From: Pseudomonadota bacterium
GTDB lineage: Bacteria > Pseudomonadota > Gammaproteobacteria > Burkholderiales > JABEVD01
Direction: 5' to 3'
DNA: 64,000 bases
Assembly: GCA_021848825.1 (NCBI GenBank)
Contig: JAJZTQ010000007.1
Coordinates: 1-64,000 of the forward strand
Shown here: positions 1 through 64,000 of the stretch, in pieces
How positions within the stretch are numbered: position 1 is the stretch's first letter
Layout of the letters: every line of letters begins with the position of its first letter
Program-made: the position numbers and the translations under genes
The notes under the pieces: generated by a model
What the model was told of the DNA's origin: nothing
Database searches by the model: none
Seen by the model: the letters and a program-made list of their open reading frames with translations, nothing else

Positions 1-34
1 GTCTTGAATTATCAGAAAAGTGATAATTCAAGAC
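1..34. repeat. Perfect inverted repeat, 14-bp arms, 6-base loop
   Basis: Bases 1-14 and 21-34 are exact reverse complements around the loop GAAAAG. No T-run follows on the plus strand, so it is not a textbook intrinsic terminator in that direction. It sits at the window edge, so the upstream gene it may belong to cannot be seen. It could be a terminator-like hairpin, a REP-type element or an operator. Confidence 0.7.
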
Positions 35-369
35 CAGGCACCACTCACTCAGCCACCACTCATCTTTCCGATTTCTGTTGAAAATCGAGTCTGAACCTGA
101 TGCTTAGACAAGTGGTGACTATCTGTTGCCATTAGAACAGTTCAAGATCATCATAATATCAATCTGACGATTGCGATAATGCTTGGAGCAAGGCTGAGAA
201 CATCGAGTCTGACCCTATTTCCTTCGGGCACGCGGCGGAAATCTGGACGGACTCGCCCACTTTCCCGTCGCCGGCTTGGCCGTCCCGGTTCGTCCGACAC
301 CATCCCGGGAATCATCGTTCGGGAACGAGATCGCGGCATGCGGGTCGGATCCCCGGTGCAACAAGAGGA
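35..369. other. Gene-free stretch with REP-like remnants
   Basis: I see no credible gene here. Two near-identical 15-mers, ATCGAGTCTGAACCT at 84-98 and ATCGAGTCTGACCCT at 202-216, lie in the same orientation about 118 bases apart. Sequences of this type (reverse complement AGGGTCAGACTCGAT) are often seen flanking REP-associated tyrosine transposase genes of the IS200-like kind. No transposase ORF is present, so these would be remnants. The family assignment is from memory of the motif. Confidence 0.4.
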
Positions 370-1260
370 ATGCGAATGCCGTCATCTTCCGGCAGCCGGC
401 GCTGGCTCGGCTATGCGTTGATCACCACCGTCGCCTGGGGTCTCTGGGGCACCTTGAGCGCCATCCCCGCGCAGCGGGGGTTCCCCGATACGCTGACATA
501 CGCCGTCTGGGCGGTCTGCATGCTGCTGCCTGCGGCGTTCGTCTCGCGCCGCGAAGGCGGGAAGGTTCCGTGCGATCCGCGATCCCTTTTACTGGGACTG
601 ACGATCGGCCTCACCGGCGCGGGCGGGGTCATCGTCCTCTTCCCGGCGCTTTCGATGGGACCGTCCTACCTCATCTTCCCGATCATTTCGCTCTCGCCGC
701 TCGTCACGATCGCGCTGAGCGCGGCATTTCTCCGGGAGCGCACCAGCCGGATCGGCGTGGTCGGCATCGTCCTGGCGCTGGCCGCCCTGCCCCTTCTCAA
801 CGACTGGACGCCCGGCGGCGGCAGGGTGCACTTCGGCCTCTGGTTCTTCCTCTCGCTGGTCATCCTGGTGTCCTGGGGCCTGCAGAACTACTTCATCAAG
901 ATCGCCCATGCCTCGATGAGCACAGGGGCCATCTTCTTCTACATGACGTTGGGCGGCCTGCTCCTCGTCCCCGTCGCGCTCGTTCGCACGCACTGGGGCG
1001 CACCCATCAACTGGGGGATCGACGGTCCGCCGCTCTCGGCGGGGATTCAACTGCTCAACGCCGCGGGAGCGCTCGCGATCGTCTACGCGCTGCGGGACGG
1101 CAAGGCGATGGTCGTCTCCGCGCTCACCAATGCGGCCTCGCCGCTGCTCACGGCCTTGAGCGCAATGGCGCTCGCCGGCCAGATCCCCGGTCCATTCAAG
1201 ATCGCGGGCATCGCGCTCGCGGTGGTCGCCTCGGCGCTGCTCGCGATCGGGGAAGAATAG
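370..1260 (+). CDS. DMT/EamA-family membrane transporter
   Basis: A 296-residue inner-membrane protein made almost wholly of hydrophobic segments (about ten), in the two-fold EamA repeat pattern expected of drug/metabolite transporters. The first repeat spans about residues 12-145 and the second about 155-294. The substrate cannot be told. The ATG at 370 touches the likely ribosome site AAGAGGA (363-369), so the ATG at 376, two codons later and 6 bases from that site, is the better start and would give 294 residues. The gene uses mostly CGC/CGG arginine codons, unlike the AGG-rich genes from 3953 onward, and lies just downstream of REP-like remnants. It may therefore have been acquired. Confidence 0.85.
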   Translation: MRMPSSSGSRRWLGYALITTVAWGLWGTLSAIPAQRGFPDTLTYAVWAVCMLLPAAFVSRREGGKVPCDPRSLLLGLTIGLTGAGGVIVLFPALSMGPSYLIFPIISLSPLVTIALSAAFLRERTSRIGVVGIVLALAALPLLNDWTPGGGRVHFGLWFFLSLVILVSWGLQNYFIKIAHASMSTGAIFFYMTLGGLLLVPVALVRTHWGAPINWGIDGPPLSAGIQLLNAAGALAIVYALRDGKAMVVSALTNAASPLLTALSAMALAGQIPGPFKIAGIALAVVASALLAIGEE

Positions 1261-1501
1261 GCGCGCTTGCCGGAATCGGCCGGGGCGCGTTCGTCGCCCG
1301 CTTCTGGTATGTTGGCGCAATGGCCGAGCATGTATTCCGCGTTGCGAGCTCGATAGGGCGTCGGATTTGCGCGCCGCGCAGCGGGACTCCCTTGAAATAA
1401 TTCAGTATCACGTCGGCATATAATTGAATGGTGCTGCCTGGACTATCCGCCTGGATTCGGCGACCTTATTCTGCAGCCTCACCTCTTCCTGGAGAAGGAT
1501 C

Positions 1502-2821
1502 ATGCGCCCGACCCGATTCCGCTGGATAATTATCGCACTTGTTTTCACCATCACCCTCATCAACTATATCGACCGGTCGGCCATTTCCTACGCGATCGGC
1601 GATATCGCCCGTGATCTGCATTTCAGCCAGCGCGACAGAAACATATACAGCGGATTCATACTCTCGGCATTCAGCATCGGCTATATGCTGACCACCCTCT
1701 TCGGCGGCATCCTGGCCGATCGTTATGGCGCGCGCGTGACCCTGTTCTGGGCGGCGCTGTCATGGTCGCTGGCAAGCGGCCTCACCGGCATGGCTGTCGG
1801 CTTCACGATGCTCGCCTGCGCTCGCGTTGCGCTGGGCGTGGCGGAAGGGCCGAATTTCCCGTCCATGAACCGCGGGATTGCCGATTGGCTGTCCAGCCGC
1901 GAACGCGCCATTGCGCTTTCGAATTCCCTGCTGGCGGTGCCGCTGGCGCTCGCCATCGGCGCGCCCATGACCACGCAACTTATCCTTCATCTGGGCTGGC
2001 GCGGCATGTTCATCGTGCTCATGATTCTAGGTCTCGTCTGGCTGCCTTTGTGGCGCTTCCTGTTCAGGGACTTTCCCGAGCACAGCCCCTTCGTGAACTC
2101 CGCCGAGCTCGAACACATCAGGGACGGAAGAACGAGCGATCGCGGCATCGACAGCAAAATCCTGCACCATCGCCGTCGACAGGCAAGAGGCTTGTGGAAA
2201 TTCCTGCTGTCGGATTCCACGCTGCTGGCGAATGACTGGGCGTTCTTCGTGTTCGGCTATTTCCTGTTCTTCTTCATGACCTGGCTGCCGACGTACCTGG
2301 AAACCGTATACCGCCTCGATTTGAGGCAGGTCGGACTGTTCAGCATATTGCCGTGGCTGACAGCCGCATTCTTCCTGTGGATCTCCGGTTATGTGTCGGA
2401 CGCATTGCTGCGCAAAACGGGCCGGTTGCGGATCGCGCGCTCGCATCCCATCTGGATATCGCAATTGCTGGCCGGACTCGCCATCGTGCCGGTGATTTTC
2501 GTGCATGACCTGAGGGTGATGCTGGTGTTCATCTCGCTCGCGGTGGGATTGAGCATGAGCGCCAATGCAGCATTTTATGCGGTCAACGTGGATGTGGCGA
2601 AGGAACGTTCCGGCACGGCGCTCGGCATCATGGATACCTTTTTTGCAATTTCCGGTTTCGTTGCCCCATTGGCAACCGGTTGGATCGTGGAATTGACCCA
2701 TGGTTTCGACGGCGCATTCTGGCTCATGTCGGTATTGGCCCTGTCTTCGGTGCTGGCGGTGATCCTGTTCCATCACCCGGATCGCAGCGGCCGCCTGGAG
2801 TCGTCTGGTTGCGATCGATGA
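1502..2821 (+). CDS. MFS transporter, anion:cation symporter (ACS) type
   Basis: A 439-residue major facilitator protein. The N-terminus reads TLINYIDRSAISYAI, close to the NYxDRxxxS signature of the ACS group (hexuronate, galactonate, glucarate and phthalate-type transporters), so an organic anion is the likely substrate. The cytoplasmic loop after the first helices (GGILADRYGARV) fits the MFS motif A. About twelve membrane spans are visible, with a long basic central loop at about residues 205-245. The start at 1502 is chosen because GGAGAAGG at 1491-1498 is well placed; an in-frame ATG at 1424 has no such site and adds non-conserved residues. Like its DMT neighbour, its codon use differs from the core genes. 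Confidence 0.85.
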   Translation: MRPTRFRWIIIALVFTITLINYIDRSAISYAIGDIARDLHFSQRDRNIYSGFILSAFSIGYMLTTLFGGILADRYGARVTLFWAALSWSLASGLTGMAVGFTMLACARVALGVAEGPNFPSMNRGIADWLSSRERAIALSNSLLAVPLALAIGAPMTTQLILHLGWRGMFIVLMILGLVWLPLWRFLFRDFPEHSPFVNSAELEHIRDGRTSDRGIDSKILHHRRRQARGLWKFLLSDSTLLANDWAFFVFGYFLFFFMTWLPTYLETVYRLDLRQVGLFSILPWLTAAFFLWISGYVSDALLRKTGRLRIARSHPIWISQLLAGLAIVPVIFVHDLRVMLVFISLAVGLSMSANAAFYAVNVDVAKERSGTALGIMDTFFAISGFVAPLATGWIVELTHGFDGAFWLMSVLALSSVLAVILFHHPDRSGRLESSGCDR

Positions 2822-3010
2822 ACCAAGAAACTGCGCGTCGACGGCAGGGTCGGTTCTTCCAAAATAAAGGGTAGCGCCCCTTGTTGGTGGTGGAATATTG
2901 CCGCCGCGCCATTTTCATCAATTCCGCGCCTCGCTTTCCCTGGCGGCGAAGAAAGCAGTTTCTTGCGGGCAATCTATACTGGGTTCATCAACTTTCAAAA
3001 GGGAGGCGAC

Positions 3011-3733
3011 ATGGCATCGAACCCTGTCAGGCTGGAATATGCCACCACGCAGGCTTTTTCGGTTTCCGGAATGAGCTATGCGTACACCTATGTTAAGGCC
3101 CATGTGGAAAACCTCGCCTATGCAAAGGATGTCGAAATCCATTACAGAACCCACGACGGGAGCTGGCACGACATACCGCTGCACTGGAAGGCCAACTTCG
3201 GCGATTTCGACGTTTTCGGATCCGAAGAAATTCCCTATACAGAGGAATTCGCCGTCAGGTACACGGTCGACGGATCGAGCTACTGGGACAACAACGGATG
3301 GGCCAACTACAAAGTGGGAACATTCAGAAATACCGTCGGAGGAAACGTCATGCTGAACAGGGCCGTGGCGCATATCGGCAGTGAACCGGGAGGCGGCTTC
3401 GTTTTCACCACCTCGTGGATGGAAGGAGAAATCTATCTCAACAACCTTTCCTACAACAAAAGGGTAGGGATCAGGTTCACGGCGGACGGCGGTATGCATT
3501 GGGAAGACTGCGACGCCGCCTATGCCGGACAGGTTTCGGAGGGAACCTATGCGACGAGCACCGGCGCGGAACGCTGGAAATTCAAGACGCCGACCTACAA
3601 TTACAACAACGCATCCCCGCAATTCAGGTTCGCCATCTACTACAACGATCTCGATTCGGGAAACTGGTACTGGGACAACGACTTCGGTAACGACTACCAC
3701 CTGGACAAGCATGACGGTTCGACGATCGAATGA
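3011..3733 (+). CDS. Tandem CBM21 (starch/glycogen-binding) protein
   Basis: A 240-residue protein with two carbohydrate-binding modules of family 21 and no catalytic domain. Module 1 (about residues 12-103) shows VENLAYAKDVEIHYR at 32-46, then YWDNNGWANY at 91-100. Module 2 (about 118-232) shows NNLSYNKRVGIRF at 144-156 and YWDNDFGNDYH at 220-230. The WDNN...NY ending is a hallmark of CBM21, best known from glycogen-targeting subunits of eukaryotic protein phosphatase 1 and from fungal glucoamylase. There is no signal peptide, so it should be cytoplasmic and may bind glycogen; that is inference. AAAAGGGAGG at 2997-3006 supports the start at 3011. It stands alone between an MFS gene and argF, with no glycogen genes nearby. 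Confidence 0.75.
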   Translation: MASNPVRLEYATTQAFSVSGMSYAYTYVKAHVENLAYAKDVEIHYRTHDGSWHDIPLHWKANFGDFDVFGSEEIPYTEEFAVRYTVDGSSYWDNNGWANYKVGTFRNTVGGNVMLNRAVAHIGSEPGGGFVFTTSWMEGEIYLNNLSYNKRVGIRFTADGGMHWEDCDAAYAGQVSEGTYATSTGAERWKFKTPTYNYNNASPQFRFAIYYNDLDSGNWYWDNDFGNDYHLDKHDGSTIE

Positions 3734-3952
3734 AATCCTGTCCCGGGCAGGCACTTCCTGCGCGCAGCGATGTCCTTTGACAAATCACGGCTTTTTCCCT
3801 ATATTTGAACGTTCCCCTGTTCTTCGCATGGCGATTTTCCGGCAGCCATATTGAGACGGCGACCGGAAGAAGGATTGCGAAGCGGGCGGATTTTCGCGAA
3901 GACATATTAAAACAATCGATCCGAAGCGCACGATTGGGAAGAATCGACATTC

Positions 3953-4876
3953 ATGAAGCCCAAGCATTTTCTGCAGTTCAAGGACCTGGAACATTCCGAG
4001 TTCGAATACCTTTTCCAGCGTTCCAAGCTCTTGAAGGCGAGGCATGCGAAACGCGAACTGTACCAGCCCCTGCGCGGAAGAACGCTCGCCATGCTTTTCG
4101 AGAAGAATTCGACGAGGACGAGAGTTTCGTTCGAAGCGGGGATGAACCAGCTCGGCGGATACGCCCTCTATCTCAATTCCAGGGATACCCAGCTGGGAAG
4201 GGGGGAACCCATAGAAGACGTGGCTGAAGTCATCTCGCGCATGGTAGACATCGTCATGATCAGGACATTCGAGCAGGAAATCATAGAGCGATTCGCTTCA
4301 CACTCCAGGGTTCCTGTCATCAACGGACTGACCGACGAATACCATCCCTGCCAGATCCTTGCAGACATCTTCACCTACATCGAACACAGGGGTTCCATCA
4401 AGGGAAAAACAGTGGCCTGGATAGGGGACAGCAACAATGTCTGCAACACCTGGATGCAGGCTGCGAAGATCCTCGATTTCAATCTCCATGTTTCCACCCC
4501 TCCAGGATACGAGGTCGAGCCGGAAAGAGGGGAAAGCTTCGAATCGATGCATCTCGAATGCTTTGCCGACCCCCACGATGCAGCGAAGGATGCAGACCTC
4601 CTCACGACCGATGTCTGGACCAGCATGGGATACGAAGACGAGGCCGACGAAAGAAACCAGGATTTCGCGGACTTCAGGGTCGATCGTGAAATGATGAAGC
4701 TTGCGAAGAAGGATGCCCTCTTCATGCATTGCCTCCCCGTGCACAGGGGCCAGGAAGTCGAAGCGGAAGTGATAGACGGTCCGCAGAGCGTGGTCTGGGA
4801 CGAAGCGGAAAACCGGCTCCATACCCAGAAGGCACTGATGGAATACCTGCTTCTCGGCAGAATCAACAACAGCTAG
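3953..4876 (+). CDS. argF: Ornithine carbamoyltransferase
   Basis: Cytoplasmic enzyme that joins carbamoyl phosphate and L-ornithine to give citrulline in arginine synthesis. At 307 residues it is of normal length. The carbamoyl-phosphate site STRTR is at residues 53-57 and HPCQ at 131-134. The ornithine-binding SMG loop is at 224-226 and the catalytic HCLP at 259-262. All key residues are present. The gene ends 10 bases before argG, so the two steps ornithine to citrulline to argininosuccinate are very likely co-transcribed. Confidence 0.97.
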
Positions 4877-4886
4877 AAAGAATCGA

Positions 4887-6110
4887 ATGTCTGAAATCAA
4901 GAAAGTCGTTCTCGCCTATTCAGGGGGCCTCGACACCTCCGTGATCCTGAAATGGCTGCAGGACACCTACGGATGCGAAGTCGTCACCTTCACTGCCGAT
5001 CTCGGTCAGGGCGAGGAGCTGGAGCCTGCAAGGCAGAAGGCATTGAAGTTCGGCATCAAGCCTGACAACATCTTCATAGACGATTTGAGGGAAGAATTCG
5101 TCAGGGATTTCGTCTTCCCCATGTTCAGGGCGAACACCGTCTACGAGGGAGAGTACCTGCTCGGAACCAGCATCGCGAGGCCATTGATCGCAAAACGCCT
5201 GATCGAGATCGCCAACCTCAGGGGGGCGGATGCGGTGAGCCATGGCGCGACAGGAAAGGGCAACGACCAGGTCAGGTTCGAGCTCGGCGCCTATGCATTG
5301 AAGCCCGGGATCAGGATCATCGCACCCTGGCGCGAATGGGATCTGCTGAGCCGCGAGAAGCTCCTGGCCTATGCCGAAAAGCACGGCATACCCATAGAAA
5401 TGAAGCATCGCGAAGGAGGCTCGCCCTATTCGATGGACGCCAACCTGCTCCACATTTCATACGAGGGAAGGCATCTGGAGAATCCTGCCGCTGAAGCGGA
5501 GGAATCGATGTGGCGATGGACTGTCTCCCCTGAAGCCGCGCCCGACGCTGCCGAATACATAGAACTCGGCTATTCCAGAGGCGACATCGTCTCGCTCAAC
5601 GGACGCGAGATGTCTCCTGCATCCGTCCTTCTCGAACTCAACAGGCTGGGGGGAAAGCACGGCATCGGACGGCTCGATCTGGTCGAGAACCGCTATGTCG
5701 GCATGAAATCCAGGGGATGCTACGAAACCCCCGGCGGGACCATCATGCTCAAAGCCCACAGGGCGATAGAATCGATCACGCTTGACCGCGAAGTGGCTCA
5801 CCTCAAGGACGAGCTGATGCCAAAATACGCAAGCCTCATCTACAATGGCTACTGGTGGAGCCCAGAGCGAATGATGATGCAGAAGATGATAGACGAGAGC
5901 CAGGCGCATGTGAACGGCTGGGTCAGGCTCAAGCTCTACAAGGGCAACGTGATCGTCTGCGGAAGGGATTCGAAAACCGATTCGCTTTTCGATCCGTCCA
6001 TCGCCACTTTCGAGGACGACAAGGGCGCCTACGACCAGAAGGATGCTGCGGGCTTCATCAAGCTCAACGCGCTCAGACTGAGAATAGCAGCCAGATTGAG
6101 GGAAAAATGA
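4887..6110 (+). CDS. argG: Argininosuccinate synthase
   Basis: ATP-dependent ligase joining citrulline and aspartate, the step before argininosuccinate lyase in arginine synthesis. The 407-residue protein has the N-type ATP-pyrophosphatase loop AYSGGLDTS at residues 10-18 and conserved stretches such as [13 protein letters not shown]. It follows argF by 10 bases and overlaps the next gene, ppnP, by 4 bases (ATGA at 6107-6110), so argF-argG-ppnP probably form one transcript. argH is not in this window. Confidence 0.97.
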
Positions 6111-6415
6111 GCCAGTATGACAATGTCAGCGTAGTCAAGAAATCGAATGTCTATTTCGACGGGAAATGCGTGAGCCACACGCTCCTTTTCCCCGACGGAA
6201 CGAAAAAGACGGTAGGGGTCATTCTTCCTTCGAAGCTCACCTTCAAGACTGCCTCTCCCGAGATCATGGAAATCCATTCAGGCTCATGCCGGGTCAAGAT
6301 TGGAGAAGGATCCTGGCAGGATTGCAAGGCCGGGGAGTCTTTCAGCGTCCCCGGGAACAGCTCCTTCGAGATCGAGACTGCTGAACCGCTCGACTATACC
6401 TGCCACTTCTGCTGA
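6107..6415 (+). CDS. ppnP: Pyrimidine/purine nucleoside phosphorylase (DUF1255)
   Basis: A 102-residue single-domain cupin of the PpnP (YaiE, DUF1255) family, which splits nucleosides with phosphate into base and ribose-1-phosphate. Visible family features are the N-terminal [20 protein letters not shown] and the double-stranded beta-helix run with [14 protein letters not shown] and a C-terminal DYTCHF. The start codon overlaps the argG stop. It is slightly longer than the E. coli protein (94 residues). Its place in the argFG transcript may reflect only compact packing. Confidence 0.9.
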
Positions 6416-6423
6416 GGCAAGCC

Positions 6424-6912
6424 ATGCCTTCATTCGACATCGTATCCGAAGTCGACAAGACAGAGGTGAAGAACGCGGTTGAGCAGACCAACAAGGAAGT
6501 CGGGACCCGTTTCGATTTCAAGGGGACGGATGCCAGGGTCGAGCAGGCGGAACTCGAGCTCACGGTATTCGCAGACAACGAATTCCAGCTCGATCAGGTA
6601 CAGGACATATTGAACGGCAAGCTTTCCAAGCGCGGCGTGGACATCAGATGCCTCGAAATTTCGGAAAAGATCGAAAAAGTCGGCGGAAACAAGGTGAAGC
6701 GGGCATGCAAGGTGAAGGTCGGTGTCGAGACGGAGCTCGCCAAGAAGATCGTCAAGATCCTGAAGGACAGCAAGATGAAAGTCCAGGGTTCGATTCAGGG
6801 CGATACCGTGAGGGTCTCCGGCGCGAAGCGCGACGACCTCCAGGCTGCGATCGCGCTCGTCAGGAAATCGATACCGGATTTTCCGCTGCAGTATCAGAAC
6901 TTCAGGGACTAG
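6424..6912 (+). CDS. yajQ: YajQ family nucleotide-binding protein (UPF0234)
   Basis: A 162-residue cytoplasmic protein of the YajQ family, made of two ferredoxin-like repeats. The start [19 protein letters not shown] and the segment [11 protein letters not shown] (about residues 27-37) are signatures. Family members bind RNA or nucleotides, and in Xanthomonas and Pseudomonas homologues bind cyclic di-GMP. Whether this one does is not shown by sequence. It follows ppnP by 8 bases and is followed by a PilZ gene, another possible cyclic di-GMP binder. Confidence 0.93.
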
Positions 6913-6964
6913 GTTCTCGTCCCCTGCAGCAACGCAATGAAATCGAACCGACATCGACGGGACC

Positions 6965-7324
6965 ATGGCATCTGAAAAGGAAAAACGCCGCGCGGCTCGA
7001 TACAGCTTGCGCTGGCGGATTCATTTCGCCTCGAACGGCCATTCGCTCTCAGGAAAAACCATCGACGTTTCAGTGAGCGGGGTCAGCTTCCTGAGCGAAA
7101 CAGCCGTTTCCCCCTCGACCAATGCGCAGATCAGGCTCTTCCTCCCTCCAAGCGACATCGTCCCGAAAGGATACAGATTGTCCGCAAGCGCAAAGGTTGT
7201 CTACTGCATTCTGCAGGGAAAGGCGGGATTCCGGGTGGGAATGGAATTCACGGCCATGGACAGGAAGGATTCGGATCTTCTCTCGAAGTGCCTCGAGAGC
7301 CAGCCTTACGCCAATCTGTCCTGA
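6965..7324 (+). CDS. PilZ domain protein
   Basis: A 119-residue stand-alone PilZ domain, expected to bind cyclic di-GMP. The RxxxR motif is RRAAR at residues 8-12 and the D/NxSxxG motif is DVSVSG at 34-39, both intact. A short beta-barrel follows, ending with FRVGMEF. There is no membrane segment or output domain, so it probably acts by binding a partner protein. It lies 52 bases after yajQ, and its 3' end overlaps the convergent glutamine amidotransferase gene by 19 bases. Confidence 0.88.
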   Translation: MASEKEKRRAARYSLRWRIHFASNGHSLSGKTIDVSVSGVSFLSETAVSPSTNAQIRLFLPPSDIVPKGYRLSASAKVVYCILQGKAGFRVGMEFTAMDRKDSDLLSKCLESQPYANLS

Positions 7325-8019
7325 GACTCCAGCCCTTCCAGCCAGGCGCCGTATATCCTTCTGGCCACCCTGTTGAGCTGCGATATCCTGGCATCGAGAT
7401 CCTGCTGCATTGCCTCGCCGCTTTGAACGCTCTCGCCGAGATGCTCCCTGATTTCGGCGGCGCCCGTCTCGCACCAGCTCCTCACCATCTCCGAATTCAT
7501 CTCGACATGGCATTGCAGCCCGAGGTGAGGCCCGATCGAAAAGGCCTGGTTCTCGCACCATCTGCTGGAGAGCAGGCGATCCGCCCCTTCTGGAATGGAA
7601 AAGGTTTCGCCGTGCCAATGGAAGGCTTCGAAGGTGGCGAGACCGCCGAACCATCTGTCAGCGTCCCCTATCACTTCCACTCTCCCCCATCCTATTTCCT
7701 TGGAAGGATTGCGGGAGACCTGTCCTCCGAGCGCTTTCGCCATGAGCTGCCCGCCCAGGCAATGCCCGAGAACAGGAATGTCCTTCCCGACTGCATCCCT
7801 GATCAGATCAAGGACATGCGGAATCCAGGGAAGATCGTCGTTGACGCTCATGGGTCCTCCCATGAACACCAGCCCTGAAAAGATCGAGGCCGAATCGGGA
7901 ATGGAATCCGCCTCGTCCACCTTGTAAAGCTTCCAGGGTATGCCCGATTCTGTCAGGAAATCGGAAAGAAATCCGGCCCCTTCTGTTCTGGCATGACGGA
8001 AAATCGCAACAGGCTTCAT
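7306..8019 (-). CDS. Class I glutamine amidotransferase (GuaA N-domain-like)
   Basis: A 237-residue free-standing class I amidotransferase domain. The catalytic triad is visible: the nucleophile Cys87 in GHCLGG, His171 and Glu173 in QCHVE. The oxyanion stretch FMGGPMSVND is at about residues 52-61. Members without a fused synthetase domain include enzymes annotated as GMP synthase-like and gamma-glutamyl hydrolase-like proteins, and the acceptor is unknown. It is transcribed away from aroC, and the 84-base gap between them should hold both promoters. Confidence 0.85.
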   Translation of the reverse strand: MKPVAIFRHARTEGAGFLSDFLTESGIPWKLYKVDEADSIPDSASIFSGLVFMGGPMSVNDDLPWIPHVLDLIRDAVGKDIPVLGHCLGGQLMAKALGGQVSRNPSKEIGWGRVEVIGDADRWFGGLATFEAFHWHGETFSIPEGADRLLSSRWCENQAFSIGPHLGLQCHVEMNSEMVRSWCETGAAEIREHLGESVQSGEAMQQDLDARISQLNRVARRIYGAWLEGLESQDRLA

Positions 8020-8073
8020 TCATTTCTCCCTATACATACCGAATCTTATCCGAGCATATGGCCCTTCGCAATA

Positions 8074-8082
8074 TGCTAGAAT
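8074..8082 (+). promoter_or_regulatory. Extended -10 promoter for aroC
   Basis: TGCTAGAAT reads as an extended -10 element (TGn plus TAGAAT, 5 of 6 to TATAAT), 21 bases before the aroC start. The matching -35 position has no clear consensus, as is usual for extended -10 promoters. It lies in the divergent gap between the amidotransferase gene and aroC. Confidence 0.45.
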
Positions 8083-8103
8083 TCTGCTTTCTATGGAAAA
8101 CCC

Positions 8104-9207
8104 ATGTCAGGAAACAGTCTAGGCACCCTTTTTCGCGTCACCTCCTTCGGCGAAAGCCACGGACCGGCCATCGGCTGCATCGTCGACGGCTGCCCTCCCG
8201 GCATGGCGCTTTCCGAAGAAGACATCCAGAAGGATCTGGACAGGAGGAAACCTGGCACATCCAGGCATGTCACCCAGCGCCGCGAATCGGACAGGGTGGA
8301 GATTCTTTCCGGCACTTTCGAAGGGAAGACGACCGGTACCCCGATTGCGCTCCTCATCAGGAACGAAGACCAGCGGAGCCGCGATTACGGCAACATCATG
8401 GATACCTTCAGGCCGGGGCATGCCGACTACACCTACTGGCAAAAATACGGGATAAGGGATTACAGGGGAGGCGGAAGGTCTTCGGCGCGTGAAACCGCCG
8501 CAAGGGTCGCCGCAGGGGCCATCGCCAAGAAATGGCTTTTCGAGCGCTACGGCGTGCTGATAAGGGGCTATCTCTCCAGGCTCGGCCCCATCATCATTCC
8601 ATTCCTGGGCTGGAAAGCGATCGATGAGAATCCGTTCTTTTCGCCGAATCTCGACATCGTTCCAGAGCTCGAAATCTTCATGGATACCCTGAGGAAATCG
8701 GGGGATTCGATAGGAGCTGAAATCACGGTCGTGGCCGAAAACATGAAGGTGGGCTGGGGAGAGCCCATTTTCGACAGGCTGGATGCGGACATCGCCCATG
8801 CGCTGATGAGCATCAATGCGGTCAAGGGCGTGGAAATAGGCGACGGATTCGAGTGCGTGCAGCAGAAGGGGACGGAGCATGGTGACGAACTGACGCCCCA
8901 GGGCTTCCTCAGCAACCATGCAGGCGGGATACTCGGCGGCATCTCCACCGGGCAGGACATCGTCGCGCGCATCGCCGTGAAGCCCACTTCCAGCATCAGG
9001 CTTCCCAGACGCAGCATAGACAGAACAGGTCATGAAACGACAGTCGAGACGCATGGCAGGCATGATCCCTGCGTGGGGATAAGGGCAACGCCGATTGCCG
9101 AAGCGATGCTCGCGCTTGTCCTGATCGATCACGCCTTGCGTCAAAGGGGGCAGAATGCCGATGTCTCCTGCCTGACGCCGAAAATTCCCGGAAAAATCCG
9201 GGACTGA
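8104..9207 (+). CDS. aroC: Chorismate synthase
   Basis: Last enzyme of the shikimate pathway: it converts 5-enolpyruvylshikimate-3-phosphate to chorismate using reduced FMN. The 367-residue protein begins [20 protein letters not shown] and carries the family signatures [18 protein letters not shown] (residues 16-33) and [20 protein letters not shown]. It is full length for the bacterial family. Chorismate feeds the tryptophan branch found later in this window. It is followed 3 bases later by an MFS gene that starts with TTG, so the two are likely translated from one message. Confidence 0.97.
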
Positions 9208-9210
9208 ATC

Positions 9211-10353
9211 TTGCCGATTCCCTACTGGCGGCTTTCCGGCTTCTATTTCTCCCATTTCGCCTTCCTCGGCGCCTTCACGCCCTACTGGAGCCTCTACCTC
9301 AAGTCGCTCGACTTCAGCGCCTTCCAGATCGGCATACTGACTTCCGTGATGCAGGGGATGAGGATATTCGCCCCCAATATCTGGGGATGGCTGGCCGACA
9401 GGACGGGAAAGCGGATGGGGATAGTCAGGATCACGTCGCTCTTCAGCCTGGCGGCCTTTGCAGGGGTGTTCTTCGGAAAGGACTTCTTCCGGCTCTTCGC
9501 GCTCATGATGCTGATGAGCTTCTTCTGGAGCGCGAGCCTTCCGCTGCTGGAAGCGACGACGCTATCTCACCTCAGGGGAAACCTCGGCAAATACGGCATG
9601 ATCAGGTCCTGGGGATCGATAGGCTTCATCTTCGCCGTGGTGGGGCTTGGCCATCTGCTCGACCATTTCCCGATTTCCTCCCTGCTCTGGGCCGTACTCG
9701 GATTCATGACCGGCATTCTCTTCTTCGCCAGGACCATACCCGAGGCCGACAATCATCCCCATGAATCCGACACCGTTTCGGTCTGGAAAATACTCGCGAA
9801 AGGGGAAGTCATCGCCCTTTTCGCTTCATGCCTGATGATGGCTGCCGCGCACGGCCCCTATTACACGTTCTACTCGATCTATCTCGTCGACCACGGCTAT
9901 CTGAAAGGCAGCGTGGGATGGCTATGGGCGCTGGGCGTGATCTGCGAGATCGCTGTTTTCTTCCTGATGCCGAAAATCATGAAGCGATTCTCGCTCAAGT
10001 CCATCCTGGCATTCAGCCTTGCCTGCGCCGTCATCAGGTTCGTCATGATAGGCTATGGCGTGAACATGCTGATGTTGCTTGTCCTCGCCCAGGTGCTGCA
10101 TGCAGCGACATTCGGCGCGCATCATGCCGCAGCGATGGCGGCAATCCATCATTTCTTCAAGGGAAGGCACCAGGCCAGGGGACAGACATTCTACACCAGC
10201 CTCGCCTACGGCATAGGCGGAACGCTGGGCGCATTGGGCGGCGGATATTCCTGGGAAGCATTCGGTCCGCAATATACCTTCGCCCTTTCCTCCATCGCAG
10301 CGCTCATAGGGCTCTTCTGGCTGCTCCTGAAATTCAGGCTTTCACCCGGCTGA
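9211..10353 (+). CDS. MFS transporter, HcaT/LacY-like (MFS_1_like)
   Basis: A 380-residue twelve-span inner-membrane transporter. The first segment, YFSHFAFLGAFTPYWSLYLK, and the loop GWLADRTGKRMG (MFS motif A) resemble the phenylpropionate permease HcaT and the MFS_1_like group. The substrate is unknown. It uses a TTG start at 9211, immediately after the aroC stop; no better ATG lies nearby that keeps the first helix. Betaproteobacteria often carry such a permease beside aroC. Its last 20 bases overlap the convergent spoT gene. Confidence 0.88.
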   Translation: MPIPYWRLSGFYFSHFAFLGAFTPYWSLYLKSLDFSAFQIGILTSVMQGMRIFAPNIWGWLADRTGKRMGIVRITSLFSLAAFAGVFFGKDFFRLFALMMLMSFFWSASLPLLEATTLSHLRGNLGKYGMIRSWGSIGFIFAVVGLGHLLDHFPISSLLWAVLGFMTGILFFARTIPEADNHPHESDTVSVWKILAKGEVIALFASCLMMAAAHGPYYTFYSIYLVDHGYLKGSVGWLWALGVICEIAVFFLMPKIMKRFSLKSILAFSLACAVIRFVMIGYGVNMLMLLVLAQVLHAATFGAHHAAAMAAIHHFFKGRHQARGQTFYTSLAYGIGGTLGALGGGYSWEAFGPQYTFALSSIAALIGLFWLLLKFRLSPG

Positions 10354-12436
10354 TTCTCGCCACGTCCGGGATCTTCCTGAGCGATCTCATCACTTGGGCG
10401 AGATGCATCCTGTTCGAGACCTGGAGGGTGAAATTGATGGTCGTATAGCTCCCCTCCCCTTCCATGCTGATGTTCTCGATGTTGGACCCTGCTGCAGCGA
10501 TTTCCGCAGCGAGCCGGGCGAGCACCCCCCTCTGGTTCCTCACCTCGATCCTGATGCTGACGTCGAACTGGCGGTTGATCTCGCTGTCCCATTCCACGTC
10601 CAGGCATTTCGAAGGATCCACCCTTGTCTTCCTGATCATCGGACAGTCGTGGGTATGGATGATGAGCCCCTGCCCCTTCTTGATGAAGCCGAGTATGGGA
10701 TCCCCGGGGATGGGACTGCAGCATTTGGCGAATTCGACGGCCATGCCTTCCGAACCCCTGATGACGAGCGGCGAAGGCTTTTCCTCGCCAGAATGCGCTT
10801 CCCCGTTTGCGAGCCGCTTCGCCACGACGATGCCCAACCGCCTTCCGAGCCCGATGTCCGTCAGGATGTCCTGCCTGGATTTCGCCCCGGTCGCCCTCAG
10901 CACCTTTTCCCACCTGGCGTCGTCGATCGAGTCAGGATCTATCCTGAGCGCCGCCATGGCCTGGTTCAGCAGTTTCTCGCCGAGCTGGGCGGACTGCTCG
11001 TACTGCATGGTCTTGAGGTAGTGCCTGATATGGGTCCTCGCCTTGCCCGTGATCACGTATTCGAGCCAGGCAGGATTGGGCTTGGCATAGGGGGCCGTCA
11101 GGATTTCGACCGTGTCGCCGTTTCTGAGCGGAGTGCGCAACGGCTTGAGCTCGCCGTTGATCCTGACCGAGAGGCAGCGGCTTCCTATGTCCGTATGCAC
11201 GCTGTAGGCGAAATCGACGGGGGTCGCCCCTTTCGGCAGCACGAGTATCTTTCCCTTGGGCGTGAAGACATAGATCTCGTCAGGGAAAAGATCGACCTTC
11301 AGGTGTTCCAGGAACTCGACGGAATCCGTCGATTCGCCGAGCGACTCGAGCAGGCTCTGCAGCCACTGATGGGTCTTTCTCTGCATCTCGCTCAGGTTCG
11401 CCTCCGAACTCTTGTAAAGCCAGTGCGAGGCGACGCCCGCTTCGGCGATCTTGTGCATCTCCGTCGTCCTGATCTGGATCTCGATGGGGGTGCCGTAAGG
11501 ACCGAAGAGCGAGGTATGAAGCGACTGATAGCCGTTCGATTTGGGCAGCGCGATGTAGTCCTTGAATTTCCCGGGAATCGGCTTGTAGAGGCCGTGAAGC
11601 ACGCCGAGGGCATAGTAGCAGGTGGGAATGTCCTTCACCACCACCCTGAAGCCGTAGATGTCCTGGACCTCGGAGAAGGAAAGCTCCTTTTCCACCATTT
11701 TCCTGTAGATGCTGTAGAGATGCTTCTCCCGCCCTGTGGTCTGCGCATCGATTCCCGATTCCTTCAGACGCTGGACGATGTTTTCCAGGATCTTTCCCAC
11801 GACTTCCCGCCTGTTTCCCCTGGCGGCCTTGATCGCCTTGCTCAGCACCCTGTACCGGTATGGGAAAAGATGCTTGAAGGAGAGATCCTCGAGTTCCTGA
11901 TAGATGCTGTTGAGCCCCATCCTGTTCGCGATCTGGGCGTAGATTTCGAGGGTTTCGCGCGCGATCCGCTTCCTTTTGGCAGGATTCATCGCATCCAGCG
12001 TGCGCATGTTGTGCAGCCTGTCGGCGAGCTTGATCAGGATCACCCTCACATCGCTCGCCATGGCGAGCAGCATCTTCCTGAAATTCTCGGCCTGCGCGTC
12101 TTCCTGGGTCTGGAACTCGAGCCGATCCAGCTTGCTCACGCCGTCGACGAGATCGGCGACCGGGTGTCCGAAAAGACCCGAGATCTGCTCCTTGGTGACT
12201 TCGGTATCCTCCATAACGTCGTGGAGCAGGGCAGCAGTCAGGGTCTGGCCGTCCAGGCGCCATTCGGCGAGTATCTTCGAGACGGCAAGAGGATGGGAAA
12301 TATAGGGGTCGCCTGATATCCTGAACTGCCCCTTGTGGGCGGCTTCGCTGAACTGGTATGCGGATTCGACCTGAAACAGGTCCTCCGGCTTCAGGTAGCC
12401 AGCTATTTCCCTGATTGACTGTGTTTCTTCGGGCAA
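10334..12436 (-). CDS. spoT: Bifunctional (p)ppGpp synthetase/hydrolase
   Basis: A 700-residue RelA/SpoT homologue that makes and degrades the alarmone (p)ppGpp. The domain order is HD hydrolase (about residues 25-180, with His48 and the HD pair at 72-73 intact), synthetase (about 235-350, with GREKHLYSIYRKM and DIYGFRVVV), TGS (about 390-450) and a C-terminal ACT domain (about 625-700). Because the HD residues are intact it should hydrolyse as well as synthesise. It follows rpoZ by 5 bases, and rpoZ-spoT is a long-known gene pair in proteobacteria. Confidence 0.95.
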   Translation of the reverse strand: MPEETQSIREIAGYLKPEDLFQVESAYQFSEAAHKGQFRISGDPYISHPLAVSKILAEWRLDGQTLTAALLHDVMEDTEVTKEQISGLFGHPVADLVDGVSKLDRLEFQTQEDAQAENFRKMLLAMASDVRVILIKLADRLHNMRTLDAMNPAKRKRIARETLEIYAQIANRMGLNSIYQELEDLSFKHLFPYRYRVLSKAIKAARGNRREVVGKILENIVQRLKESGIDAQTTGREKHLYSIYRKMVEKELSFSEVQDIYGFRVVVKDIPTCYYALGVLHGLYKPIPGKFKDYIALPKSNGYQSLHTSLFGPYGTPIEIQIRTTEMHKIAEAGVASHWLYKSSEANLSEMQRKTHQWLQSLLESLGESTDSVEFLEHLKVDLFPDEIYVFTPKGKILVLPKGATPVDFAYSVHTDIGSRCLSVRINGELKPLRTPLRNGDTVEILTAPYAKPNPAWLEYVITGKARTHIRHYLKTMQYEQSAQLGEKLLNQAMAALRIDPDSIDDARWEKVLRATGAKSRQDILTDIGLGRRLGIVVAKRLANGEAHSGEEKPSPLVIRGSEGMAVEFAKCCSPIPGDPILGFIKKGQGLIIHTHDCPMIRKTRVDPSKCLDVEWDSEINRQFDVSIRIEVRNQRGVLARLAAEIAAAGSNIENISMEGEGSYTTINFTLQVSNRMHLAQVMRSLRKIPDVARISRVKA

Positions 12437-12441
12437 GACGG

Positions 12442-12648
12442 CTACGCCTGCCCCTTGTTGAGGATTTCCAGGCCGACCTTGCCTGCCGCGACTTCGCGCA
12501 ATGCGATCACGGTGGGCTTGTCCCTGCTCGGTTCGACCATCGGGTTGGATCCGTTTGCAATCTGCCTCGCCCTGACCGTCGCCGCGAGGGTGAGTTCGAA
12601 ACGGTTGGGGATGTTTTCGAGACAGTCTTCTATCGTGATGCGTGCCAT
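12442..12648 (-). CDS. rpoZ: RNA polymerase omega subunit
   Basis: A 68-residue protein beginning [20 protein letters not shown], the hallmark of the omega subunit, which helps assemble and stabilise the beta-prime subunit of RNA polymerase. The segment [12 protein letters not shown] (residues 23-34) is also typical. In E. coli omega forms part of one ppGpp-binding site, and its neighbour here is spoT. It lies between gmk (10-base gap) and spoT (5-base gap). Confidence 0.96.
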
Positions 12649-12658
12649 TTCAGTTCCT

Positions 12659-13267
12659 TCAGGTAAGCGCCTTGATCATTTCACGGTGGGCTTCGATCTG
12701 GATCTTCTTTTTCAGTCTTTCGGCCCTGATGATGCTCGAGAGATCCTTCTTCGCCTCTTCCATGTCGTCATTAATGATAACATAATCGAATTCGTCCACA
12801 TGCGCCATCTCCTCGCGGGCTGCAGCCACTCGCCTGTCGATCACATCCATGCTGTCCTGGCCTCGCCCGGTGAGGCGGGCCCGCAATGCCTCGATCGAAG
12901 GCGGAAGGATGAAGATGCCTATGGTGTTGGAGACCAGCTTCCTCACCTGCCTCGCCCCCTGCCAGTCTATTTCGAGCAGGATGTCGTTGCCCTTCATCCG
13001 CTCCGCTTCTATCCATTTTCTGGAAGTGCCGTAATGATTGCCGTGGACATGTGCGCTTTCGAGGAATTCCCCCTTCTTCTCCATCTCGATGAAATCCTCC
13101 TTCGAGACGAAGAAATAGTCGCGCCCGTTCGATTCCCCGGGACGCGGAGGACGAGTGGTATGGGAGATCGAAAGATGAACTTTCGGATCGGCCTCGAGAA
13201 GCGCCTTCACCAGGCTTGTCTTGCCTGCGCCTGAAGGGGCGGATACGATGTAGAGATTTCCTGGCAT
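12659..13267 (-). CDS. gmk: Guanylate kinase
   Basis: Phosphorylates GMP to GDP with ATP. The 202-residue protein has the P-loop [10 protein letters not shown] at residues 9-18 and the GMP-binding segment [18 protein letters not shown] (about 36-53). It heads the compact gmk-rpoZ-spoT set, linking guanine nucleotide supply with alarmone metabolism. No unusual feature is visible. Confidence 0.96.
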
Positions 13268-13314
13268 GTCGGATTTCGATTTTCAAAACCTCATTCTATC
13301 TTCTCGTCCTTTCG

Positions 13315-13968
13315 TCAGGAAGCTTTCGAGACGATCCTGAAGAGGTATTCGTTCAAACGGGTCAATCCCCGCGACACGAAGCGCGGGTTTTCCGCAAGCG
13401 TATCCATTTCGGCGAGCAATTCGACTTCGAAGCGATTTCGGTAAAGCGCATACACTTCTTCCTTCGATACAGCAAAGGGCGGGCCCCGCATTTCGTGCAC
13501 CGGGTAGTCGAAGGTGAGCAGCAGCATTTCCGCAGAAGGAGGCAGTATTTCCGCAAGATGGCCGACATAGGATCTTCTCATCTCTTCAGGCAGCGCGACC
13601 AGCGCAGCCCTGTCGTATACCGCCCCGGTCGTCTGGAGATGCTCGGCAGAAAGATCGAAAAAATCGCCGCAAAGGATGCGGATGCCTTCGGTTTCGAAGC
13701 ATTGAAATTTCCCTGACGCCTTCCGAACCGGCGACAGTCCGGCATCGTCGAAAAACGATCTCACCGCGATTTCGCTCAGTTCGACGCCCAGGACGGAATG
13801 CCCCCTTTCCTTCAGCCAGAGCATGTCGCGGCTCTTTCCGCAAAGCGGCACGAACACTTCCGATCCGGGGGGATGCCGCCAGTATTTCCTGAGATAAGGA
13901 TTGAATTCGGCCTGATGGAAGCCGATTTCGTTCTTTTCCCAGCGTTCTATCCAGAATTCGTTTTCCAT
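13315..13968 (-). CDS. tpm: Thiopurine S-methyltransferase family protein
   Basis: A 217-residue SAM-dependent methyltransferase of the TPMT family. The opening FWIERWEKNEIGFHQAEFNPYL, the motif VPLCGKSRDMLWL (about residues 40-52) and VLGVELSEIA match bacterial Tpm, which methylates thiopurines and in some species selenium or tellurium oxyanions. The ATG at 13968 is preferred; a GTG two codons upstream (13974) is possible. It sits between gmk and yicC, where many betaproteobacteria have other small genes. Confidence 0.88.
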   Translation of the reverse strand: MENEFWIERWEKNEIGFHQAEFNPYLRKYWRHPPGSEVFVPLCGKSRDMLWLKERGHSVLGVELSEIAVRSFFDDAGLSPVRKASGKFQCFETEGIRILCGDFFDLSAEHLQTTGAVYDRAALVALPEEMRRSYVGHLAEILPPSAEMLLLTFDYPVHEMRGPPFAVSKEEVYALYRNRFEVELLAEMDTLAENPRFVSRGLTRLNEYLFRIVSKAS

Positions 13969-14017
13969 GATCACTCGATCTTTTGTCTCAACACCTGGTG
14001 CATGAAATTATGTTCAT

Positions 14018-14088
14018 CACTTGGGCCGCGCCATGATGATATCTTGTGCGAATTATCCCCCGTTTCCCCTTTTTCGGGGGTTTTTTTT
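14018..14088 (+). ncRNA. Candidate small RNA ending in an intrinsic terminator
   Basis: Between the 5' ends of tpm and yicC, both minus-strand genes, the plus strand carries a promoter-like pair, TTGTCT (13983-13988) and AATTAT (14006-14011) with 17 bases between, then about 70 bases ending in a strong terminator (14057-14088). No plus-strand gene upstream needs that terminator, and the span has no convincing ORF. A short transcript starting near 14018 would explain it. Start position and existence are inference. Confidence 0.35.
14057..14088 (+). terminator. Rho-independent terminator
   Basis: CCCCCG at 14057-14062 pairs with CGGGGG at 14075-14080 across a 12-base loop, followed at once by eight T residues (14081-14088). 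The T-run fixes the direction as plus strand, opposite to both flanking genes. Confidence 0.7.
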
Positions 14089-14184
14089 GTCCATAGAAAA
14101 TGTGGATGCCCTGCATGAACGGAAGGCCTCGAATCGAAGCTGGATCTGAAAGGGCCTTTCAATATTGTCAACCACGAGGGAGCA

Positions 14185-15051
14185 CTACTCGATATTCTGG
14201 ATCTGCTCGCGCATCTGCTCGATCAGGACCTTGATTTCCATGGCGATCCTTGACACCTCTATGTCGGCGGATTTCGAACCGAGGGTATTCGCCTCGCGGT
14301 TGAGCTCCTGCATCAGGAAATCCAGGCGTTTTCCCACGACCCCGCCCTTCTGAAGTATCCTGCCCATCTCGTCGAGATGGGCATTGAGCCGCGAGAGCTC
14401 CTCGTCGACATCTATCTTCGATGCGAAGAGCGTCAGCTCATGCCTGATTCGCTCGTCGTTGAGGTCGACCATGGCTTCCTTAAGGCGGGAAACAAGCTTT
14501 TCCTGGAAGGAAGCGATCAAGTCCGGCACCTTGGGCGAAACCTCCGCAACCAGCCTCCTTATCCCGGCCATGCGATCGAGCAGAATCGCCTTCAGTTTTT
14601 CCCCTTCACGCTTCCTCGTTGCCGAAAAATCGTCGAGTGCGATTCTTGCCAGCTTGTCCATTTCTTCGAGCATGGCTTGCTGGGAAAAAGCTTCCGTCCC
14701 GAAAATGCCCGGCCAGCCGAGGATTTCCGAAACCGACAAGCTTGCCGCATCCGGAATGATTTCCCTGATTTCGCCGCTCCACCGGGCAAGTCTCTGAAGC
14801 GCTTCCCTGTCGATATGCTTGCCGCTTTCGCCTGCAGCATTGCGATTGAAAGAGATCCTGCAGTCGACCTTCCCCCTGCTCATCTCAGCGGCCAGCCTTT
14901 CCCTCAGGAGCGGCTCCGCGAATTTCATTTCCTCTGGAAGTTTGAACTGGATGTCGAGATAGCGGTGATTGAGGGATCGTATCTCTATCAGCACCGATCC
15001 CGTCTCCATTTCCCTGCCAGCCGATGCGAACCCGGTCATGCTTGCAATCAT
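14185..15051 (-). CDS. yicC: YicC family endoribonuclease
   Basis: A 288-residue protein starting MIASMTGFASAGRE, the signature of the YicC family, and carrying the conserved SLNHRYLDIQFKLPEE (about residues 27-42). The C-terminal DUF1732 portion holds the conserved ELTLFASKIDVDEELSRL and GKRLDFLMQELNREANTLGSK segments. The E. coli protein is an endoribonuclease linked to decay of the small RNA RyhB. It lies upstream of tpm-gmk-rpoZ-spoT on the same strand, separated from tpm by 216 bases that hold the small-RNA candidate. Confidence 0.93.
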   Translation of the reverse strand: MIASMTGFASAGREMETGSVLIEIRSLNHRYLDIQFKLPEEMKFAEPLLRERLAAEMSRGKVDCRISFNRNAAGESGKHIDREALQRLARWSGEIREIIPDAASLSVSEILGWPGIFGTEAFSQQAMLEEMDKLARIALDDFSATRKREGEKLKAILLDRMAGIRRLVAEVSPKVPDLIASFQEKLVSRLKEAMVDLNDERIRHELTLFASKIDVDEELSRLNAHLDEMGRILQKGGVVGKRLDFLMQELNREANTLGSKSADIEVSRIAMEIKVLIEQMREQIQNIE

Positions 15052-15099
15052 GGAATAAAATCTGTAGTAAAATCGTCAGTATAAACGACCACCATGCCG

Positions 15100-15129
15100 T
15101 TGAAAATCGGGCATCCACGGTCATAAAAA
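15100..15129 (+). promoter_or_regulatory. Possible promoter for the NAD-binding gene
   Basis: TTGAAA at 15100-15105 and TAAAAA at 15124-15129 are spaced by 18 bases, about 45 bases before the ATG at 15175. The match is moderate. The gap is divergent with yicC. Confidence 0.3.
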
Positions 15130-15174
15130 TACTATTTGCTTTCTGACGGCTTTCAGTTTACAAAAGGAGGGAAG

Positions 15175-15549
15175 ATGAACAAACAGAACATCGCCATTAT
15201 CGGGCTCGGCAGAATAGGCTCTGCATTCCTTGGCGCCATGATGCAGAAGCAGCAGAGCATCAATCTCGTCTGCGTTTCGGAACGTTCGGACACGCCTGCA
15301 AAATCCCAGGCCATTTCGGCCGGAATCAAGATCGCAACGCTGGATGAAATCGTCTCGATGAACGATGCTGTCGACATCATTTTCGATCTGACCGGGATTC
15401 CCGACGTGAGAAGGGAACTGAGGGAAAAACTTCAGGGAACCAACAATCGGCATACGATCGTTGCATCGGAAAGCGTCGCCCGCCTCATCTGGTCGCTGAT
15501 TTCGGATGCCGAACTTCCGGAAATAGCGGGGCGCAAGACCGGCTATTGA
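15175..15549 (+). CDS. Short NAD(P)-binding Rossmann protein
   Basis: A 124-residue protein with a dinucleotide-binding fold. It begins NIAIIGLGRIGSAFL, giving the GxGxxG turn at about residues 10-15, and continues with a second strand VCVSERSD and an alternating alpha/beta pattern up to NRHTIVASESVARLIWSL. It resembles the N-terminal halves of homoserine dehydrogenase or Gfo/Idh oxidoreductases but stops before any catalytic domain. It may be a NAD- or nucleotide-sensing protein or a stand-alone domain. AAAGGAGG at 15163-15170 clearly sets the start. The 300 bases downstream hold only a broken small gene. Confidence 0.7.
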   Translation: MNKQNIAIIGLGRIGSAFLGAMMQKQQSINLVCVSERSDTPAKSQAISAGIKIATLDEIVSMNDAVDIIFDLTGIPDVRRELREKLQGTNNRHTIVASESVARLIWSLISDAELPEIAGRKTGY

Positions 15550-15630
15550 GGACGGACAGGCGGCGCCTGGCATCGAATTGCGTTCCGTCTCGCGGATCAT
15601 TCCCATCGCCTATCATGCACAGGAAGCGAA

Positions 15631-15838
15631 ATGGACGAACCGACAGCGGAACACTATCTCAGACTTTTCGAGACCTACGGCAAGGATTTCGGCGCAGCCT
15701 AATCTTTCGGGTGACGAAAAAACGCTAACTCGCCTGCGCGACCTGCAGAACCGGCATTTCATGCTGAGCGACTTTTGCGACTACGTGCATGGGCGGACCC
15801 GGCTGGTAGTCTCTATAGTTGAACAAGGGTTTGAATAA
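15631..15838 (+). pseudogene. Small gene interrupted by a frameshift
   Basis: A well-placed AGGAAG (15621-15626) precedes an ATG at 15631 whose frame reads MDEPTAEHYLRLFETYGKDF and stops at TAA 15700-15702. One base over, the next frame carries on as LSGDEKTLTRLRDLQNRHFM to a TAA at 15836-15838. Both halves look like ordinary soluble protein with helical, charged residues, and together would give about 69 residues. A single-base change, an assembly error or programmed frameshifting would all explain this. I do not recognise the product. Confidence 0.4.
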
Positions 15839-15849
15839 AGGCCGCTGCC

Positions 15850-17184
15850 ATGCTGAAACGCTATCTTGGAGGAACATTGGCGAGAATCGAGGCCCTGTTC
15901 GGGAAGGGCCTCGTCGTCTCGATCGGCGTGATCCTTCTTTTCGGCGTTCTCGCAAGCTTGTCCGCGCTCCTCTTCATGGATTCTGCAACGCCCGACACGC
16001 TCACCATCCTGGCAGGGCCGAAGGGCAGCGTGTTCTGGAACATCGCTGAAAAATACAGGAAAGTGCTTTCCCATGAGGGCGTCCTGTTGAAGGTCGTCGC
16101 GACCGAAGGATCGATAGATAATTTCAGGAAGCTTTCGGATCCCGCTGTTTCTGCCGACGTAGGCTTCGTTCTCGGAGGAGAAACCGGAAAGGAAGACATT
16201 GAAAACCTGGTATCCCTCGGCAGCATTTCCTACCAGCCGCTGATGATCTTCTACCGCGGAAAGACGAAAAACCTGCTCTCCGAATTCAGGGGAATGCATC
16301 TCGACATCGGCGAGAAGGAAAGCGGGACCCATACCCTTGCCCAGGCGGTGCTGAAGGCAAACGGATTCCAACCGGGCGACGGCACGCGCTATTCCGACAT
16401 CCCGTCGTCCGAAGCTGCAGGCGCATTGATGGATGGCCGCATCGATGCCATTTTCCTGATGGGCGAATCGGCCTCGACGGATGTCATGAGAAAGCTTCTT
16501 CATTCACCTGGCATCCGTCTTTTCGATTTCGTCCAGGCAGACGGCTACACCCGGCGCATCCCCTATCTCAACAAGCTCGTGCTGCCGGAGGGTTCGCTCG
16601 ACCTCGGAAGAAACATTCCCGACCACGACGTCAATCTGGTCGGCCCGACCGTGGAGCTCGTCGCAAGAAAGGACCTTCATCCCGCCCTTTCAGACCTGCT
16701 TCTCGAAACCGCGAGGCAAATTCACGGAAAGGCCGGGCTCTTCAAGAAACAGGGAGAATTCCCGGCGCCCATCGAGCATGAATTCCGCATCAGCCCCGAT
16801 GCGCTCAGATACTACAAGACGGGAAAGAGCTTCCTTTACCGGACATTCCCGTACTGGATGGCAAGCTACATCGCCCGCGCGCTGGCCGTGATCCTGCCCA
16901 TCATCCTGCTGCTGATTCCCGCCCTCAAAATCGCCCCCACTCTCTACCGCTGGCGCATAGAATCCCGCATCTACCGCTGGTATCGCGCCTTGCTCGAGGT
17001 CGAAAGGCAGGCATACCACGCAAGCCCGGCGGAGCGCGAAGACATTTTCAGGCAGCTCGAAGAAATAGAGAAGTCGGTCAACGGCATCGCGGTCCCCGCT
17101 TCGAGCGGCAATCTCTTCTATGAGCTCCGTGGCCATATCGGCTTCGTCAGGGAAAGGCTGGAACAGGACGGTACGAAAGGCTGA
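15850..17184 (+). CDS. Membrane-anchored TAXI-family solute-binding protein
   Basis: A 444-residue protein with a TAXI (TRAP-associated extracytoplasmic) binding domain. An N-terminal membrane segment (about residues 20-44) leads into LTILAGPKGSVFWNIAEKY and continues to about residue 330. A second membrane segment (about 338-360) is followed by a cytoplasmic coiled tail of about 85 residues. Usual TAXI proteins are free periplasmic receptors for a DctQM permease. Here no permease gene lies nearby and the protein is tethered at both ends, so it may sense or present a ligand rather than feed a TRAP transporter. The fold assignment is firm; the role is inference. Confidence 0.8.
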   Translation: MLKRYLGGTLARIEALFGKGLVVSIGVILLFGVLASLSALLFMDSATPDTLTILAGPKGSVFWNIAEKYRKVLSHEGVLLKVVATEGSIDNFRKLSDPAVSADVGFVLGGETGKEDIENLVSLGSISYQPLMIFYRGKTKNLLSEFRGMHLDIGEKESGTHTLAQAVLKANGFQPGDGTRYSDIPSSEAAGALMDGRIDAIFLMGESASTDVMRKLLHSPGIRLFDFVQADGYTRRIPYLNKLVLPEGSLDLGRNIPDHDVNLVGPTVELVARKDLHPALSDLLLETARQIHGKAGLFKKQGEFPAPIEHEFRISPDALRYYKTGKSFLYRTFPYWMASYIARALAVILPIILLLIPALKIAPTLYRWRIESRIYRWYRALLEVERQAYHASPAEREDIFRQLEEIEKSVNGIAVPASSGNLFYELRGHIGFVRERLEQDGTKG

Positions 17185-17208
17185 CTTTTCCGCTCGCGAT
17201 GCTATAAA
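17181..17208 (+). promoter_or_regulatory. Promoter for the DsrC-like gene
   Basis: CTGACT at 17181-17186 (4 of 6 to the -35 consensus) and TATAAA at 17203-17208 (5 of 6) are separated by 16 bases, 31 bases before the ATG at 17240. The -35 box overlaps the stop codon of the TAXI gene. Confidence 0.45.
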
Positions 17209-17239
17209 TAATCCATAGCGTAGTCACGGAGGTCAGATC

Positions 17240-17557
17240 ATGGCATCGACTACAGTCATGGCGCTCGAATTCGATGGGGACGGTTTCCTGCGGGATCCGG
17301 CCTGCTGGACGAGCGAAGCGGCAGAACAGATGGCCCGCTCATGCGGATTGCCCGCGCTCGAAGCTGCGCACTGGGAAATGATCCGCCAACTCAGGGAACA
17401 TTACCTGAAATGCGGCGCGATCGTGCCGCCCGCCCATATCTGCAGGCTGATCGAGCGCGCCCCCCAATGCATGAGCGAACTTTTTCCGAGCATGCTGGAA
17501 GCCTGGCGCATTGCCGGCCTGCCCAATCCTGGCGAAGAGGCGAAAAGCTACATGTAG
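17240..17557 (+). CDS. DsrC/TusE-like protein without the family cysteines
   Basis: A 105-residue protein of the DsrC/TusE/RspA fold. Matching features are FDGDGFLRDPACWTSEAAEQM (near the start), HWEMIRQLREHY at about 44-55, and ELFPSMLEAWRIAGLPNP at 80-97. In DsrC the cysteine just before KIAGLP and the one near the C-terminus carry sulfur. Here the first is Trp89 and the chain ends KSYM with no terminal cysteine, so it should not act as a sulfur carrier. Cysteine-poor relatives are suggested to be regulatory. GGAGGTC upstream of 17240 supports the start. Confidence 0.75.
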   Translation: MASTTVMALEFDGDGFLRDPACWTSEAAEQMARSCGLPALEAAHWEMIRQLREHYLKCGAIVPPAHICRLIERAPQCMSELFPSMLEAWRIAGLPNPGEEAKSYM

Positions 17558-17694
17558 TCCGCGCCCCTCTTACCTGATCCACCCGTTCCCGCCCCTGTTG
17601 CATTTGCCGGTTTCTTGTCTATGTTGAATAAGACCCGGCTGGGTCAGGGCATCGCGGCTTCAATGCATCTGCCCGTCCCCGCCCCATTGCGCTC

Positions 17695-17731
17695 AGGGTT
17701 GCGGCATGGGGGTCGTAGAGTCCGCAACCCT
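17695..17731 (+). promoter_or_regulatory. Leader hairpin ahead of the 113-residue gene
   Basis: AGGGTTGCGG at 17695-17704 and CCGCAACCCT at 17722-17731 are perfect reverse complements around a 17-base loop, ending 23 bases before the ATG at 17755. No T-run follows. It could be an RNA leader structure or a protein-binding site. Confidence 0.45.
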
Positions 17732-17754
17732 CAATTCAATTTCGGGAGAACATT

Positions 17755-18096
17755 ATGGCGAGTGTTGTCGGTTCGTGGGTCATGACCAGCGATTGGGGAT
17801 GCGATGGCAGCATCACCGGTTCCTGGAACCAGACGTTCAATGCGGACGGAACCTGGACTTCCAGTCTCGGACACAGCGGCAGGTGGTTCCAGGTCGAAGG
17901 GCTTGTCGCGTTTACTTTCAACGATACCGCGAACCTGGTCTACGTGGGCAATCTCTCCGGCAGCTGGATGGCAGGTACTCAGGGATATGAAACGCCCGGC
18001 GGCATAAAGGGCTGCTACGGCGCCCACCGGGCAGGGATTGCGGCTGCGCCCACGCTCACGGCAGTCAAGGCGCATGATCCCGCACTCGGACACTGA
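17755..18096 (+). CDS. Unknown small beta-rich protein
   Basis: I do not recognise this 113-residue protein. It has no signal peptide. The sequence is rich in Trp, Gly, Ser and Thr and alternates short strands: GSWVMTSDWGCDGSITGSWN, then FNADGTWTSSLGHSGRW and LVYVGNLSGSWMAGT. This suggests a small beta-barrel such as a lipocalin- or avidin-like fold, though that is inference. The last 20 or so residues are low complexity and Ala-rich. GGGAGA precedes the start. A perfect inverted repeat in its leader suggests regulated expression. Confidence 0.65.
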   Translation: MASVVGSWVMTSDWGCDGSITGSWNQTFNADGTWTSSLGHSGRWFQVEGLVAFTFNDTANLVYVGNLSGSWMAGTQGYETPGGIKGCYGAHRAGIAAAPTLTAVKAHDPALGH

Positions 18097-18141
18097 AGCC
18101 TGACCATCGACCGCGCGGCAAATTTCAAGGTTTTGCCGCGC

Positions 18142-18567
18142 TCACTCGATGAATCCTAGCGCCTTCCTCTCCTCCGGATTCGGCATGATCGCCATGGCGG
18201 TTTTCATTTTCCTGAATCCGAACCGCTCGTAAAACGGTCCCTTGCCTGGCGCAGCATACAGGGTGATGATCTCGACATCGGCATGCTCGACGAGACGACG
18301 GATGATTTCGCTCCCTATGCCTTTTCCCTGATAATCGGGCAGCACCGCAACGTCGTAGATCGCCGCCCGCCATACGCCATCGGAAAGCGCTCGCCCCGCG
18401 CCGATAAGTTTCTTTCCGTCATGAACGAACACCTTCAGCAGGCTGTTCCGGAATGCGAGTTCCAGTTTTTCAGGCTGGCGCCTTTTCCCGAGCGGAGCAA
18501 GCTCGTAAAGCCGGGCCAATTCTTCCCAGGAGATCCTTTTTTCATCAGTCGAGAAGCGGATGTCCAT
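18142..18567 (-). CDS. GNAT family N-acetyltransferase
   Basis: A 141-residue acyl-CoA-dependent acetyltransferase. The acetyl-CoA loop is QGKGIGSEII at about residues 79-88, after the strand IYDVAVLPDY. The C-terminal LYAAPGKGPFYERFGF is the usual motif B region. The substrate is unknown. It ends the long minus-strand cluster and starts 4 bases after metZ, so it is probably expressed with it. Confidence 0.85.
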   Translation of the reverse strand: MDIRFSTDEKRISWEELARLYELAPLGKRRQPEKLELAFRNSLLKVFVHDGKKLIGAGRALSDGVWRAAIYDVAVLPDYQGKGIGSEIIRRLVEHADVEIITLYAAPGKGPFYERFGFRKMKTAMAIMPNPEERKALGFIE

Positions 18568-18571
18568 GGCA

Positions 18572-19735
18572 TCAGGAAAGGCCGCGAGACAGGTCCTTCC
18601 TGATGTCCTCGACGGATTCGAGCCCCACCGCGAGTCGCAGCAGCCCTTCCCCTATTCCTGCCGCCGCCCGGGCTTCAGGCGAGATCCTGCCATGAGTGGT
18701 CGTTGCAGGATGGGTGATGGTGCTCTTCGTGTCGCCCAAATTCGCCGTGATCGATATCATCCTCGTCGAATCGACGACCTTCCATGCAGCCTCCCTTCCT
18801 CCCTCGACTTCGAAAGAGACGATCGCCCCGCCGGAACTCTGCTGCCTCTTCGCCAGCGCATGCTGCGGATGGGAGGAAAGCCAGGGATAATAGACCCTGC
18901 CGATCCCGGGCTGGGACTCAAGCCATTGCGCGATCTCGAGCGCGGCCCTCGACTGGGCGTCCATCCTGATCTTCAGCGTCTCCATGCCCTTCAGGAATAC
19001 CCAGGCGTTGAAAGCGCTCATCGTCGGGCCGGCGGTCCTGAGGAAATTCTTCACCCCTTCCATCGATTCATTGCTTCCCAATACCGCCCCCCCCAATACC
19101 CTTCCCTGCCCGTCCAGGTATTTTGTCGCAGAGTGAATGACGATATCCGCCCCGAGTTCGATCGGTCTCTGTATGGCCGGCGTGCAGAAGCAGTTGTCGA
19201 CAGCGAGCTTCGCGCCGGCCTTCCTGGCTATTTCGGAAAGCGCCGAAATGTCCGAGAGCTCCATCAGGGGGTTGGAAGGCGTCTCGACGAAAAACAGCCT
19301 GGTATTGGGCTTCACCGCCTTTTCCCATTCCGAGACGTCGGAAGCCGAAACGAAACTCGTCTCCACGCCGAAGCGCTTCATGATGTTGCCGAAGAGCTGG
19401 ACCGTCGAACCGAATATGCTACGGGAAGAAATGATATGATCGCCCGCGCCGAGCAGCCCCATTGCGCAGGCAAGGATCGCCGACATGCCTGAAGATGTCG
19501 CGACGCAGGCTTCCGCCCCTTCCAGGGCTGCAAGCCGCTCCTGGAAAGAGGTGACAGTGGGATTGGTGAATCTCGCATAGATGTTGCCCGGCTCCTCCCC
19601 CCTGAACCTCGCGGCAGCCTGAGCTGCGCTCTCGAAGACGAAGCTCGAAGTGAGATAGACCGCATCGGAATGCTCGTTGAACTGGCTGCGGTGTATGCCC
19701 GATCTCACCGCCAGCGTTTCGAATTCATATTCCAT
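18572..19735 (-). CDS. metZ: O-succinylhomoserine sulfhydrylase
   Basis: A 387-residue PLP enzyme of the Cys/Met metabolism family that makes homocysteine directly from O-succinylhomoserine and sulfide. The PLP lysine lies in HSATKYLDGQGR (about residues 202-213), and YARFTNPT and ATSSGMSAI are also typical. MetZ rather than MetB is favoured because purF-metZ is the standard betaproteobacterial order. It starts one base after the purF stop. Confidence 0.93.
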   Translation of the reverse strand: MEYEFETLAVRSGIHRSQFNEHSDAVYLTSSFVFESAAQAAARFRGEEPGNIYARFTNPTVTSFQERLAALEGAEACVATSSGMSAILACAMGLLGAGDHIISSRSIFGSTVQLFGNIMKRFGVETSFVSASDVSEWEKAVKPNTRLFFVETPSNPLMELSDISALSEIARKAGAKLAVDNCFCTPAIQRPIELGADIVIHSATKYLDGQGRVLGGAVLGSNESMEGVKNFLRTAGPTMSAFNAWVFLKGMETLKIRMDAQSRAALEIAQWLESQPGIGRVYYPWLSSHPQHALAKRQQSSGGAIVSFEVEGGREAAWKVVDSTRMISITANLGDTKSTITHPATTTHGRISPEARAAAGIGEGLLRLAVGLESVEDIRKDLSRGLS

Positions 19736-19736
19736 T

Positions 19737-21260
19737 TCACCTCTCCTCTGCAGTCACCAGATTGAGATCGAGCTGCGTCCCTGACGATTCCTGCTGGGCG
19801 CGCTTCCCGTCGCGAAGCTGTTCTATGCTCGCAAGATAATTGGGCGTCACATCCCCTGTGATATAGTAGCCGTCGAAACAGGAGCTTTCAAAGTTGCATA
19901 TCTCCGGATTGACCTGCCTGACGCTCTTCTTGAGCGATTCCAGGTCCTGGTATATCAGCCTGTCAGCGCCGATTTCCCTTGCGATCTCCTCGTCGCTCCT
20001 GCCCGTCGCGATCAGTTCGCTTCTGGTCGGCATGTCTATTCCGTAGACGTTGGGGAAACGGACGGGAGGCGCTGCGGAAGCGAAATAGACCTTCCTGGCC
20101 CCCGCCTCCCGCGCCATCTGGACGATCTCCCGGCTGGTCGTGCCCCTGACGATGGAATCGTCGACGAGCATCACGTTCTTTCCCCTGAACTCGACCCCGA
20201 TGGCATTGAGCTTCTGCCTGACCGATTTTTTCCTCATCGCCTGTCCCGGCATGATGAATGTCCGGCCTATGTAGCGATTCTTGACGAAGCCTTCCCTGAA
20301 ATCGAGGCCCAGCCGGTTGGCAAGCTGCAATGCGCTGGGACGGCTCGAATCCGGTATCGGGATGACGACGTCTATGTCGAGATTCCCCATCGTTCTCGAA
20401 ATCTTGTCTGCAAGATGTTCGCCCATCCTCAGGCGTGATTCGTAAACCGATATGCCGTCTATCAGCGAATCGGGGCGGGCCAGGTAGACATACTCGAAGA
20501 TGCAGGGATGATGAGCTGACTGCGGCGCGCAATGCTTGCTGTAGAAATTGCCTTCCATGTCGATGAAGATCGCTTCCCCGGGCGCGACATCCCGATCGAG
20601 CCTGAACCCGAGGGTGTCGAGCGCGACGCTTTCGGAAGCGACGAGATATTCGACACCCATTTCGGTCTCGTTCCTGCCGAATACGAGCGGCCTGATGCCG
20701 TAGGGATCCCGGAATGCGAGCAGGCCGTATCCCGCGATCATCGCCACGACGGCATAAGCGCCCCTGCACCGCCTGTGCACGCCGGATACCGCAGAAAAGA
20801 TGATTTCAGGATCGAGATTGTAATTGACCGAGCATTCCTGAAGCTCATGGGCGAGCACATTGAGCAGCACCTCGGAATCGGAATTGGTGTTGACATGCCG
20901 CAGATCCTGCCTGAAGAGTTCTTCCTTCAGCTGTTCGGCATTGGTCAGATTTCCGTTATGCCCCAAAACGATGCCGAAAGGCGAATTGACGTAGAAGGGC
21001 TGGGCTTCTGCGGAAGATTCGGAAGATCCGGCAGTCGGATACCGGACATGGGCTATGCCCATGTTTCCCTGGAGCGAGCGCATGTTGCGCGTCCTGAACA
21101 CGTCGCGAACCAGTCCGTTTGCCTTGTGCATGTGGAAAACGCTGCCTTCGCTCGTCGCTATTCCCGCCGCATCCTGCCCCCTGTGCTGCAGCACCAGCAG
21201 GCCGTCGTACAGCACCTGATTGACTGGCGTTTTCGCAACGATGCCTAGAATTCCGCACAT
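19737..21260 (-). CDS. purF: Amidophosphoribosyltransferase
   Basis: First committed step of purine synthesis: glutamine and PRPP give phosphoribosylamine. The 507-residue protein begins MCGILGIV, exposing the catalytic cysteine at position 2 after Met removal. The PRPP-binding motif [14 protein letters not shown] lies at about residues 365-378. There is no propeptide before the cysteine. cvpA lies 7 bases upstream, the same cvpA-purF pairing seen in E. coli. Confidence 0.97.
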
Positions 21261-21267
21261 ATTCGAC

Positions 21268-21780
21268 TCACTTGTAGTTTAATCTTCTGCCGCCGAAGCG
21301 GATATGCCTGGACATGGTTTCCGGAAGCCATGACCCTGCAATCACCGCACCTGTCTCCAGCAGCCCCCGGAATCGGGCATGCTGCCATGCCGTGCTCTCT
21401 GGAAACGAAGTCAGCCCGGAGAGGAGCACGAGCACCAGAACGATCAATGCTCCCCTCGCGAAACCGAACAGCAAACCGAGCATGCCATCCATCCATCCCA
21501 GTCCGGCCTTCTTCACGATGCCAGACAGCAGCCTCGTCAACAGCGCCAAGACGATCAGCAACCCCAGGAAAATCGCGACGAAGGCGACCAGAATCCTGAG
21601 CGGTGCGCCCGAAATGGCCTGGGGCAGCATCTCGGCTAGCAACGGCGAAAAATGGTTCGCGCTCCAGAATGCGGCAAACCATGCTGCGACGGATAGCGTT
21701 TCCCTGACAAAGCCGCGCATCAGCCCGAGCAGCACCGAAACGATCAGGATGCCGAGAACCGCATAATCGATCGCAGTCAT
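21268..21780 (-). CDS. cvpA: CvpA family membrane protein
   Basis: A 170-residue inner-membrane protein with four hydrophobic segments. It opens [20 protein letters not shown], followed by [18 protein letters not shown], both typical of CvpA (colicin V production protein). Its precise function is unsettled; it is linked to envelope stress tolerance in enterics. The gene is 2 bases after the SPOR gene and 7 before purF. Confidence 0.9.
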
Positions 21781-21782
21781 GA

Positions 21783-22367
21783 CTACAACGCCTTGACAAC
21801 CCCGACCACTCCGGATTTCGCAATTCTCTTGCGCACAACCTCGGCAGCGGCACGGCTGGGATAGGGGCCTGCGCGCACCCGCGTCTTGCCGCCCATGCCT
21901 TCGACATAAGTCTTTATCCCTGCCGACTCCAGCTTCTTCCTGAGATCTCGCGCATTCTCCCTGTTCGAAAACACGCCCAGCTGAACGACATATCCGGCCT
22001 GTTTTTCAGTCTTCTTGACTGATTGAATTTCCTTTGCATGCGGATCCTTCTCGACAGGCTTCGCCTTGGCATCGAGACCTGGAGAGGCGGCCGAAGCCGG
22101 GGAAACGCTGGTCGGCGCCATTGGCGCCGAAGCCTGGACATGGCCGGGAGACGCCTGCGGAGCCGAAGCAGGCGCCGGCACGAAAGGCGGGGCTGTTTTT
22201 TCGTCAGGGATCTGGATCTGGACGTTTCCGACAGGCTTCACCTTGTCGTCGAAAACCATGGGTAGAATGACAGCAGCAAGCACCGCAAGCGCGACCGCGC
22301 CTACCAGCCTCCTCCTTGCGCGCTTCCTGAGCTGGATTTCCTCTTCGGAAACAGTCTGTTTCGCCAT
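21783..22367 (-). CDS. SPOR domain protein (DedD-like)
   Basis: A 194-residue single-pass inner-membrane protein. It has a basic N-terminus (RKRARRR), one membrane segment at about residues 22-41, a Pro/Ala-rich linker (about 60-110) and a C-terminal SPOR domain (about 118-194) with YVVQLGVFSNRENARDLRKK. SPOR domains bind denuded peptidoglycan at the division septum, so a role in cell division is likely. The position between folC and cvpA matches dedD. Confidence 0.88.
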   Translation of the reverse strand: MAKQTVSEEEIQLRKRARRRLVGAVALAVLAAVILPMVFDDKVKPVGNVQIQIPDEKTAPPFVPAPASAPQASPGHVQASAPMAPTSVSPASAASPGLDAKAKPVEKDPHAKEIQSVKKTEKQAGYVVQLGVFSNRENARDLRKKLESAGIKTYVEGMGGKTRVRAGPYPSRAAAEVVRKRIAKSGVVGVVKAL

Positions 22368-22372
22368 ATCCT

Positions 22373-23623
22373 CTAGCCTCGCTGCCCGGGCGGGATCAAC
22401 TTCATGAAATCAGCAACCGTGTAGAACGAACCGAAGATTACAATTCTATCATTTTCGCCCGAAGTCGCACAGGCATGATCCCGCGCATCCTTCAGCGAAT
22501 GAAAAGCAGTGCAGGCTTCGCCATCCTCCCGGGAAAAAGCGAGCTTCAGCCTTTCGATGTCGGCGCCTCTCGGCACATCGAGCGGAAAGATCAGCCATTC
22601 GCTTATCCTGCCTTTCAGTTCCCTGATCACGCCTTCGATATCCTTGTCGGCCAGCATGCCGAATATCGCAATGGTTTTGCCAAGGCATGATTCGCTTCCC
22701 AGATTCTCCGCAAGCATTCTCGCCGCCTGGGGATTGTGTCCGACATCCAAAATGAAATTGCCGATTTTCTGGAATCTTCCGGGCAGTTTCAGATCCTGAA
22801 GCCCTCGCCTGATCGACTCTTCGTCCACGGCAAGCCCTGCCGCATCGATCGCTGCGATTGCAGCGGATGCGTTCATCAGCTGGAATTCGCCTTTCAGCGC
22901 CGGTAAAGGAAGTCCTTTTCTTTCGTTTTCGCCGCGGTAATCCCAGGAATCATGATGCCTTTCGTAACCGAAATCGCGGCCTATCCTGAAAAGTCTCGCG
23001 CCAGTCCTTGCCGCATGAGCCAGAACGGATTCCGGAATGTCCGGATCCGAACAGATTGCGGGCTTGCCGCGCCTCATGATCCCGGCCTTCTCGTAGCCGA
23101 TGGCTTCCCTGGTTTCCCCGAGATAATCCATGTGATCGAAATCGATGCTCGAAATCACAGAACAGTCTGGATCGAAAAGATTGACTGCATCCAGCCTTCC
23201 GCCCAGCCCCACCTCCAGTATGGCGATGTCGACTTTCGCGTCGCAAAAGCATTTGACCGCGGCAAGCGTGGTGTATTCGAAATAGGTGAGGCTGACGGAA
23301 TGCCTTCCCTCTTCGACAACGGAAAAGGCGCTGGCGATCTCATCGTCATCGGCCTCAAAGCCGTTTATCCTGATGCGCTCGTTGAAGCGGAGAATATGAG
23401 GGGAGGTATAGCATCCCACCCTGTATCCTGCATGAAGCAGCATGGATTCCAGCATCGCGCAGGTCGATCCCTTTCCGTTCGTCCCGCCCACGGTGAAGAT
23501 GCGAAAGGAAGGATGAAGGCCCATCCTGGCTTTCACCTTTTCCAGGCGTTCCAGCCCCATTTCTATGGTTCTGGGGTGGACTTTCTCGATATGTTCGAGC
23601 CAGGCTAAAAGGGAATCAGGCAT
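22373..23623 (-). CDS. folC: Folylpolyglutamate/dihydrofolate synthase
   Basis: A 416-residue Mur-ligase-type enzyme that adds glutamate to dihydropteroate and to folates, with ATP. The P-loop is GGTNGKGST at residues 46-54. Further signatures are [13 protein letters not shown] (about 75-87) and [13 protein letters not shown] in the C-terminal domain. It overlaps accD by 8 bases (23616-23623). The gene pair accD-folC is widespread in proteobacteria. Confidence 0.95.
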
Positions 23624-24488
23624 TCACGGCAGGCTGGCGCATCAATAGCGTGATGAGATTGACGAGCTTGTCGCGCATCTCGCGCCTGTCCACGATCATG
23701 TCGACGGCGCCGTGATCGAGCAGGAATTCGGCTCGCTGGAACCCGTCTGGAAGCACTTCCCTCACGGTCTGCTCGATCACCCTGGGCCCGGCGAAACCGA
23801 TCAGCGCGCCAGGTTCTGCAATCACCACATCGCCTATCATGGCGAAACTCGCTGAAACCCCGCCCATGGTGGGGTCTGTCAGGACCGAGATGAAAGGCAG
23901 GCTTTCCCTGGACAGGCGGGTAAGCGCCGCAGTGGTCTTCGCCATCTGCATCAGGGAGAAAAGCCCTTCCTGCATCCTTGCCCCTCCGCTCGCGCTGAAA
24001 ACCACGAAAGGGGTCTTCTGCTCCAGCGCATGCTCCACGCCCCTGACGAAGCGCTCCCCGACCACAGAACCCATGGAGCCGCCCATGAACCTGAATTCGA
24101 AAGCCGCAGCGACGAGCGGAATGCTCCTGATGCTGCCCGCCATGACGATGAGCGCATCGTCCTCCCCGACCTCGTTCTGCGCGGCCGAAATCCTTTCCGT
24201 ATAGCGCCTGCTGTCCTTGAATTTGAGGCTGTCCATGGGCTTCACTTCGATGCCGATCTCGTAGCGATGCTCCGGATCGAAGAGAAGCTCGAGCCTCGTC
24301 CTCGCGCCCAGCCTGTTGTGGAAATTGCATTTCGGACAGACATTCAGGTTGTTTTCGAGATCCGAATAGTAGAGCACGGACTCGCAGCTCGCGCATTTGC
24401 TCCACAGCCCTTCAGGGACGATCTTCCTGGTATCCGTCTCTTCCTTGCGCTTGATCTTGGGCGGCAGCAGTTTTTCGAACCAGCTCAT
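23616..24488 (-). CDS. accD: Acetyl-CoA carboxylase, carboxyltransferase beta subunit
   Basis: With AccA it transfers the carboxyl group from biotin to acetyl-CoA, starting fatty-acid synthesis. The 290-residue protein has an N-terminal zinc ribbon with four cysteines (the CASC and CPKC pairs, about residues 32-54) and the crotonase-like core with [11 protein letters not shown] (about 165-175) and [12 protein letters not shown]. It overlaps trpA by 4 bases, the conserved trpA-accD-folC arrangement. Confidence 0.96.
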
Positions 24489-25291
24489 CGCTTCTCCTCG
24501 TCTATCGCCTTCCTGATTGCCGAAAGGAAAGATGAAACATTTTTTGCTGCGGATTCGCGATCAGCACTTTCCATTTCCTTCACTATCCTGCTCCCTATCA
24601 CGATGCCGTCGGCTATCTGCGACGCCGCCCTTGCAGTCGCCTCGTCACGGATGCCGAAACCGATGCACACAGGAATGTCTATCACCTTCCTGATTTCGCC
24701 CACCTTCTCTTCTATCTCCGAGAAGTCGAGATGGGTTGCGCCTGTCACGCCTTTCAGCGAGACGTAATAGACATATCCTGACGCGTATTTCCCTATCTTC
24801 TCCATGCGCGCCATCGATGTCGTAGGGGAAAGCAGGAAAATCGGGGTTATCCCTTCCCTGGAGAAGGCATCAAGCAATTTGCCCCCCTCTTCGGGCGGGC
24901 AGTCCACGGTCAGCACGCCATCCACCCCCGCTTGCTTTGCATCAAGAGCAAATTTTTCGTAACCCATCGCTTCAAAAGGATTCAGATAGCCCATCAGGAT
25001 GACGGGGGTCGCGTCATCCTTCTTCCTGAATTCGGCAACCATTACCAGAATGTCCTTGAGCGAAGTGCCGAACTTCAGCGCACGCTCGGAGGCATGCTGG
25101 ATGACCGGCCCGTCCGACATCGGGTCCGAAAACGGCACGCCGAGCTCGATCATGTCCGCCCCGGCATCCACGAGCGCATGCATCAGGGATACTGTCATCG
25201 ACGGGTGAGGGTCGCCTGCGGTGATGAAGGGAATCAGGGCCTTTTTTCCCTCTTCCTTCAGTCTGCTGAACGAATTATTTATCCGATTCAT
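24485..25291 (-). CDS. trpA: Tryptophan synthase alpha subunit
   Basis: Cleaves indole-3-glycerol phosphate to indole, which is channelled to TrpB. The 268-residue TIM-barrel protein has the catalytic pair Glu49 (in [11 protein letters not shown]) and Asp60 in exactly the E. coli numbering. It overlaps trpB and accD by 4 bases each, which points to translational coupling. Confidence 0.97.
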
Positions 25292-26481
25292 AAGGTGATC
25301 CCCGAACGCTGCGCAACCGTGTTGATATCCTTGTCCCCGCGCCCGGAGAGATTGACCAGAAGCAGCCTGTCCTTCTCCATTTGCGGCGCGAGTTTTGCAG
25401 CATAGGCGAGCGCATGGCTGGATTCGAGCGCAGGGATGATCCCCTCATAGCGGCACAAGGCATGGAATGCATCGAGCGCCTCGCTGTCGGTCACCGAAAC
25501 GTAATCCACCCTCTTGCTGTCTTTCAGCCAGGCATGCTCCGGCCCCACGCCGGGATAGTCCAATCCGGCTGAAATCGAATGGGTGTCGAGAATCTGGCCG
25601 TTTTCGTCCTGCATCAGGTAGGTCCTGTTGCCGTGCAGCACACCCGGTTTCCCGGCGCAGAGCGGCGCGGCATGCCTTCCCGTTTCTATGCCGTCCCCGG
25701 CAGCCTCGACCCCTGTCATGCGAACGCTCTCGTCGTCGAGATAGGGATAAAAAAGCCCGATCGCATTCGACCCTCCTCCCACGCAGGCGATGAGCCTGTC
25801 CGGCTGGCGTCCGAAACCTTCCATCATCTGGGCTTTCGCTTCCCGTCCGATCACCGACTGGAAGTCCCTGACCATCATCGGATAGGGATGAGGGCCTGCA
25901 ACCGTCCCTATGATGTAGAAAGTGCTTTCGACATGGGTGACCCAGTCGCGCATCGCCTCGTTCATGGCATCCTTGAGCGTCTTCGATCCCCCTTCGACAG
26001 GCACCACCGTCGCACCGAGCAGCTTCATCCTGTAGACATTGGGGGCCTGGCGCCTGACATCCTCCGCGCCCATGTAGATCACGCATTCCATGCCGTATCT
26101 TGCAGCCACCGTGGCCGTTGCGACGCCATGCTGACCCGCTCCTGTTTCCGCGATGACACGCCTTTTCCCCATTCTTCTCGCAAGCAGCGCCTGCCCGATG
26201 GTGTTGTTGATCTTGTGCGCGCCGGTATGGTTGAGATCCTCCCGCTTCAGGAGTATCTGCGCGCCGCCCAGATGCTCGGACCAGCGCTTCGCATGATAGA
26301 TCGGGCTGGGGCGACCGACATAATGCTTCAGCTCATGCTCGAATTCCGCCAAGAATATCGGGCACTCCCTGTTGCGGGCATAAGCCTCTCGCAGCGCTTC
26401 TATGGCCCCGACCAATGTCTCCCCGACAAAGATCCCGCCGTAAGGGCCGAAATGGCCTTGACTGTCCGGAAGATCATACAT
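25288..26481 (-). CDS. trpB: Tryptophan synthase beta subunit
   Basis: PLP enzyme that condenses indole with serine to tryptophan. In the 397-residue protein the PLP lysine is Lys90 in HTGAHKINN, and the phosphate-binding GGGSNAIG loop is present at about residues 230-237. It overlaps trpA by 4 bases and trpF by 8. The order trpF-trpB-trpA without trpCDE nearby is usual for this group. Confidence 0.97.
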
Positions 26482-27094
26482 CAGCTTTTTTCACTCCTTG
26501 CATGAAAGCGGCCATCTTGCCCGCATCCTTTATCCCTTTCGAGGACTCCACTCCGCTGCTCACGTCCACCGCCCACGGATCGACTTTCAGTATCGCCTCC
26601 GTCACATTCTCCGGATTCAATCCGCCGGAAAGAATCACGGGAAGGGGAAGGCCATGAGGAATCAGGCTCCAGTCGAAAGTCTTCCCGGTCCCTCCCTCCA
26701 CTCCTTCGACGAAGGCATCCAGCAGAATCCCCTTGGCCGAAGTATAGCAAGCTGCGTATTGTACCAAATCAAGATCGGGTTTGACTCTCGCCGCCTTGAT
26801 ATAGGGAATCGAGAACATCGAACAGAAATCCTCCTCTTCCTCTCCGTGGAACTGCAGAAGATCGAGCCTCACTTCCGAAATCACCTTCTCGACTTCGATT
26901 TTTTCGGGATTCACGAAAAGCCCCACCGTGCTGATGAAGGGCGGGAGCGCCCTCGCAATTTCCGATGCCCGTCCCGGATCGACATGACGAGGACTCCCGG
27001 CGTAAAATACGAACCCTATCGCGTGAACGCCGGAATAGGCCGCCGAGAGTGCGTCTTCCTTCCTTGTGATGCCGCATATCTTGACCGGTTTCAA
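26474..27094 (-). CDS. trpF: Phosphoribosylanthranilate isomerase
   Basis: Third dedicated step of tryptophan synthesis. The start is a TTG at 27092-27094, giving [15 protein letters not shown] with catalytic Cys7. AAGGGGA lies a few bases upstream, and the TTGA overlaps the truA stop by 4 bases. A longer in-frame reading from 27130 adds twelve non-conserved residues. The 206-residue product is of normal length, with [10 protein letters not shown] and [12 protein letters not shown]-like barrel motifs visible. Confidence 0.94.
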
Positions 27095-27867
27095 GGCATT
27101 CCCCTTTCGGGCGCGGGAGGAAGCCCCCATTTCGGATCATAGCCCACCTCGGCGAGATAAAGGCCGCATGGGGAGAAAGTGGGCGCTGCAAGCTTCCTGT
27201 CGCCAGACGCCAGCAGTTCCCCCATCCATGAAGGTTCTTGATTTCCTTTTCCCACGTAGACGAGACTCCCCACGATGTTCCTAACCATATGATGGAGAAA
27301 GGCATTGGCTCTGATATCGAAAACGAAAAGCCTTTCTCTTCTTTCTATGCTGATTTCTCGCATTTCCCTGACCGGGGATTTCGCCTGGCATTCCGCGGCC
27401 CTGAAAGCGCTGAAATCATGCTCGCCTATCAAATGCGAAGCGCCTTCCCTCATCCTATCCAGATCGAGTTCCTGGTGGCACCAGCCCACCTTTCCGCTCA
27501 ATAATCCCGGACGCACCGGGTGATTGAGGAGAAGATAGCGGTATCGCCTGTAAGTCGCGCTGAATCTCGCATGGAATTCGTCTTCGACCGGTTTCGCCCA
27601 GAGCACGGCGATGCCATCCGGAAGATTGCTGTTGACGCCCCTGACCCAGGCCTGGAGGGGTCTTTCGACATCCACGTCGAAATGGGCAACCTGGGATAAC
27701 GCATGCACCCCTTTGTCCGTCCTGCCGGCTGCGGAAACCTCCGTTCTTTTCCCTGCAATGCTGGAAACCGCCGCCTCGACGCTGTCCTGAAGCGTGCAGC
27801 CGAAAGGCTGGCTCTGCCAGCCATGGAAAGTGCTGCCATCGTATTCGAGCCCTATTGCGATTCTCAC
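27091..27867 (-). CDS. truA: tRNA pseudouridine(38-40) synthase
   Basis: Converts uridines 38-40 of the tRNA anticodon arm to pseudouridine. The 258-residue protein has the catalytic aspartate Asp51 in AAGRTDKGVHA. Other conserved stretches include HARFSATYRRYRY and the C-terminal FLHHMVRNIVGSL. It lies between an EcfT-like gene and trpF with 4-base overlaps on both sides; truA next to trpF is standard in betaproteobacteria. Confidence 0.96.
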   Translation of the reverse strand: MRIAIGLEYDGSTFHGWQSQPFGCTLQDSVEAAVSSIAGKRTEVSAAGRTDKGVHALSQVAHFDVDVERPLQAWVRGVNSNLPDGIAVLWAKPVEDEFHARFSATYRRYRYLLLNHPVRPGLLSGKVGWCHQELDLDRMREGASHLIGEHDFSAFRAAECQAKSPVREMREISIERRERLFVFDIRANAFLHHMVRNIVGSLVYVGKGNQEPSWMGELLASGDRKLAAPTFSPCGLYLAEVGYDPKWGLPPAPERGMP

Positions 27868-28457
27868 AGCATCATGACGGACGCGGCCGCGAGCAATGCC
27901 GCGCCATCCCGCATCCTGAAGGAATAAAGGGGAAGCAGGAAACTGGATCTGTCACAGGCCTTGTCGACGAAAGCGACCCTTATCCTTTCCTTCCAGTTCC
28001 CTCCCCCCCCTTCTTCCGCATAGTGCAGGGTGAGAAGCAGCCGGACGGCGATCCTTTCAACATTCATCCAGCGCCTGAAAGGAACAAGAAGCGTATAGAT
28101 GCCGCTCAGCATCTCTTCCCTGCTCGTCGTGGCGTGAAGGAAAGCGAGAAAGGCGATGGTGAGGACGATGCGCCATGCCTGAATTGTGCCGGAAACCAGG
28201 CCTTCCAGGGTCGGTCCGGCATGGAAAACAGGATTTCCCGGGGTCTCGAATGCGTAAATCAGGAAAAGGGACAGGAGTATCCAGCGTATCCTCCTGAGCA
28301 GCCTGAAAAAAAGCCTGTTTCCCTGGCAAAGAAGCATGAACGAGAGAAAAAGCGACAGAAAAAAAAGCATTTCCGCACGTGCAGAAAAAGTCAGAACGGC
28401 GAGCGCAACCCAGAGCAGTATCCTGGTCGCAGGATGCAGGGAAAAAAAATCGGACAT
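27864..28457 (-). CDS. CbiQ/EcfT-like membrane protein
   Basis: A 197-residue membrane protein with about five hydrophobic segments, the last at the extreme C-terminus. The layout and the amphipathic middle region (about residues 100-140, ATTSREEMLSGIYTLLVPFRR) resemble the T component (CbiQ/EcfT) of energy-coupling factor transporters. No EcfA ATPase or S component is nearby, so its role is open. It overlaps fimV by 1 base and truA by 4, so it is part of the operon. Assignment rests on shape and short motifs only. Confidence 0.6.
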   Translation of the reverse strand: MSDFFSLHPATRILLWVALAVLTFSARAEMLFFLSLFLSFMLLCQGNRLFFRLLRRIRWILLSLFLIYAFETPGNPVFHAGPTLEGLVSGTIQAWRIVLTIAFLAFLHATTSREEMLSGIYTLLVPFRRWMNVERIAVRLLLTLHYAEEGGGGNWKERIRVAFVDKACDRSSFLLPLYSFRMRDGAALLAAASVMML

Positions 28458-31123
28458 CAGGATTGGGGGAGGCTCTCGAGCATGGCCCTGGCTACCGACT
28501 TCTGATCAGAATCGCCTTCATTCATCACTTCTTCGAGTATCTCTCTCGCCCCCTCGAAATCGCCCATTTCCTGGTAAACCTTGGCAAGATCGAGCTTGGT
28601 TGCGACTTCGTACCAGTTCGGCTCTTTGGGTTCCGAAATCTCGTTGGGCACGTCGCCCAGGTGAAGATCCACATCCGGCAATTCCTGAATCCTGGGCTTG
28701 CTTTCCGCTTCGACCAGGGAAGGGATTTCGGAAAGATCGAAAGGCGTCTTCGAACCCTTTTCCGAAGCAAGAGGCGCTTCCTCCGCAATCAAGGAGAGAT
28801 CGAAGTCCACAGGCGCTGCTTCCTCGACTTCCTTTACAGGCTCTTCTTCAACCATTGATGCGAGACCGAAGTCCACAGGCGCTGCTTCCTCGGCTTCTTT
28901 TTCAGGGGCTTCTTCAACCATGGAGGAGAGATCGAAGTCGACAGGCGCTGCTTCCTCGGCTTCCTTTTCAGGGGCTTCTTCAACCATTGATGAGAGATCG
29001 AAGTCGACAGGCGCTGCTTCCTCGGCTTCCTTTTCAGGGGCTTCTTCAACCATTGATGAGAGATCGAAGTCGACAGGCGCTGCTTCTTCGGCTTCTTTTT
29101 CAGGCTCTTCTTCAACCATGGCGGAAAGATCGAAGTCGACAGGCGCTGCTTCCTCGGCTTCTTTTTCAGGGGCTTCTTCAACCATGGCGGAAAGATCGAA
29201 GTCGACAGGCGCTGCTTCCTCGGCTTCTTTTTCAGGGGCTTCTTCAACCATGGCGGAAAGATCGAAGTCGACAGGCGCTTCTTCGGCTTCTTTTTCAGGC
29301 TCTTCCTCTGTCATGGCGGAAAGATCGAAGTCTGCAGGCGCTTCTTCGGCTTCTTTTGCAGGTGCTTCTTCAACCATGGCGGAGAGATCGAAGTCCACCG
29401 GCCCTTCTTCTTCGGCCTGCCTCTCCGGCTCTTCAATCGAGGAAAGATCGAAATCGACAGCGGGTTCGATGATCTTTTCTTCTGTCAGCACATCGACATC
29501 GACAGGCATTTCTCCCGCATGATCGATCTGCAGATCGACATTCGGCTGTGAAGGCTCGAAATCGAGGTCGAAGTCGAGGCTTTCCTTTCCGCGAACCTCG
29601 GGCGCAGCTTCCGTCGCCCCGGGCGCGCCGCCATAAAGCGGATTTTCCGGATCTGCAGCAGATCCTATCTCCATCGCCCTATCCCATACTTCATGGGGAG
29701 GGGAGATTGCCTGAAGCCTCCGCGCCTCGAGTTCGAGCTTTTCCTTCTCGCCGCCGGCAGCGTGGATCTTCATCAGCATGAGGAAAGCTTCGAAATTCCC
29801 GGGATTGGTCTTCAGCACTTCCTTCAGAATCTCCTCAGCCTGGGCATAACGGCGATAGGAGATATAGAGTTCCGCTTCTTCCAGCGGATCGGCCTCCTCG
29901 CCCACCGGCTGTTCCTTGAGTTCGACGGCCTTCGCCATCGGCTTCGCGACATCAGCCGGCCTGACAGGCTGAGGCTTTTCCTTCTTCCTCTTTCTGGCGA
30001 TCAGCAATACTATCCCTGCGACCCCCAGCACCACGCCCCCCAATGCCCCCAGCACGACCGGATTGTCGAAGACAGACGCGGATGCAGGCGCCGCAGCACT
30101 CGAACGCGCCCTGGCAAGGGCCTGGTTCTTGATTGCAAGCAGCTTCTTCATTTCCTGTATGTTCTTTTCGAGCATCAGGATGCGTTCGCTTGCCTCGTTC
30201 ATCGTCCTGATCTGCGCAGCCTTCTCCTCCGCCTTCGTGACGGCGGATGAAGCCTCACCCTTGGAAAGCTTGAGCACTTCCTCAGGCGGCTTGGAAACCT
30301 TGTTTTCCTCGACCGATGCCGTGATCTTTCCTGAAACGCTGCGCTTCATCCCGGTTCCGCGCGGCACCGCAACCGATGCAAGCCGCTGACGATAAGCGTT
30401 CCAGTCCGCTGTCTGGACCCTGATGACCTTGTCGGCATGATTCTGGCTGATCGAGTCAATTTCGACTTTCGCAGGAACGCGCAGCACGCGCCCGGTCTCG
30501 AGCAGGTTCATGTTCTTGCCGATGAATGCATCTTCGTTCGCCTGGTAGAGGGCGACCAGCATCTGCTCGAGCGTCACGCCTTCCGGCCTCGTTTCCATGG
30601 CGATCCCGCTCAGCGTGTCGCCGCGCTTGACCGTCCTGTATCCCGCCCTGGGCGAAGGCGATGCTGCAGGCGCAGATGGAGAAACCGCCGGGGCCTTTTC
30701 CTTCAGGGCGACAGGAGGTGAAACGGAGGGGGACTTGGCGAATTCGACCGGATCGAACAGCATTGTGTATTCGCGCTCGATCTGTCCGTTCTGCCAGGAA
30801 AGATCGATCAGGATATCCAGAAAGGGATCGTTGACGATATCGTGCGAGCTGAGAAGAATGTAGCGGCTTCCGTCAGGATGCGTCGCCATCACGGCTTCAA
30901 CATGGGCAAGTATCGGATTGTAGTCGACGCCCGCATGCCTGAAAGCATCGGGGGAAGCGATATGCGCCGTCAGGCTCTCGCCGCTTTCCGAAACGACGGC
31001 GATTTCCGCCCTGAGCGGCTGTCCCAGCGCGGAAATGACCTTCAATTCCCCGAGCCCGGCCGCCCACGAGAAAGCCGGCATGAGCAGGGCAATCAGCAAG
31101 ACTTTAAGCATCGTTCTTATCAT
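28457..31123 (-). CDS. fimV: FimV/HubP family polar or peptidoglycan-linked protein
   Basis: An 888-residue protein of the FimV family. It has a signal peptide (to about residue 21), the FimV N-domain (ELKVISALGQPLRAEIAVVS), a LysM peptidoglycan-binding domain (about 140-200, RTVKRGDTLSGIA), a coiled coil (about 290-345), one membrane segment (about 353-374), TPR units (about 410-470), an acidic repeat region of about 240 residues, and a C-terminal TPR/FimV domain (KVYQEMGDFEGAREILEEV). FimV proteins organise the cell pole and support type IV pilus assembly. The start at 31123 gives a clean signal peptide; an upstream in-frame start at 31171 would spoil it. The asd-fimV-truA order is typical of betaproteobacteria. 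Confidence 0.9.
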   Translation of the reverse strand: MIRTMLKVLLIALLMPAFSWAAGLGELKVISALGQPLRAEIAVVSESGESLTAHIASPDAFRHAGVDYNPILAHVEAVMATHPDGSRYILLSSHDIVNDPFLDILIDLSWQNGQIEREYTMLFDPVEFAKSPSVSPPVALKEKAPAVSPSAPAASPSPRAGYRTVKRGDTLSGIAMETRPEGVTLEQMLVALYQANEDAFIGKNMNLLETGRVLRVPAKVEIDSISQNHADKVIRVQTADWNAYRQRLASVAVPRGTGMKRSVSGKITASVEENKVSKPPEEVLKLSKGEASSAVTKAEEKAAQIRTMNEASERILMLEKNIQEMKKLLAIKNQALARARSSAAAPASASVFDNPVVLGALGGVVLGVAGIVLLIARKRKKEKPQPVRPADVAKPMAKAVELKEQPVGEEADPLEEAELYISYRRYAQAEEILKEVLKTNPGNFEAFLMLMKIHAAGGEKEKLELEARRLQAISPPHEVWDRAMEIGSAADPENPLYGGAPGATEAAPEVRGKESLDFDLDFEPSQPNVDLQIDHAGEMPVDVDVLTEEKIIEPAVDFDLSSIEEPERQAEEEGPVDFDLSAMVEEAPAKEAEEAPADFDLSAMTEEEPEKEAEEAPVDFDLSAMVEEAPEKEAEEAAPVDFDLSAMVEEAPEKEAEEAAPVDFDLSAMVEEEPEKEAEEAAPVDFDLSSMVEEAPEKEAEEAAPVDFDLSSMVEEAPEKEAEEAAPVDFDLSSMVEEAPEKEAEEAAPVDFGLASMVEEEPVKEVEEAAPVDFDLSLIAEEAPLASEKGSKTPFDLSEIPSLVEAESKPRIQELPDVDLHLGDVPNEISEPKEPNWYEVATKLDLAKVYQEMGDFEGAREILEEVMNEGDSDQKSVARAMLESLPQS
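28738..29460 (-). repeat. Eleven tandem 66-bp coding repeats in fimV
   Basis: About eleven units of roughly 22 codons encode variants of VDFDLSAMVEEAPEKEAEEAAP. Units in the middle are nearly identical at DNA level, while those at the ends have drifted, which is the pattern of recent expansion by slippage or unequal recombination. The product segment is strongly acidic. Copy number is likely to vary between strains. Confidence 0.9.
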
Positions 31124-31186
31124 GAACTGGGCTTCGCCTGAAATATGATTATCGGCCGAGGATACTCGCAACGCTCCAATTATCTC

Positions 31187-32221
31187 TTAACCAATATATT
31201 TTTCAATCAAAATTTCAGCGATTTGAACGCTGTTGAGCGCAGCGCCCTTCCTGACATTGTCGCTGACGACCCAGAGATCGAGCCCCATGGGATGCGAAAT
31301 GTCCTCCCTTATCCTCCCGACGAAAACGGGGTCCCGTCCGGCCGCATCGATCGCAGGGGTCGGATAGCCGCCGGCCTTGCGCTCGTCCATGACGACCACG
31401 CCGGGCGCCTTTTTCAGGATTTCAGTGGCTTCGGCCGCTGTGATCTTCTTCCTTGTTTCGATGTGGACGGCCTCCGAATGACCATAGAATACCGGCACCC
31501 TGACAGCGGTGGGATTCACCCTGATCGATTCGTCTTCCATGATCTTCCTGGTTTCCCAGACCATCTTCATTTCTTCCTTGGTATAGCCGTTTTCCATGAA
31601 AACATCGATATGGGGAAGCACATTGAATGCGATCCGCTTCGGGTAGACTTCGCAGACCACCTCCTTCTGATTGAAGAGCGAACTGGTCTGCTGCGCAAGC
31701 TCCTCTATCGCTTCCTTTCCAGTACCCGACACGGCCTGGTAGGTCGCCACGTTGATCCGCTCTATCCCCACCGCATCGTGGATAGGCTTCAATGCGACCA
31801 GCATCTGTATGGTCGAACAGTTGGGATTGGCGATGATCCCCCTGTTCCTGTAATGCGCGATGGCGTGAGGATTGACTTCGGGAACGACGAGCGGAATGTC
31901 TTCCTCGTACCTGAAATGGGCAGTATTGTCGATCACGACACAGCCGGCCTCGGCAGCCCTGGGCGCATACTCCGCCGAGACGTTCCCTCCGGCCGAAAAA
32001 AGGCCGATCTGCGCCTTGGAGAAATCGAAATCCGCAACATCCAGAACGGTCACGTCGCGCCCCTGGAACCTGACCTTGCTTCCCGCCGAACGGCTGGACG
32101 CGAGCGGGTAGATTTCCCCGACAGGGAACTTGCGCTCTTCCAGGATGGAAAGCATCGTCTCTCCCACTGCACCCGTTGCGCCCAGAACGGCGACATCGTA
32201 TTTCCTGCTCATCAAATTCAT
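31187..32221 (-). CDS. asd: Aspartate-semialdehyde dehydrogenase
   Basis: Reduces aspartyl phosphate to aspartate semialdehyde, the branch point to lysine/diaminopimelate, methionine and threonine. The 344-residue protein has the NADP loop VLGATGAVGE and the catalytic cysteine in NPNCST (about residue 137). Start choice is open: ATG 32221, or ATG 32212 (MSRKYDV), which is better spaced from AGAGG. It follows leuB by 9 bases. Confidence 0.95.
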   Translation of the reverse strand: MNLMSRKYDVAVLGATGAVGETMLSILEERKFPVGEIYPLASSRSAGSKVRFQGRDVTVLDVADFDFSKAQIGLFSAGGNVSAEYAPRAAEAGCVVIDNTAHFRYEEDIPLVVPEVNPHAIAHYRNRGIIANPNCSTIQMLVALKPIHDAVGIERINVATYQAVSGTGKEAIEELAQQTSSLFNQKEVVCEVYPKRIAFNVLPHIDVFMENGYTKEEMKMVWETRKIMEDESIRVNPTAVRVPVFYGHSEAVHIETRKKITAAEATEILKKAPGVVVMDERKAGGYPTPAIDAAGRDPVFVGRIREDISHPMGLDLWVVSDNVRKGAALNSVQIAEILIEKYIG

Positions 32222-32230
32222 CCTCTCATC

Positions 32231-33295
32231 TCAAAGTCTCGCGGCGACAGCGTCGCCCATTTCCTTCGTGCCGACCCTTTTCATTCCCTCCTGGTGGATG
32301 TCCGGCGTCCTGAATCCTTCGAAAAGCGCCTTTCTCACCGCATCTTCTATCCGCTGAGCCGTCGCTTCGTCATCGAAGGTGTGGCGCATCATCATGGCGA
32401 CAGAAAGGATCGTTGCAAGCGGATTCGCCACATTCTGCCCGGCTATGTCGGGGGCTGAGCCGTGTATGGGTTCGAAAAGCCCCTTTCCTTGCGAATCGAG
32501 CGAAGCCGAAGGAAGCATGCCTATCGAGCCTGTCAGCATCGAGGCTTCGTCGGATAGAATGTCCCCGAACATGTTCCCTGTCACGATGACGTCGAACTGC
32601 TTGGGATTCCTGACGAGCTGCATCGCCGCATTGTCGACATACATGTGCGAAAGCTCGACTTCCGGATAATCCCTTGCGATCGCAGTCACCACTTCACGCC
32701 ACAGCACGCTCGTCTCGAGCACGTTCGCCTTGTCGACCGAACACAGCCTCTTCTTCCGCTTCATCGCGGTCTTGAAAGCCACATGCGCAATCCTGGCTAT
32801 CTCGGATTCACTGTAGAGCATGGTGTCGTACCCTTCCCGCTCCCCGTCGTCATTCTTCCTGAGCCCCTTAGGCTGGCCGAAATAGATGTCCCCGGTGAGC
32901 TCCCTCAGAATCATGATGTCGAGCCCCGAGACCACTTCGGGCCTGAGGGAAGAAGAACCCGCAAGCTCCGGATAGAGCATCGCAGGTCTGAGATTTGCGA
33001 AAAGATTCAATTCCTTCCTGATCCTCAGGAGCCCCTGCTCCGGGCGCATCGGTCTAGGCAGACTGTCGTATCGATAGCCGCCCACTGCCCCCAACAATAC
33101 CGCGTCGGCTTCTTTTGCAAGCCTGGATGTAATCGCAGGATAGGGATCTCCTGCGGCATCGTACCCCGCCCCGCCTATGTCGCCGTATTCGAGCTCGATC
33201 TTCATGCCTTCCCTGGAAAGCACGTCCATCACCTTCACAGCCTGAGACACGATCTCGGGCCCGATGCCGTCTCCCGGCAATACCGCAATTTTCAT
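32231..33295 (-). CDS. leuB: 3-isopropylmalate dehydrogenase
   Basis: Oxidative decarboxylation step of leucine synthesis, NAD- and Mg-dependent. The 354-residue protein begins [15 protein letters not shown] and carries the dehydrogenase signature [20 protein letters not shown] near residues 247-266. It overlaps leuD by 4 bases, so leuC-leuD-leuB form one coupled set ahead of asd. Confidence 0.97.
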
Positions 33296-33942
33296 TTTCC
33301 GTTCCTGTTGAAAAGCCAGGGCTGCACGCTTTCCCTTCTTTTTTCATACGCCCTGATTTCATCCTTGTGGATGAGGGTGAGCCCGATATCGTCCAGCCCC
33401 TCGACGAGGCAATGCTTTCTGAAGGAATCCACATCGAATGCGATCTTCTCGCCGGAAGGCGTCTCGATGAGCTGTTTCTCGAGGTCGACGGAAAGCCTGT
33501 AGCTCTCGCTTTCGAATGTCTCCCTGAAAAGCCTGTCCACGATCTCTGCATCGAGTCTGATGGGGAGCAGCCCGTTCTTGAAGCAGTTGTTGTAGAAGAT
33601 GTCGGCAAAGGATGGCGCGATGATTGCCCTGATTCCGTAATCCTCCAGCGCCCAGGGGGCATGCTCCCTCGACGAGCCGCAGCCGAAATTCTCGCGGCCG
33701 AGCAGGATTTCCGCGCCCTGGTAGCGCTTCTTGTTGAGCACGAATTCAGGATTCAACGGCCTCTTGCTGTTGTCCATGCCGGGCTCGCCGTGGTCCAGAT
33801 AACGCCATTCGTCGAAAAGATTGGGGCCGAATCCGCTTCTGTGGATGGACTTCAGAAACTGTTTCGGGATGATTGCGTCCGTATCGACATTGGGCCGATC
33901 GAGCGGCACGACGATTCCGTTCAGCTGTTTGAATGCCTTCAT
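33292..33942 (-). CDS. leuD: 3-isopropylmalate dehydratase small subunit
   Basis: A 216-residue swivel domain that pairs with LeuC to isomerise 2- to 3-isopropylmalate. Signatures are [13 protein letters not shown] (residues 19-31) and [18 protein letters not shown] (82-99). Its ATG (33940-33942) overlaps the leuC stop by 4 bases and its stop overlaps leuB. A longer reading through the same frame into leuC is spurious. Confidence 0.96.
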
Positions 33943-35345
33943 GAAAGTTTCCCGGGATCGATGAAGTGGCCGGCAACGGCTGCCGCTGCAGCGAGCTCGG
34001 GGCTGACGAGATGGGTCCTTCCGCCCGGCCCCTGCCTTCCTTCGAAATTCCTGTTCGAAGTGGATGCGCAGCGCTCTCCGGGGCGGAGCCTGTCGTCGTT
34101 CATGGCAAGACACATCGAGCATCCCGGATCCCGCCATTCGAAACCCGCATCGATGAATATCCTGTCGAGCCCCTCTTCCTCGGCCTGATGCTTGACGAGT
34201 CCGGAGCCCGGAACGACCATGGCAAGCTTGACGTTGCCCGCGACATGGCGTCCCCTCACGATCGCTGCCGCGGCCCTGAGATCCTCTATCCTGGAATTGG
34301 TGCAGGAGCCGATGAAGACCTTGTCGACCTGGATGTCCTCCATCTTCGTGTCTGGCTTCAATCCCATGTATTCCAGCGCCTTTTCCATTCCCTGGCGCTT
34401 GACCGGATCCGCAACCTTTCCAGGGTCGGGAACCGAGCCGTCTATCGGCACGACCATCTCGGGCGAAGTTCCCCAGGTGACCTGGGGTCTGATTTCCGCT
34501 GCATCGATCGTGACCTCTGAATCGAATGACGCGCCCTCGTCGCTCTTCAAGGTATTCCAGTAGCGGCATGCGGCATCGAACATCTCGCCTTTCGGGGAAA
34601 AAGGCCTTCCCCTGACATAGTCCAGGGTCTTTTCATCCACTGCGACCATGCCCGCTCTCGCCCCTGCCTCTATGGCCATGTTGCAAAGGGTCATCCGCCC
34701 TTCCATCGAAAGCGAGCGGATCGCGTTCCCGGAAAATTCCATTGCATATCCTGTTCCGCCTGCAGTGCCGATCTTCCCTATGATGTAGAGGGCGACGTCC
34801 TTCGCTGTGACACCGGGAGAGAGTTTCCCTTCAACCGAAATGCGCATGGATTTCGACTTCCTGGCGATCAGGCATTGCGTTGCAAGCACATGTTCGACTT
34901 CGGAAGTGCCTATGCCGAAGGCGAGCGCAGCGAATGCGCCATGCGTGCTGGTATGGGAATCTCCGCAGACGACCGTCATCCCGGGCAAGGTCGCGCCCTG
35001 CTCGGGACCCACGACGTGAACGATCCCCTGGCGCAGATCGTTCATCCTGAATTCCTCTATACCGAAATGCTCGCAGTTCGAGTCAAGGGTCTCGACCTGC
35101 AGCCTCGAGATGGGATCCTTGATCCCTGCTTCGCGCCCTGTCGTCGGAACGTTGTGGTCCGCCACGGCAAGAACGGATCCCTGGCGCCATGGGGTTCGGC
35201 CATTGATTCGAAGCCCTTCGAAGGCCTGGGGACTCGTCACTTCGTGAACAAGATGCCTGTCTATGTAGAGCAATGCCGTGCCGTCTTCTTCCTGCCTGAC
35301 GACATGGCTCTCCCACAATTTGTCATATAGATTTCTCGGTTTCAT
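33939..35345 (-). CDS. leuC: 3-isopropylmalate dehydratase large subunit
   Basis: The 468-residue aconitase-fold subunit that holds the catalytic [4Fe-4S] cluster. Cluster ligands are visible in FIGSCTNSR (about residue 348) and in DPGCSMC (about 408 and 411). The N-terminal DNVPTTGR-type active-site region is present. It is the first gene of the 17-gene minus-strand run. No leader peptide rich in leucine codons is evident in the 95 bases before it. Confidence 0.96.
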
Positions 35346-35440
35346 GCCTTCAATTATTGCATAATTGGCGTTTTACCGACAGGGGCGCGCTTTTCCTCAT
35401 CCTGAATCGGGACTACAATCCGATTTTGGCTCAACATTCG

Positions 35441-36034
35441 ATGATGCGCATACCGGCTTTTTTCATGATCCTGCTCGCCCTCCTCTCGGGATGCGGCGAG
35501 AAGAAGCAGGATCTCTACAAGGTTTTCCCCCACGATCTCTCAGGCGTGAGCTACGGCAAGGACTTCCACCTCACCGATTTCAACGGAAAACCGAGGCAGC
35601 TGTCGGACTTCAGGGGAAAGGTCGTCGTGCTCTTTTTCGGCTATACCCATTGCCCTGACGTCTGCCCGACCACGCTTTCCGATCTTGCCATCGCGATGAA
35701 GAAACTGGGAAAGGAAGCAGACAAGGTCCAGGTGCTGTTCGTCACTGTCGACCCTGAAAGAGACACGCCGGAGATCCTTAAAAAATATGTCCCTTTCTTC
35801 AATCCGACATTCCTCGGCCTTTACGGAAATGCGGTAGAGACGAAGCGGACTGCCGATGAATTCCATGTCTTCTATCAGAAAGTGCAGATCGAGGATGACT
35901 GGAAGAATTACGCCATGGACCATACTGCGGGATGCTTCGTCTTCGACAGACAAGGCCGTCTCAGGACCTACATGAAATACGGGGAAAAACCTGATGACAT
36001 GGTCAAGGACATAGGAAAGCTGCTCAACTCCTGA
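35441..36034 (+). CDS. SCO1/SenC family copper/redox lipoprotein
   Basis: A 197-residue exported thioredoxin-fold protein. The lipobox LLSGC (about residues 16-20) marks a lipid-anchored periplasmic protein. The copper site is complete: CPDVC in GYTHCPDVCPT, and a histidine in MDHTAGCFVF. Sco proteins deliver copper to the CuA site of cytochrome c oxidase or handle thiols. The start at 35441 gives a proper signal; a longer in-frame start at 35357 would put 28 residues before it. Its last 11 bases overlap the convergent hyfI-like gene. Confidence 0.9.
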   Translation: MMRIPAFFMILLALLSGCGEKKQDLYKVFPHDLSGVSYGKDFHLTDFNGKPRQLSDFRGKVVVLFFGYTHCPDVCPTTLSDLAIAMKKLGKEADKVQVLFVTVDPERDTPEILKKYVPFFNPTFLGLYGNAVETKRTADEFHVFYQKVQIEDDWKNYAMDHTAGCFVFDRQGRLRTYMKYGEKPDDMVKDIGKLLNS

Positions 36035-36515
36035 TCGCAGAGAGGATGCCCTTCAATATCGCTTCGGGTTCGGGCGGGCATCCGGGAATCTCGACATCAA
36101 CCGGAATCACGCTCGATATTCCTCCGCAGCAGGCATAATTGCGCCTGCTGCAGTATATTCCGCCGTTCCTGCCGCAATCGCCCACCGCCACGACCAGCCT
36201 GGGTTCGGACATGGCATCATATGTTGCCTTCAGAGCCGCTTCCATGTGCCTGGAAACGGGGCCCGTGACGAGCAGCATGTCGGCATGCCTGGGACTTGCG
36301 ACGAACTGGATGCCCGAGCCTTCCAGAAGGTAATAGGGATTGTTGAGCGCATGGATCTCCAGCTCGCAGCCATTGCAGGAACCCGCATCGACATGCCTGA
36401 TGGCGAGCGATTTCTCGAGCATTTCCATCCCGCCCACCTTGAGCGATGGATCGCAAGCAGGCGCAGGCTCCGTCTTGATGCCGTATTTCAGTATTTCCCT
36501 GATGATCCTGTACAT
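36024..36515 (-). CDS. Hydrogenase-4-like small subunit (HyfI/NuoB-like)
   Basis: A 163-residue iron-sulfur protein of the HyfI/HycG/NuoB family, which carries the [4Fe-4S] cluster nearest the quinone- or catalytic-like site. All four ligands are visible: Cys47 and Cys50 in GSCNGCELE, Cys114 in GDCGRNGG, Cys146 in GCPP. Extra cysteines 122, 129 and 130 lie between. It is the last gene of the six-gene operon and starts one base after the large subunit gene. So the electron-transfer cluster is kept although the partner subunit lacks Ni-Fe ligands. Confidence 0.88.
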   Translation of the reverse strand: MYRIIREILKYGIKTEPAPACDPSLKVGGMEMLEKSLAIRHVDAGSCNGCELEIHALNNPYYLLEGSGIQFVASPRHADMLLVTGPVSRHMEAALKATYDAMSEPRLVVAVGDCGRNGGIYCSRRNYACCGGISSVIPVDVEIPGCPPEPEAILKGILSAIRS

Positions 36516-38000
36516 TTATAGATCGTGCCCGCTGTAGCTCAGATTGAATGACTTGTTGATCAATGGAAAGTCGGGAACGATGTTCCCCGTCACGGCGAAT
36601 TCGAGCACGGGCCAGTTCTGCCATGAAGGATCATGGGGATGCGCCCGCCTGATCACGCCATTTTCGATCTCCAGCGCCAGCAGCACCTCGCCCCTGAAAC
36701 CTTCCACCCATCCTGCGCCGAATCCGCTGCAGGCAGGAAGATTTTGCATGATCTCCCCTTCCGGCAGCCTCTCTATCATCATCCTGATCAGTCTGAGGCT
36801 TTCGAATATCTCGTCGAACCGGACTGAAACCCTTGCCGCGACATCCCCGCCGTAGTGGGTCGCCATGGAAACATCCAGCATATCGTATGGAAAATAGGCA
36901 TGATCGACCCTGATGTCTGCCGCATTCCTGCTCGCACGCCCCGCAAGCCCTGTCAGCCCCAGTGCTGCGGCAAGGGCCGGCTCCACCTTCCCTGTCGTCA
37001 GGAACCTGTCCTGAAGGCCCGTATGATCCATGTAGATCTCGCGCAGATCCCTGACCTTCGACTCGATGATGTTCGTCTCCTCGATCATTTTCCCGCCCTC
37101 TTCGAAGTCCCCCGACATGCCTCCGGGCACGACCAGATCCATCATCAGGCGATGGCCGAAAACCGATTTGTTGATTCTCAGCATGTCTTCCCGGATGACT
37201 GAAAACTGCGCAAGGCCGAATGAAAAGCCAGCATCGTTGCCCAGCGCCCCCAGATCCGCAAGGTGGTTCGCCACCCGCTCGCGTTCGAGCGCTATTCCCC
37301 TCAGCAGTCCGGCCCTGGAAGAAACCGTGATGCCGCAGGCTGCCTCGACCGCCATGGCATAGGCCCAGGAATAGGCGACCGTGCTGTCCCCGCTTATCCT
37401 CGCGGCAAGCCTCGCCCCTTCAGGAATCGTCATGCCTTCGAACGCCTTTTCTATTCCCTTGTGCTTGTAGCCCAGCCTTTCCTCCAGCCTCAGGAGCTTT
37501 TCCCCGACGACCTGGAACCTGAAATGTCCGGGCTCTATGATGCCTGCATGAACGGGACCCACTGCGATCTCGTGAACCCCTTCGCCTTCCACCCTGACGA
37601 AAGGATAGTCTTCGGAAGAAGGCGTCGCCCCCTGCAATCCCCCCTTTCTCAAGGGGAATTTCCAGAAGCCGTGGCATAGCCATGGCCGCTTGTCCCGCCC
37701 CTGATGGTCGATGCCGTGCATGTCGAAGATGGAACGCTGCATTCGGGAGGCGCAGGGAAAGATTCCCGAGAGGTCGGGATAGCTCCCTCCCTCCACGCGA
37801 TGCTTCACGATCAGCATGCCTTTCGACAAGACATAGGCTGCATGAACGAATGCCCCTTCTTCGGTTTCGCTTCCCCAGAGAGAGACGAGCCGCCCCCCTT
37901 CATCCCTGCAGCTTTCCGCCCTCTCCAGCCAGTCGCCTTCCGCCTTCCATATCGGCGCGATGCCTCGGATCCTTTCCATGCCTTCGAAATCCATATTCAT
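36516..38000 (-). CDS. Hydrogenase-4-like large subunit lacking Ni-Fe ligands (HyfG/NuoCD-like)
   Basis: A 494-residue protein. Residues about 20-125 form a NuoC-like domain, and about 148-494 a NuoD/hydrogenase large-subunit domain starting VGPVHAGIIEPGHFRF. In real group 4 hydrogenases the two Ni-Fe loops are of the form RVCGICGFAHS and DPCYSC. Here they read RISGDSTVAYS (residues 201-211) and NLSYSGHD (486-493), so the four cysteines are Ser203, Ser206, Ser488 and Gly491. The protein also ends right after the second loop, with no cleavable tail. It cannot be a hydrogenase; it fits the energy-converting hydrogenase-related (Ehr) group. The start ATG overlaps the hyfF-like stop by 4 bases. 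Confidence 0.87.
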   Translation of the reverse strand: MNMDFEGMERIRGIAPIWKAEGDWLERAESCRDEGGRLVSLWGSETEEGAFVHAAYVLSKGMLIVKHRVEGGSYPDLSGIFPCASRMQRSIFDMHGIDHQGRDKRPWLCHGFWKFPLRKGGLQGATPSSEDYPFVRVEGEGVHEIAVGPVHAGIIEPGHFRFQVVGEKLLRLEERLGYKHKGIEKAFEGMTIPEGARLAARISGDSTVAYSWAYAMAVEAACGITVSSRAGLLRGIALERERVANHLADLGALGNDAGFSFGLAQFSVIREDMLRINKSVFGHRLMMDLVVPGGMSGDFEEGGKMIEETNIIESKVRDLREIYMDHTGLQDRFLTTGKVEPALAAALGLTGLAGRASRNAADIRVDHAYFPYDMLDVSMATHYGGDVAARVSVRFDEIFESLRLIRMMIERLPEGEIMQNLPACSGFGAGWVEGFRGEVLLALEIENGVIRRAHPHDPSWQNWPVLEFAVTGNIVPDFPLINKSFNLSYSGHDL

Positions 38001-39436
38001 CCTATCAGCCTTGCCGCATCGTTGTACCATTGAGCGAGATGGCGCGGAATGTAGAGGCCCAGAACGAGCACGATGGCGAGATGAATCATGATGGGAAGGT
38101 AGGCCGGCGCATGGGGAAGCGCCATCCCTTTCGATTCCCCCCATACCATGGACTGCACTCTGCCGAATATGGCGGCGAAAGCAACGCCCAATGCGACGAG
38201 AAGAATGGGGGTCGCCCATGGATGGCTCTGCATGGCATGGGTGAGAATCAGGAATTCGCTCGTGAATACGCCGAAAGGCGGCATGCCGAGTATCGCAAGC
38301 CCGCCCAGCATCAGCCCCCATCCCACTGCGGGCGATTTGATCAACCCCGTGATCTTGTCCATCGATTTCGTCCCCGAATGCTGCGCTGCATGCCCTACAG
38401 CGAAGAAGATCGCGGACTTGGTCAGGGAATGGACGGTCATGTGCAGCAGCCCTGCGAAATTCGCCCCTATTCCGAATGCAAAAGTCATGAGGCCCATGTG
38501 TTCGATGGAGGAATAGCCGAAAAGGCGCTTGATGTCCTTCTGCTTCCAGAGCAGAAAGGCAGCGGTCAACACGGAGAGCAGCCCAAAGGCGATCATCAGA
38601 TTGTCTGCGAAGCGGGTTTCGAGCGCCCCCGAGACCAGGATCTTGCCTCTCACGACGGCATAGAGCGCAACGTTGAGCAGGAGCCCCGAGAGCACCGCCG
38701 AAACCGGGGTCGGGCCTTCCGCATGGGCGTCAGGCAGCCAGCTGTGCAGCGGCACGAGCCCGACCTTGGTGCCGTATCCGACCAGCAGGAAAACGAAGGC
38801 GATGGAAAGAACGGTCGGCTCGAGACTGCCTTTCGCAGCATTGAGGTGAGTCCAGAGGAGCGCAGTTCCCCCCGCTCCCAGGACCTTTTCGGCTGCGAAA
38901 TAGATCAGGATCGTGCCGAATAGCGCCTGCGCGATCCCGACCCCGCAGAGGATGAAATACTTCCACGCCGCTTCGAGGCTTTCTCTCGTTCGGTAAAGAC
39001 TGACCAGAAGAACCGTGGCAAGGGTTGCCCCTTCCATCGCGACCCAGAGGATGCCGAGATTGTTGGTGGTGAGGGCGAGCAGCATGGTGAAGCAGAAAAT
39101 CTGGTACATGCTGTGATAGAGCCTCAACTGGTAGTTCGTCAGCCCGCTCAGAACCTGCTCGTTCCTCATGTAGGGTCTCGAGAAGATCGTCGTGGTGAAG
39201 GCGACGAACGCGGTCAGCACGACCAGGAAGACGTTGAATGAGTCGATGAAGAACTGCTCGTGAAAAACGATCATGGGGCCGTGGAGCAGCACTCTCAACG
39301 CCAGCAGGATGGCCGAAACCAGCGTCAGCAGGCTCGCAGCCGAATTGAATTCGGGCGCCCAGCGCCGGTTCCCCCATTTTGCGAGGAATGCGCCTCCAAG
39401 AAGCGGGAAACCCAGTACGGCCAGCATCTCCATCAT
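37997..39436 (-). CDS. Hydrogenase-4-like antiporter subunit (HyfF/NuoN-like)
   Basis: A 479-residue membrane protein of the Mrp-antiporter/NuoLMN family, with about 13-14 spans. The proton-path signature GYGTKVGLVPLHSWLPDAHA (about residues 223-242) is intact, including its lysine, and so is a glutamate in LWVAMEGATLATVL. This subunit should couple electron transfer to proton or sodium movement. It overlaps both neighbours by 4 bases. Confidence 0.9.
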   Translation of the reverse strand: MMEMLAVLGFPLLGGAFLAKWGNRRWAPEFNSAASLLTLVSAILLALRVLLHGPMIVFHEQFFIDSFNVFLVVLTAFVAFTTTIFSRPYMRNEQVLSGLTNYQLRLYHSMYQIFCFTMLLALTTNNLGILWVAMEGATLATVLLVSLYRTRESLEAAWKYFILCGVGIAQALFGTILIYFAAEKVLGAGGTALLWTHLNAAKGSLEPTVLSIAFVFLLVGYGTKVGLVPLHSWLPDAHAEGPTPVSAVLSGLLLNVALYAVVRGKILVSGALETRFADNLMIAFGLLSVLTAAFLLWKQKDIKRLFGYSSIEHMGLMTFAFGIGANFAGLLHMTVHSLTKSAIFFAVGHAAQHSGTKSMDKITGLIKSPAVGWGLMLGGLAILGMPPFGVFTSEFLILTHAMQSHPWATPILLVALGVAFAAIFGRVQSMVWGESKGMALPHAPAYLPIMIHLAIVLVLGLYIPRHLAQWYNDAARLIG

Positions 39437-40080
39437 TCCTCTTTCTTCTCCAGATGCTTGAGATCCAGGCTTTCGAATTTTTCCCTGATCTGGAAAAAGA
39501 AAACGCCGAGGATCAGCACGCCGACCAGCACGTCGAGCGCAACGCCGAGTTCGACAACCATGGGCATGCCGTAAGTGGTGCTGGTGGCCGCGAAGAAAAG
39601 CCCGTTTTCCATGGAAAGAAAGCCTATCACCTGGGAGATCGCCTTGCTTCGCGTGATCATCATCAGCAGCGACAGCAGCACGCAGGCCATGGCGATGCCT
39701 ATGGTGCCCCGGGTGATGGTCCCGGCAAGATGGGAAATGGGCAGCGCAAGATTGAAGGAGACGATCACGATGGCGATGCCTGCCAGCATGGTCGAAGGGA
39801 TGTTGATCAGCGTCTCGACATCCCATTCGACGTTGAGCTGCCTGATCATCCTGAAAAGGATCCACGGCAGGATCACCACCTTCAGGGAAAGCGTGAGCAA
39901 TGCCGAATAATAGAGGTGAGCCTGTCCCGTGGTCGATGCGATCACGATGGTATTGGTGAAAAGGGTCAGGCCCTGGATCATGAAGAGGCTGACGAGCAGC
40001 TTGATCCGCCTCTGTGAAAGCATGGCGAAAGCGAGAAGAAGGAGGATGGATGCGAGCAGGTTGATGAATTGTCCGGCCAT
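39433..40080 (-). CDS. Hydrogenase-4-like membrane subunit HyfE
   Basis: A 215-residue membrane protein with about seven hydrophobic segments, matching HyfE, a NuoK/MrpC-related subunit. The N-terminal half (LLASILLLLAFAMLSQRRIK) and the segment QVIGFLSMENGLFFAA (about residues 155-170) are typical. The tail is charged (ESLDLKHLEKKEE). It starts 1 base after hyfC and overlaps hyfF by 4. Confidence 0.85.
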   Translation of the reverse strand: MAGQFINLLASILLLLAFAMLSQRRIKLLVSLFMIQGLTLFTNTIVIASTTGQAHLYYSALLTLSLKVVILPWILFRMIRQLNVEWDVETLINIPSTMLAGIAIVIVSFNLALPISHLAGTITRGTIGIAMACVLLSLLMMITRSKAISQVIGFLSMENGLFFAATSTTYGMPMVVELGVALDVLVGVLILGVFFFQIREKFESLDLKHLEKKEE

Positions 40081-40081
40081 G

Positions 40082-41029
40082 TCAGGCTCCCAGCAGGAAA
40101 TGGACGAGCATGCCCAGCACGCCGAAGAGGAAGGCCGTTCCCATGAACTCGGGCGCCCTGAAGATGCGCTGCTTGGCCAGGACGGTCTCGATCAGCGCAA
40201 GTCCGAATCCCGCAACAAGAAGCTTCAGGATCAGGATCGGCAGGGCGAAGGCCATGCCTGCCCAGTCGGCGCTCTGGGCGATGCCCCATGGAGCGAAAAG
40301 CGCGATGCCTATGGTCACATAGGCGAAAAGCTTGATCGAACTCGCCCATTCGATCAGCGCCAGGTGTCTGGCCGAATATTCCAGTATCATCGCCTCGTGG
40401 ATCATGGTGAGCTCGAGATGGCTTGCCGGATTGTCGACAGGAATCCGGGCATTTTCAGCGAGAAGCACCATCAGGAAGGCGATTCCCGCGAAAGCCATGC
40501 TCGGATAGATCTCGACATGCCTGTGGGCGAGGGTCTCGACGATCACCGTGAGCGAAGTCGACTGGCTGATCAATGACGCCGTGAAGAGCACCATCAGCAG
40601 CGCCGGTTCGGCCAGGAAGCCGACCAGCATTTCCCGGCGCGCGCCCATGCCGCCGAAAGCCGTGCCGATATCCATGGCGGCGAGCGAAATGGCAATTCGG
40701 GCCAGCGCGAATATGCCTGCAAGCGCGATGGCGTCAGCCGCCTTCGAAAAGCTGAGGTCTGTCGCAAGTGAAGGAACGATCGACGCGGCAAGGCACATCG
40801 ATCCGAAAAGGACGTAGGGCACCCCCCTGAAAAGAGGAGAGGCATTTTTCGCGATTACTGCATCCTTCTTGAAAAGCTTGCCCAGCTTCCTATAGGGCTG
40901 ATCGATGCCTGCCCCCTTCCTGTTCTGCAGCCATGACCTGCACTGGTTCACCCAGCCCATCAGCAGAGGCGCGATCAGAACAGTCAGGAAAAGCTGCATC
41001 AACTGTGTGAAAAGGCCGAAAGCGCTCAT
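40082..41029 (-). CDS. Hydrogenase-4-like membrane subunit (HyfC/NuoH-like)
   Basis: A 315-residue, eight-span protein of the NuoH/HyfC family, which links the iron-sulfur arm to the membrane arm. The acidic loop AENARIPVDNPASHLELTMI (about residues 200-219) and GMGARREMLVGFLAEPAL are hallmarks. The start ATG at 41027-41029 overlaps the hyfB stop. All expected carboxylates of the loop are present, so ion coupling seems possible. Confidence 0.88.
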   Translation of the reverse strand: MSAFGLFTQLMQLFLTVLIAPLLMGWVNQCRSWLQNRKGAGIDQPYRKLGKLFKKDAVIAKNASPLFRGVPYVLFGSMCLAASIVPSLATDLSFSKAADAIALAGIFALARIAISLAAMDIGTAFGGMGARREMLVGFLAEPALLMVLFTASLISQSTSLTVIVETLAHRHVEIYPSMAFAGIAFLMVLLAENARIPVDNPASHLELTMIHEAMILEYSARHLALIEWASSIKLFAYVTIGIALFAPWGIAQSADWAGMAFALPILILKLLVAGFGLALIETVLAKQRIFRAPEFMGTAFLFGVLGMLVHFLLGA

Positions 41030-42999
41030 TGGACGATGAGAAGCAGTATGATCAGGGTGACGAAGTTGTACATCAGGTAAACCAGTATCCTTCCCTGCTG
41101 TATCTTCCCGAAAAAATCGGCAAGCCTTTCGGCAATCCCGGCAAAAGGAAGATAGAGCCATAACCAGATCCTGTCTTCGCTCTTCGCGCTGTATTTCGGC
41201 GCCGTGTCGAATGGAGAAGGCAGCTCCCGCCCTATCCTGAAGAAAGGATCGAATATCTGCCTGATCGGCTGCCCGAACCCTTCTGAAGTATCCTGCATGC
41301 GCGCGTTCCATACAGGATAGCCGCAATTCCATGGCATTGCCCGCCTCACCCGCCCATGATAGAAGCGCCTGACCAGAAGGAAAACGAGTACTGTCGCGAA
41401 GAGCGTCACGATCATGAAGAGAATCGGGCTGTAGCTCGCCCGTTCGGACGAAATCGGCGCGAGAAACAGCCAGTCGGCTGACGGGAGTCTCGAGCCCAGA
41501 AGAAAATCGGTCACGCCGGCGAGATGATCGATCACGAAGAAAGGAAAAAGCCCGAGAAGAATGCAGCCGGAAGAAAGCCACAGCAGCCCTGCCCGCTCCC
41601 ATCCGCCTGCGCTCTTCGCTTCCCGCAGCTTCTCCTCCCTCGGCTGCCCGAGAAAGACGATCCCGTAGAACTTGACCATCACGTAGCCTGCCGCGGCGCC
41701 TGTCAGGACAAGCGCTGCGGCCGCAACCGGAATCATCATGTTGAGATAGGAATGGGGCAATCCGGGCGTGAAAAGAAAAGCCTGGAGAAGCAGCCATTCG
41801 GAGACGAAGCCGTTCAGCGGAGGAAGTCCTGCTATGGCGAGCGAACCGATGAGCGCAGTCCAGGCGACCCATGGCATGTTGTGGATCAATCCGCCCAGTT
41901 TGCCGAGATTCCGCTCGCCTGTCGCGTGCAGCACGGAACCCGTGCAGAGGAAAAGCAGGCTCTTGAAGAAGGCATGATTGAGGCAATGGTAAAGGGTTGC
42001 GACGAGGGCGAGCGCCGCCAGCGAATTCATGGCATAAGCCCTGAATATTGCCGAAAGGCCAAGACCTACGAAAACGATGCCGATGTTCTCGACCGATGAA
42101 TAGGCGAGCAGGCGCTTCATGTCGCTCTGGACGGCGCTGAAAACGGCGCCGAAAAGCGCGGTCAGGAGGCCGATTGCGAGGATCAGCACGCCCCACCACC
42201 ATAGCTGCAGGTGGAGCAGATCGAAAAGCACGCGGATGAGACCGTAGACGGCGGTCTTCAGCATCACCCCGCTCATCATCGCGGATACCGGTGAAGGTGC
42301 TGCAGGATGGGCCTCGGGGAGCCAGACATGGAGCGGCAGCATGCCGGCCTTTGCGCCGAAGCCAAAAAGGGCGAGCAGGAAGGCGAAAGTCGCCTGCATG
42401 CCTGAAAGATGAGTCCCCCTCATCGCATCGAAGCTGTAATTTCCTCCCATCGATCCAAAGAAGAGCAGAAGACTGATCGCGCCGAGATGCGCCATCAGCA
42501 GATAGATGAACCCGGCTCGCCTGATCTCGGCAATCCTGTGGTCGGTCGTCACCAGGAAATAGGACGAAAGCGCCATGGCTTCCCATGAAACCATGAAAAG
42601 GAAAGCGTCGTCGGCGAGGATCACGAAGGTCATCGCGGCGAGGAAGACATGGTATTCCAGGCAAATCGTGCCGATATGTTCCTTCTCGTTCCTGAAGTAA
42701 CCTGCAGAATAGGAAGAAATGCCGAAAACCGCGAGGCCCAGAATCATCAGGAAAAAAGCGGACAGGGCATCGAGCCTGAAATGGAAGGGAAGATCGGGAA
42801 GTCCCAGCAGGGAGATTTCGGTTTCGATGCCTGTCGAGAAATAGGCTGAAGCTGCAACAACCAGTCCGGCAGCCGCGCCCAGCGGGAAGACGATGCTTCT
42901 CACGAATCCGACATGCTTTCCTGCCGCAAGGCCGACCAGTCCGAGCACGATCCAGAGGACCGCTGCCAGGATGATCAGTTCTATCGGCTGGACGTTCAT
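41026..42999 (-). CDS. Hydrogenase-4-like antiporter subunit (HyfB/NuoL-like)
   Basis: A 657-residue membrane protein and the first gene of the Hyf-like operon. It has about 16 spans and the antiporter signature GFGAKAGMLPLHVWLPEAHP (about residues 213-232), with a further WEAMALSSYF motif near 137. A long C-terminal part (about 500-657) includes a soluble loop and a last helix, in the style of HyfB. It begins 18 bases after the metG stop, so metG and the complex may share a transcript. Confidence 0.9.
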   Translation of the reverse strand: MNVQPIELIILAAVLWIVLGLVGLAAGKHVGFVRSIVFPLGAAAGLVVAASAYFSTGIETEISLLGLPDLPFHFRLDALSAFFLMILGLAVFGISSYSAGYFRNEKEHIGTICLEYHVFLAAMTFVILADDAFLFMVSWEAMALSSYFLVTTDHRIAEIRRAGFIYLLMAHLGAISLLLFFGSMGGNYSFDAMRGTHLSGMQATFAFLLALFGFGAKAGMLPLHVWLPEAHPAAPSPVSAMMSGVMLKTAVYGLIRVLFDLLHLQLWWWGVLILAIGLLTALFGAVFSAVQSDMKRLLAYSSVENIGIVFVGLGLSAIFRAYAMNSLAALALVATLYHCLNHAFFKSLLFLCTGSVLHATGERNLGKLGGLIHNMPWVAWTALIGSLAIAGLPPLNGFVSEWLLLQAFLFTPGLPHSYLNMMIPVAAAALVLTGAAAGYVMVKFYGIVFLGQPREEKLREAKSAGGWERAGLLWLSSGCILLGLFPFFVIDHLAGVTDFLLGSRLPSADWLFLAPISSERASYSPILFMIVTLFATVLVFLLVRRFYHGRVRRAMPWNCGYPVWNARMQDTSEGFGQPIRQIFDPFFRIGRELPSPFDTAPKYSAKSEDRIWLWLYLPFAGIAERLADFFGKIQQGRILVYLMYNFVTLIILLLIVQ

Positions 43000-43017
43000 T
43001 TCAAGCGTTGCACCCCC

Positions 43018-45099
43018 TCATTTCACCCTCATTCCCGGAACCGCTCCCTGATCCGGGCTCAGGATGAAAAGCCCGGCCTCCCCCCCGGCCGCGAGCACCA
43101 TGCCTTCCGACATGCCGAACTTCATCTTTCTGGGTGCGAGATTCGCGACCATCACCGTCAGCCTGCCTTCGAGGGATTCAGGGGAATAGGCGGACTTGAT
43201 TCCTGCAAACACGGTGCGTTTTTCGGAACCGATGTCGAGCGTGAGCTTCAGCAGCTTTTCCGCCCCTTCGACATGTTCTGCCTTGACGATCCTGGCGACT
43301 CTCAGATCGACCTTGGAGAAGTCGTCTATCGATATCGTCTCGAGCACAGGCTGATGATGAATCTGCGATTCGGCATGGCGCGCAGGCGAATGCCCGACAG
43401 GCTTCAGGCTTTCCCTGTTGGCCTCGACCATGGCCTCTATCGATTTGGCATCGAGCCTCGTCATGAGGTGACTGTATTCGTTGATTCTGTGCCCGGGGGG
43501 CAGAAGATTGCCGAGATCTTCCCACCGAAGCGGATGAACGGACAGGAAATGCTCGACTTTCTCGGCGAGTTCAGGGAGTACGGGTTTGAGGAAAATCGTC
43601 AGTTTCCTGAAGGCATTCAGGAAAACCGTGCAGGCCTCATGCAGCTTCTCATCCTTCCCCGCTTCCTTGGCAAGCTCCCACGGCTTCAGGTCGTTGATGT
43701 ACACGTTGACCACGTCCGCAACAGACATGATTTCCCTGACCGCCTTGGCGTAATTCCTTTCCGAATAGCAGGCTGCAATATAGGTTCCGCGATCGACAGG
43801 TCTTCCTTCCTCGTCGAATGTTTCGGAAAATGCCTTTTCCAGCCAGTTCAGGTTTTCTCTCGAAATCGATGAAGAAAGCATGCCGTCGAAGCGCTTCGCG
43901 ATGAATCCGGCGCAGCGGCTCGCGATGTTGATGTATTTCCCGATCAGGTCCGAGTTCACCTTCAGGACGAAATCCTCGAGATTGAGGTCGATGTCCTCCA
44001 TCGTTCCGTTCAATTTCGATGCGTAGTAGTAGCGCAGGTATTCCGTGTTCTTGACATGCTCCGCGTAGCTTCTCGCGGTGATGAAGGTGCCCCGGGATTT
44101 CGACATCTTTTCCCCGTTCACTGTCAGGAAACCATGTGCGAAAAGCCTGGTGGGCGTCCTGAATCCGGCATGCTCGAGCATGGCAGGCCAGAAGAGCGCA
44201 TGAAAATAGAGGATGTCTTTTCCGATGAAATGATAGAGTTCGGTCTCTGATCCTTTTTTCCAGTATTCCTCGAAATCGATGCCGCGCTCCTTGCAGAGCT
44301 TCATGAAGCTGCCCATGTAGCCTATCGGCGCATCGAGCCAGACATAGAAATACTTCCCCGGCGCATCCGGGATCTCGAAGCCGAAATAGGGCGCATCCCT
44401 GGAAATATCCCAGTCAGAAAGATCGGACCCTAGCCACTCCTGCATCTTGTTCGATGCTTCCTGCTGCAGCGTCCCGCTTCTTGTCCATTCCCGAAGGAAT
44501 GTCCTGCACCGTTCGTCGGAAAGCCTGAAGAAATAATGCTCGGATTCCCTGAGTTCGGGCTTCGCCCCGGATACTGCCGAATAGGGATTCCTGAGATCGG
44601 AAGGGGTATAGGCCGCGCCGCAGACTTCGCAGTTGTCCCCGTACTGGTCCTTTGCCCCGCATTTCGGGCATTCTCCCTTGATGAAGCGGTCCGGCAGAAA
44701 CATCTGTTTCACCGGATCGTAATACTGCTCTATCGTTCTCGCCTCGATCAGCCCCTGCGACTTGAGTTCCAGATAGATGGCGCAGGCAAATTCCCTCGTT
44801 TCCTCGGAATTGGTCGAACCGTAATGGTCGAAATTGACATGGAACGACGAGAAATCCTCGAAATGCTCGAGCCACACCCGGGATATCAGGATTTCCGGGG
44901 AAATGCCTTCCTTTTCGGCGCGAAGCATGATGGGCGTGCCGTGCGTGTCGTCCGCGCAGACGTAGAGGCATTCATGCCCTTGCATTTTCTGGAATCGAAC
45001 CCATATGTCCGTCTGCACATATTCGACGAGATGGCCGAGATGGATGCTGCCGTTGGCATAGGGGAGCGCTGAAGTGACGAGGATCTTCTTTCTTTTCAT
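43018..45099 (-). CDS. metG: Methionyl-tRNA synthetase
   Basis: Charges tRNA-Met. The 693-residue protein has the class I HIGH-type motif HLGH at residues 20-23 and KMSKS near residue 333. The zinc knuckle has two Cys pairs (CPKC and CEVC, about 145-161). A C-terminal tRNA-binding (EMAP/Trbp111-like) domain of about 105 residues is present. It is divergent from apbC, the pair metG-apbC being common in proteobacteria, and stands directly ahead of the Hyf-like operon. Confidence 0.97.
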
Positions 45100-45238
45100 T
45101 TCTCGAGATGATCTTGAATTACCCCTATTCTAGCTTTTGTCGCCCTGCAATGCATCAAAAACCCTTCTTAGGCCATGGTATGCACCATCAGAAATATTGT
45201 TTAAACTAGGTAAATTAATTTATCCCGAAGGAAGCACC

Positions 45239-46327
45239 ATGTCAGTTTCAGAAGAGATCGTAAAAGCGGCACTGAAGGAGGTCATCGACCCCAACACGCA
45301 GAAGGATTTCATGTCCAGCAAATCAGCCAGGAACATCAGGATAGAAGGAAACGACGTGTCCGTCGACATCCTGCTGGGCTATCCCGCAAAGAGCGTGCTG
45401 GATGAAATCGGCAAACTCGTCTCGAAAAGACTCGAATCCATTCCGGGAATAGGCAAGGTCAGCGTGAATGTCTCCTCCAAGATCATCGCCCATTCCGTTC
45501 AGCGCGGCGTGAAGCTGATTCCAGGCATCAAGAACATCATCGCCGTCGCTTCAGGCAAGGGCGGCGTCGGAAAGTCGACGACGGCAGTCAACCTCGCCCT
45601 CGCCCTCTCCGAAGAAGGCGCGAAAGTAGGCATACTCGATGCCGACATCTACGGACCTTCCCAGCCTGCCATGCTCGGCATAGACGGCCAGCCCGAATCG
45701 CTGGACGGAAAAAAGATGGAGCCCATGAAGGGCCATGGCATCCAGGCCATGTCGATAGGCTTCCTGGTCGACGTGGAAGCCCCCATGGTCTGGCGTGGGC
45801 CGATGGTCACCCAGGCGCTCGAACAATTGCTGAACGACACCAACTGGCAGGATCTCGACTACCTCGTCATCGACCTTCCCCCCGGAACCGGCGACGTCCA
45901 GCTCACGCTCGCCCAGAAGGTCCCGCTGACCGGCGCGGTGATCGTCACGACGCCGCAGGACATCGCGCTGCTCGACGCCAGGAAAGGGCTCAAGATGTTC
46001 GAGAAGGTCGGCGTTCCCATCCTCGGCATAGTCGAGAACATGAGCACCCATATCTGCTCGAACTGCGGCCACGAGGAACCCATTTTCGGTTCAGGCGGCG
46101 GCGAGAAGATGTGCAAGGATTACGACGTCGAATTCCTCGGATCCCTTCCGCTCGACATCAGGATCAGGGAACAGGCCGACTCGGGCAACCCGACTGTCAT
46201 CGCAGAGCGGGAAGGGAAGATCAGCGCCATCTACAAGGCGATTGCGCGAAGGGTCGCCTACAAGGTCTCTGATCTCGCCCAGGACCATACTGCGCTGTTC
46301 CCGAAAATCGTCATCCAGAATACCTAA
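45239..46327 (+). CDS. apbC: Fe-S cluster carrier ATPase, Mrp/ApbC
   Basis: A 362-residue P-loop ATPase that binds and hands on [4Fe-4S] clusters. It has an N-terminal DUF59/MIP18 domain (about residues 5-80), a deviant Walker A VASGKGGVGKSTT (about 102-114) and a C-terminal CxxC in HICSNCGHEE (about 265) that bridges the cluster between two subunits. GAAGGAAG at 45227-45234 sets the start at 45239; an in-frame start at 45137 is not supported. dcd follows without a gap. Confidence 0.95.
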   Translation: MSVSEEIVKAALKEVIDPNTQKDFMSSKSARNIRIEGNDVSVDILLGYPAKSVLDEIGKLVSKRLESIPGIGKVSVNVSSKIIAHSVQRGVKLIPGIKNIIAVASGKGGVGKSTTAVNLALALSEEGAKVGILDADIYGPSQPAMLGIDGQPESLDGKKMEPMKGHGIQAMSIGFLVDVEAPMVWRGPMVTQALEQLLNDTNWQDLDYLVIDLPPGTGDVQLTLAQKVPLTGAVIVTTPQDIALLDARKGLKMFEKVGVPILGIVENMSTHICSNCGHEEPIFGSGGGEKMCKDYDVEFLGSLPLDIRIREQADSGNPTVIAEREGKISAIYKAIARRVAYKVSDLAQDHTALFPKIVIQNT

Positions 46328-46894
46328 ATGAGCATAAAATCAGATAGATGGATCCGCAGAATGGCGGAGGAACACGGCATGATCGAGCCTTTCGTGCCGA
46401 ACCAGATCAAGGAAACCGAGGGGAGAAAGATCGTATCCTATGGCACGTCGAGCTACGGCTACGACATCCGCTGTTCGGACGAATTCAAGCTCTTCACCAA
46501 CATCAATACCACGATCGTCGACCCGAAGAATTTCGACTCGAATTCTTTCGTCGACTTCAAAGGGGATGTCTGCATCATCCCCCCCAATTCGTTCGCGCTC
46601 GCCAGGACAGTCGAATATTTCAGGATCCCCAGGAACGTGCTCACCATCTGCCTGGGAAAATCCACCTATGCGCGCTGCGGCATCATCGTCAACGTGACCC
46701 CCTTCGAGCCCGAATGGGAAGGATATGTCACGCTCGAATTCTCCAACACCACCCCCCTTCCGGCGAAGATCTACGCCAACGAAGGCGTGGCCCAGGTAAT
46801 CTTCTTCGAATCCGACGAAGTCTGCGAGACTTCCTACAGGGACAGGGGCGGAAAATACCAGGGACAGCACGGCGTCACCCTGCCGAAGATATGA
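46328..46894 (+). CDS. dcd: dCTP deaminase
   Basis: Deaminates dCTP to dUTP, the main source of dUMP for thymidylate synthesis. The 188-residue trimeric dUTPase-fold protein shows [18 protein letters not shown] (about residues 40-57), [17 protein letters not shown] (about 109-125) and the catalytic-Glu region GYVTLEFSN (about 134-142). It starts at the base after the apbC stop, so it is co-transcribed. Confidence 0.95.
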
Positions 46895-46904
46895 ATTCCG
46901 GGTC

Positions 46905-46956
46905 TGTTGCATTTAAGCAACAACCTTGTTGAATTCCCGCGAATCGATCCTATAGT
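46905..46956 (+). promoter_or_regulatory. Promoter and palindromic sites of the outer-membrane gene
   Basis: TTGAAT (46929-46934) and TATAGT (46951-46956), 16 bases apart, make a good sigma-70 promoter. Just upstream, TGTTGC (46905-46910) and GCAACA (46917-46922) form a perfect palindrome with a 6-base gap. A second palindrome, CAACAA-CC-TTGTTG (46918-46931), overlaps the -35 box. This looks like an operator array. Confidence 0.5.
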
Positions 46957-47000
46957 GGAATCAGCTTGAGACGATCAAGCATTAAACGAAAGGATCGATC

Positions 47001-47576
47001 ATGAAAATCAAATCGCTTGTTTCAATCGGCATCATCGCTGCCGCAGGAACGTTTTCTGCCGCAGCAAACGCAGCACAAGGCTGGTATGTCGGGGCCGACG
47101 TGGGCAGAACGAACACAGGAACCATTCTCCCCGGCGTCTCCATGACAAAATCGACGGACACGGTGGGCGGCGTTTTTCTCGGCTACCAGTTCACGCAATA
47201 CTGGGCGCTTGAAGGCTTCTACACCGAAGGCGGAAAGTTCTCTGCAGCCGGCGTGGGCGGCGCCTACGCAGATGGCAAAACGCAGGACATCTACGGTCTG
47301 GATGTCGTCGGGACATTGCCTCTGACCAACGGGTTCTCGCTTTACGGCAGGCTCGGCTATGCCAATGCCAAGACCAGCGCCTCCTCGGTGCCTGCAGGCG
47401 TCACCGGCGACAACAGGAGCGCTGCGACATACGGCCTTGGCGCCGAATATGACGTGACGCCCCAGGTCGGATTCCGTCTGGGCTGGGACCGATATGGCGC
47501 GGCCGTGTCCCAAGTCGGCGCCACCAACAACTTCAATGTCGGTATATGGTCTCTGGGCGTCCTCTTCAGATTCTGA
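47001..47576 (+). CDS. OmpA-like outer-membrane beta-barrel protein
   Basis: A 191-residue exported protein. The signal peptide is clear (cleavage after about residue 24, in AANA-AQ). The mature part begins GWYVGADVG and shows eight alternating amphipathic strands, e.g. DTVGGVFLGYQFTQYWALEG and SLYGRLGYANAK. It ends in the aromatic LFRF, the usual signal for outer-membrane insertion. It matches the OmpA-type small porin-like barrel (OmpW/OmpX size). A strong promoter and an independent terminator show that it is a single-gene unit. Confidence 0.88.
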   Translation: MKIKSLVSIGIIAAAGTFSAAANAAQGWYVGADVGRTNTGTILPGVSMTKSTDTVGGVFLGYQFTQYWALEGFYTEGGKFSAAGVGGAYADGKTQDIYGLDVVGTLPLTNGFSLYGRLGYANAKTSASSVPAGVTGDNRSAATYGLGAEYDVTPQVGFRLGWDRYGAAVSQVGATNNFNVGIWSLGVLFRF

Positions 47577-47594
47577 CGAAAAGAACCCATCCTG

Positions 47595-47624
47595 GCCCGT
47601 CACCTGAAAAGGTGACGGGCTTTT
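47595..47624 (+). terminator. Intrinsic terminator
   Basis: GCCCGTCACC (47595-47604) and GGTGACGGGC (47611-47620) form a perfect 10-bp stem with loop TGAAAA, followed by TTTT. It lies 18 bases after the outer-membrane gene. Confidence 0.85.
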
Positions 47625-47658
47625 CATTTCTGAAAGGGATTATTAAGATTATTGAGCG

Positions 47659-47664
47659 TATAAT
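47659..47664 (+). promoter_or_regulatory. -10 element of the decarboxylase transcript
   Basis: TATAAT is a perfect -10 box, 34 bases before the leader ORF. No strong -35 match is seen at 16-18 bases upstream, which fits an activated or regulated promoter. Confidence 0.5.
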
Positions 47665-47697
47665 CGCGCGATTCCATTCAGCATTCAGGAGGTCATC

Positions 47698-47760
47698 ATG
47701 ACAAGCAAAAGGCGCCATTCAGGCATCGATCTGATCAATCTTCATATCCCGGTAACGTAG
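47698..47760 (+). CDS. Putative 20-residue leader peptide ahead of the decarboxylase
   Basis: A consensus AGGAGG (47687-47692) lies 5 bases before an ATG that opens a 20-codon ORF, MTSKRRHSGIDLINLHIPVT, ending TAG at 47758-47760. It stops 15 bases before the decarboxylase start. The ORF lies wholly inside the transcript leader, has a better ribosome site than most genes here, and carries the basic cluster KRRH. In enteric bacteria the unrelated leader peptide SpeFL senses ornithine to control the speF decarboxylase; a similar role here is inference. Confidence 0.5.
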   Translation: MTSKRRHSGIDLINLHIPVT

Positions 47761-47775
47761 TTTTAGGAGAAAACC

Positions 47776-48933
47776 ATGACAGCCCCCGCCCTCAAGGAAG
47801 AAAACCCCTTCCCTTCCAGCACGGAAATCAGCATCGATTTCTCGAAGATCGCAAAGCAGCTTGAAAACGGCTATGAAAAGCCATTCCTCATCCTCGATTC
47901 CGAAATCGTCAGAAACAAGGCAAGGCGATTCAAGGAAGCGATGCCGCGCGTCTTCCCCCATTTCGCAGTGAAATCCAATCCCGACCCGAGGGTACTCCGG
48001 ATATTGATAGAGGAAGGCGTCGGATTCGAGATCGCTTCGATTGCGGAACTCGACCTGCTCCTCGATCTCGGCGTCCCGGCAAGCGAAATCTATTACAGCA
48101 ATCCCGTGAAATCCAGGCACTTTATCGAATATGCAGCTGAAAAAGGGGTGGAATGGTATGTCCTCGACAGCATCGAGGAATTGAGAAAGATCGTCGGCGT
48201 CAAGCCTGACGCCAGGCTTTACCTCAGGATCGACACACCCAACATCGGAAGCGACTGGCCGCTTGGCGGAAAATTCGGCGCCTATGCAGATGAAGCAGAG
48301 GAAATCGTCATCGAGGCCGCCAGGCTTAAGGCCGATCTAGCAGGGGTGACTTTCCATGTCGGCTCCCAATGCCGTAACCCCGAAAACTGGAGAATAGGCA
48401 TCAGGCGCGCGAAGGAAGTGTTCGAATCGATGAAGTCGAAAGGGCTCGATCCTCGCCTGCTCAATATCGGCGGAGGCTATCCCGTCCAGCACATGAAGCC
48501 CATTCCTTCCATAGAAATGATAGGCGATGTCGTCAACGAATCGATAGCCGACCTGCCCGAGTCCGTCCGGATCATGGCCGAACCCGGACGCTACCTGGTA
48601 TCGGATGCAGGCTGCTTCGTCTGCCGGGTTGTCGGAACCGCGACGAGGGCGGGAAAGCGCTGGATGTACTGGGACGCGGGTCTTTTCGGGGGCGTCATCG
48701 AGACTTCCGAGGGACTGCGCTACCGCATCGATACCGATCGGCATGGCGCGCCCATTCCCTGGACAGTCGCAGGTCCGACATGCGATTCGGTAGACATCCT
48801 GATGAGGGAAGAGCTGTTTCCCGAAGACATGCAGGAGGGGGACTTCATCTATATCAGGAACGCAGGGGCCTACACCACAGCTTACGCCAGCAACTTCAAC
48901 GGCTTTCCACTTCCCGACGTCATCGTCTTGTGA
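47776..48933 (+). CDS. Ornithine/lysine-type PLP decarboxylase (fold type III)
   Basis: A 385-residue group IV decarboxylase of the eukaryotic-ODC/alanine-racemase fold, making putrescine or cadaverine. The PLP lysine is Lys66 in HFAVKSNPDP. HVGSQ is at 194-198, the phosphate-binding EPGRYL at 269-274, and the active-site cysteine is Cys336 in GPTCDSVD. Ornithine is the likeliest substrate; lysine or both is possible. The start at 47776 follows AGGAGA. A 20-codon ORF precedes it. Its 3' end overlaps the convergent folA by 14 bases. Confidence 0.88.
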   Translation: MTAPALKEENPFPSSTEISIDFSKIAKQLENGYEKPFLILDSEIVRNKARRFKEAMPRVFPHFAVKSNPDPRVLRILIEEGVGFEIASIAELDLLLDLGVPASEIYYSNPVKSRHFIEYAAEKGVEWYVLDSIEELRKIVGVKPDARLYLRIDTPNIGSDWPLGGKFGAYADEAEEIVIEAARLKADLAGVTFHVGSQCRNPENWRIGIRRAKEVFESMKSKGLDPRLLNIGGGYPVQHMKPIPSIEMIGDVVNESIADLPESVRIMAEPGRYLVSDAGCFVCRVVGTATRAGKRWMYWDAGLFGGVIETSEGLRYRIDTDRHGAPIPWTVAGPTCDSVDILMREELFPEDMQEGDFIYIRNAGAYTTAYASNFNGFPLPDVIVL

Positions 48934-49414
48934 AAGGGAGGGGTTGATCCCCCTTCCTCTCGTAGACCACGAAATCGTACCCTCCATGCCTCTCCCTCGA
49001 TGCTTCCTGCCAAACCTCAGCATCGATTTCCGGGAAATACGCATCCCCCTCGTATTCCTGCCTGATTTCGGTGAGATAGATCCTCTGCGCAAAGACAATG
49101 GCCTGATCGTAGAGCGCCGCTCCGCCGATGAAGAAAATCTCTTCATCGCCGCTGCACAGCGAAATCGCCTGATCGATGGACCGTGCGACTTCGACGCCCT
49201 GAAAAAAGAAATCGGGATTTCTCGAAATGACGACGGACTTTCTTCCGGGAAGGGGCTTTCCTATCGATTCGAAGGTTTTTCTCCCCATCAGGATATGATG
49301 CCCCATGGTGAGATTCCTGAAGTGCTTCAGATCCTCGGGGAGATGCCATGGCAGGGTATTCTTGTGCCCGATGACGCGGTTTTTTGCCATCGCTGCAATC
49401 ATTGAGATTCGCAT
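48920..49414 (-). CDS. folA: Dihydrofolate reductase
   Basis: Reduces dihydrofolate to tetrahydrofolate with NADPH. The 164-residue protein shows the family opening ISMIAAMAKNRVIGHKNTLP, the acidic active-site residue Asp28 in LPWHLPEDLKHF, and the NADPH segment MGRKTFESIGKPLPGRKSVV. It is of normal length. It lies convergent with the decarboxylase and divergent from the HtrA gene. Confidence 0.96.
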   Translation of the reverse strand: MRISMIAAMAKNRVIGHKNTLPWHLPEDLKHFRNLTMGHHILMGRKTFESIGKPLPGRKSVVISRNPDFFFQGVEVARSIDQAISLCSGDEEIFFIGGAALYDQAIVFAQRIYLTEIRQEYEGDAYFPEIDAEVWQEASRERHGGYDFVVYERKGDQPLPFTRR

Positions 49415-49428
49415 AGGGTCCGGGGGTA

Positions 49429-49450
49429 GTTTAAAATGTCTATTTTAAAC
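49429..49450. promoter_or_regulatory. Perfect AT-rich palindrome between folA and the HtrA gene
   Basis: GTTTAAAAT (49429-49437) and ATTTTAAAC (49442-49450) are exact reverse complements around GTCT. It lies 15 bases before the folA start codon and 62 before the HtrA start. The position and symmetry suit a repressor or activator site, possibly shared by both divergent genes. Confidence 0.5.
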
Positions 49451-49512
49451 TTGGTAGCGCGTCTGTTGTCAGAACAAATCTTGAAATCGCAGAAGCGTGA
49501 ACGGAGAACCTG

Positions 49513-50955
49513 ATGCCTGAAAACAAGATGCTGGTATGCCTCATCCTTTCCCTTTCCCTGCTCGGATGCACCCCGCACCAGACGCCCCAGGCTCAGCCTC
49601 CCCAGCAAAGCGGGCAGTCCTCCCCGGCCCCGCTCGTGACCCTGCCCGATTTCTCGACGCTGGTTGCGAAGGAAGGGGCGGCCGTCGTCAACATCAGCTC
49701 GACGAAGATCGTCGAGGACTCGGCCTCGAGTCCTTTTTCGCCTGATTCGCCGGACAACGACCCCTTCTACGACTTCTTCCACAGGTTCATGCCGAATCCT
49801 CCCCAGACTCCGCACGAATACCAGTCCAAATCGCTGGGTTCCGGATTCGTCATCAGTCACGACGGCTATATCCTGACGAACGCGCATGTCATAGACGACA
49901 GCGACGAAGTCACCGTCAAGCTCACCGACAAGCGCGAATTCAGGGCCAAGGTGATCGGCTCGGACAAGCGGGCGGACATCGCGCTGATCAAGATCAAGGC
50001 GAAGAACCTGCCTATCGTCCCGATAGGCGATCCTTCGAGGCTGAAAGTCGGAGAATGGGTTCTGGCCATCGGCTCCCCTTTCGGCTTCGACAACAGCGTC
50101 ACGGCGGGAATAGTCAGCGCAAAAGGCAGGAGCCTTCCTGACGAAAACTACGTCCCCTTCATCCAGACAGATGTGCCGATCAATCCCGGAAATTCGGGCG
50201 GCCCGCTTTTCAACATGAAGGGCGAAGTGGTCGGCATCAATTCCCAGATCTACAGCAGGACAGGCGGCTACATGGGGCTTTCCTTCGCGATTCCCATCGA
50301 TGTCGCGATGAACATCGCAAAACAGCTGAAGGAAAACGGAAAAGTCAGCAGGGGAAGACTGGGCGTGGAAATCCAGGAACTGAACCAGGATCTTGCAAGG
50401 TCTTTCGGCATGAAAAATGCGAACGGCGCGCTGGTCGCTTCCGTCGAGAAGGACAGCCCTGCCGACAAGGCGGGAATTCGTCCCGGGGACGTCATCATCG
50501 GCTTCAACGGCAAGGAGGTCGACAGCTCGACCGAGCTCCCGGCGCTTGTCGGCGCAACCAGTCCCGGCACCAAAGCCGAAGTGAAGATCTGGAGAAACGG
50601 CGCAGCGCAGAATCTGGACGTCACGATCGGCGAACTCTCTTCCGGCAGCGCGCCTGCCGTTCCCGTTCCCCAGCGGCTTTCCGTCAACAGGATAGGACTG
50701 GGACTCAGGAATCTCGGCGCAGACCAGAAAAACGCAGCAGGCGTCGACCACGGCATCCTCATCGTCAAGGTGAAAGGCGCCGTTCTTCAGTCCCAGCTTG
50801 CCGAAGGCGACATCATCCTGTCATTGAACCATACGGAAATCACCAGCGTCGACCAGTTCAACGACCTGATATCCGAAATCCCGAGAGGAAAGACCGTCGC
50901 CCTCCTGATAAAGCGGGGCAACAATTCCGTCTATATCCCGATCAAGGTGGAGTAA
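49513..50955 (+). CDS. HtrA/DegP-family serine protease, predicted lipoprotein
   Basis: A 480-residue periplasmic trypsin-like protease with two PDZ domains. The triad is His125 (TNAHVIDD), Asp155 (KRADIALIK) and Ser228 (GNSGGP). PDZ1 spans about residues 285-380 and PDZ2 about 395-478. Unlike typical DegP with a soluble signal peptide, the N-terminus has the lipobox LSLLGC with Cys19 as the likely lipidated residue, so the protein should be membrane-tethered. It removes misfolded envelope proteins. Its end overlaps the Lon-like gene by 14 bases. Confidence 0.92.
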   Translation: MPENKMLVCLILSLSLLGCTPHQTPQAQPPQQSGQSSPAPLVTLPDFSTLVAKEGAAVVNISSTKIVEDSASSPFSPDSPDNDPFYDFFHRFMPNPPQTPHEYQSKSLGSGFVISHDGYILTNAHVIDDSDEVTVKLTDKREFRAKVIGSDKRADIALIKIKAKNLPIVPIGDPSRLKVGEWVLAIGSPFGFDNSVTAGIVSAKGRSLPDENYVPFIQTDVPINPGNSGGPLFNMKGEVVGINSQIYSRTGGYMGLSFAIPIDVAMNIAKQLKENGKVSRGRLGVEIQELNQDLARSFGMKNANGALVASVEKDSPADKAGIRPGDVIIGFNGKEVDSSTELPALVGATSPGTKAEVKIWRNGAAQNLDVTIGELSSGSAPAVPVPQRLSVNRIGLGLRNLGADQKNAAGVDHGILIVKVKGAVLQSQLAEGDIILSLNHTEITSVDQFNDLISEIPRGKTVALLIKRGNNSVYIPIKVE

Positions 50956-53317
50956 CGCCCCGGGAAGCGATATAGCGCTTCCTGTACTCGGACAGCGCCT
51001 TTTCCGCGCGCCCGAGTATCGAGTCTGGCGGATAGCAAGGCTTCATTTCCCCGGCCGAGACGCCTGTCAGGAGGGCCACGCCCTCCATGGCATGGTCTAT
51101 CGCATGGATGTGGAATGCTCCCCGCTCGACTGCTTCGACCACGTTTTTCTCGAGCATCAGATGGCGGCTGTTCCTTCCAGGCACGATCACGCCATGGGTT
51201 CCGTCCAGCCCGGCGTCCTGGCAGAGATTGAAGAAACCCTCGATTTTTTCGTTGATCCCGCCCACAGGCATGACTTCGCCGTGCATGTCTATCGCCCCTG
51301 TGACGGCAATCGACTGCGTCATCGGGCAGCCTGAAAGAATCGAAAGCAGCGCATACAATTCAGCCAGGGATGCCGAATCCCCTTCCACTCCGCCGTATTC
51401 CTGTTCGAAAACGAGGGAGGCGTCGAGACTCAAGGGAGCGATATGGGAAAAAAGCGAGCCGAGATAGGATTGCAGGATGAACACCCCCTTGTCGTGGTTG
51501 GGGCCCGAGAGTTCGACTTCCCGCTCGATGTTGAGCACGCCCCCCCGCCCTGAAATGGCTGTTGCCGAAACCCTGACCGGAAAGCCGAAAGCGTAATCCC
51601 CGAAATCGATCAGGGTGAGGCCGTTGATCTGCCCTGACCGCTTTCCCTTCAATTCGATCAGAAGATCTCCTTTCGCAGCAGCCCGCCTCAATTCCATTTC
51701 GGGGTAATCGTGGCGCTGCCTGCGCATGGCGAGCGCCTCCTCGACATCGATCCGCTCGACCCGATCTCCCTTCCTCTTCCCGCACAATGCAGCGCTTTCC
51801 AGCACCAGCATCTCGAGATGGGAAAATCTCGCGCTGAGCATTTCCTTGTCGCCTATCCTCCTGTGCGCGTCTTCCAGCGCCAGCGCAACCGCGTCGCTCG
51901 AGAAATGGGGAAGCGCATGCTCCATCGCGACATTTGCGATCAGGATGGAAGCGGCCGAATGGGAATCCGGGCTTCCCGGGACGCTTTCGGCGAAATCGAC
52001 CTTCACCCTGAAATGCCTCATGAAATCCTGATCGATTTCCTCCAGTTCGTAATATTCTTCTCTCGAGCCTATCAGCACGATCCTGACCTTCAGTGGAACA
52101 GGCTCGGGTTCGAGCGAGATCGCGGATATCGCTGATGCGGAAGCCCCGGGTTCCTCGATATGGGCAAGACCGCTCCTCAAGAAGCGCCTGAGCTTCTCCC
52201 AAACGACCGGATCCCTGAGCAGATCGTCCGCATGGAGCATCAGAAAGCCGCCGTTCGCCCTGAAAAGGCTTCCCGCCCTGATCCGGGTGAAATCCGTGAC
52301 GAGCACGTCGTTTTCAACCTGGTAGTCCAGGCTTCCGAAAAGGGAATGATGCTGCGGATTGTCCTCGATCACGACCGGCGCGCCTGTCGTTCCGGAATTG
52401 TCGACGACAAGGTTGATCCTGAGTCGCGAAAGCCATTCCTCGCGCTCTTCCCTTTCCGAGTTCTCCTCGAAAATATGGAGATTGTCGATCAGGTTCGAGA
52501 CCAGCCTATCCAGATAGGAAGCATATTTTTCGCGGTCATGAACGAAGCTCAAAAAGATCTCGAGCTTCACTGCTTCGCTCGCGATGACCGGCCTTGCGGT
52601 ATCGATCTTCAGTTTCTGAAGCGCGTCATTCATCTCCTTTTCTTCAGGATGCATGGCTTCGAGGAAATTCTGGATTTCCTTTCTCAGCAATTCCTCGGCG
52701 GAGTCGAGCGCCCTTCTCTTTTCGACAGGAAGCGTGAGCACTTCTTCTTCCAGCATCACCTGTCCGTTTTCACCGAGGGCGGTGAAAACGAGCCTCCCCT
52801 CCTCCCGCTTCAGCGCGAAATGATGGGTTTCAGCGAATCTCGAAAGCTTCGAGTAGGCGACCGATTCCTTTTCCCTGTATTGCTTCGTTATCCTGTCGGA
52901 CGCGAGCTTGCAAGGCTGGCTCGACAGCGCTCGCGGCACTTCCTTCTGCAGATTTTCGACGAATTCGGCAAGGCCATGCCTGAGCTCCCTTCCCCTGCCC
53001 GGATCCAGCCAGAGAAAGGAAGGGCGCTCCGGCGAATCGAAATTGTGAAGAAAGCACAGATCCGGCGCCTCGGGTTTTTCCCCGGCGACTTCGCGAAGCA
53101 ATCCTTTCAAGAGCGAAGAGCGCCCGCTTCCGGCCTCTCCGAGAACGAATAGATTGTAGTCCGGCTGGGGAATCGAAAGACCGAAGCGCGCCGCCTTCTC
53201 CGCCCTTTCCTGGCCTATCCAGGAAACCGCGCGGCCTGCAAGCTCGGAGGTATCGGAGAATCCAAGGCCGCTTATCGATAGCCTGAGCTCGCTGCCTTTC
53301 AGCTTTCGAACAGCCAT
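50942..53317 (-). CDS. Lon-like ATP-dependent protease (LonB/YcbZ type)
   Basis: A 791-residue AAA protease without the usual Lon N-domain. The ATPase (AAA_32) part has GEAGSGRSS at residues 60-68, where Arg66 replaces the Walker lysine as is common in this branch, then a helical insert (about 140-300) and the second half of the ATPase up to about 530. The C-terminal Lon protease domain (about 550-760) keeps the Ser648/Lys691 dyad (GDSAS and INEKIEG), 43 residues apart as in Lon. The substrate is unknown. It is 1 base from wrbA and may be co-transcribed. Confidence 0.9.
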   Translation of the reverse strand: MAVRKLKGSELRLSISGLGFSDTSELAGRAVSWIGQERAEKAARFGLSIPQPDYNLFVLGEAGSGRSSLLKGLLREVAGEKPEAPDLCFLHNFDSPERPSFLWLDPGRGRELRHGLAEFVENLQKEVPRALSSQPCKLASDRITKQYREKESVAYSKLSRFAETHHFALKREEGRLVFTALGENGQVMLEEEVLTLPVEKRRALDSAEELLRKEIQNFLEAMHPEEKEMNDALQKLKIDTARPVIASEAVKLEIFLSFVHDREKYASYLDRLVSNLIDNLHIFEENSEREEREEWLSRLRINLVVDNSGTTGAPVVIEDNPQHHSLFGSLDYQVENDVLVTDFTRIRAGSLFRANGGFLMLHADDLLRDPVVWEKLRRFLRSGLAHIEEPGASASAISAISLEPEPVPLKVRIVLIGSREEYYELEEIDQDFMRHFRVKVDFAESVPGSPDSHSAASILIANVAMEHALPHFSSDAVALALEDAHRRIGDKEMLSARFSHLEMLVLESAALCGKRKGDRVERIDVEEALAMRRQRHDYPEMELRRAAAKGDLLIELKGKRSGQINGLTLIDFGDYAFGFPVRVSATAISGRGGVLNIEREVELSGPNHDKGVFILQSYLGSLFSHIAPLSLDASLVFEQEYGGVEGDSASLAELYALLSILSGCPMTQSIAVTGAIDMHGEVMPVGGINEKIEGFFNLCQDAGLDGTHGVIVPGRNSRHLMLEKNVVEAVERGAFHIHAIDHAMEGVALLTGVSAGEMKPCYPPDSILGRAEKALSEYRKRYIASRGVTPP

Positions 53318-53318
53318 T

Positions 53319-53936
<618 letters not shown>

Positions 53937-53968
53937 TTATTATATAGGAAGCTTTCAGACTCGCACCC

Positions 53969-55150
53969 ATGGACATAAAGAAGTTATCCTCATTCGCCCA
54001 TTTCCTCATCAGACGATTCAACGAGGAACGCTGCCTCCAGGTTGCAGGCAGCCTCGCCTTCACGACGCTGCTTTCCATCGTTCCCATCCTCACCATCGCG
54101 CTCACGCTCGTTTCCGCCTTTCCGGTATTCTCCAGCATGACGGCGCATGTGAAGACTTTCATCTTTTCAAATCTCGTTCCGGAATCGGGCGCGAAGATCC
54201 TGTCCCTCTACGTGACCGAATTCTCGAGAAATGCGGCAAAACTGACTGCGCTCGGCATCGTTTTCCTCGCGGTCACCGCATTCACCCTGATGTTCACCAT
54301 AGACCATGTATTCAACACGATCTGGCGCGTCTCGAGAAAACGGAGCATGATCCACAGGTTATTGATCTACTGGGGCATGCTGACGATAGGCCCGCTACTG
54401 ATAGGCGGAAGCCTCTCGATCACGTCGTGGCTGATCAGCCGTTCCGCGGAATTCGGACATTCCCCTCATGAAGTCGGCATCCTGTTGCTGAAGATCGTTC
54501 CCTTCCTGCTGACTGTCCTTGCCATGAGCCTGCTCTATCTGATCGTTCCGAATGCGGAGGTTTCGAGATACCACGCCCTGGCCGGGGGAACGATCGCGGG
54601 CACCGCATTCGAGGCGATGAAAGGCGGATTCGGCTGGTACATCACACATTTCACGACCTATACCCTGATCTACGGCGCCTTCTCGAGCATCCCGGTTTTC
54701 CTGCTGTGGATCTACATTTCATGGCTCATCATGCTCTCCGGCGCATTGCTCACCGCTTCCCTTCCGCTCTACGAACTGGCCTCATGGCATATGAAGACCT
54801 TCCCCGGCAAGCGCTTCCACGATGCGCTCGGGATCCTGAAAAAGCTGCAGGATGCGAGAAAGTCCGGGCATGCGGAATCGATCGAAAAACTTCATTTCGA
54901 ACTGGAACTCGACCGCGATATCGCCAGATCCATCCTGAACGATCTCTCGAAAAGCGACATCGTCAGGGAGACCCTGGATGGGGGATGGCTGCTCGCCAGG
55001 GATCCGGAGACGATTCTGCTTTCGGATCTCTACAGGCTGACAGTATTCGATCCTGCCGAGCCCCTTCCCGGCATGCTGAACGAAAGGATCTCGAAATCGC
55101 TCGATGCCGAACTGGGCCTGTCGCTCGAAACCTTCATGAAGAGGCCATGA
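53969..55150 (+). CDS. yihY: YihY/BrkB family inner-membrane protein
   Basis: A 393-residue protein with about six membrane segments (residues 30-275) and a soluble C-terminal region of about 110 residues that looks like a winged helix (ELELDRDIARSILNDLSKSD). It contains the family stretch QVAGSLAFTTLLSIVPILTI. It was once mis-annotated as ribonuclease BN; the function is unproven. The soluble tail is longer than in the E. coli protein (290 residues), as is usual in betaproteobacteria. Confidence 0.9.
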   Translation: MDIKKLSSFAHFLIRRFNEERCLQVAGSLAFTTLLSIVPILTIALTLVSAFPVFSSMTAHVKTFIFSNLVPESGAKILSLYVTEFSRNAAKLTALGIVFLAVTAFTLMFTIDHVFNTIWRVSRKRSMIHRLLIYWGMLTIGPLLIGGSLSITSWLISRSAEFGHSPHEVGILLLKIVPFLLTVLAMSLLYLIVPNAEVSRYHALAGGTIAGTAFEAMKGGFGWYITHFTTYTLIYGAFSSIPVFLLWIYISWLIMLSGALLTASLPLYELASWHMKTFPGKRFHDALGILKKLQDARKSGHAESIEKLHFELELDRDIARSILNDLSKSDIVRETLDGGWLLARDPETILLSDLYRLTVFDPAEPLPGMLNERISKSLDAELGLSLETFMKRP

Positions 55151-55162
55151 TATACTTCAAAA

Positions 55163-55588
55163 ATGATCCGCCTTTTCCTCATCCTCCTTCTCTTCTCCCT
55201 CTCCGCCCAGGCCGACGAATTCGCCTTCAAGGACATGAAGGGACAAGTGCTGAAGCTCTCGAATTACAGGGGGAAATGGGTGCTGGTCAACTTCTGGTCG
55301 CCGCAGGACCCTTCATCCAGGAAGGAGATTTCCGAACTCGCCGGTCTTTCCGCCAAACTTGTCGTGATCGGGATTGCAATGAACTACAGGGATTCCAAAT
55401 CGGTGATCGACTTCGCGACAGCCAACCGCATTCCCTATCCAATCGTGCTGGGGACAGACGACATCGCCGAAGAGATAGGGGAGCTCCAGGGAATTCCCGC
55501 GAACTTCCTCTACAACCCTTCGGGAGACCTCGTTGCCGCAAAGGCAGGCGCAATCAGGAGGGAAGACGTGGAAAGGATGATCCGCTAG
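55163..55588 (+). CDS. Exported TlpA-like protein without a CxxC site
   Basis: A 141-residue thioredoxin-fold protein with a signal peptide (cleavage after about residue 17). The fold is clear: FKDMKGQVLKLSNYRGKWVL, then NFW at 43-45, where TlpA/ResA proteins read NFWATWCPPC. Here the next residues are SPQDPSSRKE, so both redox cysteines are gone (Asp49 and Ser52 in their place). The cis-proline loop (GELQGIPANFLYNPSGD) is kept. It is probably a binding or structural protein rather than a disulfide reductase. It follows yihY by 12 bases. Confidence 0.8.
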   Translation: MIRLFLILLLFSLSAQADEFAFKDMKGQVLKLSNYRGKWVLVNFWSPQDPSSRKEISELAGLSAKLVVIGIAMNYRDSKSVIDFATANRIPYPIVLGTDDIAEEIGELQGIPANFLYNPSGDLVAAKAGAIRREDVERMIR

Positions 55589-55592
55589 GAAA

Positions 55593-56189
55593 TCATCTCC
55601 CGGCGACATCCTGTCTGTAGGCCCACGGGCCGCGCCATGCAGCCGACACCAGGGCCGGATAGCCTGGCTGGCCGAGGCTGCCGTTGTATCTTCCCAATGC
55701 CCTGGAAAGATCCCCCTTCTCGATATCCAGATAATAACGCAGGATGGTGCAGCCGTATCTCAGATTGGTCCTCAGCTGGAAGAGATCCTGGCCCCTTGTT
55801 CCGATCTCGTCGACCCAGAAGGGCATCACCTGCATGTAGCCCCTCGCCCCCGCATTCGATACTGCATACTTCCTGAAATTGCTCTCCACCTGGATCAGCG
55901 CCAGGACGAGCTGGGAATCGAGCCCCGCGCGGCTCGCCTCGTACTGCACGGTCTTCAGAAAATCCGTCCTGGTCTGCCTGTCTGGCATCTTCCGTTCCAG
56001 CCTTCTCGACATCTCCGAAAGCCATGCCTCCCCTTCCGCCGTGTTGTCGAAAACCAGATGAGGGCTCGATTGGTCGCTCACCGATTGCTGGAGCAATGCC
56101 CGGACAGCTGCCGAAAGCGCCTCGTAGGCCTGGTTTCCGGCATAGGCACTTGAAGAAAGGATGAGCAGGAAGAATGTCAGGATGCGCAT
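55593..56189 (-). CDS. Lytic transglycosylase (SLT domain)
   Basis: A 198-residue exported enzyme that cleaves peptidoglycan between MurNAc and GlcNAc. There is a signal peptide (to about residue 17) and an SLT domain (about 80-190). Glu102 in LIQVESNF is the catalytic acid. [12 protein letters not shown] (about 114-125) and [13 protein letters not shown] are the other family motifs. It overlaps the end of proS by 13 bases and is translated after it on the same strand. Confidence 0.92.
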
Positions 56190-57880
56190 AGGCTCTTCAG
56201 GAATGCCTCCAATTCCTCGAGCGCGATGTTTCTTGGCGCCGACTCCCTTCTCCCCTGGTACTCTATCTTTCCTTCCTTGAGCCCTCTCTCCCCGACGACG
56301 ATCCTGTGAGGAATGCCGATGAGCTCCATGTCGGCGAACATCACGCCCGGACGCTCGTCCCTGTCGTCGAAGAGCACATCCATCCCCATTCCGCAGAGAC
56401 GCTCGTACAGGGATTCAGCCGCTTCCCTCACGGCTTCGCTCTTCTTCATGCCTATCGGGACGATAGCGATCGAAAAAGGCGAAATGGCTTCGGGAAAACA
56501 GATCCCTTTTTCGTCGTGGTTCTGCTCGATCGCGGCAGCGACGATTCGCGACACCCCTATTCCGTAGCACCCCATTTCCATGATCTTCGATTGACCGTTT
56601 TCATCGAGGAAAGAGGCATCGAGCTTCTCCGAATATTTCGTCCTCAGCTGGAAGATGTGTCCCACCTCTATCCCCCTGCATATCTCCAGGAATCCCTTGC
56701 CGTCCGGGCTTTCGTCTCCATGGACGACATTCCTGATGTCCTCGATCCGGGCTGGCTCTGCAAGATCCCTGCCGAAATTCACCCCGGCCAGATGGAAGCC
56801 GTTTTCGTTGGCGCCGCAAACGAAATCCGAAAGAGCCAAAACCGATCTGTCCGCGATCACGGCAATATCGGACCCGACAGGGCCGATATAGCCCGGCCTG
56901 CATCCCATGCAACTTTGCACTTCTTCTTCCGTCGCGAAGCGCCATCCCTCGACGATCTTTCCGAGCTTGATTTCGTTCAGCTGATGATCCCCCCGCAGGA
57001 GAAGCAGATGGGGATGCCCAGAACCTGAAATCACCAGGAGCGACTTCACCACCTTCTTCGAGGGAACGCCCAGGTATGAACAGACTTCCTCTATCGTCTT
57101 CGCGCCTGGCGTCGCCACCTTGATCATGTCGATCGAAGGATCCGAACGTTTCTCCGAAGGCATGACCGCTTCGGCGAGTTCGACGTTCGCCGCATAGTCC
57201 GAATCGGGGCAGAATGCGATGGCATCCTCCCCGGAATCGGCCAGAACATGGAATTCGTGCGAACCCGTTCCGCCTATCGAACCCGTGTCCGCCGCAACCG
57301 CCCTGAACTTGAGCCCCAGGCGCTCGAATATGCTGCAGTATGTCCTGTGCATGACCCTGTAGGTCTCCTCCAGGCTCTCGTAGTCCGCATGGAAGGAATA
57401 GGCGTCCTTCATCACGAATTCCCTCGCCCTCATCACCCCGAAGCGCGGCCTGATCTCGTCCCTGAATTTCGTCTGGATCTGGTAGAAATTGAGGGGGAGC
57501 GCCCGATAGCTCTTCACTTCCCGTCTGACGACATCCGTGATCACTTCCTCGTGTGTGGGACCGAAGCAGAAATCCCGCTGATGCCTGTCCTTCAGGCGAA
57601 GCAATTCAGCGCCGTAGAAATCCCATCTTCCGGACTCCTGCCAGAGCTCGGCAGGCTGGACAGCAGGCATCAGAAGCTCGAGAGCGCCTGCCGCATTCAT
57701 TTCCTCGCGCACCACCGCCTCCACTTTGCGCAGCACCTTGAGTCCGATCGGCATCCAGGTATAGAGCCCGCTCGCAAGCCGCTTGATGAGCCCTGCTCTC
57801 AGCATCAGCCTGTGGCTGACAAGCTCAGCCTCGGAAGGGGCTTCCTTGAGGGTGGATATGAAGAATCTTGAGGTACGCAT
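56177..57880 (-). CDS. proS: Prolyl-tRNA synthetase
   Basis: Charges tRNA-Pro. The 567-residue class II enzyme is of the bacterial type, with an inserted YbaK-like editing domain at about residues 225-390 that removes mischarged alanine. The catalytic core motifs include [34 protein letters not shown] (motif 2 region) and [19 protein letters not shown] (motif 3). No maturation oddity is seen. It is divergent from rppH, with a MITE in the gap. Confidence 0.97.
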
Positions 57881-57907
57881 GACGCCTTTCCATTGTTAGA
57901 AGATTAG

Positions 57908-58116
57908 GGAACCACTGATTTATTCCCATACGGTCGCGACGCGACTTTGGGGGATGATATTCGAGGCGCGCGGCGAAGTCGAATGGTCATTCCATTCGCG
58001 AGCCGGGCAACAAAGAAGATCGCCCGCAAAGCCCCGTCCATTTTGGTTGCGTGAAAACGAAGCGCAGCGCAGTTTTCCCAGCAACGCGATTTGCGCGGGA
58101 ATAAATCAGTGGTTCC
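57908..58116. mobile_element. 209-bp MITE with 20-bp perfect terminal inverted repeats
   Basis: GGAACCACTGATTTATTCCC at 57908-57927 is exactly repeated in reverse complement at 58097-58116. The element is flanked by TTAG on both sides (57904-57907 and 58117-58120), a 4-base target duplication. TTAG fits the YTAR target of the IS5 subgroup, so it is probably a non-autonomous relative of an IS5-type insertion sequence. It encodes no convincing protein and fills most of the proS-rppH gap (57881-58222). Confidence 0.85.
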
Positions 58117-58157
58117 TTAGCCTATTTTATCCTGAACCTCCCAATTTAGAAGAAACT

Positions 58158-58201
58158 TATCATTCTTTCCTTCCTTCGCGAAATGTGAAAGAATTGTGAT
58201 A
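58158..58201 (+). promoter_or_regulatory. Hairpin in the rppH leader
   Basis: TATCATTCTTTC (58158-58169) can pair with GAAAGAA (58187-58193) and TGATA (58197-58201), leaving a 3-base bulge TTG on one side. It ends 21 bases before the rppH start and just beyond the MITE. Confidence 0.35.
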
Positions 58202-58222
58202 GGAGAATTATCGGGGCCAATC

Positions 58223-58738
58223 ATGATCGACCGTGATGGATACCGCCCCAATGTCGGCATCGTTCTTTGCAATGCGAAGAACGAGGTTTTCTGGGGCAAG
58301 CGGATAAGACAGCATTCATGGCAATTCCCGCAAGGCGGGATCAAGCATGGCGAAACACCGGAACAGGCGATGTACCGGGAACTGATGGAGGAAGTGGGGC
58401 TTTCACCTGAGCATGTCAGGATACTGGGTAGGACGCGCGAATGGCTTCGCTACGAAGTGCCGCAGAACTGGGTGAGAAGGGAATGGAGCAGTCATTACAA
58501 GGGGCAGAAGCAGATCTGGTTCCTGCTGAGGCTGACAGGAAGGGACAGCGACGTCTGCCTTCGCTCGTCCGAACATCCTGAATTCGATGCATGGCGCTGG
58601 AACCATTACTGGATCCCGCTCAACACCGTGATCGAATTCAAGAGAGAAGTCTACAGGCAAGCCCTTCAGGAGCTTTCAAGATTCCTCCATCTTCCGCCCA
58701 GGGAAGGGGCGAAGGAAGAAAGAATCATGACTGGCTAG
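58223..58738 (+). CDS. rppH: RNA pyrophosphohydrolase
   Basis: Nudix enzyme that removes pyrophosphate from the 5' end of triphosphorylated mRNA, triggering decay. The 171-residue protein starts [17 protein letters not shown]. The Nudix box [20 protein letters not shown] begins near residue 38 and continues VGL, with all the key Glu/Arg residues. The conserved C-terminal half includes [10 protein letters not shown]. The start at 58223 is preferred to an upstream GTG at 58196. The 3' end overlaps the convergent glycine-zipper gene by 14 bases. Confidence 0.95.
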
Positions 58739-59279
58739 CAGGACCCTGCGATCCCGGCACGATATGGCCGTCCTTGACGGGGATGCGGGGGCCGGGATCG
58801 TGGTCCATGTTGACGGTTTCGTTCTTGCCGTTCAGCCTGTAAGTCACCCTGTACCCTAGCTTCTTCTTCTCGGTCGAATATTCCGTCCTGCAGTTCTTTT
58901 CGATCACCGTCTGTCTGTCGGATTTCTGCATGTTCTCCTGAACCTGGTTTCCCGCATAGCCGCCTGCCGCAGCGCCTGCCAGGGTCGCAATGGTCCTGCC
59001 GCTGCCGTTCCCGATCTGGTTGCCCAGCACGCCGCCGAGAATCGCGCCGACCGCCGTTCCTGCAATCCTGTTCGTATCCTGCACTGGCGCCTGCCTGCTC
59101 ACGGCCTCGTCCCTGCACACCCTGTGCGGCGTCCTGATATTCTGGTCCACTTCCTGCACGCTGATCACTTCAGCGTAACTCGGCCCCGACTTGTGCAGCA
59201 CCTCGTAGCCCGCAATGCCGCCTATCGCGGTGGCTGCCGCAGCGCCTCCTATAAGCCCCGTCAACAATGATTTGTTCAT
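58725..59279 (-). CDS. Glycine-zipper 2TM domain protein
   Basis: A 184-residue envelope protein. After an N-terminal membrane segment (about residues 5-25) comes a Cys-containing linker and then the glycine zipper [20 protein letters not shown], followed by a second stretch [16 protein letters not shown] (about 71-110 overall). The C-terminal part is basic and soluble. Such proteins (Rick_17kDa_Anti or SlyB-like) sit in the outer membrane or periplasm; the role is unproven. AAGGAGAGG upstream sets the start at 59279 rather than 59312. It lacks a clear lipobox. Confidence 0.85.
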
Positions 59280-59357
59280 GATCCTCTCCTTACCCGAATC
59301 CGATTCGGCCATACAATATTATAGGAATTTTGACTGATTCGAGAAAGAAGATTTGCC

Positions 59358-59489
59358 ATGGAAATGAAGAAAATCAGCGGAAAGCTGAGCGCCATGGGCT
59401 GGGACAGGCGGAAAAGAATGCTGGCCGCGGCGCTCGGAGACGGCTCCGTTCCCGAATACAGGGGCATAGGCGAGGAAATCTGGCCTTAA
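59358..59489 (+). CDS. Small basic protein of unknown function
   Basis: A 43-codon ORF from ATG 59358 to TAA 59489 with core-type codon choice. The product begins MEMKKISGKLSAMGWDRRKR and ends GIGEEIWP. It is basic in the first half and acidic at the end. The upstream GAAGA is a weak ribosome site. It lies in the gap between the divergent glycine-zipper gene and the two-Cache gene. I do not recognise it. Confidence 0.45.
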   Translation: MEMKKISGKLSAMGWDRRKRMLAAALGDGSVPEYRGIGEEIWP

Positions 59490-59536
59490 CGCCGAAGCTC
59501 GACTAGGATGGAATGAGCGCTTCCCGGAGATCGCGC

Positions 59537-61003
59537 ATGAAGAAGCTCCTTTTCCTCCTGCTGGCAATGCTCCTGAGCGGGGCAGCTTTTTCCGCTCCTG
59601 CAGAACAAGATCTGAAACCGGCTCTTGTCAATGCCGCTGCAGGCTATCTGGACGATCTTTCCATGGACGTCCTGGCGATGCTGAAGATCGCAGCCGAGAC
59701 CCCCGAAGCAAGAAAGGGCGAATGGGAAGGCATCAGGCGCTATCTCGCGGAGGCGGAAAAACGCGTTCCAGGCGTTTATTTCTATGTTCTTCCGGACGGC
59801 AACTATTACACCCTTGAGCGGAATTTCACCAACCTGAACCTCATGAACAGGGGTTATTTCAAGCCGCTCTTCGAAGGCATGCCGGTGAAGGGCTACGAGG
59901 TCTACAGCCGTTCTTCAGGCAAGAAATCCGCGGTGATGGCAGAACCCATCGTGGTCGACGGCAGGGTGACAGGCGCGCTCGGCGCCTCCCTGTTCCTCGA
60001 TGAACTGCATGCTAGGCTGAATGCCCGGTTCGAGCTGCCTGCCGACTATACCTGGTTCGTCGTCAACGACGAGGGACTCGTGATCCTCGATTCGGAAAAG
60101 GATTTCATCTTCATGAATGCGCTGACCCAGGGCGGGGATTCGCTGAAGGAAGCCATGCTCGAATCGCTGAAAGGGGAAAGCGGCAAAATCCGGTACGAAA
60201 TGGACGGCCATGCAAGGGACGCTGTCTACAGGAAGCTGTCTTCGCTCGACTGGTGGATGATCCTCGCAAAAAAGCAGGAGGAAGGGGGCGCTGCCGAGAT
60301 TTCTCTGAATACTTTCGTGCCCAAGCTCCAGGGTGAACTCGATTCAATTGACGAAAAGACAAGGAAGCTGCTTTCTGGCGCGAAAATAAACTGGGACAAC
60401 GAAGCGGAGGTCCGCAAAACGCTCGATGCCGCCCTCAGGCAATCCCGTCTGATATTCGAGGCCGTTTACGTGGATGAAAAAGGCCGAATGAGGTATATCG
60501 AGCCCCACGATTACGTGAATTTCGAGGGATCGGACATCAGCAGTCAGGAACATGTCATCTCCATGCTGAGGCGGCACCGTCCCGTATTCAGCTCTGGATT
60601 CCCCGCAGTGGAGGGCTTCCAAGCCGTTGTCATCGCCTATCCGGTTTACGATCAGCGCGGCAGATTCAAGGGTTCCCTGAGCATCCTGATGCGCCCGGAA
60701 CTGATGCTCAGGACGCTCCTGAAGGAGGTGAAGATCCCTGCAGATCACGAATTGTGGGTGATGCAGCCTGACGGCATGATCGTCTACGACGAAGACAGAA
60801 GGGAAATAGGCAAGAATCTCTTCACCGACTCGAGCCGCGAAAGCCTCGTGAAACTCGCCCATGAAATAAGCGCAGAACCGCAAGGACAGGGCGATTATGT
60901 CGGCCTGAAAGGAAATGAAAAAACGACAAAGGCGGCAAGCTGGGGCACGGTCAGCCTTTTCGGCCGCGACTGGCGGGTGGTGCTCGCGCATCCCGTGAAG
61001 TGA
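59537..61003 (+). CDS. Periplasmic protein with two tandem dCache-like domains
   Basis: A 488-residue exported protein with a signal peptide (to about residue 20) and no further membrane helix. Two Cache-type sensor domains follow, the first about residues 25-255 (with PGVYFYVLPDGNYYTLERNF and NRGYFKPLFEG) and the second about 265-485 (with VYVDEKGRMRYIEPHDYVNF and DHELWVMQPDGMIVYDEDRR). Cache domains normally sit outside a histidine kinase, chemoreceptor or cyclase; here no output domain exists, so it may be a free periplasmic ligand binder. The start at 59537 follows GGAG at 59526-59529. Confidence 0.75.
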   Translation: MKKLLFLLLAMLLSGAAFSAPAEQDLKPALVNAAAGYLDDLSMDVLAMLKIAAETPEARKGEWEGIRRYLAEAEKRVPGVYFYVLPDGNYYTLERNFTNLNLMNRGYFKPLFEGMPVKGYEVYSRSSGKKSAVMAEPIVVDGRVTGALGASLFLDELHARLNARFELPADYTWFVVNDEGLVILDSEKDFIFMNALTQGGDSLKEAMLESLKGESGKIRYEMDGHARDAVYRKLSSLDWWMILAKKQEEGGAAEISLNTFVPKLQGELDSIDEKTRKLLSGAKINWDNEAEVRKTLDAALRQSRLIFEAVYVDEKGRMRYIEPHDYVNFEGSDISSQEHVISMLRRHRPVFSSGFPAVEGFQAVVIAYPVYDQRGRFKGSLSILMRPELMLRTLLKEVKIPADHELWVMQPDGMIVYDEDRREIGKNLFTDSSRESLVKLAHEISAEPQGQGDYVGLKGNEKTTKAASWGTVSLFGRDWRVVLAHPVK

Positions 61004-61037
61004 GGCTTCCCGGTCCCAATACCATTGCCAATTTTTC

Positions 61038-61065
61038 TTGACACCTGCGCCTTCTGGGCTAACTT
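61038..61065 (+). promoter_or_regulatory. Promoter of the C1 protease gene
   Basis: A perfect -35 TTGACA (61038-61043) is followed after 16 bases by TAACTT (61060-61065, 3 of 6). It lies 57 bases before the ATG at 61122. Confidence 0.45.
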
Positions 61066-61121
61066 GAGAACTGGAAGAGGGGATTCTATACGCATCATGA
61101 AATCAATTGAAGGAGGTTATC

Positions 61122-62081
61122 ATGGAACAGCAAGTCAAACTGATCATGGGCGGGCAGCCCGAGTATGTCATCGGCAAGGAGCCGGAACACGGCCCCATGG
61201 TCCAGATGGAAATGGAGCCCGGCGCGAAGCTCGGCATGGGCTGGCTGCCCGACTTCCCGGACATAAGGGATTATACGGCGGAGCACGAGAAGATAACGCC
61301 GATGCTGAAGAAAGCGAATCTCGCCCATCTGCCGAAAGCGCTTCCCGCCTCCGTCGATCTCCGCCCCTGGTGCTCGCCGATCGAAAACCAGGGCGCGCTG
61401 GGATCATGCACTGCGAATGCCGGAGTGGGCGTGGTCGAATACTTCGAGCGCAGGGCATTCGGAAAATTCCTCGATGCATCGAGGCTCTTCCTTTACAAGG
61501 CGACGAGGGACCTGATGCATGTCACCGGCGACACCGGTGCGTACTTGCGGACGACCATGGGCGCACTTGTCCTGTTCGGCACCCCGCCTGAAGAATACTG
61601 GCCCTACAACATCGCTTCGTTCGACGTGGAGCCTTCGGCATTCTGCTACGCTTTCGCCCAGAACTATCAGGCGATCCAGTACCTCAGGCTCGATCCCGCG
61701 GGCATGGCCAGGGATGTGCTGCTGAACACGATCAAGTGTTATCTCGCTGCTGGACTCCCTCCCATGTTCGGCTTCACCGTGTACAGCTCGATCTACAGCG
61801 TGGGCGCAACCGGCGCGATTCCTTTCCCCTGCCTGGGAGAAAAGGCAGTCGGCGGGCATGCGATCGTTGCGGTGGGATACAACGACGCCATGCAGATCAA
61901 GAATCCGAATTGCGCGACGGCCACGAAGGGCGCGCTCCTCATCAGAAATTCCTGGGGACCCGCATGGGGAGATCACGGCTACGGCTGGCTGCCTTACGAC
62001 TACGTGCTGAGAGGGCTCGCTGTCGACTGGTGGGCGCTGCTGAAGAACGAATGGCTGGACACTGGGATATTCAAACCCTGA
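61122..62081 (+). CDS. Papain-like (C1) cysteine protease
   Basis: A 319-residue protein of the C1A papain family. The active site is complete: Gln90 and Cys96 in ENQGALGSCTANA, His246 in GGHAIVAVGY, and Asn276 in IRNSWG. About 75 residues precede the core, including GMGWLPDFPDIRDYT, which is typical of bacterial members. There is no signal peptide and no transmembrane segment, so export, if any, is unconventional. GAAGGAGG before 61122 sets the start. A secreted Cys-rich protein is encoded 60 bases downstream, probably in the same transcript. Confidence 0.9.
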   Translation: MEQQVKLIMGGQPEYVIGKEPEHGPMVQMEMEPGAKLGMGWLPDFPDIRDYTAEHEKITPMLKKANLAHLPKALPASVDLRPWCSPIENQGALGSCTANAGVGVVEYFERRAFGKFLDASRLFLYKATRDLMHVTGDTGAYLRTTMGALVLFGTPPEEYWPYNIASFDVEPSAFCYAFAQNYQAIQYLRLDPAGMARDVLLNTIKCYLAAGLPPMFGFTVYSSIYSVGATGAIPFPCLGEKAVGGHAIVAVGYNDAMQIKNPNCATATKGALLIRNSWGPAWGDHGYGWLPYDYVLRGLAVDWWALLKNEWLDTGIFKP

Positions 62082-62084
62082 CAT

Positions 62085-62110
62085 GCAAAGGAGGCTTCGG
62101 CCTCCTTTGC
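62085..62110 (+). promoter_or_regulatory. UUCG-capped 11-bp hairpin between protease and secreted protein
   Basis: GCAAAGGAGGC (62085-62095) pairs perfectly with GCCTCCTTTGC (62100-62110) around the very stable loop TTCG. No T-run follows, so it is not a classical terminator. The stem contains an AAAGGAGG sequence. It could protect the protease mRNA from 3' decay or limit read-through into the next gene. Confidence 0.7.
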
Positions 62111-62141
62111 GCCGAAAGACGACGGAAAGGGAGGTGAAGCC

Positions 62142-62693
62142 ATGCGTCTCGTTTTCCTGCTTTTTTTCTTCTGGATGGCAAGCGCTGCCGCGGACGGCGT
62201 GAGATATCCGGGATCGATGTGCAGGGTCTGGTCAGGTCCCGGCGCTCATCTCTATTTCAGCAGCCTCGTCGCAAACGGCCTTCCCGCAAAAGCTGACCCG
62301 AGCGAAACGACCTGTCCTCCGCCCATCGCGGGAGGCTGCCCTCCCTGTGCGAGCACGCCTTCCTGCAGGAACGATCCTAAATACATCGTAAGAGCAGACT
62401 GCCCGGTCCCGAAAAGCTTCCCCGACAACGGAACCGAAAACGTCACGGTCGACGTCATAGACAGGCATGATCATTTCAACGTGGAATGCTACCTGACGAG
62501 CGCACTCTGGAATCCTGCCCTGAACACTTTCTCGCAGAACAGTGTCAAGCTTCAAAGCTCGGGGAAAAGCAATGCCATACAGCCCCTTGTCTTTCCGCCC
62601 CAGCTACCGGCGGGGCCGGCCTCCCACTGGTACATATCGTGCGCCCTTCCCCCGGACAGCGCGATCGTGTCCTATTATGTCAGGGAAAAATGA
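62142..62693 (+). CDS. Secreted Cys-rich protein of unknown function
   Basis: A 183-residue protein with a signal peptide (cleavage after about residue 18, in SAAA-DG). The mature part has at least eight cysteines, several in a Pro-rich stretch (TCPPPIAGGCPPCASTPSC), which suggests disulfide bonds in the periplasm or outside. The C-terminal half looks beta-rich. I do not recognise the family. GGGAGGTG precedes the start. Its close position after the C1 protease suggests a functional link such as substrate or inhibitor, but nothing in the sequence proves it. Confidence 0.7.
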   Translation: MRLVFLLFFFWMASAAADGVRYPGSMCRVWSGPGAHLYFSSLVANGLPAKADPSETTCPPPIAGGCPPCASTPSCRNDPKYIVRADCPVPKSFPDNGTENVTVDVIDRHDHFNVECYLTSALWNPALNTFSQNSVKLQSSGKSNAIQPLVFPPQLPAGPASHWYISCALPPDSAIVSYYVREK

Positions 62694-62715
62694 GGAGAGC
62701 GGCATCGGTAGGGAA

Positions 62716-63210
62716 TCAGAGATCGCCGTGGCTTGCGGCCAGCATCATGTCCTTGAGCGAATCCATCACCTGCTCCGCGCTCTTGCGAACGTCAGGCGGC
62801 AGGCCGTCGAGCATCTTTGGATCGATCATCATGGAAATGACCCAGCGCTTGCCCTGTGCATCTTCCAGGATGGCGATTCGGCAAGGCATGAAGGACACGA
62901 TCAGCGGCTCGACCTTCAGCATCTTGTCCGCCGTGATGCCGTCGCAGAAACTGAAGATCTCGACGCGCTTGGCCTTCTTTCCTGTCAGCGCCTCGATCTC
63001 CTTGTAGACCGGGCTCACGCCGACAAACTTCAGATTGTGCTGATTGGCCCGCAGCTTGAGCGAATCCGCTGCATCGTCGAAGCTGACGCTGTCGTCAATC
63101 TGGATTTTTGCGATCTGCGCGGGAATGCTGACATAGCTGATCCCGGTATCGGCAGAAAATGCAGGCCTCATGAAGAGCGCAAAGAGAAACATCAGGCTTA
63201 ATCGATACAT
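62716..63210 (-). CDS. Exported DUF302 domain protein
   Basis: A 164-residue protein with a signal peptide (to about residue 19) and one DUF302 domain (about 45-130). The family segments SFDDAADSLKLRANQHNLKF, EIFSFCDGITADKMLKVEP and FMPCRIAILEDAQGKRWV are visible. DUF302 proteins have a small alpha/beta fold; their biochemical role is unclear, though some sit beside sulfur or redox genes. It is convergent with the secreted-protein gene. Confidence 0.85.
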   Translation of the reverse strand: MYRLSLMFLFALFMRPAFSADTGISYVSIPAQIAKIQIDDSVSFDDAADSLKLRANQHNLKFVGVSPVYKEIEALTGKKAKRVEIFSFCDGITADKMLKVEPLIVSFMPCRIAILEDAQGKRWVISMMIDPKMLDGLPPDVRKSAEQVMDSLKDMMLAASHGDL

Positions 63211-63324
63211 GTCTTTTCCTCTTGTCCGTCAAGAAATATCTCCAGCATGCAAGGATACCCTCTGTTGCACTTGCAGTAAATCCGCGCGGCATGGGCATGC
63301 TAGGATAGATTATCAGGGTGCGCG

Positions 63325-64000
63325 ATGAACGATATCAGGAAGCGGGTATTCAAGCGTCTTTTCATAGGATGGCTGTTGCTTTCATTGGCAATCGGCTCGG
63401 TCGCGTTCTACCTGGAAATGATGAAAGTGGACAAGTTCGTGACGGGACTCGCGCTCGACGAATCCAGCTTTTTCACGTCCGTCCTGAGCAGGCAAAGCGT
63501 GAAGGAGACGGATCTCCTGATGCACGAGGCCGGTCTTGCCAGGCATTTCGCGATGATCGCGCTGTACGACGCGGAAGGAAAGCGCATTCTGCTCGCAATA
63601 AACCGCAGCGGCGTCATGGAAAATCGGGAAGTCCGCCCTTTCTACCCTGTCAGCGCCATGAAAAGCACGAGATTCATTTCTGAAGGGCATCTCTACATGC
63701 GGATCACGCTTCCGCTTCAAGACAGGGATGCCAGGCCGCTTGGCTATTTCGACGGCATCTACCAGGTCAGCGACAGGACTTTCAGGAATATCGAGATCGA
63801 CGTCGCAGGCACCCTGCTGCTCGTTGTCGTCGTCTGCTTCCTCACCGCCGTCATGCTCTATCCCATCATCATTTCCCTCAACAGGGAACTCATCAAGCTC
63901 TCCTCCGATCTCCTGAAGGGAAATATCGAGCTGATGGACGTGCTGGGCTGCGCCATTGCCAAGCGCGATTCGGACACCAATGCGCACAACTACAGGGTCA
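63325..64000 (+). CDS. HD-GYP domain sensor protein, cut by the window edge
   Basis: From ATG 63325 the frame stays open to the window end (225 codons). It has a first membrane segment (about residues 11-31), a periplasmic region of about 140 residues, a second membrane segment (about 172-192) and then a cytoplasmic start MDVLGCAIAKRDSDTNAHNYRV. That last stretch matches the opening of HD-GYP phosphodiesterases, which break down cyclic di-GMP. The HD and GYP motifs themselves lie outside the window, so activity cannot be judged. Confidence 0.75.
   Translation, partial: MNDIRKRVFKRLFIGWLLLSLAIGSVAFYLEMMKVDKFVTGLALDESSFFTSVLSRQSVKETDLLMHEAGLARHFAMIALYDAEGKRILLAINRSGVMENREVRPFYPVSAMKSTRFISEGHLYMRITLPLQDRDARPLGYFDGIYQVSDRTFRNIEIDVAGTLLLVVVVCFLTAVMLYPIIISLNRELIKLSSDLLKGNIELMDVLGCAIAKRDSDTNAHNYRV

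Follow-up and report, generated by a model that had tools for sequence, protein, structure and literature searches.

The hyf locus

The window, that is, the whole 64,000-nucleotide stretch of DNA analysed here, contains six adjacent genes, hyfB-C-E-F-G-I, at 42999-36024 on the minus strand. As originally predicted, the set is intact and tightly overlapped: each gene has an ATG start and a single terminal stop, and the junctions are 4-base overlaps or gaps of 0-1 base. The features of the locus are as follows.

hyfB, 41026..42999, minus strand: antiporter-like membrane subunit, 657 aa; NCBIfam hydrogenase 4 subunit B, 866.6 bits against a cut-off of 667
hyfC, 40082..41029, minus strand: NuoH-like membrane subunit (heel / E-channel), 315 aa; PF00146, 3.9e-31
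hyfE, 39433..40080, minus strand: small membrane subunit, 215 aa; NCBIfam hydrogenase 4 membrane subunit, 2.7e-24, below cut-off
hyfF, 37997..39436, minus strand: second antiporter-like membrane subunit, 479 aa; NCBIfam hydrogenase 4 subunit F, 803.7 bits against a cut-off of 543
hyfG, 36516..38000, minus strand: NuoC+NuoD-like large subunit without [NiFe] ligands, 494 aa; PF00329 and PF00346
hyfG loop 1, 37371..37400, minus strand: RISGDSTVAY, residues 201-210 (numbered from the start codon at 38000), replacing the HycE RVCGIC loop
hyfG C-terminal stretch, 36519..36557, minus strand: NKSFNLSYSGHDL, residues 482-494, replacing the HycE DPCYSC end (from alignments)
hyfI, 36024..36515, minus strand: NuoB-like small subunit with one predicted [4Fe-4S] cluster, 163 aa; PF01058, 4.3e-31
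metG, 43018..45099, minus strand: gene neighbour directly upstream of hyfB; PF09334
SCO1/SenC-like gene, 35357..36034, plus strand: neighbour only, convergent with hyfI; PF02630, 1.5e-45

HyfB and HyfF both match PF00361, in keeping with antiporter-like membrane subunits; for HyfG, HyfC, HyfE and HyfI, the best NCBIfam models matched below cut-off, and the profile search produced no Pfam match for HyfE. The metG gene ends 18 bases from hyfB on the same strand, and MetG matches also turn up at 12 of the 76 named loci of relatives (these derive from the best 80 of a longer match list, in which L044, L046, L058 and L076 yielded no HyfG row); metG probably does not belong to the complex. The operon encodes no HyfA/HyfH-type ferredoxin and the CxxCxxCxxxC motif is missing from all window ORFs of at least 40 aa, which bears out the prediction on this point. 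Nor is there a nuoE/F/G-like gene for an NADH input module in or adjoining the operon (ORFs at 30000-48000 examined by eye, and the neighbours' profiles).

The membrane, large and small subunits are homologous to those of E. coli hydrogenase-4 and formate hydrogenlyase (HyfA-J, HycB-G), but the E. coli system has HyfA, HyfD, HyfH and the four cysteines, all of which the window complex lacks. With the NuoB/CD/H core of respiratory complex I, it shares the common fold, the NuoC-NuoD fusion and E-channel residues; it differs in forming a separate clade and in having no NADH module, and the genome has its own NuoD along with a NuoG-like gene.

Loss of the Ni-Fe ligands and a rebuilt site in HyfG

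The closest PDB relative of HyfG is HycE (7z0s), both by profile (3.6e-80) and by fold (TMq 0.82). In the PDB profile alignment, RVCGIC of HycE lies over RISGDS of HyfG and DPCYSC over NLSYSG, and the places of the four [NiFe] cysteines are taken by Ser203, Ser206, Ser488 and Gly491, the very residues named originally. All four cysteines are kept in none of the 77 aligned HyfG proteins, and one is kept in 9; judging from these alignments, ligand loss is a trait of the family. At the old metal site, Asp205 is present in 77 of 77 proteins and Asn482, Lys483 and Asn486 in 76 of 77 each, and HycE differs at all four positions, so that the site has been rebuilt, not merely lost. Nearly all 77 rows carry the motif R-x-[SAC]-G-D-[ST] together with NKSFN-x-[SAN]-Y-x-G-x-D.

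No replacement set of cysteines is present family-wide in the aligned HyfG rows, so that ligation of Ni-Fe by other residues, which could have overturned the prediction, finds no support there. A second metal site was rejected as well, given that the additional HyfI cysteines, Cys116 and Cys130, occur in only 60 and 49 of 80 rows, respectively (residue 116 is Arg in the window protein). A structural reading of the pocket was set aside because the HyfG model is of low confidence at the pocket stretches 131-181 and 470-494. In the PDB profile alignment, Gly204 and Ile155 of HyfG stand where Thermus Nqo4 has its quinone contacts Tyr87 and His38 (the quinone-site Tyr and His of NuoD); quinone as the acceptor is, therefore, not proven.

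The remaining subunits are conserved as predicted. The cluster cysteines of HyfI, Cys47, Cys50, Cys114 and Cys146, are kept in 80, 80, 79 and 78 of 80 rows. The antiporter signatures, HyfB E140, K217, K295, H342, K346 and E401 and HyfF E135, K224, H336, K340 and E394, are identical in all rows that cover these positions (73-77 per column), and HyfC E141, D199, E206 and E217 are common to E. coli HyfC and NuoH. Across the membrane subunits, the ion-path residues show little or no variation.

Phylogeny, distribution and genomic background

In a quick-search tree of 48 chosen rows (47 picked from 113 aligned rows plus the genome's own NuoD; long branches were flagged), the Cys-less HyfG proteins form one clade of 41 rows with SH-aLRT support of 98, apart from HycE/HyfG, the sister clade, and also separate from complex I. 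L105 and L106 were passed over, and of the 74 usable proteins 59 entered the fold alignment. A hyf orthologue was detected in 9 of 9 genomes searched within the genus and, at E 1e-60, in 57 of 200 genomes of the order and 58 of 299 of the phylum; Cys-less hyf complexes are common. Among the 57 Hyf+ genomes, 25 lack a HypD match, as do 17 of the 48 that satisfy thresholds of 90% completeness and 5% contamination (counted by hand from the listings). Judged by name, many carriers belong to genera associated with soil or plants.

A single PF00374 protein was found in the genome; it is HoxH-like, with RLCGIC and DPCLSC motifs and its own small subunit adjoining, and the only other PF00346 protein is NuoD-like; hence the sole candidate for a second CxxC large subunit pairing with the hyf operon, the possibility on which the prediction might have failed, has partners of its own. 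The claim that hyp maturation genes are missing is correct for the window but not for the genome: HypD is encoded on contig C49, and the hyp genes fit the Hox-type hydrogenase on contig C19, separate from hyf. The predicted lack of formate dehydrogenase in the window extends to the genome (99.7% complete), where none was found among three PF00384 proteins; these were read, from sequence and neighbours and not by profile, as NuoG, a subunit of alternative complex III, and a nitrate reductase beside NirBD. Both DabA (PF10070) genes lie on contig C50, away from the hyf locus.

SulP transporters and inorganic carbon genes near hyf

Of 57 related genomes, 15 encode a SulP anion transporter no more than 16 kb from hyfG, against an expectation of at most 0.98, with a P value that ignores shared descent (the 15 genomes represent 6 families). 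In 13 of the 15, a SulP copy is upstream on the same strand. The hyf-near SulPs belong to several SulP subfamilies (the 20 'far' comparison regions were hand-picked among those not near hyf). No SulP-hyf link appeared in titles or abstracts among the literature matches listed, and this linkage is the new element of the present analysis. At E≤1e-15, no SulP was detected in the six members of the genus searched or in 17 of the 57 Hyf+ genomes, and two SulPs and a gamma-carbonic anhydrase (gamma-CA)-like protein that were tested scored below the BicA and carbonic anhydrase cut-offs.

RuBisCO is present in 38 of 57 Hyf+ and 36 of 143 Hyf- genomes, with 13 genomes with weak PF00016 matches set aside as RuBisCO-like (42 of 57 and 45 of 143 if included), and is missing in 19 Hyf+ genomes. 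Proximity of RuBisCO or beta-CA to hyf is not above chance (each lies within 16 kb in one of the 57 genomes), and DabA shows no association (11 of 57 Hyf+ against 29 of 143 Hyf- genomes). Among the 76 named loci drawn from the best 80 of the longer list, gamma-CA-like genes occur at 4 and Cbb genes at 3. A spermidine-synthase-like neighbour occurs at 15 of these loci, with 8 changes on a tree of 52 loci that have at least 8 kb before hyfG; this gene was discarded as an argument because, among the 57 genomes, it was seen by eye near hyf only beside a second copy in one genome (G186).

Proposed function and alternatives

A hyf complex without the Ni-Fe cysteines is an already known kind of complex. 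According to PMC7735108, the same six genes, hyfBCEFGI, are present in Acidithiobacillus ferrooxidans (likened by description), where the catalytic subunit was classed as non-hydrogenase with HydDB and no Hyf subunit was detected during growth on H2, which makes our finding less new. The Ehr-like complexes of Sulfobacillus, with six syntenic genes near a large subunit devoid of RxCGxC and DPCxxC, appear alike by description in PMC4378227, although the organism is distant. The assignment to the Ehr group made originally is supported, in that it fits the usage in PMC6349859, PMC10284858 and PMC4378227; it is based on cysteine loss and antiporter-like subunits.

We give about an even chance to the hyf genes encoding a functional Ehr-type complex, namely, an ion-translocating membrane oxidoreductase that belongs with complex I and the group 4 hydrogenases in one superfamily, neither makes nor uses H2 and has a one-cluster electron path. 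Because no ferredoxin subunit is encoded with the complex, we infer that a soluble low-potential, ferredoxin-like carrier docks on HyfI; such docking would be unusual, a point against this mechanism. Electrons would cross the single HyfI cluster and reach a small acceptor molecule, in all likelihood quinone, held where HyfI meets the rebuilt pocket of HyfG, with coupling through HyfC to HyfB and HyfF and movement of H+ or Na+. Under a large proton gradient, the complex could run backwards, producing low-potential reductant, and in some sulfur- and iron-oxidising relatives neighbouring SulP transporters may use the gradient.

The host is a carbon-fixing bacterium, and an inorganic carbon uptake machine, powered by electron flow or the proton gradient and importing HCO3- or hydrating CO2 together with SulP bicarbonate transporters and a carbonic anhydrase, would be analogous to NDH-1MS and DAB, though by other routes; we deem it rather unlikely. 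These complexes have complex I-like antiporter subunits and a CO2 link is suspected for hyf, but the hyf operon lacks DabA or a Cup-type subunit. The SulP linkage, with its upstream same-strand placement and varied subfamilies, the excess of RuBisCO in Hyf+ genomes, the few gamma-CA-like and Cbb loci and the beta-CA beside hyf in A. caldus (PMC3826726) are in its favour; against it are the carriers without SulP or RuBisCO, the chance-level proximity of RuBisCO and beta-CA, the indifferent DabA, the sub-threshold SulP and gamma-CA-like scores, the soil and plant genera and the neglect of shared descent in the SulP statistic. With SulP missing from the six members of the window's own genus, a bicarbonate-uptake role is possible but unproven. 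Quite unlikely, in our view, is a device that handles ions or pH alone (by Mrp-like antiport, or against acid or anion stress) with an idle redox site: several relatives' record titles point to acid habitats (an uncounted impression) and a gene cluster resembling those for fluoride resistance contains a divergent relative, but an idle site would not explain the retention of the HyfI cluster cysteines.

Pairing with a formate dehydrogenase for formate oxidation has been raised by the authors of the A. ferrooxidans study, for the core copy of hyf in A. caldus, which lies a few genes downstream of a formate dehydrogenase (PMC3826726), and for FDH-Ehr of Margulisbacteria (PMC6349859), and all Ehr subunits were abundant in Geobacter sulfurreducens on formate (PMC7894505); with none of the three PF00384 proteins of this genome read as a formate dehydrogenase, this role is very improbable here. 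That hyf encodes a hydrogenase in decay, or one still active through unusual ligands, can hardly be credited: HycE is indeed the best relative, but no row keeps four cysteines, new residues are near-invariant, the Cys-less proteins form one clade under constraint, and hyf occurs in genomes without a HypD match.

Implications

Subunits of such complexes often carry hydrogenase names in databases (as in one record seen), and claims of H2 evolution may rest on these names; the reading of A. caldus hyf in PMC3826726 is a candidate misnaming, judged by its description. The HyfG motif pair distinguishes Cys-less complexes from hydrogenases at a glance, and the SulP linkage together with the rebuilt pocket makes the long-open substrate question testable. 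It is conceivable, if unlikely, that Cys-less HyfBCEFGI is a redox-driven partner of anion import that in autotrophs powers SulP bicarbonate uptake, with the Asp/Lys/Asn pocket as a substrate site of its own; if true, this would add to NDH-1MS and DAB a third way of taking up inorganic carbon that derives from complex I.

Operon organization and loss of the [NiFe] ligands

The operon occupies one interval of contig JAJZTQ010000007.1:

42999 to 36024, minus strand: hyfB, hyfC, hyfE, hyfF, hyfG and hyfI, with 18 bases between the end of metG and hyfB

Each gene has one ATG and one stop, and adjacent genes overlap by 4 bases or are spaced by 0–1 base, in agreement with the original prediction of an intact, tightly packed six-gene set. 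HyfB and HyfF score above the NCBIfam cut-off as hydrogenase-4 subunits; Pfam matches connect HyfG to the 49-kDa and 30-kDa subunits of complex I, HyfI to the 20-kDa subunit and HyfC to NuoH, and the sole match of HyfE, to an NCBIfam family, is under the cut-off. Retention of the small-subunit cluster cysteines and of the antiporter signatures, likewise predicted, is borne out among the relatives: of 80 rows, 78 to 80 conserve each of the HyfI cysteines, and little or no variation is seen in the ion-path residues (Glu, Lys and His in HyfB and HyfF) or in the acidic residues of HyfC.

A profile built from 17 HyfG rows and searched against solved structures identified HycE, the formate hydrogenlyase large subunit, as the best solved relative (3.6e-80), followed by Mbh and then by NuoD-type chains; in this alignment, RVCGIC of HycE lies over RISGDS of HyfG, and DPCYSC over NLSYSG. 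Among 77 HyfG rows (the window plus 76 of the best 80 relatives listed, hereafter named loci), position 203 is Ser in 60, Ala in 9 and Cys in 8; position 206 is Ser in 68, Thr in 8 and Ala in 1; position 488 is Ser in 61, Ala in 7, Asn in 7, Cys in 1 and a gap in 1; and position 491 is Gly in 75, Ala in 1 and a gap in 1. One ligand cysteine is present in nine rows, and no row has more than one, let alone all four, so the observation that the [NiFe] ligands of this large subunit are replaced is confirmed. Both loops have gained near-invariant residues that HycE does not have, namely, Asp205 (77 of 77 rows) and Asn482, Lys483 and Asn486 (76 of 77 each), a pattern not expected of a metal site in mere decay; His143-Glu144 and Asp249, particular to the Cys-less family, are present in all 77 rows.

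In a tree of 48 hand-picked rows, computed by a quick search, the 41 Cys-less HyfG rows form one clade (SH-aLRT 98), which excludes both E. coli HycE/HyfG and a row with CxxC motifs that comes from an order genome; the outgroup was not confined to a single side of any one branch, and some long branches carry a flag. The AlphaFold2 model of HyfG (pLDDT 82.9, from 60 rows) has HycE as its best fold match (TMq 0.82), with both active-site stretches modeled at low confidence.

Host genome and published relatives

A second large subunit pairing with the operon was sought in the host genome (2.74 Mb, 55 contigs, listed as 99.7% complete) and rejected. The one other PF00346 protein found is NuoD-like, and the CxxC-bearing protein, a HoxH-like subunit (PF00374) with RLCGIC and DPCLSC on contig C19, adjoins genes that we take to encode its small subunit and its diaphorase-type subunits; this hydrogenase would also explain the HypD on contig C49. 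From sequence and neighbors, the three PF00384 proteins found were interpreted as NuoG, a subunit of alternative complex III and a nitrate reductase. Judging from three RuBisCO and two DabA matches, with carboxysome-like genes recognized by eye, the host, possibly Ferrovum or a close relative, is a carbon fixer. Elsewhere in the window, a FimV-like protein (PF25800; 28457-31171) carries acidic repeats, about ten in number, that follow the pattern PVDFDLSxMVEEAPEKEAEEA.

The proposed assignment to the energy-converting hydrogenase-related (Ehr) complexes is supported by reported counterparts. The hyfBCEFGI cluster of A. ferrooxidans is classed as a non-hydrogenase, its subunits being reported as undetected on H2 (PMC7735108), and in Sulfobacillus six syntenic genes near a motif-less large subunit are termed Ehr-like, of unknown function (PMC4378227). 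Other accounts of Ehr complexes concern Nitrospira (PMC10284858), Margulisbacteria (PMC6349859) and Geobacter, where the complex is reported as abundant on formate (PMC7894505). The hyfBCEFG genes of A. caldus were interpreted as a hydrogenase; one copy adjoins a beta-carbonic anhydrase, and one lies near carbon fixation and formate dehydrogenase genes (PMC3826726).

Distribution of HyfG

HyfG was detected in all nine genus genomes searched, the host included (the copy in G005 is divided between two contigs), and, at E 1e-60, in 57 of 200 order genomes and 58 of 299 phylum genomes. Carriers among the matches listed include Gallionella, Thiobacillus, Rhodoferax, Paraburkholderia, Rhodanobacter, Leptospirillum and Acidobacteriaceae; HyfG is also encoded on plasmids of Rhizobium, Azospirillum and Cupriavidus. 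A homologue with 43% identity (contig C21, 12988-14304) persists in G375, a genome of the same phylum whose size is just some 0.9 Mb and whose listed completeness is 100%.

No HypD match was found in 25 of the 57 HyfG-bearing order genomes, nor in 17 of the 48 (counted manually) that pass 90% completeness and 5% contamination. Uncorrected for shared descent, RuBisCO occurs in 38/57 genomes with HyfG vs 36/143 without, HypD in 32/57 vs 31/143 and DabA in 11/57 vs 29/143; lithotrophic lifestyle alone may be the source of the RuBisCO and HypD excess.

Gene neighborhoods

Of the 57 genomes, 15 encode a SulP-family anion transporter 16 kb or less from hyfG (nine of them 8 kb or less), compared with at most 0.98 expected under random placement (P 6.5e-15, assuming independent genomes; the 15 span six families), with a same-strand upstream copy in 13 of the 15. 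SulP is also present at nine of the 76 named loci, as well as at L058, although the two samples overlap, locus L055 and genome G166 yielding an identical SulP protein; on the tree of 52 loci with at least 8 kb before hyfG, its presence requires three changes. The hyf-near SulPs are spread over several subfamilies. Their near/far label takes 15 changes to explain on the SulP tree, of which starred branches impose 13 or more, vs an average of 24.3 with shuffled labels, so this label is also partly inherited.

A gamma-carbonic-anhydrase-like gene is found at four named loci of 76 and Cbb genes at three; the three Cbb loci are all from Thiobacillus or Thiomonas. Against a carbon-related SulP neighborhood count the absence of SulP at E 1e-15 from six genus members searched, the proximity of RuBisCO and beta-carbonic anhydrase to hyf at no more than chance level in the 57 genomes, and the scores of the tested SulPs and gamma-carbonic-anhydrase-like protein, which are under the BicA and carbonic anhydrase cut-offs.

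Two other neighbors recur. A spermidine-synthase-like gene is present at 15 of the 76 named loci (including L043, L051, L056, L059, L063, L065, L068 and L077) with eight changes on the 52-locus tree; by eye, in the 57-genome sample it lies near hyf only at the second hyf copy of G186. In Burkholderiales, and also on a single Rhizobium plasmid, hyf repeatedly has a YoaK/DUF1275 membrane protein as its neighbor (loci L034, L051, L056, L059, L066, L069, L071 and L075; also L140, L142 and L149).

Variant and divergent loci were observed as well:

L147, 4509-21293 (Burkholderia cenocepacia plasmid NZ_CP073707.1): divergent Cys-less relative, with RVSGVDS and NEASFGL as its loops, grouped with DUF190, CrcB, inorganic diphosphatase and chloride channel genes, resembling a fluoride-resistance cluster
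L127 (genome G194) and L128 (genome G018): divergent Cys-less relative with a CrcB-like gene upstream, seen by eye only
L122, 4956-5789 (genus-mate G001): GGDEF-domain gene between hyfG and hyfI
L119, 10602-11433 (genome G007): gap of about 830 bases between hyfG and hyfI, where G001 has the GGDEF gene
L125, 2930-17823 (genome G137): two hyf-type sets in tandem; in the first, which lies immediately upstream of the main-type set, HyfG shares 44% identity with that of the window and ends in NKSVNGSYSGHDL, and hyfC lacks a separate ORF call

This kind of complex is already known from the literature, and any mechanism of the Cys-less Hyf complex is one that we infer. In the literature searched, mostly titles and abstracts, we found no published link of SulP to Cys-less Hyf/Ehr complexes; this link and the rebuilt HyfG pocket are the two parts that deserve experimental work.
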